Virus record (IMG/VR): IMGVR_UViG_3300013093_000118
Span: 1-37,508 of that record
Length of the DNA stretch: 37,508 nt
Origin: a virus
Reading direction: 5' to 3' (one strand)
Made by a program: the position numbers and the translations under genes. Below are positions 1-37,508 of the stretch, piece after piece. Numbering within the stretch: the first letter of the stretch is position 1; each line of letters opens with the position of its first letter. The notes below the pieces were generated by a model, which ran no database searches, was not told where the DNA came from, and was given only the letters and a program-made list of their open reading frames with translations.

Positions 1-1017
1 GTTAAACAAGTTGAGTTCGTTATTGCTCACGAAATCTTGCATAATGTATTCGATCATATGAGTCGTAGAGAAGGTCGTGATGCTAAGATCTTTAACATTG
101 CCGCTGACTACTGTGTAAACGGACAATTAGTACGTGATCGAATTGGTGACATTAATATCGAAGGTATTACACCATTCCACGATTCTAAATACTACGGCAT
201 GGGCGCAGAAGAAATCTATGATAAGATTTTCGATGAAATGGATGAAAAAGAATTAGAAGCTCTTGGCCAATTGCTAGACGATCATATCGACTGGGGTGAA
301 AATGGACAAGATGGTAAAGACGGCAACGGTAAAAAACCACAATATTCTAAAGAAGAATTGAAACAGATTCGTGACGAAATTCGCGAAGCTACTATGCAAG
401 CCGCACAGGCCGCAGGTGCTGGTAATACTCCTGCAAGTGTACAGAGAATGATTAAGGATTTGACAGAACCTAAAATGAATTGGCGTGAGATACTACGTCA
501 ACAAATCCAAAGCACTATTAAGAATGACTATTCATTTATGCGTCCTAATCGCAAGGGCTGGCACATGAGTGCAATATTGCCAGGTACTCAATTTGAAGAA
601 ACTATTGATATCTGTGTTGGCATCGACATGTCTGGATCTATTGGAGATGACCAAGCTAAAGACTTTCTAAGTGAAATCAAAGGCATCATGCAAGAATATA
701 AAGACTTTAAGATCAAAGTATGGTGCTTTGATACTAAAGTTTATAACGAGCAAGATTACGATGGCTATTCAATAGATGAATTTGATCACTACGAACCAAT
801 GGGCGGTGGTGGTACTGATTTCGATTGTAACTGGGAATACATGAAGGAACATGATATTAACCCTAAAAAGTTTATCATGTTTACCGACGGTTATCCTTGG
901 GGTAGCTGGGGTGATGAAAATCATTGCGATACAGTATTCATCATTCATGGAAATAATAGTGTTGTACCCCCATTCGGTGAATACGCATATTATGAAGCAA
1001 TGAAGGAAGTAGCATAA
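1..1017 (+). CDS. DUF2201-type putative metallopeptidase with VWA-like domain (5' end outside window)
   Basis: The frame is open from base 1, so the gene starts before the window. A TTG at 37 could be taken as a start, but it lies inside the motif HEILHNVFDH (bases 28-57), an HExxHxxxxH metal-binding site. The C-terminal half is a VWA-like domain: the MIDAS motif DMSGS is at 625-639, followed by GGGGTDFD and FTDG. A charged Gly/Lys-rich linker joins the halves. This pairing of a metallopeptidase-like N-terminus with a VWA-like C-terminus is the known architecture of DUF2201 proteins, which in bacteria usually sit beside a MoxR-type AAA+ ATPase. Any such partner would be upstream of this window. 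The true substrate is unknown, and peptidase activity is inferred from the motif only. The stop codon shares its last A with the next start (TAATG), so translation is likely coupled. Confidence 0.85.
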   Translation, partial: VKQVEFVIAHEILHNVFDHMSRREGRDAKIFNIAADYCVNGQLVRDRIGDINIEGITPFHDSKYYGMGAEEIYDKIFDEMDEKELEALGQLLDDHIDWGENGQDGKDGNGKKPQYSKEELKQIRDEIREATMQAAQAAGAGNTPASVQRMIKDLTEPKMNWREILRQQIQSTIKNDYSFMRPNRKGWHMSAILPGTQFEETIDICVGIDMSGSIGDDQAKDFLSEIKGIMQEYKDFKIKVWCFDTKVYNEQDYDGYSIDEFDHYEPMGGGGTDFDCNWEYMKEHDINPKKFIMFTDGYPWGSWGDENHCDTVFIIHGNNSVVPPFGEYAYYEAMKEVA

Positions 1018-1304
1018 TGGCATTAAAAAATGGCAAGCCAAATCCTCTAAATTATTTTAATTTACGCAGAGTTGAGTTTGCCTGTCCACACTTTAAGTAT
1101 ACGTCAATTGAAAAATATAATCCGCATTTAATCAGAGCGATCGATCAGTGGATTAAGCATAATCTTAATAATAGATATTATATTGGGCAAGGCATTACTT
1201 TAGATAATAATAACTCTATTGTATATACTACATCCATTGGGTTTGAGAGTGAAAAAGAACTCAGTTTCTTCACGATTGCCTGCCCACATTTATCACAGAG
1301 ATAA
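1017..1304 (+). CDS. small protein of unknown function
   Basis: This gene encodes 95 residues and starts at the ATG of a TAATG overlap with the DUF2201 gene. A good Shine-Dalgarno (AAGGAAG) lies about 8 bases upstream, so the start is well supported. I do not recognise the family. The protein is rich in Asn, Tyr and His and has two CPH motifs, one at about residues 23-25 and one near the C-terminus (ACPHL). These could be metal or redox positions, but that is speculation. There is no signal peptide or membrane segment. Being coupled to the metallopeptidase-like gene, it may work with it. Confidence 0.7.
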   Translation: MALKNGKPNPLNYFNLRRVEFACPHFKYTSIEKYNPHLIRAIDQWIKHNLNNRYYIGQGITLDNNNSIVYTTSIGFESEKELSFFTIACPHLSQR

Positions 1305-1337
1305 TTATATATGTACAGAATATATTAAGGAGATACC

Positions 1338-1616
1338 ATGACTGATACAACACAAAACAACGCACCAGCAACTGATGCTCAAAGCAATGATTTAACAATC
1401 AACGATCTTAACGCAATGAAAGTTATCATCGATATTGCTAGCTCACGTGGCGCATTTAAACCAAATGAAATGGTTGCAGTTGGACAAACTTATACTAAAT
1501 TAAGCACATTCTTAGAGACTGTTGCTAAACAAGCAGAAGCCGCTCAAGCAACTACACCTCCTACAGCTACACCAACATCAGCTGATGCCGCAGGTGCCGC
1601 AATTACAGGAGTATAA
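1338..1616 (+). CDS. small conserved-type phage protein, helical core with Ala/Thr/Pro-rich tail
   Basis: This gene encodes 92 residues and is preceded by a strong ribosome-binding site (AAGGAG at 1327-1332, 5 bases before ATG). Residues 1-17 are low complexity (Thr, Asn, Ala). Residues about 18-66 form a compact block (LTINDLNAMKVIIDIASSRG and onward), predicted mostly helical. The last 25 residues are Ala/Thr/Pro-rich. From memory, the block resembles a small protein conserved in marine T4-like phages, but I cannot check this and no function is known to me. It lies 2 bases before the next gene and probably shares its transcript. The 33-base gap before it is AT-rich, with no convincing promoter. 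Confidence 0.72.
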   Translation: MTDTTQNNAPATDAQSNDLTINDLNAMKVIIDIASSRGAFKPNEMVAVGQTYTKLSTFLETVAKQAEAAQATTPPTATPTSADAAGAAITGV

Positions 1617-1618
1617 TA

Positions 1619-2200
1619 ATGGCTGAACTTAAACACGTAGGTCGTGTCAAGGCTACAAATAAGAAGTGTCTTGTAGCATATCGCACACTGCCAGGTGATG
1701 CGTATCATTGCCTAATTATCCCAACAGAAAATCTACCAGACATCTATCACGATGCTATTATCAATCTAGTCGAAAGTAGTGCTGGTCAAGAGGCTTATGA
1801 ATTTGCAGAAGCTTTAGATCGTACTCAGTTCCCTGATGGTTCAAGAATGTTACCTGCATTGCATTCTTCCGGACGTTTAATTAAGGTACAGACAAGCGAA
1901 GTTGAAATGCTGCCTGTTCCCGGATTTACTGTCCAGCTAAGTGAATTGAATCAAATGATTGCTGAACAACGCGGAGTTCCAGTTGATGAACTAGCCTTGC
2001 AGTCAGGCGATCCTAAAACTTCTAAAAAAATTGAATTGCCTGAAGTTGAAGAATCAACAGCTAGTGCAACTCCAACAGAAACACTTAGCCCAGATGCTCA
2101 AGCTAAAGAATATCGTAGCAAGGCAGATAAGTTAGCTAAGGAAGCTGCTCAGTATCGCAGAATGGCAGAAGAACTAGCACCAACTAAAAAAGCAAAGTGA
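1619..2200 (+). CDS. conserved-type phage protein of unknown function with C-terminal coiled coil
   Basis: This gene encodes 193 residues. The ATG lies 2 bases after the previous stop, with AGGAG about 8 bases upstream. Residues 1-125 look like a globular alpha/beta domain. A linker rich in Ser/Thr/Pro follows (about 135-160), then an Ala/Lys/Glu helix (about 160-193) likely to form a coiled coil. The N-terminal domain resembles, from memory, a protein that accompanies the two flanking small genes in marine T4-like phages. Conserved order would argue for a shared role, which is unknown. Its TGA stop overlaps the GTG start of the next gene (GTGA). Confidence 0.72.
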   Translation: MAELKHVGRVKATNKKCLVAYRTLPGDAYHCLIIPTENLPDIYHDAIINLVESSAGQEAYEFAEALDRTQFPDGSRMLPALHSSGRLIKVQTSEVEMLPVPGFTVQLSELNQMIAEQRGVPVDELALQSGDPKTSKKIELPEVEESTASATPTETLSPDAQAKEYRSKADKLAKEAAQYRRMAEELAPTKKAK

Positions 2201-2517
2201 CACGTTCGGGAAGAATTCTTCCCAAGGACGCGATCGAGCATTGGCCAGAAGTATTCGGTGAGGTAGAACTCAATGTAATGCCTCTTAGGTATCTCCATAC
2301 CGTTTTGGTCAATTTTAAAGATGGCAAGTCCTGGGAAATACGCATAACTGAAAAAACGAAACGTGAGGGATGGTCTACGTTTGAAAGAAATTTATCCGAG
2401 ATGGTCAAGACCTACGAAGATACCGTTGAGGATATTGATTTCAAACTAGACACTGATCGTGTTCGAAAAGATATCGAGCGTAGTACTCAGAAATTTTTAA
2501 AGAAAAAGAAGCTATAA
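2197..2517 (+). CDS. small conserved-type phage protein of unknown function (GTG start)
   Basis: This gene encodes 106 residues and starts at a GTG overlapping the previous stop by 4 bases (GTGA), which suggests re-initiation. The protein has a mixed N-terminal part containing HWPEVF and DGKSWEIRI, then a charged helical C-terminus ending in a Lys run (KFLKKKKL), which could contact nucleic acid. It fits, from memory, a small family found next to the previous gene in T4-like marine phages; no function is known to me. A perfect 16-base palindrome (2208-2223) lies within its first nine codons and could affect translation. Confidence 0.7.
   Translation: MTRSGRILPKDAIEHWPEVFGEVELNVMPLRYLHTVLVNFKDGKSWEIRITEKTKREGWSTFERNLSEMVKTYEDTVEDIDFKLDTDRVRKDIERSTQKFLKKKKL
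2208..2223. repeat. perfect 16-bp palindrome at the start of a gene
   Basis: GGGAAGAATTCTTCCC reads the same on both strands. In RNA it can fold as a 6-bp stem with an AATT loop, starting 8 bases after the GTG start codon of the 2197 gene. It may be a translation-modulating hairpin, a protein-binding site, or chance. Confidence 0.6.
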
Positions 2518-2520
2518 CTA

Positions 2521-3204
2521 ATGCATGTTCAATTACTCAGTTACTCCCAGCCAACACAGGAATTTGCAGATTTGGGTATCCAAGATGCACAGGAACTCAT
2601 TGCGTACTGCGCCCGTGTCAGCAATCCCAGCAATCAACTTAACACCGAAACATCAGCAAAACTCATCCGATACCTTATTAAACACCAGCACTGGAGTCCA
2701 CTCGAAATGGTCTCAGCCTGCATTGAAATCACCACAACAAGAGATATTGCCCGACAAATCCTTAGACATAGAAGCTTCAGTTTTCAAGAGTTCAGTCAGC
2801 GATATGCTGATCCGACTAGAGACCTGTTATTCGTACCTAGAGAAGCGAGGTATCAGGACACCAAGAACAGGCAAAATTCAGTAGATCTAGATCCAACAGT
2901 AGATGACGATCGTCGTCTAGCGTATCAATGGGAAAATATACAGTTAGATATTATTAATCGTACACGTGATGCGTATAAATGGGCGATTGAAAAAGGTATT
3001 GCTAAAGAAGTTGCACGTGCTGTATTGCCAGAAGGGCTTACTGAAAGTCGACTGTACATGAATGGTACACTCCGTAGCTGGATTCATTTTATCGAATTAC
3101 GCAGTGCTAATGGTACACAAAAAGAACATCAAGAAGTAGCGATCGCGTGTGCTAAAGTTATTGCTGAGATTTTTCCAATGACCACTGATCTTTTAGCCAA
3201 GTAA
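2521..3204 (+). CDS. thyX: flavin-dependent thymidylate synthase ThyX
   Basis: The enzyme methylates dUMP to dTMP using methylene-tetrahydrofolate, with FAD and NADPH as redox partners, and supplies dTTP for phage DNA synthesis. The 227-residue protein has the family signature RHRX7S: R82-H83-R84 and S92 within RHRSFSFQEFSQRY. It also has HWSPLEM (57-63) and the C-terminal block with VLPEGLTESRLYMNGTLRSW and the HF..LR segment that binds dUMP. The length is usual for ThyX. The ATG is 3 bases after the previous stop and has only a weak Shine-Dalgarno, so it probably depends on coupling. The last 47 bases overlap the convergent gene at 3158-3820, and a terminator follows at 3226-3249. Phage-borne ThyX is known from marine myoviruses. 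Confidence 0.95.
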   Translation: MHVQLLSYSQPTQEFADLGIQDAQELIAYCARVSNPSNQLNTETSAKLIRYLIKHQHWSPLEMVSACIEITTTRDIARQILRHRSFSFQEFSQRYADPTRDLLFVPREARYQDTKNRQNSVDLDPTVDDDRRLAYQWENIQLDIINRTRDAYKWAIEKGIAKEVARAVLPEGLTESRLYMNGTLRSWIHFIELRSANGTQKEHQEVAIACAKVIAEIFPMTTDLLAK

Positions 3205-3820
3205 AATCATTTATTTTAGCAAGTGCCTCCATATCGGAGGAATTTTTTTCACCGTATATCTTACCGGCTTTTGCACCATTAATGGCATTTAGGTCAGATC
3301 CAATAGTACACCAGCGATCTAATCTTACTAGAGATTCTTCGTTATTAATTAACACAAGTTTACAGCACTCTCTAAAAGCACTGCGCCAAGTAGTAAATGC
3401 GTCTGTATTAAATGCTGTAATATTACTTACTGTAGGCATCGCTTTAAATTTACTGCTAATAGTTGTAGTCATGTCTACAGTATCGGTTCGCATGTTTATT
3501 GTAAGTGTTTTTGGAAATAACTTAACACCACCATACCCGTATTCTAAACCGTTTACAGGATTGCGACTCCTCCAAACATGAACTACATCTAGATCCCATT
3601 TTGTAACTTCGTAATCAAAATTGAAATCGTCTAATATAATTGCATCAGCATCGACTACCCAAAACATTTTAGTAAATGCTTTTTTGGCAGCGGCAATATG
3701 AGCATTATGAATTCCATCAACACCATGCACACGTTTTGCCAACGGGAATCTTTCTTTTAGACGTGCATAGTTGTCGTCTGCATTTATTTCATCGTAACTA
3801 ATAAAGACTATGTCGTACAT
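3158..3820 (-). CDS. GT-A-like glycosyltransferase family protein (copy A of tandem pair)
   Basis: This 220-residue protein begins with a Rossmann-like strand (YDIVFISYDE) and has a DxD-type motif D57-A-D59 in FWVVDADA, as in nucleotide-sugar-dependent GT-A enzymes. Later blocks are NGLEYGYGGVKLF and WRSAFRECCKL. The same blocks recur in the adjacent upstream gene (3820-4710), so the two are tandem paralogues. From memory the family is common in T4-like cyanophages, where it is often annotated as hypothetical or glycosyltransferase. Donor, acceptor and activity are unknown. The start ATG overlaps the preceding stop (TAATG). It is the last gene of the operon, and its 3' end overlaps thyX by 47 bases on the other strand. 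Confidence 0.8.
   Translation of the reverse strand: MYDIVFISYDEINADDNYARLKERFPLAKRVHGVDGIHNAHIAAAKKAFTKMFWVVDADAIILDDFNFDYEVTKWDLDVVHVWRSRNPVNGLEYGYGGVKLFPKTLTINMRTDTVDMTTTISSKFKAMPTVSNITAFNTDAFTTWRSAFRECCKLVLINNEESLVRLDRWCTIGSDLNAINGAKAGKIYGEKNSSDMEALAKINDFTWLKDQWSLEKSQQ
3226..3249 (+). terminator. rho-independent terminator for the thyX transcript
   Basis: CCTCC (3226-3230), a 5-base loop and GGAGG (3236-3240) form a short GC-rich hairpin, followed by AA and seven T (3243-3249). It starts 22 bases after the thyX stop and lies within the coding sequence of the minus-strand gene at 3158-3820, where it encodes part of EKNSSDMEA. The stem is only 5 bp, so efficiency may be moderate. Confidence 0.65.
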
Positions 3821-4710
3821 TATCTTGTAAACATTACTCTAGGTGTATTTTGATAAACTGTTTTAAAAAATCTACTGCCAGCTTGATCAAGATTAGCTAT
3901 TTCCATTTGGCAATCTATCATTAAATCTCGACCTAGTTGATTAATTAGTGCGGATGCTTCGGCTGGTTCTAGAGTTGATTTTGTTTCTTCCCAGTAATTA
4001 GTCAGCCATTCAAAATCACGAACTTGGCTATAATCCCAATCGGTACACATAGTTTTATAACAACCTTCTCTTGCACCTAGAATAGACCAAATTCCGTTTT
4101 CTACATCAGCACCAACACTAGCCCATATGAGTAATCTATGATAATTTTGCCACCATGTATCTTTTACATTTTTAATTTTGGTACCTCGATCCAATGACAT
4201 CTTAACACCTTCACGGAATCCTGCTCTCCATGCTTGGAAAGGACTGGCATTGGTAAAGCTCTCACTGTAGTTTTCGTTAAACTGATAGTATCTGTTATCA
4301 AAACAAAATTCTACTTTACCTTGATTGTCATTGGGGTCTGAATTTTCGTGTGTTCGCATTTCATTAACAAACTTGCGTGTCCATAATTTAAGTCCGCCGT
4401 TACCGTACATTAGACCATTTACGTGAACTTTACCGCACCATGAAAATACGTTATCGCTAGTCAATTTTAATTTTTCTAGATCTATTTCAACTTCGAGAAA
4501 TTTAGGGTCTACAATATTATCTGCATCTACTGTAACAAAATACTCTGTATCACTGAGTGCGGCACAGGCTTTATGTGCAGAGTCAGATCCTTTAACTCCA
4601 TGTACACGTTTTGCCCACGGTGCTTTAGTTAATAAGTCTGCATAATTTTTTTCAGCGTTTGGCTCATCGTAGCTGAGAAATATAATATCTTGTTCTATAA
4701 TTTTAATCAT
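3820..4710 (-). CDS. GT-A-like glycosyltransferase family protein (copy B of tandem pair)
   Basis: This 296-residue paralogue of the next gene shares the blocks SYDEPNAEKNYA, AKRVHGVKG, a DAD motif at D62-A-D64 (VTVDADN), NGLMYGNGGLKLW, and WRAGFREGVKM. It is longer than its partner through a middle insertion and an extra C-terminal region of about 50 residues (LEPAEASALINQLGRDL and onward). A GT-A fold is inferred from the DxD and its position after a hydrophobic strand; substrate is unknown. ATG at 4710 overlaps the previous gene by 8 bases, with only a weak GGA upstream, so coupling is likely. It overlaps the following gene as TAATG. Confidence 0.8.
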   Translation of the reverse strand: MIKIIEQDIIFLSYDEPNAEKNYADLLTKAPWAKRVHGVKGSDSAHKACAALSDTEYFVTVDADNIVDPKFLEVEIDLEKLKLTSDNVFSWCGKVHVNGLMYGNGGLKLWTRKFVNEMRTHENSDPNDNQGKVEFCFDNRYYQFNENYSESFTNASPFQAWRAGFREGVKMSLDRGTKIKNVKDTWWQNYHRLLIWASVGADVENGIWSILGAREGCYKTMCTDWDYSQVRDFEWLTNYWEETKSTLEPAEASALINQLGRDLMIDCQMEIANLDQAGSRFFKTVYQNTPRVMFTR

Positions 4711-5290
4711 TTATTTTTAATCCATAACTTTGAAAAAATATCTTTGACGATATCGAAATTTTATCTTTATTTTTTTCTATATTACTAACAAAAGGAAATA
4801 CTAATTTTTCCTCGTTGGCGAAGTCTGCTACATCAATAATTATCGTTCTGATTAAGAAGTCAAAATCATTTTCTAACATAACAAAGAACACAGTCTTTTT
4901 AACTGTCTCAGGGTGTATAGTTGAGCGAACTTTATCAGAAATTTCAATCGTCCACTGACTGTTTTTACCATCCCATGTTACTATGCATTCAGTATTCTTG
5001 TTAGGAGGATCTATAATCCATTCAAATACATTACTTCTAAAACCGTATAATTGATCACTTAGCGGCATTAGAGAAAGTACAGTTTTTCCTTCTGCTGTTT
5101 TATTATATCCTACTATAAAATCTCCAAACGATTTTTGACCGTTGATAAAATTTTCATAGTCAGCATAAGTTATTTCAATACTGTCAGGCTGGCTTTCATG
5201 CTTTTCAGGTGCGACTGCATAAATTTTGCCACTGTCTTTTTTATAATGAGCCCAATACTGTGGACCGGATGATTGTTTTTTACGAGCCAC
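4703..5290 (-). CDS. protein of unknown function in the glycosyltransferase-like operon (GTG start)
   Basis: This gene encodes 195 residues. The start is GTG at 5290, inside the end of the preceding gene (11-base overlap). No better ATG is close by, and the protein reads sensibly from here (MARKKQSSGPQYW). The N-terminus is basic, then comes a mainly beta-predicted protein with short alternating hydrophobic strands (WTIEI, RTIIIDVADF, ISISSKIFF). There is no signal peptide and no membrane helix, and I do not recognise the family. It has no DxD motif like its neighbours. Position in the middle of the GT-like operon suggests an accessory or acceptor-binding role, which is inference only. Confidence 0.7.
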   Translation of the reverse strand: MARKKQSSGPQYWAHYKKDSGKIYAVAPEKHESQPDSIEITYADYENFINGQKSFGDFIVGYNKTAEGKTVLSLMPLSDQLYGFRSNVFEWIIDPPNKNTECIVTWDGKNSQWTIEISDKVRSTIHPETVKKTVFFVMLENDFDFLIRTIIIDVADFANEEKLVFPFVSNIEKNKDKISISSKIFFQSYGLKIND

Positions 5291-6125
5291 TTGCTAGATT
5301 CTCCAGTCGTGCTAACAGCCGTTTTGTTAAAAAGTTTTTTTCTACGTAGTGAAACAATTTATCTTGTTTTATATTACCTACTACTAATTCTCCGCGAGTA
5401 TTATATATGTAAGGTACAGTATCTTGCCAACTAGAAGGTGTAGGTGTCCAATTCTGTATCAAGGGTTTCATATGGACAAACTCTAAGGGAGAAACATTAT
5501 CTATAACATATTCATGCCTTCCGGCAATTTCTATAGCAACGGCTGCGGCAAGATCCATACTAAGCCAATTTTGATAATTATCAGATGCAAATCGATCCCA
5601 ACACCATTCCCAATTATTACAAACAAATTCTAGAACTTTGTAAAATTCATAAGCCGCTTGATTCTTTTTAAAATAATGTAGAGCAAAATATGGATTAGTT
5701 AGCTTATTAGAAATAAAAGTTTTTCGATGGAATTTATCTTGATATATTGTTTCTAATTTATAGTTTTTTACTCTTGAACAAAATTTAACATCAAAATTTT
5801 CACAGTATTTCCACCAGGTACTAATGTCATCCAACATAAGCATATCGGTATCTAGTACAATAGTCTCCTCATAAGGCGTAGCATAATAAAATTTCCAGCG
5901 ATGTTCTGCTGCTAATCCATTTACCGGTGTATCTGTATACCATGGAATTGGTATTATCTGATCAAACACCTTAGAATATTTTTTAGGGACTTTACAATTA
6001 GTAATTAGTGATACAGATTTGATATCTGATTGACTGTTTTGTATACTCAACGCAAGAGCATACGCCTGCTCTACATAATTTACACTATCAGTATTTTGAG
6101 CAAATAATAAAAATCCTTTAGACAC
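5280..6125 (-). CDS. GT8-like glycosyltransferase family protein (copy C)
   Basis: I prefer the GTG at 6125: GGAGG lies 5 bases upstream, and it gives an N-terminus (MSKGFLLFAQN) that lines up with the preceding gene (MTVGALLFAQN). The in-frame ATG at 6137 has no Shine-Dalgarno and would add four residues. With the GTG the product is 281 residues. The motif TIVLDTDMLMLDD has D92-T-D94, typical of GT8/GT-A enzymes, where the DxD binds the metal and the sugar nucleotide. Residues 185-210 are rich in Trp and Asp. The protein shares its opening and layout with the gene upstream (6118-6966), forming a second paralogue pair. Substrate is unknown. It overlaps the upstream stop by 8 bases. Confidence 0.8.
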   Translation of the reverse strand: MSKGFLLFAQNTDSVNYVEQAYALALSIQNSQSDIKSVSLITNCKVPKKYSKVFDQIIPIPWYTDTPVNGLAAEHRWKFYYATPYEETIVLDTDMLMLDDISTWWKYCENFDVKFCSRVKNYKLETIYQDKFHRKTFISNKLTNPYFALHYFKKNQAAYEFYKVLEFVCNNWEWCWDRFASDNYQNWLSMDLAAAVAIEIAGRHEYVIDNVSPLEFVHMKPLIQNWTPTPSSWQDTVPYIYNTRGELVVGNIKQDKLFHYVEKNFLTKRLLARLENLASGS

Positions 6126-6966
6126 CTGAGCCTCCATCTATATATCGGCTTAGACTAAATTTATTCATCACGTGTACATCTAGTCCTGTAGTTTTTACTA
6201 GGGTGTATTCGCCAACACAGTCTTTCTTTTCGACAAGAAATTTCATTTTATTTCCATCAGTACTGACAAGTAAATCAGTATCCAACGCATAGACCATTTT
6301 TCCCGGAAGTTCTTTGGCAAAGTTTCCAGATGATTTCCCATTCATGATATGAATAGCCATGCTAAAAGCAAAGTCATTTCTAAATACATGACTATTAATG
6401 TTATATAAAGTTTTAAAATAAATCCAGTTTTCTTTTATATGCCCTATTAGATCAAAAAATGCTTGAGTAGTTGTATTCTTTCTAAAAACAAATACCGTTG
6501 CCCAATAAAACGGAATTGAATATTGATTGATTCTTTTAAAATCACTAAAGTCTCGATCCAATGCTAAATCAAAACTATTTTGATATATTTGAAAATCATA
6601 ATCATTATTAAAGGCATTTGACAAGATTGAAGAATTTATAACATAATCACTATCTAATACCAGTGTTGTATCATAAGGAGTTAGCTCGTAGACAGAGCTA
6701 CGACTTTGATTTTTCCAGTCCGATACTCTCGATGATAAACTACCGTCATAGAACTTTTTTTGTTGGATGAAAGGAGTAGAATTAATTATGAGTATTTGAT
6801 CAAAAGGGTGATCGGGATAGTTGTCTAATAGCCAGGCTGGGCTGTCAGTTATTAGACTCACTGGAATTTCTAAATATTCTTTTACTCGTCTGGCAGCAAA
6901 TACAGCTAATTTAATATAGTCAGTGGCTGCATTATTTTGAGCAAATAGTAATGCGCCTACAGTCAT
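6118..6966 (-). CDS. GT-A-like glycosyltransferase family protein (copy D)
   Basis: This 282-residue protein opens with a Rossmann-like strand (GALLFAQNN), then has IPVSLITD, and then TLVLDSDYVI with D105-S-D107 as the DxD-like motif. Later blocks are SIPFYWATVFVF and NDFAFSMAIHIMNG, followed by a C-terminal VHVMNKFSLSRYIDGG. From memory this matches a family widespread in T4-like cyanophages next to tail genes. A glycosyltransferase role is inferred, and activity and substrate are unknown. The start ATG overlaps the preceding stop as ATGA. It is the second gene of the operon driven by the promoter at 7334-7362. Confidence 0.8.
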   Translation of the reverse strand: MTVGALLFAQNNAATDYIKLAVFAARRVKEYLEIPVSLITDSPAWLLDNYPDHPFDQILIINSTPFIQQKKFYDGSLSSRVSDWKNQSRSSVYELTPYDTTLVLDSDYVINSSILSNAFNNDYDFQIYQNSFDLALDRDFSDFKRINQYSIPFYWATVFVFRKNTTTQAFFDLIGHIKENWIYFKTLYNINSHVFRNDFAFSMAIHIMNGKSSGNFAKELPGKMVYALDTDLLVSTDGNKMKFLVEKKDCVGEYTLVKTTGLDVHVMNKFSLSRYIDGGSGV

Positions 6967-7313
6967 AGTTCAACGATGTCTGAAATTTTTCTTTTCTTTT
7001 TAATTTCAGCATACTTTGTTGTATATTCATTCACTGCTTCAAAATATACCGAAACTACATTATCCAAAAATTCTTGTACATCAGCGACTACTACAGGGAA
7101 ATCGTTTGCATCTAAAAATGGAACATCTGATGTGTATCCTAGATCTAATACCGTTTTAATAAAGGCTATTAGTTCAGGAGATACTTTAAATGTTGCACCA
7201 TTAAAATAATAAACTAATTTTTGACTATATTCTTCTAAAGCAACTCTTCTTTGGTTTGCTAGTGTGGTTGCAAAATTGGCCACTGCAAATGCTTTTTCGA
7301 TTCTTTCATCCAT
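6963..7313 (-). CDS. conserved-type small phage protein, first gene of the glycosyltransferase-like operon
   Basis: This 116-residue, largely helical protein has no membrane or signal sequence. It begins MDERIEKAFAVANFATTLAN and ends with a basic stretch (KKKRKISDIVEL). The start is an ATG with GGAG 6 bases upstream and a sigma-70-like promoter behind it. From memory, similar proteins occur beside the same glycosyltransferase-like gene in T4-like cyanophages; no function is known to me. Its stop overlaps the next start (ATGA), so it should be made in proportion to the enzyme-like protein downstream and may be its partner or chaperone (inference). Confidence 0.75.
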   Translation of the reverse strand: MDERIEKAFAVANFATTLANQRRVALEEYSQKLVYYFNGATFKVSPELIAFIKTVLDLGYTSDVPFLDANDFPVVVADVQEFLDNVVSVYFEAVNEYTTKYAEIKKKRKISDIVEL

Positions 7314-7323
7314 AGAAAACTCC

Positions 7324-7375
7324 GTAGTATACGATAATACACTACAGTAGTTAGCTTGTCAATGATGTATACTAC
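7324..7375. repeat. 9-bp inverted repeat around the promoter, with central palindrome (possible operator)
   Basis: GTAGTATAC (7324-7332) and GTATACTAC (7367-7375) are perfect inverted copies that flank the -10 and -35 boxes. A third palindrome, ACTACAGTAGT (7341-7351), sits in the promoter spacer and shares the CTAC/GTAG half-site. This arrangement suits binding of a dimeric repressor or activator. No T-run follows on either strand, so it does not look like a terminator. No regulator gene is seen in the window. Confidence 0.55.
7334..7362 (-). promoter_or_regulatory. sigma-70-type promoter of the glycosyltransferase-like operon
   Basis: On the minus strand there is a perfect -35 box TTGACA (7357-7362), a 17-base spacer and the -10 box TATTAT (7334-7339; one mismatch to TATAAT). 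Transcription would start near 7327, followed by GGAG and the ATG at 7313. It differs from the NATAAATA boxes of the structural genes, so the host RNA polymerase can probably transcribe this operon without the phage late sigma. Confidence 0.75.
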
Positions 7376-7387
7376 CAAAGTCCTGGT

Positions 7388-8899
7388 TTAAGGTCCGGTA
7401 GATGTTATTCCAGTTGGAGTCGCAGCAATGAAATTACCAACATAACTGGTAGTCGATATCGTTGCAAATGGGCTTAGAGAATTACCAGCTAGTGTAACTG
7501 AGCTACTAGTTGGATATTGTAGTTTAACAATACTGTCTAGCTGACCAATGACGTCTTCGTCGATATCCCAAACGTTAGTATTTCCTTTTTGGTAGTCTTC
7601 TGAACCGCCGGCTTGGAATGTAACACTAGAACTACCGCTAGTTAACCCAGTTACTACAACACCAGCCATAGCATTATCAAATGTAGTTGATAACGTCACT
7701 GCATTACCGGCAACGCTTGCTACAAAGTAACCACTCTGAGCTGCACCAGTGCCGCCGCTGTTTATAAAACCAGTTTCGCCTGCGGCAGGAGCTGCTGGCA
7801 ATCCGTTTGTAGCTCCTGAAAAGAATATTTCAGTACCTACAGTAATACCGCTGGTAGTACTTAAAGTAACTGTACTAGGTGCAATGGTGCCGGTAACGCT
7901 GCCGGTTGCAACTGGAACGTTTGATGATAAATCTCTAAAACTGATAGTAAAAGATAATGTGGTTTGTGTAGCAGCATCTAGTGTACCATAGATGTCATAT
8001 TGATTTGGCGCATACAGGTATGGACCAGTTGAACCACTGCTTGTATAACCTATACTGTATAATCTGTAAGCAGTTCCTGGATTGGCTAATAGTTGACTCC
8101 AGCCGTTACTTGTTCCATTACCTGTAGTATTTTGACCAACTGAATTAAATCCACTAGCACCGTAATAACTAAAAGTTATAGTTCCCATGGTGCTTAGTAA
8201 AGTTGCCCAAGATGCATTTTTAGTAGTTGATGCACCTGTACCTGCAAATCTTGCGGCAAATGTAACACTACCGCCTGCGTTAAAGAAATATTTCGCAGCT
8301 AATGCACTAGTAAATTGTAATGATAGCAAATGCTGAACTGTAGGAATGTTTGATTCGGTTACTACAGGAGCAGTACTATTTGTTTTTCCGCCCCAAGCTG
8401 CTGTTCGAGAAGCAACAACGGCTGGATTATCGCTAGACGCACCGGTGATTGTCACTGTGCCGTATTGTCCACTTGGTGCTATAACATAGCATCCTGGTGT
8501 TGCTGGTCTGTTTACACTAGGACTAAAACCATTGTATGTTCCGCCGGTAGTAGGACTTGTACTAGATAGCTGTTGCGCCAATTGCAAATATGCATTTCTG
8601 TCTCTTGCAGTAATTGATCCTGTAGTAGTTGCTACAGTTAATAGAGGATCTTGTCCACTACTACCAACTTGGTGGAAATATAAAGCATATAAATCTCGCT
8701 GTAATTGATTCCACTGTGAGGCATAAATGGTTTTGTTATTTGTTTTACCAGTTGGAAGATTTGGAACAGCTTGACTTGTTGGAGTGGTGCCGTAGCCGCC
8801 GGTTCCAGTACCCATGATGCCATTAATTAATGACTGAATAGTATTGTAATCATTCGCTGCAATTAAATCGCCTACGCTATTTGGACTAGAACCTGCCAT
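7388..8899 (-). CDS. phage structural (tail-associated) protein, Gly/Ser/Thr-rich
   Basis: This 503-residue protein begins with a short module, VGDLIAANDYNTIQSLINGI followed by MGTGTGGYG, a pattern I associate with tail/appendage proteins of marine phages. Residues about 50-110 look helical (ASQWNQLQRDLYALYFHQ). The rest is beta-rich, with low-complexity Ser/Thr/Gly/Asn typical of fibre or adhesin shafts. Residues about 330-430 contain a beta insert of the kind seen in other structural proteins here (VTLSTTSGITVGTEIFFSG). A late promoter box (8922-8929) and an AGAGGG-type Shine-Dalgarno lie just upstream. It is the last gene of the late block. A tail or neck appendage role is inferred from context. 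Confidence 0.75.
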   Translation of the reverse strand: MAGSSPNSVGDLIAANDYNTIQSLINGIMGTGTGGYGTTPTSQAVPNLPTGKTNNKTIYASQWNQLQRDLYALYFHQVGSSGQDPLLTVATTTGSITARDRNAYLQLAQQLSSTSPTTGGTYNGFSPSVNRPATPGCYVIAPSGQYGTVTITGASSDNPAVVASRTAAWGGKTNSTAPVVTESNIPTVQHLLSLQFTSALAAKYFFNAGGSVTFAARFAGTGASTTKNASWATLLSTMGTITFSYYGASGFNSVGQNTTGNGTSNGWSQLLANPGTAYRLYSIGYTSSGSTGPYLYAPNQYDIYGTLDAATQTTLSFTISFRDLSSNVPVATGSVTGTIAPSTVTLSTTSGITVGTEIFFSGATNGLPAAPAAGETGFINSGGTGAAQSGYFVASVAGNAVTLSTTFDNAMAGVVVTGLTSGSSSVTFQAGGSEDYQKGNTNVWDIDEDVIGQLDSIVKLQYPTSSSVTLAGNSLSPFATISTTSYVGNFIAATPTGITSTGP

Positions 8900-8921
8900 T
8901 TTTACCCTCTTTTCTTTAAGC

Positions 8922-8929
8922 TATTTATT
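8922..8929 (-). promoter_or_regulatory. T4-like late promoter box (AATAAATA)
   Basis: The minus-strand sequence AATAAATA fits the NATAAATA late promoter of T4-like marine phages (T4: TATAAATA). It is in the 31-base gap between structural genes, 22 bases before the ATG at 8899. Confidence 0.65.
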
Positions 8930-8930
8930 T

Positions 8931-10424
8931 TTACAAAATTACACATTCGACTAATCTGATATCCTCAGAATCACTATCTTCTAATGACACTGCAAATACA
9001 CCAGGTATAGTGTAATCTGTAGCAGTTCTTCCGTAACCGCTACCAGTAGAAATTAATAAATCGCCCTTACATACTGGTCCAATTATCTTAACTGGTACAC
9101 GACCTTTTAGTGCAACATAAGTTCCACCTTCTAGATCTTTATTCATCATAAATGCTGGATTAGTACTTATTACACCGATTGGGAAATCTCCGTAACCAGC
9201 AGCACGTATTTCAGCAGGGCCACCTACACATACTACTGTTCCTGGATCATATTCTTGATCTGCTAGATATTTTTCTGCTAAGTCGGCGTATTGTGCTGAT
9301 GTTGCTGTTCCTGAAAATACGTTGGCTGCAAGATTTCCGCTAGTATCTCTCATGGCTGCATTTACTACGCCTGGATTTACTGCAATACTTCCGCCAGCAT
9401 ATAATCCGCCACCGTAGCCAATTTTATCAGCTTGTTGTACTGTGCCATTATAGTATTGCGCATACACCTGTCCCCATGGCTGAGATATACTTCCTAAATT
9501 AGAATATACACTTCCACCGCTAGCACCCGGCAAACAATCATTGCCCTTTAATGTTAGTGGTTGAGTTTGTTGATTATCCTGTTTAGTTAAAAAATAAATT
9601 GTATCGTTGGCTGTATTTTGAATTGTAGGATAGGTATTACTAGCATTATATACTGACAATTTAGAAGGACTACCTACAGTATATCCCTGATCAGTAAAAT
9701 TAATAACAGTATTAAAACTTGATTGACTACTAGTCAAATAACTACTTGCAGGTATTCCACCTAGTGAATCTGCATCGGCTGCTGTACCCCAGAATCTGTG
9801 ATTAGTAGTAGTGTGCCCTGGATGATTTAAATCATCCATTGTGTTAATTAGAGTAATACCTTGGTGTATTTTTAAGAATCCATTAATAGGATTAGCAGTT
9901 GTATCCAACTGGAAATCATCTGAACTGATTACAAAAATTGTATTACCGTTTGCAACACCTTTAATAATTGAGTGGGTTCCATCTAAACCTTGAACGGTAG
10001 CAGAAACCATATTTGTTAAATTTGTGCCTGCTGCCTGTGGTCCAATTAACTGATATGGAATTTGGGAATTACCAGTGTAGGCATATAGCTGATTGCTGTC
10101 TGTCTTAAAGAATAAATCGCCAACACTTTGACCGCTAGGGAATGTTGTACCAATTTCTGCACCACTAGCTGTACGGAACGTACTACCATCGTAGAAACGT
10201 ATTCTCTGTAGACCAGAATCAAACCATAACTGTCCAGCTATTGGGTTTGGAGGTGCACTTGTATTAGCAAAATTTTCAAGCAAATATACAAAATTTTCAT
10301 TTTGTACTGGACCATATCCAGCATAATTTTTACCGATTAGGGTAATATCATGGGACGAATCAACCGTGCCATCGGCCACCGTTGTAAGTAACGTTCCGTT
10401 ATAATGATTGATTGTATATGACAT
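8931..10424 (-). CDS. tail fibre-type protein 1 (shared N-terminal module, conserved C-terminal beta domain)
   Basis: This 497-residue protein opens with a module (residues about 1-190) shared with the next two upstream genes: NGTLLTTVADGT, LIGKNYAGYG, NFVYLLENFAN, PIAGQLWFDS and a GDLFF..QLYAY segment. A RFWGTAADADSLGGIPASSY segment follows (also in the 790-residue protein), then a repetitive middle. The C-terminus (from about residue 375) reads SAQYADLAEKYLADQEYDPG and continues through a GVISTNPAFMMN block and a beta-rich end. From memory this end is common to tail fibres of marine T4-like phages and faintly resembles Peptidase_G2-type autoproteolytic/trimerisation domains; this needs a profile search. 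A receptor-binding role is inferred. The late promoter box lies at 10450-10457, with AAGGAA 10 bases before the ATG. Confidence 0.8.
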   Translation of the reverse strand: MSYTINHYNGTLLTTVADGTVDSSHDITLIGKNYAGYGPVQNENFVYLLENFANTSAPPNPIAGQLWFDSGLQRIRFYDGSTFRTASGAEIGTTFPSGQSVGDLFFKTDSNQLYAYTGNSQIPYQLIGPQAAGTNLTNMVSATVQGLDGTHSIIKGVANGNTIFVISSDDFQLDTTANPINGFLKIHQGITLINTMDDLNHPGHTTTNHRFWGTAADADSLGGIPASSYLTSSQSSFNTVINFTDQGYTVGSPSKLSVYNASNTYPTIQNTANDTIYFLTKQDNQQTQPLTLKGNDCLPGASGGSVYSNLGSISQPWGQVYAQYYNGTVQQADKIGYGGGLYAGGSIAVNPGVVNAAMRDTSGNLAANVFSGTATSAQYADLAEKYLADQEYDPGTVVCVGGPAEIRAAGYGDFPIGVISTNPAFMMNKDLEGGTYVALKGRVPVKIIGPVCKGDLLISTGSGYGRTATDYTIPGVFAVSLEDSDSEDIRLVECVIL

Positions 10425-10449
10425 GTTTCGCTCGTTCCTTATTTTAGAG

Positions 10450-10457
10450 TATTTATG
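10450..10457 (-). promoter_or_regulatory. T4-like late promoter box (CATAAATA)
   Basis: The minus-strand CATAAATA lies in the 51-base gap, 25 bases before the ATG at 10424, with a good Shine-Dalgarno (AAGGAA) between them. It fits the NATAAATA late consensus. Confidence 0.65.
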
Positions 10458-10475
10458 CTATTTTGCATTAAAAAA

Positions 10476-12347
10476 TTAAGCTATCACTGATTTAATCACA
10501 GCAAATTGCAAGACAATTGGCTCTGATAGTGCAACTGATGATAAATTATGCACAAAAATCGTTGCAGATCCAGCAGCTGGTGTAGTAGCAAAAGAATATG
10601 CTCCTAATGTTCCGCCAGAACAATGATTGACTAAAACTAGATCTGTTGCAGAAATTGCACTGTTTGTTAGGGTAAATTGTATAATAGCACCAGATGATAA
10701 ACTGGCAGAATTCATAGTAATCTGGCCATTAATTGCATTTAATGTAACACCGTTACCTTTAGTAACTCCTTGAGTTACAGTACCACCGGATCCTGTAGCA
10801 TATCCTATTCCAGCTATAGGACTATTAGAAACTATTGGTCCAGATGATGTTAGACTGTTTAAAGTTCCTACATTCTGTAAACTAGAGTTGATTACGCTGC
10901 TGCCTAATGTTGTAGAATTCAATACAGGATTGGTGCCAATTTTATATGATTTACCTGAAGCTAAATCTATATTTTCACTACTTGTCCATGAGGCAGTTGC
11001 AGAGCTCCACTGCAATGTTTTATCTGACCCGCCCTTAATTATAAATCCAGCACCATTGGCTGTAATGTCAGAAGGACTGCTTGTGTGAGCAAGAGTTATT
11101 GTATAGTCTTCAAGGTCTACTGTGGCTGTATTTTTACTAGTTGTTGTACCGTTAACTGTTAAATTTCCTTCAATAATAACAGTTCCAGGGCTAGCACTTG
11201 TGCCAACGTGTAATGTTGCAGCCGGTGTTGAGTTGTATAGCCCAATATACTGATCTCTAGCATCAATAAAGACTGCATTGTTTGATCCATTAGTACTGCT
11301 TTCTAATCCGATAACAAAATTTTGATCTGTTGAATTACTTTGTACTGTGAACGTGCCAGATGAAACATTAAATTCTGTATTACTGCTAGGTCCTAAAATT
11401 AATTGTGTCGATGAGTTAGAATTAGCAATAGTTAATTTGCCGCTAGCGAAATTATCTCCAGAAATTTGTAAGAAGTTTTGTGCATTTTTAAGACTACCGT
11501 CAGCTGCAATAAGATTGTTTGCCTGAGACACTGGTACATTAAACTCTATTCCAGTAAGTCCACTAGCAGTAAATCCAATATTAATCGATCCCAAGGCTGC
11601 GGTAATTGTTGTTGAAGCAACCGTGGCACTAGTACTTACTGTATAAGTTCCAGTGTTGCCATTTCCTGTACCAAATCCTGTAATAGTTGTTCCTGGAGGT
11701 ATGTTAGATCCAACAAGTACCATTCCCTGAGCAATAATGCCTGCTGTGACGTTTGTCACAGTTAATGTTGAACCACTTTGGCTAGCATTAAATGTAGCTA
11801 GTTTATTGAATCCAGAGATACTAGTTGAAGGTGTAAATGCGTCTTTACTATAAATTCCTAATAATGTGTTAGCAACATACATTAAAACTACTGTATGACT
11901 TTTTAAATTTGTATCTAAAATATCTTCTACGATAAATCCGCAAGGTCCCTGTGCGCTAGTATATATTGGTCCAGCTAAAAAGTTTGCAAGGCCATCATTA
12001 AAATATAACTGTCCAGTGGTGCTGTTAATCCATAGGTCACCAGTGGTCAATGAGCTAGGAACAGTGGGTGCAACTAAAGTTCCTCCACTGACTTTAAAAC
12101 TACTGCCATCATATACTTTTAGTCGTTGTTCGCTTGTATCATACCATAACTGTCCCGGTATTGGATGACTTGGTTGAACATCGTTAGCAAAATTTTCTAG
12201 TAACCATACAAAGTTATCATTAATAAAAGTACCGTACGAGGTAGAATTTTTTCCAATTAACGTTAAATTGGTAGCTGTCTGATCAATAGTGCTATCTTGT
12301 ACTACAGTTAGCAGATCACCGTTGGTTTTAAGTATTGAATAGCTCAT
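10476..12347 (-). CDS. tail fibre-type protein 2 (shared N-terminal module, different C-terminus)
   Basis: This 623-residue protein repeats the shared module: NGDLLTVVQDSTID, LIGKNSTSYG, NFVWLLENFAND, PIPGQLWYDT, RLKVYDGSSFK, GDLWINSTTGQLYF. An inserted beta domain follows at about residues 190-255 (GSTLTVTNVTAGIIAQGMVL and a GTGNGNTGTYTVS block). The middle looks like a fibre shaft, including LHVGTSASPGTVIIEGNLTV and a GTTTSKNTATVDLEDYTITL segment. The C-terminal domain (about 540-623) is not shared with its paralogues and has neither the collar domain nor the AEKYLAD block. The start ATG overlaps the preceding stop (TAATG), and the Shine-Dalgarno is weak, so translation is probably coupled to fibre protein 3. 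A role in receptor binding is inferred. Confidence 0.78.
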   Translation of the reverse strand: MSYSILKTNGDLLTVVQDSTIDQTATNLTLIGKNSTSYGTFINDNFVWLLENFANDVQPSHPIPGQLWYDTSEQRLKVYDGSSFKVSGGTLVAPTVPSSLTTGDLWINSTTGQLYFNDGLANFLAGPIYTSAQGPCGFIVEDILDTNLKSHTVVLMYVANTLLGIYSKDAFTPSTSISGFNKLATFNASQSGSTLTVTNVTAGIIAQGMVLVGSNIPPGTTITGFGTGNGNTGTYTVSTSATVASTTITAALGSINIGFTASGLTGIEFNVPVSQANNLIAADGSLKNAQNFLQISGDNFASGKLTIANSNSSTQLILGPSSNTEFNVSSGTFTVQSNSTDQNFVIGLESSTNGSNNAVFIDARDQYIGLYNSTPAATLHVGTSASPGTVIIEGNLTVNGTTTSKNTATVDLEDYTITLAHTSSPSDITANGAGFIIKGGSDKTLQWSSATASWTSSENIDLASGKSYKIGTNPVLNSTTLGSSVINSSLQNVGTLNSLTSSGPIVSNSPIAGIGYATGSGGTVTQGVTKGNGVTLNAINGQITMNSASLSSGAIIQFTLTNSAISATDLVLVNHCSGGTLGAYSFATTPAAGSATIFVHNLSSVALSEPIVLQFAVIKSVIA

Positions 12348-14719
12348 TATATGTTACCAGTAAAAATAATATAGTTGATAGTTAGGTATGGATTTACGAT
12401 TGGAACAGCGTTTCCAGGCTTTGCATTGTTACTTGCACTAGAACTTGTTGCTGCTGAAAAATATTGAGTTGCTCCAGTTGCCGCATAGGTTGGCAATTCA
12501 GTTACATCAAGTACTGCATTTTGTTGGCCGCCAGATCCGCCCACTGCATCGGCTGTGGTTGAGGTAATGCGTCTTGCGCCAGCAGATCCATCTAGTACTC
12601 CACCAGTGTATACTAAATTTCCATTAACATCAGTTGCTTGAGTATAGCTATTAACAGACGATCCATTAACACCGTCAGTTAAATTATCCATATTGTCACG
12701 ACCAAGTGCAAAACGACCTCTTAGATCTGGGAGACAGAATGTGTTTTTGCCCTGTGGTGTTCCTAAATTATAAGTACTACCAATGACGTTATAGAGTAAT
12801 CTATAGGTATCCTGACTTATTTCACTACCATCACACAATAGATATCCTGCGGGAACTGTAGATCCAGTACCTGCAAATGGTAATATTGAACCCACGGGCA
12901 CTTGACTCACATGACTTAAAAATACACTCTTAGTCATTGACTTTAATACTGAGCTATTGACTGTGGTTTGTAATACCAACAGTTGATCGCTAGGTGAAGA
13001 ATCAGTTGCTGCTGGTTTATTTGTAATCAACGGAGTATCAGCGGTTACTGTTAGTACAGCTTGTCCGTTTGAACTTATACCATTAAATAATGTTCCTGCA
13101 ATACCGCTTACTGGATCTGGCACGCTGATAAAATCAGATTGTACATTACCTACAGTTCCGCCTAATTTAAATAAAGTACTATTAGTTAAGGCAGCAGCAG
13201 TACCGGTAACGCTACCAGATACTGTTCCAGCAAACGTTCCGTTAAACACTCCGTTAAATGTTGATGCATATATATTTCTAAATGGTCGTGTTTGTGATCC
13301 AATATCGTAGATTGGTACAGTTTGATCTGCTGCTGGTTGAATTACTGGACCACCACTAGCATTACCGCTGATTAGTATTTTTCCAGATGTTGTTATATCG
13401 GCAGACGAAGTTAATGCTAAAGAAGTAGTAATACCCGATGTTGTATTTGCTGACAACACTGTAGAATTATTAGTAGTACCGTCAGTAACTATTAGGCCAC
13501 CTGCTGTACCAGCTACTCCAGAAGTAATTACTCCAGCAACACTCAGTACAGTAGTTGGATTAGTGTTATTTGCTCCTATTCCAACATTACCAGTTGCATC
13601 AATGTGTAACATAGTTTTATTGTTTGTTATAAAATCAAAACTATTTCCGGTTACATTTCCTGTAAATCCAATACTTGTTCCGTTAATGCCGAGATTAAAA
13701 TCTAAATTGTTACCAACACTAAACCCGCTGGCATTTTTAATATTCAATGGATAATTTGTAGTGCTAGAGATATCTGATCTTAAAAAGTTAGATGAACTTA
13801 CTGATGTATTATTAATTAATAATGAATCAGCTGACTGCGCTGTTCCCCAGAATCTAGTAACTGATGCTGCTAAGTTGGTAAATGTTAAACTTGTTCCCGA
13901 AACAAAATTTGGAGTAAAGACCACTGATGGGCTAAATGTTACTGTATTTCCATTAACTGCTGTCACTGTTAGACTAGTAATATTGCTACTGTTAGGAGGA
14001 GCAGCGAATGTTGCACCTCGACTGACTCCGATCGCACTAGTCACAGTAAACGACGAACTAGTAGTGCCGATCGTAGCAGTCTGCATAGTTGCTTGTACTA
14101 CAGTAGCACCGGTTAGTGAGTTTGATGCATCAACTGTACTGAGATTTATACCTTCATTAATCGATGAGAATCCGCTAATACTTGATTTTGGATTAAAAGT
14201 TTCTTTACTAATAATAGCAATTCTGTATCCATTAGCATACATAGATATTACATTATGTGTAACATTATTAATATCGTCAATGGTTTCTACAATAGGACCT
14301 GTAGTATTTCCAGTAGTATATTGTGGTCCTACTAATACCCAAGAGCTGCCTCCAAACAAATATAATTGTTGTGTAGTAGTATTAACCCAAAGATCACCGA
14401 TGTTGCTACTTGCAACCGCAGGCGCAGTGTCACCTTTTTTAAGTGATCCAGCTTCGACCCAATTAGTTCCATCATACAACATGAGAATTTTATTGCTAGT
14501 GTCATACCATAATTCGCCCTGAACAGGTGTACTAGGTGCAGTTGGGCTAGCAAAATTTTCTAATAACTGTAAAAAATCTTTAGCAATTACCGGAGCATAT
14601 CCTGAATAGTTTCTACCAACAAATGCTAAATCAGTAGTAGTGTTGAGAGAACCGTCCTCAACTACAAGGGGAATCTTAGCAGGATTTGTAGAATCTGTAA
14701 ATTGAATTTGATAGGCCAT
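12347..14719 (-). CDS. tail fibre-type protein 3 with C-terminal phage tail-collar domain
   Basis: This 790-residue protein carries the shared module at residues about 1-185 (VVEDGSLN, FVGRNYSGYAP, FLQLLENFA, PVQGELWYDT, GDLWVNTTTQQLYLF). A beta insert rich in Thr/Val follows (about 210-290), then RFWGTAQSADSL and repetitive shaft sequence. Residues about 605-680 form a tail-collar domain: VPVGSILPFAG, PAGYLLCDGSEIS, YRLLYNVIGSTYN and LPDLRGRFALGRDN, as in the phage Collar family found in short tail fibres such as T4 gp12. The ATG is 3 bases after the preceding stop, with AGGAG about 8 bases upstream. This gene most likely encodes a short-tail-fibre or adhesin subunit of the baseplate (family knowledge plus position). 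Confidence 0.85.
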   Translation of the reverse strand: MAYQIQFTDSTNPAKIPLVVEDGSLNTTTDLAFVGRNYSGYAPVIAKDFLQLLENFASPTAPSTPVQGELWYDTSNKILMLYDGTNWVEAGSLKKGDTAPAVASSNIGDLWVNTTTQQLYLFGGSSWVLVGPQYTTGNTTGPIVETIDDINNVTHNVISMYANGYRIAIISKETFNPKSSISGFSSINEGINLSTVDASNSLTGATVVQATMQTATIGTTSSSFTVTSAIGVSRGATFAAPPNSSNITSLTVTAVNGNTVTFSPSVVFTPNFVSGTSLTFTNLAASVTRFWGTAQSADSLLINNTSVSSSNFLRSDISSTTNYPLNIKNASGFSVGNNLDFNLGINGTSIGFTGNVTGNSFDFITNNKTMLHIDATGNVGIGANNTNPTTVLSVAGVITSGVAGTAGGLIVTDGTTNNSTVLSANTTSGITTSLALTSSADITTSGKILISGNASGGPVIQPAADQTVPIYDIGSQTRPFRNIYASTFNGVFNGTFAGTVSGSVTGTAAALTNSTLFKLGGTVGNVQSDFISVPDPVSGIAGTLFNGISSNGQAVLTVTADTPLITNKPAATDSSPSDQLLVLQTTVNSSVLKSMTKSVFLSHVSQVPVGSILPFAGTGSTVPAGYLLCDGSEISQDTYRLLYNVIGSTYNLGTPQGKNTFCLPDLRGRFALGRDNMDNLTDGVNGSSVNSYTQATDVNGNLVYTGGVLDGSAGARRITSTTADAVGGSGGQQNAVLDVTELPTYAATGATQYFSAATSSSASNNAKPGNAVPIVNPYLTINYIIFTGNI

Positions 14720-14722
14720 TCG

Positions 14723-15331
14723 TTAAACTCCTACAAGTCCGGTTAGAGTTTGTATACGAACTGTATAATCAATTTGAATTAATCTGTTTAAACTTTTTTG
14801 TACCGGATGGAAAATAACGTGAGTAAGTAATAAACTGTTGCCCGAAGGACTGTAACTTTTCAATCCTAACTCATCGAATACATAAGTGGTTTGTCCTGAT
14901 GCTGTAGTGTCATAGGCATTTTGTCCACTAGGTTCACTATAGTCTAAAAGACAAGTTACAAAAATATCAGTGTAATTTGTTCCAGTTGCGTGGCGTGCTT
15001 CTGTAAAATTTCGAGTCGGATCAGTGTTGGTGCTTGAGTTAGGATCAACCACTTTAGTATAGGTTTGATTGTATAAACTAGCGTTAATGCCGCTAGTATT
15101 AGGAGTTAGATAGGTAATAATTCCAGTAGGATCGACAGTAGTGCCTCCGTTGCCGAATGCCATTTGGTAGACAAACCCGCTATCATTGTTAATCATACTG
15201 TTGGCTAGCGCCTGGCTCATATTTTCGTAATGGATCGCATTACGCTTGTTAATGTAAGTTTCCTTAGAGACAGGATCATAGATATGGATATGGCCTTCTA
15301 CGTGGATTCCGGTTACGTCTTTGCTCTGCAT
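14723..15331 (-). CDS. baseplate/tail structural protein (gp8-position, marine T4-like type)
   Basis: This 202-residue protein starts MQSKDVTGIHVEGHIHIYDP. It contains NKRNAIHYENMSQALA, MAFGNGGTTVDPTGIITYL, VFDELGLKS and HVIFHPVQKSLNRLIQIDYT. From memory these blocks are strongly conserved in virion structural proteins of T4-like cyanophages. It lies where T4 has gp8/gp9, between the wedge genes and the fibres, which suggests a connector between baseplate and fibres (inference). It has its own late promoter box (15352-15359) and a purine-rich AGAGAGA Shine-Dalgarno, and it leads the transcript for fibre proteins 3 and 2. Confidence 0.8.
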   Translation of the reverse strand: MQSKDVTGIHVEGHIHIYDPVSKETYINKRNAIHYENMSQALANSMINNDSGFVYQMAFGNGGTTVDPTGIITYLTPNTSGINASLYNQTYTKVVDPNSSTNTDPTRNFTEARHATGTNYTDIFVTCLLDYSEPSGQNAYDTTASGQTTYVFDELGLKSYSPSGNSLLLTHVIFHPVQKSLNRLIQIDYTVRIQTLTGLVGV

Positions 15332-15351
15332 AGTAATCTCTCTTTATCTTA

Positions 15352-15359
15352 TATTTATC
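15352..15359 (-). promoter_or_regulatory. T4-like late promoter box (GATAAATA)
   Basis: The minus-strand GATAAATA lies in the 49-base gap after the S53 gene, 20 bases before the ATG at 15331. It fits the NATAAATA late consensus. Confidence 0.68.
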
Positions 15360-15380
15360 AATGTTTATAATGTGCTAGTT

Positions 15381-17045
15381 TTAATACAATTTGGTAGAAG
15401 TTCTACCGCTAATTCCGGTTGTTGTTCTCGGGTATGCTGGTGCGCTAGAATTATTTTTAGCTCTAAAAGCATAATTTTGTTTAGGATATGTTGGGCCAGT
15501 TCTATATAATTTATATAAGGCTGGACCGTTTGGAGAACCTATTCCAGTGGCAGCATCCCATCCTGTAGTAGCCTGATAACCAACGGTGTTACCTCCATGA
15601 TTATCACCGCTGGTAATATCATTGAATGCTGTAGTTCTGTTAGCGTACCAAGTGGCATTGGCTAATCCTATTCGTGTTCCGGATAGCTGATTAATTCTAG
15701 CTACAAGACCTGCTAGTAAAGGAGCCACTGCGCTAGTACCAACAAATCCTGATCCTAGAGTATTGCTAGAAGTATAGTAAAAACTATATCCAGTTGCCAT
15801 GGCAGAGACATCAGGAATACCGCGTCCTGTTAAGGTTGCTACTGTGCCACCCGGATATGTCTTGCTACTGAATCCTGTTTGCCACGACGGAACACTGAAT
15901 AAACTACTGACTCCTCCTCCGCCTGCAAATGTTCCACCACTAGTGCCCCAAGGTGTTTCTGCTGTAATAGCGTAACTGCTATTAAGAGTAACTACAGTTC
16001 CTCCGGCACAGATAACATAGGGACTTGAAGCAGGATACTGTACAGTATAATCAGTACCACCGCTAACAGCTTTGACTCCATAGTCGCCTGCTGCCACTAT
16101 TACTGTAATTCCCTTTGCCACACAACTAGCAAGTGCTGTTTCAAAAGATGCACGTTGGCCGCTAGACCAATTAGTGTCGGTTGTTCCCCAACTAATAGAT
16201 AGCACACTAGGATTGTATGTAGTATCAATAGCCACTGCGGTTATTGTATCTATAAATCCTTGAAATGAGTTTGGAGCAAAGTATGTAACTTGTATAGCCT
16301 GCGGCGCTACTGCTCCTACACACCAAATGTCTAACATAACTTCACCACTGGCATTAGCATCAGCGCCGCCATCATTGGCGCCGCCGTCTACACTGACGTT
16401 ATACACTGTCGGTGGTGCAAAGCTAATTTGACTAAATGTGCTGGTTAAATTTTGTGTAGTCCAGCCGCCGCCTAATTCTAAAATAGCCACGCATGCACCT
16501 TTGCCCTGTTCAGCTGCGGTAGTTGCAGGATCTGCAGGAAAAACATACCCTTGGGACAGCTCATTAGGATACGGACTAGAAGAGGAGCTTTGTTCTAAAC
16601 TAGGATCCTGATGGGCATCAAATTTAAACGATAATGAGTTATCTAGTCCAACTACCGAAGTAACAGCATTAGAAATTTCTGCAGGTATCGTTATATTTCC
16701 AGTGTGCGTAAAATATACCGTATCATCATTAGTTACGGTTTGTAAAGTTATACCAAATAGTGCATTAAACTGTGCAGTGGTTCCTTGAACTTTTATAACT
16801 GCACCTCCCTGAGACGCTTCAACAATTACTAGGTTATTAGCTGTTGCCCAGGAAGTTACTGTATCCATGTCTTGAGCAGTAGCACCAAATTGATATACAA
16901 ACTCATCATGATCAAGTATAGGGTGTGTACCATCGCCGATGGCCTCAACATACTGATGTATATCCATGCCGTTATCATGTGTATCTCTGTTGATATACAA
17001 ACTAACTAATATGATATCGTCAAGATTTTTATTTGTAGTAGTCAT
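15381..17045 (-). CDS. S53 family serine-carboxyl protease (sedolisin/kumamolisin type) with prodomain
   Basis: I start it at the ATG at 17045, which has GGAA 8 bases upstream and lies 14 bases after the giant gene's stop; the longer frame begins at a TTG (17057) without support. The 554-residue product has an activation prodomain at about 10-140 (DEFVYQFGAT, FNALFGITL, VTSVVGLDN). The catalytic domain (about 182-510) shows the sedolisin residues: E235 and D239 in GEVMLD, D321 in AAGDYG, S438 in GTSAVAP. The C-terminal Ca-binding part has D476 (FNDI) and D497 (GWDAATGIGSPNG). All catalytic residues are present, so activity is likely. There is no signal peptide. About 45 residues rich in Pro, Arg and Ser extend beyond the protease fold. 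Its place among baseplate genes suggests a virion protease or a processing enzyme for virion proteins. Confidence 0.92.
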   Translation of the reverse strand: MTTTNKNLDDIILVSLYINRDTHDNGMDIHQYVEAIGDGTHPILDHDEFVYQFGATAQDMDTVTSWATANNLVIVEASQGGAVIKVQGTTAQFNALFGITLQTVTNDDTVYFTHTGNITIPAEISNAVTSVVGLDNSLSFKFDAHQDPSLEQSSSSSPYPNELSQGYVFPADPATTAAEQGKGACVAILELGGGWTTQNLTSTFSQISFAPPTVYNVSVDGGANDGGADANASGEVMLDIWCVGAVAPQAIQVTYFAPNSFQGFIDTITAVAIDTTYNPSVLSISWGTTDTNWSSGQRASFETALASCVAKGITVIVAAGDYGVKAVSGGTDYTVQYPASSPYVICAGGTVVTLNSSYAITAETPWGTSGGTFAGGGGVSSLFSVPSWQTGFSSKTYPGGTVATLTGRGIPDVSAMATGYSFYYTSSNTLGSGFVGTSAVAPLLAGLVARINQLSGTRIGLANATWYANRTTAFNDITSGDNHGGNTVGYQATTGWDAATGIGSPNGPALYKLYRTGPTYPKQNYAFRAKNNSSAPAYPRTTTGISGRTSTKLY

Positions 17046-17059
17046 ATTAAATTCCAATG

Positions 17060-20000
17060 TTAACGACTATAGTCAGTATACCATATACCAGGAACTGCTT
17101 TAATAAATTTAGCTATTGTGCTGTTGTCTTGCAGTATGTTGCTCGCAGTGTCGCCTGCACGTATATTTTGATTTAATAGATTTAAATCATATCCATCCCA
17201 CAATTCACCTGTTGTTTTAACTACAGTTATTTGTGTGCCAACTGCTAGTTTGTTTGTCAATGTAATAGATGAAGACGTTCCGTCGACTGTAAAATCTGCT
17301 GGGAAACTAACATCGCCGTTGGGGCTATAAGGTGCATTATTAATGTTGAATACACTGTACGCAGATTTCTTCAGACGGATGTTGCCAACAAAGAAATGCC
17401 AGTTTGCACTGTCAAGAGTGAATGTACTAGAGCTTACGTGAGCTGTTGTACACTTGTATGTATAGCTGTTAACTGTAACAATGTCACCAATACTGTAACT
17501 AGTATTTGCAGACCAGATAGCAGTATCGTTATATCCGCCGACAAACACTTCAATCTCATTTACGCTCTTAGGAACGAAATTGAGATTTACAGTGTTAGTT
17601 CCATCAGATTTAATTGTATATGTTGTAGCTGTATCCACATAAGGAATCGTTTCACTTGGTCCAATATTTTGCACTGATGTTCCGGAACGATTTAGTGAAT
17701 ATATACCTGTGCCTAATGTACCTCTGCGTAGTTGACTTAATACATTACCGTTGAGAGCAAAGTATTCAATACGTTCTCCGCGGATCTCAACTATTCCTGG
17801 TTTATTTTGAGAAGGATTTGGTAAGTCAAATTTACTTGCATCAACTACTACAATTTGTGTGTCATTCCATTTTAAATCTGCGGCTAGCATGGTTCTAGTA
17901 TTAGCATTTAATCTCTTATAACTAACTCGGTTAAGCATATCTTTAAACTGCATATATGATGCACCAGTTTGCGGCAATACATTGCTACCAAATGTAATTA
18001 AAGTAATTTTATCTGTTAAACTTGGTGCAACTGTCAGTTGAACCGATTGTAAATCTGCACTTAGTTGATAATCAACGGACGGTGTTAACAGCGTATTATT
18101 TTTAATTACCCAGACATAGTTACTGTTTAATACAGGACGATCTAATGGTAATGACCCGCTGGTCAATCTATTAAACGCATAAAATGCTGGAGTCCCTGGA
18201 GTAATTGAATATGAAGAATTAAATTCAATTTCTGTTCTTTGCATATCTAAAAAATCGTGAACATATGAGCTAATAACTTCTACAGTATGTGTATTGTCGT
18301 ATGCTTGAGTAAATGTTATTTGCTGAGTATTTGGATTATACGAGTATCCATCAGTTGCTTGTACACTGACAGTTAGTTGTTTTCCTAAATACTGTCCATA
18401 GATTGCTTGATTAATGCTCACAGTTATACCGCTTAGATCAACAGTATAATCTTTGCCTAGTGTTAATTTATTTCCATCTGCGTATACTAAAATGCTGTCA
18501 ATTGATACTGTAAATGGTGTAACTTTATAAGAATCGATTGTATAATTTAGCTCTTGATTCTGTATAGTATAATAACTGTTAACAGGTCCGTATAGTATAT
18601 TTTGATCTACACGAACTAACATAAATGACTCATCCGGTAACTGATTGCCTACAGGATTTTGTAAAGTATATGTCAAACTACCATTGGTTGCAATCTTTTC
18701 TGATTTAGTAATCGCAAATGACTGTTTAGATCCTGATACTATAATATAATTTATCAGTGAGCCGGCTGCTGGAGCTCCTGCAAATCGTAGACCGATAGTA
18801 TTCGAATATTCATATGTTGAATCTGTTTTAAATAGTGTTGGGTTTACAGGTTGCCCGTCAACATAGGCTAAAAATGTTACAGGTGTTATCCAAGGTGCTG
18901 TTGTAATAAATTCTCTAGTTGTTCCGTCACCTACAAAATAATTAGTATCTAAAATATTAGCACCACTAAACCCAATGCTAAAAATACTGATTGTTTGATT
19001 AGCTGTTGGAACTGAGCTAAACTTGATCAGTCTATTTTTATAATCAACTCTATAGTCTGTTGTGTTATCTGTAGTATAGTTCATAATTGTTGAACCAATT
19101 TTAACTATTACTGCTGTAGGACTATTAGGTTGTTGACTAATTGAATATTGGTAGGTAATTCCATCTGAAATATAATTATCAATCTTGATGCTTGCAGAAC
19201 CGGTACTAGGTTTATCATAAACTTTAACCGCTAGTGCATCTACGACTTGTCCCGGAACAACTTCTTCCGTCGCTGGGCTAGTAGTTGGTGTAACTAAACC
19301 ATCGCCATCAAGTACAATGTCATCTGCTGCTAAACCTGTTGCTGTACTGTATGCAAGATCACCACCTGTGATTGCGGTATCATAATCAACTAATTGACTA
19401 TTAATTGAACCATCACTGGTTTGCTGACGCAATATAAATGAATCGTTATTACTTACTACAAATGAATTAGGAATAGCTATTACGGTGCTAGTAGTACCAT
19501 CAGCATTATTGACCGTTGTAACAGTAGGTGTTCCAGTGGTGCCAATATTAATTGTTTGCATGATAGCACTTGAATTAGTCTGCTGTGGTGTACCGTAATT
19601 AGGATCATCTAATCGTTGAGGAGCCAATGTGCCGGTAATAGCAATAGTGCTGCCTGATGGTGTGTCTGCTAAAGCCGATTGAGTTAGCACAATGGTTCCG
19701 TTAGCATTAATTGTCACGTCGACTGGTTGTATCAATGTTCGAGTAAATGTGATGCTGGTTGCATTTGCAATATTTGTATATAATATTTGATTTAATGTTA
19801 CATTGTGATTAACAGGATCAATGCTAACAATCTCTGCATTATAGCCAAAACTATTCACGGCGGTCGACACAATATCACCGATACGCAATCCGGTTGTATC
19901 TGCTAGCGATAGTATAAAACTACCTGCAAGATTACTAAATGTCAGAACTGTACCGTCTGGAACTGTACCGATAGGAGGTGAGCTAATTGTTAATGTGGTT

Positions 20001-23000
20001 GATGATAGCACACGAATTACTTGCTGTCTATTGCTAAATCCTGTTCCAGATATAATCATCCCCGGTACAATGCCAACAGTACTTGCCACTGTCAATTGAG
20101 TATTGACACTACTTGCTGCGGTATAGGTACTGGTGATAGCCCGAGTTTGTTTAAATAATTCAACGGTGGCAACTGGAAAACTAATCTTAGGGTTGAACGA
20201 ATAACTCGAAGTAGTTCCATCGGCTGTATAAGACTTAATGTAATTTTGAACATAATATACGTTCAATAAAGTGCCCACTGTGGGATTATATGGCAGGGTA
20301 AACGTATGAGTATTCGCCGCTACCTGGATTGTATAATCGGTATAGTTAGGGTCGAAAGCGTCCCATTTATCTGTATAGAATGCGCTAGAGTCCCAACCGC
20401 CACTGACATTAAAATCTAAACCACTAACAACGGCGCCACCGTAATCAACTCCAGTCATTAATTGTGACAAATCTTTGCCTAACTGTCCGCTAGTTGGATT
20501 ATAATAAAACTGAATTCTATCTACTGATGTTAGGAATGTAGTATCAACTGAATAATTTATTACTATTACACTGTTTTTCTTTGGTGCGGTTGATAAAGTT
20601 AGTTTACCAGAATAAACAGTCTGTCCAGATACTTTACTAGATACTAAAGAAATAGTATAAAATTCTCTCAATAGTGGCGCACCGTTAATTGTAACACTAG
20701 ATTTACCTACACGGATATCCGGAGCCCATTGCAACGTAAATTGTAACTGTGAACTAGTAGTTGTAGTAAATGTTTGAGTTTTATTCAAACTATTCATATA
20801 ATAACTAGGTGTAAGTCTATCAAATTTTAAACTAATTAAACTTGATCGAACTACACTATTACCAATATAAGCTACCGCAGTGGCCGGTGTGCCGCCTACT
20901 GATAATCCACCGCTAAGAGTCACAGTTGGGGTTGTTAAATATCCTTTACCGTTAGTTATTAACACAATTCTATTAACAACTCCGTTGGCAATGTATGCTT
21001 TAGCTGTGGCGCCGGATCCAGAACTGCTGCTAATAATAACCTGTGGAATATTAATATATCCGCTGCCGCCTGATGTAAGATGAATTTCTGTCACTTCGAA
21101 TCCAACATTATCTAACCAGAATTTCCAAGGATATTCGGTCAGTGTAGAATCAGTGTAGTGAACAACACCATTTGATACCGTTGGGCATAGAGTGGTTAAT
21201 TTGTTGTTTTCATATGTCGACTGTAAATCAAAATCAGTCACAGCAGTACTTCCCATTTCAACGCCGGTTGTTCCCGGAACTCCTGAAAATTTACTAATAT
21301 ATTCTCTAACTTTTGTTCTGTATGGTTTAACTTCTGAAACATAGTCCTGGAAGTTACTTAAATTATCAACAGGATAATTCACTGGCTGGCTAAGCTGTCC
21401 AACATTATGTGTAGCTCTTACAAAACTAGTTTTAAATATCCAATCAAGATATAGTTGTTCACTATAGGCATATCTCACCGTTGAGAAAAATAAATCTAAG
21501 TAAGATATCTTGAGATCGTCAATAAAAATATTATTTTTTATAGCATTTAAAATAGTTCTTAATTCAGTTGCAGCTACCGTATCAAATGAAATTTCATCAA
21601 ACGTACTAGCATCATATCCAACACTGGTACCTTTGAAATTATAAAGTGCGCTTGATAACTGTATTGTACCTTCTTGTAAACCTACCACCGAATAAGAAGC
21701 TGTCCAATCAACTGAACTTGAGTTAGCAACTTTTTCTAATAATACCCACTTTCCTGAATTTGCTGTAAGTACTTTGACAGTCTCACCGATCTCTGCAGAA
21801 ATAGAATTTAGATCAGCAAACGTACTAATTGCAAAATCAGGCGAAGTGAATTGACTATAACCAGTTTGATACCAATCAATATAACTCCAGTATTTTCTAA
21901 CATCATATCGTTGAGTTAATATTCTAGACCACAGTTTATTAACTGGATCATAACTATAAATGCTCCAAGTATTATCTGCTTGGCTGTCGCTTTGAACTAA
22001 CACACAGTAATCTCTAACCAATGCTACTGTATTTTCGTCATACCCCTCACCACCGTTTATAACAGTTGCGCCGATTATATGACCTAACGAGTCAATAACT
22101 GCCTGTACTACTGCGCCATCGCCGCTACCTGCTATAGTAATATAAGGAGCATTAATATATCCCTTACCCGAATTCACAATGGTAATGCCGATGATCGTAC
22201 CATTAGTAATAATTGGTGTCAATACTGGTCGAGTAAACGATCCAATCGCTACTGCATCGATGCCAGCTTCTGTTAATATAGTTGTATCCCACAGTCCTGA
22301 TATCGTTGTTGGTATCGGATCATGACTTTCTAATGCTGTGAGATCTCTTGATTCAGTAATTTGCACTGAAGACATTACAGAATTAACTGTTTCAATAAAT
22401 TCCTTTAATGCCTCAACACGATTTACAAACATACTCTGACGTGGACGATTTTCAATGCCGTAACGTAGTTTAGGTGGAAGTGATGGATCTGGAACTACTC
22501 GACCCTTTTGATCAACTCCGCATAAGCTATCGAACCATTTTTGTTCAATAGTATGTGGTAAATCAACGATCGTATCATTACTAATTAACTTCCATTGACT
22601 ATGGACATTTTGATCAGTATTGTCGATCAACCAATATTCAATAGATAAAACTGTGTTAGTACTGTTGAGCAGTGGTTTAACATTAGTTAGACTAATTGAA
22701 TTATTTGCAGTAAATGATATGTAACTGTATCCTTGTCCTCTTGGATTAGAGATTAAATTAGCCACTGACGCTGCTGAAATATTTCTGCCAGATATATTTG
22801 GTACAGTCTGTTTATTCTTAACCCAGAAATAATAAGTGTTGATATAAGTTTTAGTAAGACTGTCATATCGAGCATAGACACTGTACACGCTATCACCGTA
22901 TAAACTTGTTCCACTAATACCTAATGCTAGTCCAGCTGGAGTGTCGGTTTTCTTAGTATAATCATAATAGCTGTCCCACACAGATGGCAGATACGGAGAG

Positions 23001-26000
23001 CTAACCCATTCATAAATGTCAATGCTTGCTCCCGGTGCTACTGTGTTCCATACATTATTCCTATAAGCAGGATCATTAAAATAAGTTTCTAAAAACTTAG
23101 CAGTTCTTAAATCCCACCACAGTTGACCAACTTGAGCCGAGGACCAGAAAGTTGTAGGGTCAACATTTACCGATGATGTTCCTACAGAATAAGTTGCCGG
23201 GTCGTAAAATGACTTATAGCGAAGTTCTTCTTCAGCAATGCCGGCAATTTTTCCCTGCAATGGATCAATAATATCAAGATAGGTAACTAGTTCACCAATT
23301 GATTTATCATATAAAAATACTTTTTTAATCTTATCTAAATTTGGAATATCTGTTTGTGTACGATCTATCGTCCATGTATATTTGTTAGGAGTTTTATAAA
23401 AATCAAAAATATTTCCAGATTGGAATCCTTGATCATATGCGTACGGTACTCCAGCAACTATATGATTGTTACCAACTGCAAATCCTTGGCCAAATCCTTG
23501 ATACGATGTTGGGTTTGATAAACTTTCTGCAAACACCCATTTAGAAGAATATTGATCGTAAACATCTATTCTACCAGAACTAATATTAATTGTTCTAAAA
23601 TTAGTTGATTGTTTATCAAAAGTAGTTGTACCCTCATCAATTGTTGTAGTAGTATAAGTATCGCCGTCTTGACTATAAACAACTAATGTTTTATAATCAT
23701 TCATAAATGCTATCTTATTACCAAATTTGGAACCTTGAGTTGGTTGATGATCTTGTAGTTCTTGATACAGACTGTAACCGGTTGCTGTGTTAACATAAAC
23801 TCTTACAAAACCTTGTTGAGTTGTAGTAGCAGTATCTGCAGACTGATCAGCAATCGCAATATATTCCCCCGAGTTAGATATTGCAATACTGTTACCATAG
23901 TTATTGTCAGCATTATTGTCTAACGTATTAGCCGTTGGCAATATTTGAGTTTGAGTTAGACTATTTGCAATTTGTTTGTAAACATAAACTTTGCCAGTTT
24001 GCGAACCGGCCGTTGCAGATATTAGTACGGTTAACCCATCATTACTTACTACAATTTGATTTCCAAAATTAGTACCATTAGGTCCGATAATACTGGTAGA
24101 TAAATCATAGCCCCAGCCGGTAGTATAAAAACTTAATAAACCATCTGGAACGCCATCCGGTGTTCCGGTCAATAGTAATGTTGTATTGTTTAATACTGTC
24201 TCAACTGTTTGTCCCTCGGTGAATCCTGTACCCTTAACATGCATACCCGGGAAAATTCCAAGAGTCGATGATAAAACCAAGGTGCCTTTTCCACTTCCGA
24301 TAGGATTGTAAATCGCGCTGATTACCGTTGTTGATGTGTAAGAAAATTTATAAACCTGATTTGTTCCAGGAGCACCAACATATAAAGCATCAACACCAAA
24401 CGCTAGGGCTGATCCAAATAATTCGCCGGCTGCCGGTGATGGGCTAGTAATAGTGTCAATTAGATTATAATTATTGTCTAAGTCTTTCTGATATATCGAA
24501 ATGACACCCTGTTGGCTTAATCCAGAACTAGCTGTTACTGTACGCAATAATGCGAGGCCTGTACCAGCACCTGGTCCTGTAGCAACAAAAATTGTATCAA
24601 CAGTATTAGATGCAGCTCCAACTTTTGTAAAGTCAGTGAGTGTTCCTAACGTTTGAATTACATATGATTGATTAGTATTAAACGATCCTGCGGTTACTGC
24701 TGGACCAAAAACGCTGCCTGATCCAGTTCCTGGACCCGATGCTGTAAACACTGTGCCAACCGCATTTGAAAATGCTCCCACTTTTGTAAAGTCAGAATTT
24801 CCTGTTGTTCTAATAGTATATTGAGTTCCAGTGATTAACGATCCAGCATACACAATGGGAGCTGCTGTGCCAGTGCCAGTTCCTTGACTATTTGCAATAA
24901 AAAATTGCCCAACAGTATTAGATGCTGCTCCAAACAGAGTAAAATCAGTAGGACCTAGATTTGCAATCTGATAAGTTTGGCCGGCTACAAGATTAGTTGC
25001 ACTTACTGTTGTTGTTGAAAATTTTGGTTGACTTACAGGTATATAGGGTATTTCTTCCCAATAGACAGAATTAACAGTAGAAGGTTCTGTACCTGTTGGC
25101 ACTGGAAGAACTGCTTTCCAGTATAAGTTATTGTGACTAACGATACTACCTTGTAAGTATGTTTGAGATACCCAACTACCCAAGTAATTACTAGAAACAT
25201 CACTTGCAGTGGGCGATCCTGTAACTAACCAAGAAGCATCCGGTGACAATGCTATTACAGTTGCCGATGCAGAAGGTTGCAATCTATTAGAAAAGAATGG
25301 AACATCTAATTTGCCAGTTTGCACCCAAGGAGAATTTACTCCTGCTCTGGCATGCATAATAACATTACCAGTGCTGGTTCTAATGGCCATTGCAGTGCCT
25401 TGTGAGTTTACAGCAATTAAAGACCCATACAGAGCATTATCAAATGGGGTTAAATTTGCTATTGCTGTTGATTTATAGCACGGTACGTATTTCCAAGTGG
25501 CCCACTTACCGTCACCTCGGTCGTCGGTCCAAATTAGTTCATTTGAATCGAGATGCAATGGCAATAACGAATCAATGTTATCAATAGAAGTAGTACGCTG
25601 ACTGGTTAAACTATAAACAACCAATGTAGAAACCAGCGTTACATAATCTGCGTTACTAGAATTAGCAGGCGACGGAAAATTTGATAATGTTGCTGAAATT
25701 GTAAATGAATTTACGCCAACTCCGGTAACTTGATAAAAACCGTTGACCGAAGGTACTTGTGATAAACCAACATAATCACCGATTTTAAGTTTTGGAATTG
25801 TTTCTGTTGTTAATGTCAGTACGTTAGAATCATAAGATGCAGCACTTATTCGAATGCCAAGGTCAGTGAATCTGTAAATGTTCCAATCATTAGGCTTATT
25901 ATCAAATGTACACCAAATATAAGCTCCATTGTTGAAGGTGGTTATATCTTGAGTCACGATGTCTGATATATTTTTGAGGGTAATAAACACATCATTAGGA

Positions 26001-29000
26001 TTAACATAACCTGCACTACGCAATAGAGGTTGATAATTTTCAGTTATCGGAAATGGTGCTGAATCGTATCCATTGGGTTTTAAATAAACATCATTAGGTG
26101 TTTGTTGAATTACAAAATTACTAATATCTGAATTAACTGTATTAGTTAGTACCAGTGCTTGCGGATTATTTTTAAATGTCCCTTCATCCAAAACTAATTC
26201 AATGTTTTCAAAAGAGTGACTTGCACCGTATTGTCCAACACGCAATGCCCACTCTTCATAAAATGTCAAACTCTCTAAATTATCAGAACTTAATACATTA
26301 AACAATTTATTAAGGACGTTTTGTGTACCCTTCTCTCGGATCATTCCCTGATAGAATTTAAATTCACTAACGTCATCTTGAATAATGTTTTCAAGGTACT
26401 GACGCTTTTGATAGCCAATTAAATGCTGGCCCATTGCTTGTTGAGCACTGTCAAAACTATCAACTTCAAGGCTATAAAAATCTGTAAACTGTGTGGCAAT
26501 ATTTGTCCAGTTAGGCAATATCTGCGCCATTGGTTTTGAATTCAGTTGTACCCAATCTGTTGATATAAATGTTGCTGTACCTGCAATAAATTTGTCAGCA
26601 CTATAATAGTAACCTTGGAAACTGATTACCTCGCCCATGTTATAATCTTGCCATGCTTGCCAGCTTTGTATTTCTGCCCGGTCATAGATAAAGCCTGGAA
26701 TATCCAATCCACCGTACCATCCGTTGGTTACATATGCAGATGCCTTAACTCTTTCTCTTCTATAACCGCTTGGGGGATTATAAATGATATCATTAAAAAT
26801 TGTAGAATTATCAATGATTGCCACGTGTTCATTTTGTATCAAATAAAAACTAGCACAGAAAATTCCATCAGTAGTCCTTGGACTATATGTAGCAGTGTTA
26901 CCTTCTCGATAGCTGTCTAATTCACGAGGAGGTATCGGTGTGCCGTCAGCTTTAAATATTTCATAGTTATTAAAAGAATTACTAATATCATCAATGACCG
27001 TTAGGTCAGTAGTAAATGATAATCCTGTTGCGCCAGGACTTAGACTGATTACTGAATTACCAACATTGCTCAATCCATCTAATTTATTATATTTTGTTGA
27101 ATCAAATACATCTGATGCTGGCAAATTGTATAATGCACTATAATATACTCCATCATACCGCACTATGGTTCCATAGTTAATTGGAGTATTGGGTGTCCAG
27201 TCGGACCACTTATCCTGAGAGACTGACCAATTCTGTGTAGTCCAGAACATAAACTCCTTGGCACTAGTTTCCCAATTTAGCACAACTCCTAAATTAGTAT
27301 TAAAATCATCAAACAAGAATCCTTGATCTTTTAAGTACTCACCGTATCCAGTTAAAAAATCTACCACATCTTGTATGGTTGTAAACAATGTTCCGTAAGG
27401 TACAGCTGTCGGAGTAGTTCTATCCCAGCTTTTTCTAAAATATGCCGAAGCGCCGCCGACTACAGGTAACGCTGTTAATAATGCAAGGTCAGTAGCGACA
27501 AATGTGCTGCCGGCTGTGAACGTTTTAGTTGCTCTATAAAAAGCTCCACTATACTGAACAATGGTGTCAATTGCATATTGTTGACCTGGAGTCCAGATCG
27601 AATAATTTTCTGAAATGCCACCGACATTGACCAGATTAGCAGTTTGTGTGTATTGGTATGAATAGAAGTACGGCTGAGTTATACTGTATCCTTTAACCTC
27701 AAATCCTGTTGAAACCTTAGTGATAATAACACCACTATAGGTTAATTTCTTAACAGGGCTCGAGCTATTTAAAATTATATTATAGTTTTCAGAAGGAATA
27801 AACACGCTGCCTGTAGACAAAGGTGTTTTGCTTTCTAATAATAAATTAAATTGATCTTTGTTAGTAAATGCTCCAACACGATAACTTAGACTTGGTAGTA
27901 TTAATTTTAAATCACTAGCATATCGATTGTAGTCAGTAAGATTATTACTAAAAATATAATTTAAAATAAGGTCAACTACATAATTTACAATACCAGCAGT
28001 TTGCACACGAGTTTTACTAGAATAAATGCTAGGAATTAAAACATCCGCAGGTGTAATACGCAATCCAGTATCTTTAAATACTAGTTGTCCGGCTAAGTTT
28101 CTAACAATTCTTGATCTATCTAATAATAGACCAAATGTTTTTGCAGGAGTAGCCAACATAGCCGCAATAACAATACTAAACGGGTAATGACTGCTGCGTC
28201 TCCAAGCTGTTTCAACTGGGCTTTCATCTCCGAAGATAAAATTATTGTCAGTGCTTTGTGTAATTGGTCCTTTTGCCAGTCCTGAAAATGTTGGGCTAAC
28301 TAAATTTCCATTTTCGTCAACTGGAAGATGTGACATTAAAAATGGTTTAGCATACTTGGACAAAGTATATGCCGGAACTGTACCATCACCTCGAACCACA
28401 CCGTTGGCAATATCTTGCCACATTATTAAATTGTTACTGGTATAAGGTGCTGGTCCGTAGGTCGATACCCACCATGTAGGCTGTATTGTAAATCCTAACA
28501 TTTCCCATGGGCAAATATTAGGACGATCAGTATCTAACATCCAGCGATAGATTCCTCTCCAATAACCCGGAGTTGGACGACCGTCCGGTGTTACACTTCC
28601 GGTATAATTATAGGTAAAAGAATTAGCTCTATCATAATTGAGAGGCTTTGAAAAATCTACACCTAACTTGCCGACCCAGCGATAAAAGTTAGGAGCAAGT
28701 ATCTGATTAAACTCAGAAAGGCTGTATGCTGTTTTTCTATTATAACCTGGAATAGTATCAGTAATATCAAAAATAGAAGTATCATAGTTAACTTTGATAT
28801 TATTGAAAATTCTTTTTTCTAGTTCTAATATTAGATTGTCTCTATAATCACCATAGGCTAGAATCAAACTTCCATCGTGCCCTTGTATCATAGTACGAGG
28901 AGTCACTAAGGTTGTATCAGTATAAATTTTAGGTACAAATTTTGGATAAAATCCTAATTTAGTCGGAGTAGCTGGTACAAAACTGCCGTCAGTGCTGTCA

Positions 29001-31861
29001 TATTCAACCGTAGTGATTGTATCACCGTCATGCATAACTACTGAATTGTCAATTACAACTAGTCCCTGATCATCAAATGTATAATCCTGGCCATAAATTA
29101 ATTGAACACCGTTAAGATAAATTCCAACAGCTTTATTAGATAGATTAGATAATGTAAACACTGATGATAGTGGATACATTTTTATTCTATGATCAACTAC
29201 TGTAAGATCTGTTTTAATACTAGCACCGTATGGAACCATATCACTGAAATAATATGGTGCGGTATTTGGTGTGTTAGCGTTTAGTTTTAACATGATACGA
29301 TCAACCAGTGCAACTGGATCGCCATCAATGCCTAAATTATTTGCTGCTGTGATAAAGTTTCTTTTAAAATTATTATAGTCATCTCGACTTGTTTCGAGCG
29401 CCTTAATAATGTTATTAGATTGAGATGTAATATGATATATGCTTAAACTAGCAGGACCGCTATGTTGTATAAATTTAGTTCCGTACTGTGAAATACTTCC
29501 AAGATCTCTTAAATTGTTGTCTCCTGGAAAATTTCCAACAAATACAGTTGACAAGTTATCAACAATACTGTTAACATGGTCAATAACTTCGCCCAATGTA
29601 AAATCCTGCATTTCGGCATTTAATGGATTATTTTGTAAATTTAATGGTATTTCATAATAGCCGTTACTATTAATCGGTTGAGCTGAAAAAGCCTTGATGG
29701 TCAATACATCACTAAGACTGATTGCTGTTTTTAGTACTACCTGTTTATACATTGGAGTGTTAACAATACTCCAGTTGTCGCCAGAAAGTCGAATTCCATT
29801 GACATACACACGAACTACAAGATCATCTAGTGCGGCGATATCGTCAAAAATATCTATATTAAAATTATTAGTTAAATTAGAATTTTTATATATTCGAATA
29901 GCGGCTTGTGTATTAGTTACTGTCGAAGTCTTCCAGCCATTGACATACACTGAATTGCCAGAATAGTCATGACTAACCAGATATCCAACATTGATATTTT
30001 TGCTAATCAGCGAGGTCGTCTCTTTATATTGGAAACTGTCAGTCGCCAGTGTAAAGTTAAAAACAATATCTCCAATGTTATTAACATTTTGATAACTTAA
30101 CGGAAATCCTAAAGTTAAATCAGCAGTGCCTGTACCAATTTTATAAGAAAATATTGATGTACCGATAAATGAGCTACCATTGTAAACTGTGGTATCCCCG
30201 AAGCTAATACCGTTATCATCAACTACATCAAACAACGGAGCTTGATTTGTATTATTTTTTTGTTGCGAAGATTGCCATGCAGTGCCGTTGAACCAATACA
30301 TTCTACTTTGGTTCTTAATACCCTGCTTTACTAACACTGTCTGATTTTTTATAGGTGAATCTGTTTCAGTAAGGACGATTTGATCGTATCCTTTGATGTT
30401 AATGAAACTAACTGTATAAATTTTATTTTGTACTAGCGAATCTTTATCTGATAAAAATAATACACGATGACCTGATACTAGCGGTACTCCATCAATATTA
30501 TAACCTCGGGATCCTTCTATAGTAGAAAAAATATCTGTAGTAAATGTATCAACTAAATCGACATCATCGATTGCAGTTGTACCAAAATTAAATAATTTTA
30601 AATCAGCCTGAAATTCAATAATTGGTCGAATCGCTCTAGCTGTTTGATCTAAAGACAGATCACTTCCATTATAACTAGCACTAGTCGCAATAACATCTTT
30701 ATGGAACCAACGATTGTATCGACTCCATGGATTATGATCTTTACTTGCACGATTTATTACAAGATAATCTGTTATGCTGGCAAATCCAGTAGCATCACTG
30801 AAAGGATCGACATCAAATGCGGCTGAATCAAATGCTATCGATTCAGCAACTGTGTAAGGATTAATTATTTCTAAAACTTTAGAGTCAATTAAGGTGATTG
30901 CGGTTCCTACGCCTTCAACGTAGTATTGTCCAGTAGCATATGTTGAAGGTATTACTGTTCCTCCAAACGAAATTTTCATTCCGTTACTAAGTGCAGTACC
31001 GTCTGCTAGAACATAATTTTTTTTACCTAAAATGTCTTTTTCAACATCAATAGTTGATGCATCGGTTACATTAAATATTTCTAATGAACCACCTAAGTCA
31101 ATATCAGTTTCACTTTGATAATACAAAATACTCGGTGCATCTAATGGGACTGTAAATGTTATAGTGCCTTGTTCTACAGCAAAATTGCTGACTCCATGTT
31201 TATATCTAGTGCTTGCTCCTACCACTCGCTGAGACATAAAACTAAAAGGATTTCCTGGACTGTTGATTTCAAACGTATATGTTTGACCTCTATATAATTT
31301 CAATACAGGATTAAGATCTAATCCGTTTGGTGTAAACAGATATTCATTGGTGTTACCTTCTGATTGTATCTTTACAGTATATGTGCTAGTAATAGATACC
31401 GCCTGTCCGTAGATTGTAATAGTATCGGGACCATATGGCAACCAATAATAATTTTGAAAGTTAACAAACTTATCCCAATCAATATGCGGATCCCATGAAT
31501 AAAACTCTTGTTGATTTAATCGTGCATGATTATTTGTAATTCCACCAAAGACCCCAATTTGATTGATATAATCGATATAGTCTTTAAAAAATGTAACATT
31601 ACCTATACTGTCTTTAATAACTAGTCCGGGTTCTAATTGATAGTTTTGTCTTGTTGTATCTGCTGCGGTAACATAAACATCAGCACCTGTTGCCGCTTTT
31701 GCATTTTCACGACCAATAAATCCGCTGACCTTTGAAACTGTGCCAGGCTGATACAGCTGATCAATCGTTGCCTGCAAGAATTTTTTATTAGCAGGTGTTT
31801 GATAAAAATCAGGAAGAAAATTTACGCCTAGCCCTGGCTTGCCGGTCGGATTGTTTGCCAT
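17060..31861 (-). CDS. giant modular baseplate/tail structural protein (4933 aa, gp7 position)
   Basis: This single uninterrupted frame takes up 40 percent of the window. It begins MANNPTGKPGLGVNFLPDFY, followed by NKKFLQATIDQL and GFIGRENAKA, a start I associate with giant structural proteins of T4-like cyanophages. It follows gp6 directly (TAATG overlap), the place of T4 gp7 (1032 aa), so it may carry a wedge function in its conserved parts (FYEEWALRVGQYGA, YVSEVKPYRTKVREY, IVEIRGERIEYF). Modules I can see are a cupredoxin-like segment (about 170-260), CBM5/12-like W-Y-W repeats, an FG-GAP-like propeller (about 2140-2830) with three tandem repeats inside, GxGY..P beta repeats, and many Ig/fibre-like strands. 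There is no signal peptide or membrane helix. Surface binding is inferred. It is about five times longer than T4 gp7. Confidence 0.9.
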   Translation of the reverse strand: MANNPTGKPGLGVNFLPDFYQTPANKKFLQATIDQLYQPGTVSKVSGFIGRENAKAATGADVYVTAADTTRQNYQLEPGLVIKDSIGNVTFFKDYIDYINQIGVFGGITNNHARLNQQEFYSWDPHIDWDKFVNFQNYYWLPYGPDTITIYGQAVSITSTYTVKIQSEGNTNEYLFTPNGLDLNPVLKLYRGQTYTFEINSPGNPFSFMSQRVVGASTRYKHGVSNFAVEQGTITFTVPLDAPSILYYQSETDIDLGGSLEIFNVTDASTIDVEKDILGKKNYVLADGTALSNGMKISFGGTVIPSTYATGQYYVEGVGTAITLIDSKVLEIINPYTVAESIAFDSAAFDVDPFSDATGFASITDYLVINRASKDHNPWSRYNRWFHKDVIATSASYNGSDLSLDQTARAIRPIIEFQADLKLFNFGTTAIDDVDLVDTFTTDIFSTIEGSRGYNIDGVPLVSGHRVLFLSDKDSLVQNKIYTVSFINIKGYDQIVLTETDSPIKNQTVLVKQGIKNQSRMYWFNGTAWQSSQQKNNTNQAPLFDVVDDNGISFGDTTVYNGSSFIGTSIFSYKIGTGTADLTLGFPLSYQNVNNIGDIVFNFTLATDSFQYKETTSLISKNINVGYLVSHDYSGNSVYVNGWKTSTVTNTQAAIRIYKNSNLTNNFNIDIFDDIAALDDLVVRVYVNGIRLSGDNWSIVNTPMYKQVVLKTAISLSDVLTIKAFSAQPINSNGYYEIPLNLQNNPLNAEMQDFTLGEVIDHVNSIVDNLSTVFVGNFPGDNNLRDLGSISQYGTKFIQHSGPASLSIYHITSQSNNIIKALETSRDDYNNFKRNFITAANNLGIDGDPVALVDRIMLKLNANTPNTAPYYFSDMVPYGASIKTDLTVVDHRIKMYPLSSVFTLSNLSNKAVGIYLNGVQLIYGQDYTFDDQGLVVIDNSVVMHDGDTITTVEYDSTDGSFVPATPTKLGFYPKFVPKIYTDTTLVTPRTMIQGHDGSLILAYGDYRDNLILELEKRIFNNIKVNYDTSIFDITDTIPGYNRKTAYSLSEFNQILAPNFYRWVGKLGVDFSKPLNYDRANSFTYNYTGSVTPDGRPTPGYWRGIYRWMLDTDRPNICPWEMLGFTIQPTWWVSTYGPAPYTSNNLIMWQDIANGVVRGDGTVPAYTLSKYAKPFLMSHLPVDENGNLVSPTFSGLAKGPITQSTDNNFIFGDESPVETAWRRSSHYPFSIVIAAMLATPAKTFGLLLDRSRIVRNLAGQLVFKDTGLRITPADVLIPSIYSSKTRVQTAGIVNYVVDLILNYIFSNNLTDYNRYASDLKLILPSLSYRVGAFTNKDQFNLLLESKTPLSTGSVFIPSENYNIILNSSSPVKKLTYSGVIITKVSTGFEVKGYSITQPYFYSYQYTQTANLVNVGGISENYSIWTPGQQYAIDTIVQYSGAFYRATKTFTAGSTFVATDLALLTALPVVGGASAYFRKSWDRTTPTAVPYGTLFTTIQDVVDFLTGYGEYLKDQGFLFDDFNTNLGVVLNWETSAKEFMFWTTQNWSVSQDKWSDWTPNTPINYGTIVRYDGVYYSALYNLPASDVFDSTKYNKLDGLSNVGNSVISLSPGATGLSFTTDLTVIDDISNSFNNYEIFKADGTPIPPRELDSYREGNTATYSPRTTDGIFCASFYLIQNEHVAIIDNSTIFNDIIYNPPSGYRRERVKASAYVTNGWYGGLDIPGFIYDRAEIQSWQAWQDYNMGEVISFQGYYYSADKFIAGTATFISTDWVQLNSKPMAQILPNWTNIATQFTDFYSLEVDSFDSAQQAMGQHLIGYQKRQYLENIIQDDVSEFKFYQGMIREKGTQNVLNKLFNVLSSDNLESLTFYEEWALRVGQYGASHSFENIELVLDEGTFKNNPQALVLTNTVNSDISNFVIQQTPNDVYLKPNGYDSAPFPITENYQPLLRSAGYVNPNDVFITLKNISDIVTQDITTFNNGAYIWCTFDNKPNDWNIYRFTDLGIRISAASYDSNVLTLTTETIPKLKIGDYVGLSQVPSVNGFYQVTGVGVNSFTISATLSNFPSPANSSNADYVTLVSTLVVYSLTSQRTTSIDNIDSLLPLHLDSNELIWTDDRGDGKWATWKYVPCYKSTAIANLTPFDNALYGSLIAVNSQGTAMAIRTSTGNVIMHARAGVNSPWVQTGKLDVPFFSNRLQPSASATVIALSPDASWLVTGSPTASDVSSNYLGSWVSQTYLQGSIVSHNNLYWKAVLPVPTGTEPSTVNSVYWEEIPYIPVSQPKFSTTTVSATNLVAGQTYQIANLGPTDFTLFGAASNTVGQFFIANSQGTGTGTAAPIVYAGSLITGTQYTIRTTGNSDFTKVGAFSNAVGTVFTASGPGTGSGSVFGPAVTAGSFNTNQSYVIQTLGTLTDFTKVGAASNTVDTIFVATGPGAGTGLALLRTVTASSGLSQQGVISIYQKDLDNNYNLIDTITSPSPAAGELFGSALAFGVDALYVGAPGTNQVYKFSYTSTTVISAIYNPIGSGKGTLVLSSTLGIFPGMHVKGTGFTEGQTVETVLNNTTLLLTGTPDGVPDGLLSFYTTGWGYDLSTSIIGPNGTNFGNQIVVSNDGLTVLISATAGSQTGKVYVYKQIANSLTQTQILPTANTLDNNADNNYGNSIAISNSGEYIAIADQSADTATTTQQGFVRVYVNTATGYSLYQELQDHQPTQGSKFGNKIAFMNDYKTLVVYSQDGDTYTTTTIDEGTTTFDKQSTNFRTINISSGRIDVYDQYSSKWVFAESLSNPTSYQGFGQGFAVGNNHIVAGVPYAYDQGFQSGNIFDFYKTPNKYTWTIDRTQTDIPNLDKIKKVFLYDKSIGELVTYLDIIDPLQGKIAGIAEEELRYKSFYDPATYSVGTSSVNVDPTTFWSSAQVGQLWWDLRTAKFLETYFNDPAYRNNVWNTVAPGASIDIYEWVSSPYLPSVWDSYYDYTKKTDTPAGLALGISGTSLYGDSVYSVYARYDSLTKTYINTYYFWVKNKQTVPNISGRNISAASVANLISNPRGQGYSYISFTANNSISLTNVKPLLNSTNTVLSIEYWLIDNTDQNVHSQWKLISNDTIVDLPHTIEQKWFDSLCGVDQKGRVVPDPSLPPKLRYGIENRPRQSMFVNRVEALKEFIETVNSVMSSVQITESRDLTALESHDPIPTTISGLWDTTILTEAGIDAVAIGSFTRPVLTPIITNGTIIGITIVNSGKGYINAPYITIAGSGDGAVVQAVIDSLGHIIGATVINGGEGYDENTVALVRDYCVLVQSDSQADNTWSIYSYDPVNKLWSRILTQRYDVRKYWSYIDWYQTGYSQFTSPDFAISTFADLNSISAEIGETVKVLTANSGKWVLLEKVANSSSVDWTASYSVVGLQEGTIQLSSALYNFKGTSVGYDASTFDEISFDTVAATELRTILNAIKNNIFIDDLKISYLDLFFSTVRYAYSEQLYLDWIFKTSFVRATHNVGQLSQPVNYPVDNLSNFQDYVSEVKPYRTKVREYISKFSGVPGTTGVEMGSTAVTDFDLQSTYENNKLTTLCPTVSNGVVHYTDSTLTEYPWKFWLDNVGFEVTEIHLTSGGSGYINIPQVIISSSSGSGATAKAYIANGVVNRIVLITNGKGYLTTPTVTLSGGLSVGGTPATAVAYIGNSVVRSSLISLKFDRLTPSYYMNSLNKTQTFTTTTSSQLQFTLQWAPDIRVGKSSVTINGAPLLREFYTISLVSSKVSGQTVYSGKLTLSTAPKKNSVIVINYSVDTTFLTSVDRIQFYYNPTSGQLGKDLSQLMTGVDYGGAVVSGLDFNVSGGWDSSAFYTDKWDAFDPNYTDYTIQVAANTHTFTLPYNPTVGTLLNVYYVQNYIKSYTADGTTSSYSFNPKISFPVATVELFKQTRAITSTYTAASSVNTQLTVASTVGIVPGMIISGTGFSNRQQVIRVLSSTTLTISSPPIGTVPDGTVLTFSNLAGSFILSLADTTGLRIGDIVSTAVNSFGYNAEIVSIDPVNHNVTLNQILYTNIANATSITFTRTLIQPVDVTINANGTIVLTQSALADTPSGSTIAITGTLAPQRLDDPNYGTPQQTNSSAIMQTINIGTTGTPTVTTVNNADGTTSTVIAIPNSFVVSNNDSFILRQQTSDGSINSQLVDYDTAITGGDLAYSTATGLAADDIVLDGDGLVTPTTSPATEEVVPGQVVDALAVKVYDKPSTGSASIKIDNYISDGITYQYSISQQPNSPTAVIVKIGSTIMNYTTDNTTDYRVDYKNRLIKFSSVPTANQTISIFSIGFSGANILDTNYFVGDGTTREFITTAPWITPVTFLAYVDGQPVNPTLFKTDSTYEYSNTIGLRFAGAPAAGSLINYIIVSGSKQSFAITKSEKIATNGSLTYTLQNPVGNQLPDESFMLVRVDQNILYGPVNSYYTIQNQELNYTIDSYKVTPFTVSIDSILVYADGNKLTLGKDYTVDLSGITVSINQAIYGQYLGKQLTVSVQATDGYSYNPNTQQITFTQAYDNTHTVEVISSYVHDFLDMQRTEIEFNSSYSITPGTPAFYAFNRLTSGSLPLDRPVLNSNYVWVIKNNTLLTPSVDYQLSADLQSVQLTVAPSLTDKITLITFGSNVLPQTGASYMQFKDMLNRVSYKRLNANTRTMLAADLKWNDTQIVVVDASKFDLPNPSQNKPGIVEIRGERIEYFALNGNVLSQLRRGTLGTGIYSLNRSGTSVQNIGPSETIPYVDTATTYTIKSDGTNTVNLNFVPKSVNEIEVFVGGYNDTAIWSANTSYSIGDIVTVNSYTYKCTTAHVSSSTFTLDSANWHFFVGNIRLKKSAYSVFNINNAPYSPNGDVSFPADFTVDGTSSSITLTNKLAVGTQITVVKTTGELWDGYDLNLLNQNIRAGDTASNILQDNSTIAKFIKAVPGIWYTDYSR
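17390..17540 (-). other. CBM5/12-like W-Y-W module in the giant protein (copy 5)
   Basis: This encodes IWSANTSYSIGDIVTVNSYT, then a YKC segment and a closing NWHFF. The pattern W-x(4)-Y-x(2)-GD-x-V with a later Y and terminal W matches small chitin/cellulose-binding type modules. Carbohydrate binding is inferred only. Confidence 0.5.
24550..25005 (-). repeat. three tandem repeats of about 46 residues inside the giant protein
   Basis: The three units read GQTYQIANLGPTDFTLFGAA, GTQYTIRTTGNSDFTKVGAF and NQSYVIQTLGTLTDFTKVGA. Each is followed by SN.V...F.A...G.GTG. They are similar in protein and partly in DNA (for example the ACTTTTGTAAAGTCA string occurs twice), which suggests recent duplication. 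Confidence 0.7.
25043..25182 (-). other. CBM5/12-like W-Y-W module in the giant protein (copy 4)
   Basis: This encodes LGSWVSQTYLQGSIVSHNNL, then YWKAV and a closing YWEEI, the same pattern of aromatic residues as the copies at 26.5-27.6 kb. It sits next to the propeller region. Sugar binding is inferred. Confidence 0.5.
26530..27605 (-). other. cluster of three CBM5/12-like modules in the giant protein (copies 1-3)
   Basis: In protein order: IWTPGQQYAIDTIVQYSGAF with YRATK (about 27460-27605), WTPNTPINYGTIVRYDGVYY (about 27072-27215), and WQAWQDYNMGEVISFQGYYY with the end WVQL (about 26530-26668). Each has the spacing W...Y..G.IV.Y.G.YY.A typical of small carbohydrate-binding modules. Only a profile search or structure model can confirm it. 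Confidence 0.5.
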
Positions 31862-34800
31862 TAGTTAGATGCTCCAAAATTTGCGCTGGTTATGTTTTGA
31901 CTAGATACTACTGTTGTTAGTGCTTCACCGGTAACTGTTTTAAGATTAGCACTAGTAAGTCCTGATACTATTACAATATTTTTAGCTGTGGCACAACTTA
32001 AAAATATTTGATTACTAGAACATTGTACTTCAAATAAACTACCAAAGTATTGTCCAGATTGAGTAGGCACAATAACAAAGTTTGTAATATCTGGTGCTAG
32101 TTGATTCATGACATATGTTGACAATTCTGTAAAATAAAATGTGTCACCAAAGTCCCAATTCTGTAAAGCAAAAAATTGATTAATTGCTGTTAATATTCTT
32201 GCGGTAACGTCGGCAGTTGATACAGCAATAGTTGGATTGATGATGACATTAAAGGTTGCTTGTAAAGTAGGATCAGCCTGTTCTCCAAACAAAAGTTTAT
32301 AACTTACAGGATGATAAACAATTTCATCGCTAATAGCTTTAATTAAATTCAAATTAGAACTTAGCATACTGTTAAGTTCTGCTGAACTTGGAGGTAAAGG
32401 CTCGCTGATATTTGCGCCAGACAACCATTGTCTAAATTGAGAATCATAGCTGTCAGTTAATACATAGATATCAATAATATTGCTTGGTCCTGGATCAATC
32501 CTTGAATCATAATCTGCACTATGAGTGTATTGAAATTTAATTTTATCTCTACCAGTATATACTCTGTAATCTAAAGTAGGAGAAAATATACCAGTTGTGC
32601 GATTTAATTTTTTTACAACACTAGTATCAATGAAATAAAAATATTGGCCATCTGGATATAAAGTAGAGGTAATACCTGTTTGTGTTGATTTGATGATTAC
32701 AGGACCAGTATCTGGATCATTTAAAACATATCGATAATCTTCTTGACCTTCTGTTATAATATATTTTTCTTCTATAATATATTTGTATTTGTCTTGATCA
32801 AAGTTTCCAGTATTTGGATTAACCATGTCAAGGAATAGTTGAGGATTATCTACTATACCATTACCGCTAGAATCAGCAAACGTTACAACAATCTTTTTAG
32901 GATCTATATATCCGTCTTGTCCTACGTATTCACTAACAACTTGCCAATCAGAGTCAACTGTAAATGCAGATGTACTGTCTGGTTGTGTGTTAATACTTAA
33001 TAATTTAATTTGATCTTTAACTATATTGCTAGATGCAATATCATAAATTTTCTGATTACTGTCAAAATAGAAAGTTACAGCCGCATCGCTTTCAAATACA
33101 TAGCGTATTTGTCTAGTGGTGATAGTGTAGTATTCATTATTAGTAGTAAACAACAACATCCAACTACTGTCTATTTGAGTACTCGAAGTGTCTCCTTGGT
33201 TAACTAAACTAAAAGCACCTGCAACATTAAGATCTTGTTCATAGATAATTTGCCATGCTTGATTTACTGCATCATAGCGTAGACCAAATGGTTGATTAGC
33301 AAATATTAAGTCTATCATTGTTGATTGAACACTTGGTGTAATTGTTAAAACAAACTTAGGAAGGATTTGTGTTATTACGGCATTAGTAGGTATTTGCTGA
33401 TTTAATTGAATAGGTCCAAATCCTGTGGCCAATCTACCAGTACCACTAGCAGTGCCGTCTCCTGACACTGACACGACTTCAGCCCAAACATACGTTGTTC
33501 CGCCTGCTGGAATATTTCCAGTATATGCTACTAGTTCGTTGTTCTTTTTAGTATTAAAATAATAGCCAGCTGGTGCAACAAATTTTAGTAACGCACCTGC
33601 ACCAACATATTTTAAATTTGTTGCAGTAAGATTTTGTCCAACAGTATAAGGAGTAGCATTTGCGATTGATCCAATATATCCACTGGACATGTTGCTATCA
33701 GAAGTTATACTATACCACGCAGCACTATTACCAACTGTTAGTACGTCAATGAAATTAGCATAATAAAAATTTCTTAAATTTTGATCTCGTAGAATATCAG
33801 TTACAGTGTTAGCAATAATTCCTGCAATTTCAGTCTGTGTAGTATAGGTGAATGTGGTAGAATATGTAAATGGTTGTTGATAAAGTACGCCGTCATCGGC
33901 AAACAAATTAGTGCTACTGTACTTGCCTGTTGGATCAGTCAGATCAAAATAACGGCTAATACCGCTGCTAGTTCTGTTTACTGCCTTAACCTTGGCCACC
34001 TGAAGATTAGCACTCAGCGGACTAATATTATAATCTTCACCTGTAATCATTCTATTTTGTGTATAGTATGTCTGAGGTGCGTTAGTTTTAATACTAGCAT
34101 TTGTTTCTGACGCGGTTGCATTAGTCACTGATGTTGCCAGACTTAATGTAATAGATAATGTTTCACTTGTGTTCTGTGCTGAAATGTAAGGTATAGTAAT
34201 TCCAACGTTTACAATATCTGATGGATTAATTGTGTATGATAGATTATTACTTACTCTGTAATATACTCTAAAAGAGCCTAGTGGCAAATTACCAAATACT
34301 CCGTCACTAAACGCCAATGCGATTGCATCGTTTGCTTTGGTTAATACGCTATAGATATTTTTAACCTGATTGCTACTTAAACTGTTATAAATTACATTGT
34401 TACCAGTAACAGAAGGAATTTTTGTCCAGGTGGTTGATTCTGCACCTTTCTGATCAATGCCGTATAACCATACGTCGGTATTGTTAATATTTTGAGTAGC
34501 AATGTCAATCGTTTGATTACTGCTAGGTTGCGTCACTGTAAATGTTGCAGTGTTCAACGATCCTTGAGTGAAATTAAAAAAGAATCCAGTTCCTGGACTA
34601 CCAGCACCGTGACCATCATCACTATAAATGCAGGCGATCTGATTACCTGCTTTAGGTGCTTCTTCATAAACAAAAGTTTCACCCTTGAATGTTGCACTGG
34701 TAATTTCAAAATTCATTGCACGACCTGCAACTGTTTGAGAAAATGTGTAGATAGGCACATCTGTATTAGATGAGTTAAATCTATACTGTGCTGTAGGAAT

Positions 34801-35343
34801 GCCGTAAATTACAGAATGATCAGCTGGGGTTCCAAACTGTTGAGTTGCGGGCATTGCCGCATTAAAGACTTTAATAAATTGATCATACCAGTTAGGATTG
34901 CTAGGATCATTCCAGTTAATATATTGTCCTGCAATGTTTCTTCCATTACTATCAATTACGTTTTCGCTAGTACGAATAGTTTGAATTTTTAATAGACCAC
35001 TGGCTGCAACGTTTCTGCTGGCATTATAGCTGACTAACTGTGCTAAACGCAGTACGCTATCACGACGTTCTGCTAGTTCTAAAAAGTTCTCACGAGCATT
35101 TAGGTCAACGCGGAAAGCAATACTTTGACCTACATAGGCTATAAGATCTATAAGAGCTAGATACTCGCTACTTTCAATATAATCGTTAAAATCTTCTGGA
35201 AAATTTGTACGAATATAGTCAATCATTGTTCGACGCAGATTATCAAAGTCATAGCTTTGAAAGTCAGCATTTTTAAAACTTTGATAAATTTTGGTCCAAT
35301 CTTCTGATACTAGGAGATTGTTTTGTCTAGCAGTTGAACTCAT
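31861..35343 (-). CDS. gp6: baseplate wedge protein gp6
   Basis: This gene encodes the T4-type wedge subunit that joins neighbouring wedges into the baseplate ring. The N-terminal block (about residues 8-110) is highly characteristic: NLLVSEDWTKIYQSFKNADF, SYDFDNLRRTMIDYIRT, FPEDFNDYIESSEYLALIDL, ARENFLELAERRDSVLRLA. The C-terminal part (about 1010-1140), with QATFNVIINPTIAVSTADV, WDFGDTFYFTELSTYV and the strands after it, corresponds to the baseplate-J-like core that dimerises in T4 gp6. At 1160 residues it is much longer than T4 gp6 (660), with extra beta-rich sequence in the middle. The start ATG has AGGAA upstream and a late promoter box at 35362-35369. The stop overlaps the giant gene (TAATG), so gp6 and the giant protein are translationally linked. 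Confidence 0.93.
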   Translation of the reverse strand: MSSTARQNNLLVSEDWTKIYQSFKNADFQSYDFDNLRRTMIDYIRTNFPEDFNDYIESSEYLALIDLIAYVGQSIAFRVDLNARENFLELAERRDSVLRLAQLVSYNASRNVAASGLLKIQTIRTSENVIDSNGRNIAGQYINWNDPSNPNWYDQFIKVFNAAMPATQQFGTPADHSVIYGIPTAQYRFNSSNTDVPIYTFSQTVAGRAMNFEITSATFKGETFVYEEAPKAGNQIACIYSDDGHGAGSPGTGFFFNFTQGSLNTATFTVTQPSSNQTIDIATQNINNTDVWLYGIDQKGAESTTWTKIPSVTGNNVIYNSLSSNQVKNIYSVLTKANDAIALAFSDGVFGNLPLGSFRVYYRVSNNLSYTINPSDIVNVGITIPYISAQNTSETLSITLSLATSVTNATASETNASIKTNAPQTYYTQNRMITGEDYNISPLSANLQVAKVKAVNRTSSGISRYFDLTDPTGKYSSTNLFADDGVLYQQPFTYSTTFTYTTQTEIAGIIANTVTDILRDQNLRNFYYANFIDVLTVGNSAAWYSITSDSNMSSGYIGSIANATPYTVGQNLTATNLKYVGAGALLKFVAPAGYYFNTKKNNELVAYTGNIPAGGTTYVWAEVVSVSGDGTASGTGRLATGFGPIQLNQQIPTNAVITQILPKFVLTITPSVQSTMIDLIFANQPFGLRYDAVNQAWQIIYEQDLNVAGAFSLVNQGDTSSTQIDSSWMLLFTTNNEYYTITTRQIRYVFESDAAVTFYFDSNQKIYDIASSNIVKDQIKLLSINTQPDSTSAFTVDSDWQVVSEYVGQDGYIDPKKIVVTFADSSGNGIVDNPQLFLDMVNPNTGNFDQDKYKYIIEEKYIITEGQEDYRYVLNDPDTGPVIIKSTQTGITSTLYPDGQYFYFIDTSVVKKLNRTTGIFSPTLDYRVYTGRDKIKFQYTHSADYDSRIDPGPSNIIDIYVLTDSYDSQFRQWLSGANISEPLPPSSAELNSMLSSNLNLIKAISDEIVYHPVSYKLLFGEQADPTLQATFNVIINPTIAVSTADVTARILTAINQFFALQNWDFGDTFYFTELSTYVMNQLAPDITNFVIVPTQSGQYFGSLFEVQCSSNQIFLSCATAKNIVIVSGLTSANLKTVTGEALTTVVSSQNITSANFGASN

Positions 35344-35361
35344 GGTTGTTCCTAATAATTG

Positions 35362-35369
35362 TATTTATT
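35362..35369 (-). promoter_or_regulatory. T4-like late promoter box (AATAAATA)
   Basis: The minus-strand AATAAATA lies in the 46-base gap between gp25 and gp6, 18 bases before the gp6 ATG. It fits the NATAAATA late consensus and would drive gp6, the giant gene and the S53 gene. Confidence 0.68.
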
Positions 35370-35389
35370 GAATAAAATTATGTGAGCAG

Positions 35390-35818
35390 TTAATTAACTA
35401 TACCGTTAGTTTGATCAAACTGGACTTGTAAATTTTCCGACAAATTGTATGGAACATAGGTTAATGTAGCCTGTATCTGTATGCCAGTGTCGTACGGGGT
35501 TATAGTAATATTACTTGCCTGTACACGTGGGTCGTAATTTAATAAAAAATTTACATTTTGCAAAATTACATCCTGCACTTGGGGTGTTAATGGCTCAAAC
35601 AGTAGATCCCAGATAACACATCCAAATGTAGGATTCATCAGGCGTTCACCTTGTCGGACATAGAAGCTGTTTAGGATATCTTGCTTAATTAGTTCAAAAT
35701 CATAAAGAGCAAAATTCTGACTATTAGTGTTTACTGTACTAAATCCCCTATACATCTGTGATGTAGAAACAGTAGTATTAGGTTTTCCGTTAATAGTTAT
35801 TTTGTTTTGTAGGCTCAT
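35390..35818 (-). CDS. gp25: baseplate wedge protein gp25 (GPW/gp25 family)
   Basis: This 142-residue protein has the typical gp25 core at about 35-130: YDFELIKQDILNSFYVRQGE, RLMNPTFGCVIWDLLFEPLT, and the later LNYDPRV block with two beta strands. In T4, gp25 sits near the hub end of the wedge, helps attach the sheath and starts its assembly. The length is close to T4 gp25 (132). The ATG has AAGGAG upstream and overlaps the gp5 stop (ATGA), so it is coupled to the hub gene. gp6 follows after a late promoter. Confidence 0.93.
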   Translation of the reverse strand: MSLQNKITINGKPNTTVSTSQMYRGFSTVNTNSQNFALYDFELIKQDILNSFYVRQGERLMNPTFGCVIWDLLFEPLTPQVQDVILQNVNFLLNYDPRVQASNITITPYDTGIQIQATLTYVPYNLSENLQVQFDQTNGIVN

Positions 35819-37494
35819 GATGGAGCTCCTTGATTTTTAGGCTGACTGTCAGCTGGCGGTACTTTAAGGAATGTGTCTGTAATAGTAGTATAAGATTTAT
35901 AAAATTTTGGTACAGTTGCACTACCATTGGTGAATTTAATTGCTGATGATTCTCTGTCAGTTTTTGCTGCTGTCAGGGCCAACGGATCTAAATTCTCATG
36001 CTGTGTCCACGGTTCTACATTCGGTATACGTTTCATTATACTAGTAATACTGCTGCCGGAGGAATTGTAAATATTACTAAATGTTGATAAAGAGGATGCT
36101 GTTTTAGCACTAGTTGCTGGACTATTATCTATTGCTCCGGTTCTAGGAGGAGCAGAACTTTGAGAATAATCTGTGCCGCTACCTCTCCAAGTATGGGTAT
36201 CTCCTAGTATAGTATCATAGTAGGCCGTGCCAACTTTTCGAGTAAACGTAGTACCGGTAGTTAAAAATGTATCAGTACCTGAATTAATTTCTAGTTGTTT
36301 TCCAGTTGTAATAAATCCGTTAGTCCCTACTATTAGTTGCAGTTGATCTTTACTTTCAATTCTAACTTCGCCGCTTAGAGTTCCGGCAGTTGTACCGGCA
36401 GCCTTGATGTTTACATTGCGGCCTGCTTCCATGTTTATATCGCGATCTGCATAAAAGTTCATATCAGCTTTGGTATGTACACTAACGCTGTCGGCAGCAT
36501 AGATATCAATTTTTCCATTACTGGTTAATTCAATCCATGTAGTTCCTTTGGCATTACCAATGTAGATCAAATCTTCTGAATTGTGCAACAGTATCTGATG
36601 GCCGGTTCGAGTTCTAATACGCACTAGTTCATTATGAGGTATAGTCACGTCTCCGCTCTTATCACCTTGTTCAATAGCAGCGTAATCAGGTTCACCTTGC
36701 CCAGCAGATTTTTTTCTAAGGAAGTTAGGATCGCCGTCATCCATAACAAATGTTGTGCCGCCAAGTCTGCTGACATAGGCATTGGGTATTTGATTTTCTA
36801 TAGTGCCAATCGGGCCTTGTTTTGCACCTGCCTGTTTATCTAATGGGCCGGGAGTACTAATACCAAATACAGAACTTGGCAACTCTCGTCTAGAACTGCT
36901 GGTTGTGATTCCTCGAATATCATCGTAGGCCAGGCCTTGATTAGTTAATACCGTAGTAAATGGATGCGTAGGTTTTTTTAATTTTTCAGGATCATTGGGA
37001 CTGTTGTTTGCCGGAATTTTTTTATTGTATTCACCGGTAGGTACACGAGCATTTCGTCCTTGAGAATCTTTAGGCAAAGTTGTGTCTACTGTACTTTCAG
37101 TAGCTGCTATACCCGGTGTCATGAAATTCATATTATCTTCAACAACACAACCTATCCAATAGCAATACTTGGCATTGCCGCCGACTAACATAATGAGTAC
37201 TTGTGAACCTATGTCAGGAGGCACTGCCCAGAAACCATAACTTTTTTGTGTATTATTGTAGTCGTTGGGATCCGGAGAAGTATACTGTATTCCTGTTGTA
37301 CCAAAAAAAGGACTTAGATACTTGGCCGTGTATTGCTGGCCCGATGCTCCTGTAGTTCCGCCTTCTGTAAGAACCTCTACTCGTAAGTTTCCAGAATAAG
37401 TACCATCTAGATATCCTATTACTTTAGCCCTGAATGGACCGGTTTCACCTTTAGGTGCATCTTTAGAACTAAAATTTTCTTCAAAATTTGGCAT
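35815..37494 (-). CDS. gp5: baseplate hub / central spike protein gp5-like, without recognisable lysozyme domain
   Basis: This 559-residue protein has an N-terminal OB-fold region at about 20-125 (GPFRAKVIGYLDGTYSGNLR, FWAVPPDIGSQVLIMLVGGN), as in T4 gp5 and VgrG. A Pro/Gly-rich linker region follows (about 140-290). Residues about 295-385 are short V/I-x-x-x repeats (KIDIYAADSVSVHTKADMNF, DINMEAGRNVNIKAAG) like the triple-stranded beta-helix of the spike. I see no T4-type lysozyme domain between OB fold and helix. The role is to form the membrane-puncturing spike under the tail tube. The start ATG at 37494 is followed by MPNFEENFSSKDAPKGE, with AAGGGA upstream; upstream sequence is cut by the window end. 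It overlaps gp25 by 4 bases. Confidence 0.88.
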   Translation of the reverse strand: MPNFEENFSSKDAPKGETGPFRAKVIGYLDGTYSGNLRVEVLTEGGTTGASGQQYTAKYLSPFFGTTGIQYTSPDPNDYNNTQKSYGFWAVPPDIGSQVLIMLVGGNAKYCYWIGCVVEDNMNFMTPGIAATESTVDTTLPKDSQGRNARVPTGEYNKKIPANNSPNDPEKLKKPTHPFTTVLTNQGLAYDDIRGITTSSSRRELPSSVFGISTPGPLDKQAGAKQGPIGTIENQIPNAYVSRLGGTTFVMDDGDPNFLRKKSAGQGEPDYAAIEQGDKSGDVTIPHNELVRIRTRTGHQILLHNSEDLIYIGNAKGTTWIELTSNGKIDIYAADSVSVHTKADMNFYADRDINMEAGRNVNIKAAGTTAGTLSGEVRIESKDQLQLIVGTNGFITTGKQLEINSGTDTFLTTGTTFTRKVGTAYYDTILGDTHTWRGSGTDYSQSSAPPRTGAIDNSPATSAKTASSLSTFSNIYNSSGSSITSIMKRIPNVEPWTQHENLDPLALTAAKTDRESSAIKFTNGSATVPKFYKSYTTITDTFLKVPPADSQPKNQGAPS

Positions 37495-37508
37495 GTGTTT
37501 CCCTTACA

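Follow-up and report, generated by a model that had tools for sequence, protein, structure and literature searches.

The window analysed here, a 37,508-base IMG/VR record, contains on its minus strand an open reading frame that is, judged by its residues, a catalytically intact S53 serine-carboxyl peptidase. Related phage proteases carry a shared C-terminal tag and are encoded next to a fibre protein that ends in a conserved domain, here called the dock. We consider it rather probable that the S53 protein is an exchangeable virion enzyme, which would be docked by its tag on a fibre and cut host surface proteins at adsorption. The enzyme itself is an S53 member; the novelty lies in its setting, among virion-associated enzymes. 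The original prediction contained neither the tag (residues 512-554) nor the dock-fibre partner of relatives, nor the deletion scar at 17046-17059.

The reading frame runs from an ATG at 17045 to a stop at 15381 and encodes 554 residues. A Pfam search found Pro-kuma_activ (PF09286) with an E value of 7.1e-17, and a sequence search of the PDB matched residues 18-511 to pro-kumamolisin (1t1e, E 2.8e-81). An AlphaFold model made with 35 phage sequences (pLDDT 87.7, pTM 0.90) contained a folded prodomain, and its top PDB fold match was again intact pro-kumamolisin 1t1e (TM 0.83/0.86). The S53 identity and prodomain proposed earlier were thus recovered by both profile and structure model. The kumamolisin catalytic residues, the oxyanion Asp included, align with E235, D239, D321 and S438, and the Asp residues of its calcium site with D476 and D497. 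All of these were present as predicted, and they were kept in all full-length phage homologues examined. The catalytic assignment rests on the PDB match to kumamolisin; the kumamolisin row in the phage alignment is approximate and served as a yardstick only. Comparison with the closest contig (L002) gave 56 synonymous and 17 non-synonymous differences (dN/dS 0.087), and the window S53 is therefore a gene under purifying selection. Coordinates are collected in Table 1.

Table 1. Features of the S53 gene and its surroundings in the window.
Feature	Position	Strand	Evidence
S53 (kumamolisin-type) peptidase, 554 aa	15381..17045	-	Pfam, PDB, alignment, model, dN/dS
Prodomain, residues 1-157 (Pfam Pro-kuma_activ at 27-136)	16575..17045	-	Pfam, PDB match, model
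Catalytic domain, residues 158-511	15513..16574	-	Alignment to kumamolisin and phage homologues
Catalytic codons E235, D239, D321, S438	16341-16343, 16329-16331, 16083-16085, 15732-15734	-	Alignment
Ca-site Asp codons D476, D497	15618-15620, 15555-15557	-	Alignment
C-terminal tail/tag, residues 512-554, ending TYPKQNYAFRAKNNSSAPAYPRTTTGISGRTSTKLY	15384..15512	-	Conservation, low pLDDT
YPR codons of the tag	15426-15434	-	
Intergenic CATTGGAATTTAAT between giant stop and S53 start	17046..17059	-	Aligned to L003 fibre-end/S53-start junction
4,933-aa giant virion protein, gp7 position	17060..31861	-	C-terminus longer in relatives, then dock fibre
phrog_11259 protein, 202 aa	14723..15331	-	E 2.2e-67; synteny
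Tail-collar fibre protein, 790 aa, no dock domain detected	12347..14719	-	Domain searches
gp6-like baseplate wedge (phrog_10646)	31861..35343	-	Profile and protein matches
gp25-like baseplate wedge	35390..35818	-	Pfam and PHROG matches
gp5-like hub / tail-lysozyme-position protein	35815..37494	-	PHROG match

The window S53 resembles kumamolisin and sedolisin (MEROPS S53; PDB 1t1e, 1gt9, 1sio) in its prodomain, its Glu/Asp/Ser and oxyanion Asp residues, its Ca-site Asp residues and its fold, with 34% identity across the whole chain. It differs from them in being encoded by a phage, within a baseplate operon, and in having a C-terminal tail of ~43 residues that bears the tag. It also differs at the N-terminus, where no hydrophobic signal-like segment was seen by eye, in agreement with the reported absence of a signal peptide. 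A further departure from the known enzymes is a phage S53 subclade that is entirely without a prodomain. These proteins of ~408 aa (L038, L041, L053, L057-L060, L072, L073, L076 and L113) keep the catalytic residues and the tag; where the window has E190 (kumamolisin Glu32), they have Ser or Gly.

The minus-strand order in the window is gp5-like hub, gp25-like protein, gp6-like wedge, giant protein, S53, phrog_11259 and a series of fibres. The succession gp5, gp25, gp6, giant is that of the T4-like baseplate operon of Rak2/121Q/Atu_ph07-type phages, with homologous proteins present, which upholds the original placing of the S53 gene in such an operon. Because the gp6-like protein matches those of Atu_ph07, Phosso, 121Q and GAP32-type phages (genomes of ~310-490 kb), the window most probably represents part of the genome of such a jumbo phage. 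The neighbours had been given as a gp7-position protein and a baseplate protein; the gp6-like wedge and then the gp7-position giant do lie upstream, but the downstream phrog_11259 protein can be called baseplate by position only. Synteny places phrog_11259 as the next gene after S53 in most jumbo-phage loci. In Atu_ph07 a GIY-YIG-like gene lies between the giant and phrog_11259, and in Phosso nothing does; this slot thus tolerates insertions.

No S53 protein was found among 50,697 GenBank phage records, and isolates are therefore unusable for S53 proteomics. S53 queries of IMG/VR gave 20 loci and a dock-fibre query gave more, with 35 distinct viral S53 proteins after removal of near-copies. 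These include S53 genes at the giant-protein locus of relatives. The earlier statement that sedolisins are not a standard part of T4-like virions holds among isolates, but many uncultivated phages have S53. In a tree the tagged phage S53 proteins formed one clade, and the two untagged, dockless viral proteins (from L022 and L025) fell among cellular enzymes. The former (L022:9761-11395) lies on a 214-kb viral contig and groups with bacterial S53.

The dock is a conserved C-terminal beta domain of ~105 aa. Of the 20 S53-query loci, 17 had a fibre gene with this domain directly upstream of S53, both beside the giant protein and at loci unrelated to it; the three dockless loci were L022 and L025, which encode distant S53s, and L002, the near relative of the window. 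Modelling gave a confident beta domain (pLDDT 95) with no significant match in the PDB (best E 0.089), and the best matches in a viral library were the same cyanophage fibres. Twelve dock-fibre starts were sampled, six matching T4_gp9_10_N and four collagen. T4 gp9 and gp10 are baseplate attachment proteins (PF07880), and a domain of this type at the N-terminus of half of the sampled dock fibres suggests that these are attached to the baseplate. Unlike gp9 and gp10, dock fibres bear a C-terminal dock and have a protease partner. At L006:2986-9979 an S53 gene is paired with a dock fibre of collagen-like type, near DnaK and Hsp20-like genes.

The dock was also present in 45 GenBank records, nearly all of them Synechococcus phages. 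When 10 cyanophage loci were opened, the dock gene was followed in seven by an S8 subtilase, usually after a 1-nt gap. Clustering at 90% left 60 distinct genes downstream of dock fibres, comprising 32 S53, 21 S8 and 7 others, and the gap between fibre and protease was exactly 1 nt for 29 of these genes in the S53 group and 13 in the S8 group. The cyanophage S8 subtilases (S-H38, S-CREM1, S-H9-1, S-RSM4; PHROG 9158) resemble the phage S53 proteins in the upstream dock, the spacing and the C-terminal tag. They differ in having an S8 and not an S53 catalytic domain, and their annotations go no further than protease or hypothetical. A dock fibre is not always followed by a protease; in G020 one occupies the giant/phrog_11259 slot (L196:867-1733) and the very next gene is not a protease, a complete S53 module lying at another place in this phage.

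The tag, with consensus RPxxGxxYPR, was found on both S53 and S8 phage proteases, usually no more than 10 residues from the C-terminus. In the alignment of phage homologues, tail positions P521, K522, R528, Y538, P539 and R540 were at least 90% conserved. The window tail does not match the strict pattern and carries instead a variant that contains YPR (AKNNSSAPAYPRTTTGISGR), nearly identical to the tail of L003, which has a dock fibre. The tail was disordered in the model of S53 alone (pLDDT <50 at 525-554). No tag was found in 80 cellular S53 proteins, which had no dock nearby either, or in 82 dock fibres. A further 2,185 distinct ORFs gave only four relevant cases. In three of them the tag is on the small protein encoded third in a dock operon, the second gene of which encodes a non-protease virion protein; the fourth (L032) follows the same kind of virion protein, its upstream sequence being cut off. 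A chance motif was rejected. All four cases are small genes of dock-type operons; encoding proteins of 77-120 aa, they are the last genes of their operons (L026:3197-3430, L032:2726-3007, L034:6292-6534 and L035:7097-7459).

A scan with an S8 query, which is independent of the dock, yielded 80 loci, with a dock fibre upstream in all 77 that were readable and the tag in 72. Five GenBank S8 proteins located away from this dock (dock 1), in S-SCSM1, P-SSM2, S-T4, Sf-CH8 and AG-345-L05, were all without this tag (tag 1) and follow genes with a different C-terminal domain. An 80-locus scan of a second S8 clade (S8-B) found a second dock (dock 2) in 54 cases (~70%), and dock 1 and tag 1 in none; a dock was recognised in neither form in 22 cases, the dock-2 model having been built from five sequences. 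S8-B members have a C-terminal motif of their own, in some beyond a proline-rich linker. The pairing of dock 1 with tag 1 in S8-A, and of dock 2 with another motif in S8-B, suggests that tag class follows dock class, over few independent clades (S53, S8-A and S8-B). Dock 2 together with S8-B and its motif (L285-L364; L279-L284) was seen in P-SSM2, S-T4, Sf-CH8 and many other viral contigs. The ACG-2014h contig encodes an S8 protease that continues past the tag into an esterase-like alpha/beta-hydrolase region and has a cupredoxin-like end (L028:4317-7241). In the S-SCSM1 record the dock fibre and the dock-2 S8 protein are both annotated as 'virion protein', and mass spectrometry in the study of this phage identified 45 virion proteins (PMC9602691). 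The annotation of a cyanophage S8 after dock 2 as a virion protein lends indirect proteomic support to a related arrangement, and in this way to a virion location.

Two contigs, L040 and L007, carry an S8 and an S53 gene respectively at one shared site. Their flanking genes are closely alike (fibre 85.5%, phrog_11259 97.5% and next fibre 99.6% identical), and the two proteases have the tails ARPSSGTVYPR and FRPATGTVYPR, plus a few residues. Between L007 and L018 the flanking genes are 74-97% alike, whereas the S53 proteins are 44% identical. The S8/S53 swap, together with the divergent S53 proteins of L007 and L018, argues that the protease is an exchangeable cassette beside the same fibre, with the tag kept.

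The dock fibre directly upstream of S53 is absent in the window and in L002, and present in other close relatives. A dock fibre of the window's own was rejected for the sequenced part, as no dock domain was found in the window down to E 10, and none in G000 or G001. The scar between the giant and S53, a putative remnant of the dock-fibre gene, is identical in L002, and the giant of the window is without the TFD-rich C-terminal tail seen in relatives. These features are best read as one probable deletion, extending from the 3′ end of the giant gene through the dock-fibre gene. An assembly artefact was rejected, because L002 shares the junction while its S53 differs at 73 bases. Since the S53 genes of the window and L002 are under purifying selection without a dock fibre, an adjacent dock is not essential. 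The window S53 would then either bind a dock encoded in an unseen part of the genome, or need no such fibre and be held in another way.

In the reading that we favour, the dock fibre would be anchored to the baseplate, in half of the sampled cases through a T4 gp9/gp10-type N-terminal domain, and its C-terminal dock would bind the RPxxGxxYPR tag of the protease. The fibre-borne protease would travel on the virion and cut host surface proteins during adsorption, perhaps on an acid trigger, and S53 and S8 would replace each other next to the same fibre with the tag retained. Of the two roles originally proposed, digestion of host surface protein at adsorption is supported by the dock-fibre/tag pairing and by the swap at one locus, and maturation cleavage fits these less well. 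A maturation protease is the main rival, in our judgement an unlikely one: S53 or S8 would cleave a virion protein at assembly, for instance the giant or the dock as a removable C-terminal chaperone, and the tag would be a recognition or self-processing tail. Gene adjacency and the near-constant 1-nt spacing suit a neighbouring substrate, the removable chaperones of phage fibres are placed at the C-terminus, where the conserved fibre domain also sits, and the prodomains of known S53 enzymes are self-cleaving. Maturation therefore explains adjacency, but it explains poorly why two protease families swap beside one fibre, and why the tag is found on a separate small protein in protease-free operons. 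It is further opposed by the apparent correspondence of tag class with dock class, by the selection still acting on the window S53 after loss of the fibre, and by the phage in which a dock fibre has no protease directly after it.

The absence of a signal peptide and the tolerance of the giant/phrog_11259 slot for insertions would also suit a lysis aid, or an effector that is injected or acts inside the cell, for which the baseplate operon would be a mere late-gene insertion site. Such an enzyme seems to us very improbable, given the tight association with dock fibres across many unrelated loci, the C-terminal tag common to two protease families and the annotation of a related S8 protein as 'virion protein'. 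Equally improbable is a tag that has no docking function and serves instead as a general C-terminal signal (for folding, stability or incorporation into the virion), passed on together with the fibre-protease pair. Shared cassette ancestry does explain part of the pattern, since the tagged S53 proteins group in one clade and S8-A members are homologous to each other. S53 and S8 are, however, separate families that are both tagged, unrelated small proteins of dock operons also bear the tag, and another C-terminal motif replaces it where the fibre end differs.

Docked proteases may be part of a general plug-in enzyme system of tailed phages, a proposal to which we give even chances. Fibre receptor domains of at least two dock/tag classes would here hold S53 and S8 enzymes, swapped as cassettes, as an interchangeable proteolytic tip. 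The likeness to cohesin and dockerin is an analogy of working only: in both cases a short conserved tag and a receptor domain let one catalytic module take the place of another on a scaffold, and more than one such pair exists, but the dock and tag belong to a phage and not to a cell-surface scaffold, and their binding is putative. We know of no sequence relation between the two systems. Phage tails are known for sugar-degrading enzymes, and to our knowledge protease-armed phage fibres are little described. Neither a phage sedolisin nor the tag/dock pairing was found in the open literature searched, a coverage outside which most subscription journals lie. Docking, if true, would account for the way in which certain aquatic phages could get past protein coats, S-layers for example. 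It would also offer a natural pair of tag and receptor with which enzymes could be fixed on fibres, and make a testable class of many 'hypothetical' genes beside the fibres of cyanophages and jumbo phages. The window, in which the protease has outlived the neighbouring fibre, makes dependence on the dock directly testable.

On the plus strand, the window also encodes a metallopeptidase plus VWA-like protein (DUF2201) at 1-1017, which resembles the co-chaperones described for jumbo phages, and a ThyX-type thymidylate synthase at 2521-3204.

Follow-up and report, generated by a model that had tools for sequence, protein, structure and literature searches.

A 4,933-residue virion structural protein in the gp7 position of a large tailed phage: most likely a baseplate wedge subunit enlarged by inserted modules

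Organization of the locus

The window, meaning the whole stretch of DNA analysed, is a 37.5-kb viral record in which a single 14.8-kb gene lies between a set of baseplate genes and a protease gene. The genes discussed here are as follows.

35815-37494, minus strand: gp5-like baseplate hub and tail lysozyme relative (phrog_13211)
35390-35818, minus strand: gp25-like baseplate wedge subunit (phrog_261/43)
31861-35343, minus strand: gp6-like baseplate wedge subunit, 1,160 aa (phrog_10646/219; hhalign to T4 gp6; Pfam Gp6-like_1st)
17060-31861, minus strand: giant open reading frame (ORF), a virion structural protein of the phrog_10938 family in the gp7 position, 4,933 aa
15381-17057, minus strand: kumamolisin-like S53 peptidase with a pro-domain, the next gene after the giant (PDB 1t1e, E 3e-81)

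The giant gene is real; its product is one very large structural protein, encoded by a large tailed bacterial virus. An earlier note on this DNA had described a stop-free frame of 4933 codons that follows gp6 with a TAATG overlap, and this is borne out. The frame is intact from an ATG start with zero internal stops, its start and the stop of gp6 share CTAATGGCAA, and GGAG precedes the start. The codon-position GC bias is even across all 4,933 codons, and at the base composition of the window an open frame of this length would arise by chance with a probability of about 1e-146.

Because gp6-like, gp25-like and gp5-like genes precede it, the giant stands where gene 7 lies in T4. The gp6-like assignment comes from an hhalign match to T4 gp6 (probability 71, E 4e-5) and from Pfam Gp6-like_1st (E 0.002). 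This protein is likewise enlarged, having 1,160 residues against 660 in T4 gp6, and its resemblance to T4 gp6 is limited to approximately residues 28-441. The order gp5-gp25-gp6-giant is also found in PA5oct, gp25-gp6-giant in Atu_ph07, Phosso and GAP32, and gp6-giant in RaK2; in SCTP-2, a homologue of 3,807 aa is preceded by a large unannotated gene. The order in the window parallels gp6-gp7 of T4, gp25-gp6-gp7 of Aeh1 and W-J-I of P2.

Distribution of the family and presence in virions

The giant matches the PHROGs family phrog_10938 in five stretches (E=0, 1116 bits), and the family bears only the label 'virion structural protein'. A tblastn search with the core of the giant found relatives in approximately 60 of 50,697 phage records, while 312 contig stretches of IMG/VR match the lake-phage core and a broader profile matched at least 587. 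The same gene is present in 86 fetched loci, corresponding to 78 distinct proteins besides that of the window. Intact frames from lake phages are mostly about 4,700-5,200 aa, the longest being 5,182 aa. The homologues of cultured phages comprise 3,857 aa in PA5oct, 4,449 in Atu_ph07, 4,555 in Phosso, 3,341 in GAP32 and 3,326 in RaK2, and in each of these five the homologue adjoins a gp6-like gene as its direct downstream neighbor. Huge-phage proteins of up to 7,694 aa, some of them tentatively structural, have been described by Al-Shayeb et al. (PMC7162821).

The earlier note took absence from virions as something that would speak against a baseplate role. Relatives are reported to be present there, this evidence coming from the relatives and not from the window phage itself. 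The record of PA5oct gp355 bears an ESI-MS/MS note, by which this relative is reported from the virion. For CBB_236, regarded as the giant because it lies beside the gp6 gene CBB_237, 21 virion peptides were found (PMC5259590). For gp245 of phAPEC6, a protein of predicted 382 kDa beside the wedge gene gp244, there were 17 (PMC7247149).

Conserved blocks and inserted modules

Along the giant, conservation is high up to residue 1900, falls over residues 1900-2830 and is lower and patchy beyond residue 3900. The parts that could be told apart are listed from the N-terminus onward, all on the minus strand.

31034-31381, minus strand: residues 161-276, a domain also present in cyanophage gp9-like and tail-fibre proteins (tblastn, 31-43% identity over about 90-130 aa)
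28991-29227, minus strand: residues 879-957, a beta-sandwich like phage tail-adaptor and tailspike attachment domains (AlphaFold model, 7rfv match)
26147-28894, minus strand: residues 990-1905, the most conserved core, common to all cultured jumbo relatives
27473-27601, minus strand: residues 1421-1463, CBM5/12-like module 1, kept in PA5oct, Atu_ph07 and Phosso
27074-27205, minus strand: residues 1553-1596, CBM5/12-like module 2, within a clean insertion (1549-1602) missing from more distant relatives
26537-26668, minus strand: residues 1732-1775, CBM5/12-like module 3, not found in cultured jumbo relatives
26147-26533, minus strand: residues 1777-1905, a helical block with a gpI/gp7-type KGT motif, candidate element of the wedge core bundle
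26324-26332, minus strand: residues 1844-1846, the KGT motif, with K and G invariant in 59 sequences
23402-25474, minus strand: residues ~2130-2820, a variable region of FG-GAP/propeller-like repeats and small repeat modules (FG-GAP_2, E 0.0013, below cut-off)
25058-25168, minus strand: residues 2232-2268, CBM5/12-like module 4, sporadic in relatives
21122-23386, minus strand: residues 2826-3580, a second conserved block with a confident model and no clear PDB match in the search
22007-22270, minus strand: residues 3198-3285, a GxGY-repeat beta module (36% identity over 89 aa to the giant of cyanophage Bellamy)
17981-20803, minus strand: residues 3687-4627, an array of related beta-sandwich-like modules (self-seeded profile)
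17384-17518, minus strand: residues 4782-4826, CBM5/12-like module 5

The core holds many residues that are invariant across distant jumbo phages. Within it, modules 1-3 are fixed in the lake relatives, PA5oct, Atu_ph07 and Phosso have a module at the first of the three sites only, and many relatives cleanly lack residues 1549-1602. The second conserved block follows the first at a short distance in RaK2 and GAP32, and the propeller-like stretch that separates the two in the giant therefore looks like an added region. The site of the GxGY module, a module that is shared with cyanophages, is empty in several jumbo relatives. Matches of cyanophage proteins to the N-terminal part of the giant were considered as signs of a shared giant and rejected, as they come down to the single shared domain at residues 161-276.

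Pfam CBM_5_12 matches the giant above its cut-off (54.6 bits against 26.2), and in a scan of ten overlapping 600-aa pieces it was the only model to exceed its cut-off. FG-GAP_2 and the adhesin domain Sgo0707_N2, the latter at residues 4456-4495, fell below theirs, and other matches were at the level of chance. Searching PDB sequences with the giant gave only weak matches to CBM-type chitinases and deacetylases. The profile used to count the beta-sandwich-like modules took its seeds from the window, which makes their E-values circular. The CBM5/12-like modules may bind sugars, putatively of the chitin type.

Two suggestions of the earlier note bear on this layout. Swelling of the protein by domain insertion is well supported by the CBM5/12-like modules, which sit at fixed sites and are in some cases missing from cultured relatives. 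The picture of conserved wedge blocks spaced by adhesin-like modules holds as to the modules lying at fixed sites within a conserved scaffold, but the adhesin and FG-GAP matches themselves are below cut-off. On the whole, the giant can fairly be described as a conserved scaffold into which adhesin-like modules have been inserted.

Predicted structures and the second conserved block

AlphaFold modeled residues 800-1990 with a pLDDT of 84 and a pTM of 0.74, the helical block being low in pLDDT, and residues 2826-3580 with a pLDDT of 83 and a pTM of 0.52, good over most of their length. The beta-sandwich at residues 879-957 best matches 7rfv, TSP4 of CBA120 (Z 8.7, rmsd 1.9 Å over 64 residues). 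At residues ~1420-1465 and 1551-1598 the fold matches in the PDB are CBM5/12-type modules, for example 8fqc_P1 from the Milano baseplate receptor-binding complex (Z 7.7, 1.2 Å over 45 residues). Among the matches listed by fold searches with both models (Foldseek, VIA) there was no gp7 chain, and taken alone the helical block is modeled with low confidence. Such a block would fit an element that folds only together with gp6, and it would be compatible with other readings as well. HMM and structure searches, of the kind that the earlier note had proposed, yielded CBM and attachment-type modules, but no gp7 model and, among the matches listed for the two structural models, no gp7 fold.

For the second conserved block, the PDB search gave nothing convincing (best Z 5.8 over 59 residues), and BFVD returned only relatives and proteins with the GxGY module. 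This block raises the question of whether the giant is a fusion that replaces several T4 wedge proteins, namely gp7 together with gp8 and/or parts of gp10 and gp53, with residues 2826-3580 as a second ancestral subunit. Such an origin would account for two separately conserved blocks split by a variable insert, and no gp8-like gene was recognised among the ORFs just downstream. Against it, the model of the block finds no clear counterpart in the PDB search, gp8 included, and in relatives the gp9/gp10-like N-termini belong to separate genes downstream of the giant. A fusion appears quite improbable.

Relationship to gp7 and gpI

The earlier note was correct in giving T4 gp7 a length of 1,032 residues; its proposal that the giant is gp7 is supported in part, by gene position, operon order and a short motif. 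Direct similarity of the giant to T4 gp7 or T4 gp6 was rejected: with eight T4-type gp7 sequences, phmmer and hhalign searches of 600-aa pieces gave nothing above reversed or shuffled controls in any piece. The same method does link the gp6-like protein of the window to T4 gp6. The Pfam gp7 models (Gp7_helical, Gp7_5th and Gp7_6th) do not match the giant, and neither does Tail_P2_I, a narrow P2-type model that also misses T4 gp7. Core residues 990-1770 are without an identified counterpart in T4 gp7.

The motif lies in the most conserved helical block, where KG, mostly KGT, is invariant at residues 1844-1845. Against a profile of P2 gpI this block scores 25.6, the top value among 100 pieces of the giant and gp6, and none of 300 column shuffles scored as high or even reached 19. 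For comparison, the accepted pair of gpI and T4 gp7 scores 18.7 in the same test. When the profile combined gpI, T4 gp7 and Bellamy, the block was the best of 109 pieces (probability 46, E 2e-4), and 0 of 300 shuffles did as well. A second gpI-like piece, at residues 2943-2974 with a score of 21.4, was dropped when it fell to 17.0 with this broader, combined profile. Because the match of the KGT block spans only about 20 columns, it is support for a relationship to gpI and gp7 and not proof. The alignment to T4 gp7 and cyanophage giants suggested by the earlier note accordingly has two outcomes, T4 gp7 alone remaining within the null while Bellamy shares the KGT segment and the GxGY modules.

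Alternatively, the giant could be a fibre-type or peripheral baseplate protein that occupies the gp7 place without being gp7; that role would then fall to another, unrecognised gene, and the KGT resemblance would be a matter of chance. Most recognisable domains of the giant are indeed attachment, adhesin or CBM modules, and T4 gp7 itself has no profile or fold match to it. This reading is nevertheless unlikely given the core with its many invariant residues in distant jumbo phages and given that the KGT block is, of the whole giant, the piece closest to gpI. In addition, among seven genomes, six of them complete jumbo genomes and one a 356-kb relative, Pfam models detected no other gpI/gp7-like gene, and Gp7_helical matched none of the seven, a point of little weight as the gpI model also misses T4 gp7. 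The most likely reading is that the giant is the core subunit of the baseplate wedge, swollen by modules of sugar-binding and adhesin type.

The adjacent protease and downstream genes

The gene that follows the giant encodes a genuine S53 peptidase, its catalytic motifs being intact (E239/D243, D325 and S442). From this neighborhood, the earlier note considered the giant a likely target of the protease. In its strongest form, the giant would be a polyprotein that the protease cuts into several tail proteins, and an active-looking kumamolisin-like enzyme in the next gene is what such a scheme would call for. In about a dozen relatives, however, p202 lies within ~100 bp after the giant with no protease between, and there the giant is equally long. 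In others a gp9/gp10-like fibre gene separates the giant from the protease, and no S53 match exists in the 50,697 annotated phage records, though the giant family is present in approximately 60 of them. For these reasons maturation of the giant by this enzyme is unlikely, and the polyprotein scheme very unlikely indeed; a putative role of the protease at the host surface is more plausible. IMG/VR contains six relatives of the protease, and in five cases the gene lies downstream of this same giant.

What lies between the giant and p202 varies. A fibre-like gene with a gp9/gp10-type N-terminus is present there in many relatives, in some of them followed by the S53 protease, and other relatives have nothing; examples from the fetched loci are L205:2641-3960, L209:2221-4005, L053:20286-21287 and L052:21324-22421. 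Further downstream in the window, at 8931-14719 on the minus strand, three neighboring fibre-type genes have a common N-terminal region (phrog_15511), one with a Collar domain and one with a Peptidase_G2 self-cleavage domain that scores below threshold. Just downstream of the giant in GAP32 and RaK2, on the opposite strand, lies a gene for a ClpA-like ATP-dependent protease (L003:22008-24302 and L004:21949-24258).

A model for the enlarged wedge subunit

The gene, its conservation and position, and its modules with their gain and loss are observed. Taken together, the giant is probably a wedge subunit of the gp7/gpI class in a jumbo myovirus, enlarged by modules. In a heterotrimeric wedge, one giant per wedge would pair with two copies of the gp6-like protein by means of the helical KGT block (residues 1777-1905). 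Additions ahead of the core, within it and behind it appear to have brought the protein to its 4,933 residues; they comprise the five CBM5/12-like modules, domains of the beta-sandwich attachment type, the propeller-like variable region and the GxGY repeats. In the virion, six giant polypeptides would then form much of the lower tail surface, where they may be exposed so as to contact host glycans and to hold fibres encoded by the downstream genes. A more tentative and somewhat doubtful extension is that the innermost wedge subunit doubles as a receptor-binding surface: with carbohydrate-binding modules set right into a gp7-class core, contact with host glycans could feed into the contraction trigger, no separate fibres being needed.

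Among the structural proteins without an assignment in jumbo phages like RaK2, PA5oct and Atu_ph07, this is one of the largest, and it now has a probable identity. The assignment also suggests that the same wedge position holds proteins from 176 to more than 5,000 residues, and it leads to the testable claim that jumbo phages widen their host-contact surface by putting sugar-binding-type modules into a core wedge protein.

Comparison with known systems

The giant family of jumbo phages is already present in PHROGs and in virion proteomes, and its probable baseplate identity had previously not been spelled out. The present analysis adds two things, the evidence from the gpI/gp7 motif for the jumbo phages and a description of how modules were inserted. 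The jumbo members of phrog_10938 (PA5oct gp355, Atu_ph07 gp180, RaK2 gp465, GAP32_230, CBB_236 and phAPEC6 gp245) are homologous to the giant over most of its length, with approximately 25-30% identity in the core, and have the same place after gp6 and the same KGT block. Those compared here differ in size, 3,326-4,555 aa against 4,933 in the window and up to 5,182 in its clade, whose core contains two additional CBM-like modules and which also has the propeller-like insert.

A giant in the gp7 place has already been annotated in cyanophages, since gp111 of the T4-like Synechococcus phage Bellamy, a 'baseplate wedge initiator' of 4,067 aa (L211:3071-15274), directly follows gp25-gp6. Like the giant it has a KGT segment and GxGY modules. 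The segment lies near its N-terminus (residue ~204), where T4 gp7 is recognisable (44% identity to residues 725-758 of T4 gp7), whereas the rest of the protein, apart from the modules, is not alignable with the giant. T4 gp7 shares with the giant the place after gp6, an overlapping start and a KG motif in a helical region, but is far shorter and has no significant pairwise or profile similarity to it.

The gp7 orthologues P2 gpI (176 aa) and XM1 gp17 (242 aa) follow the order W/gp25-J/gp6-I/gp7 and resemble the giant in the KGT segment, as tested for P2 gpI. They are 20-30 times shorter, and Pfam Tail_P2_I misses the giant. In XM1, flexible parts of gp17 bear the tail spikes (PMC10457771). Finally, the Milano baseplate complex (8fqc) and the fibres of 7-7-1 (9rkv) contain the same small CBM5/12-like fold as the modules of the giant; there it is part of receptor-binding or fibre proteins, whereas here it lies inside a giant in the wedge position.
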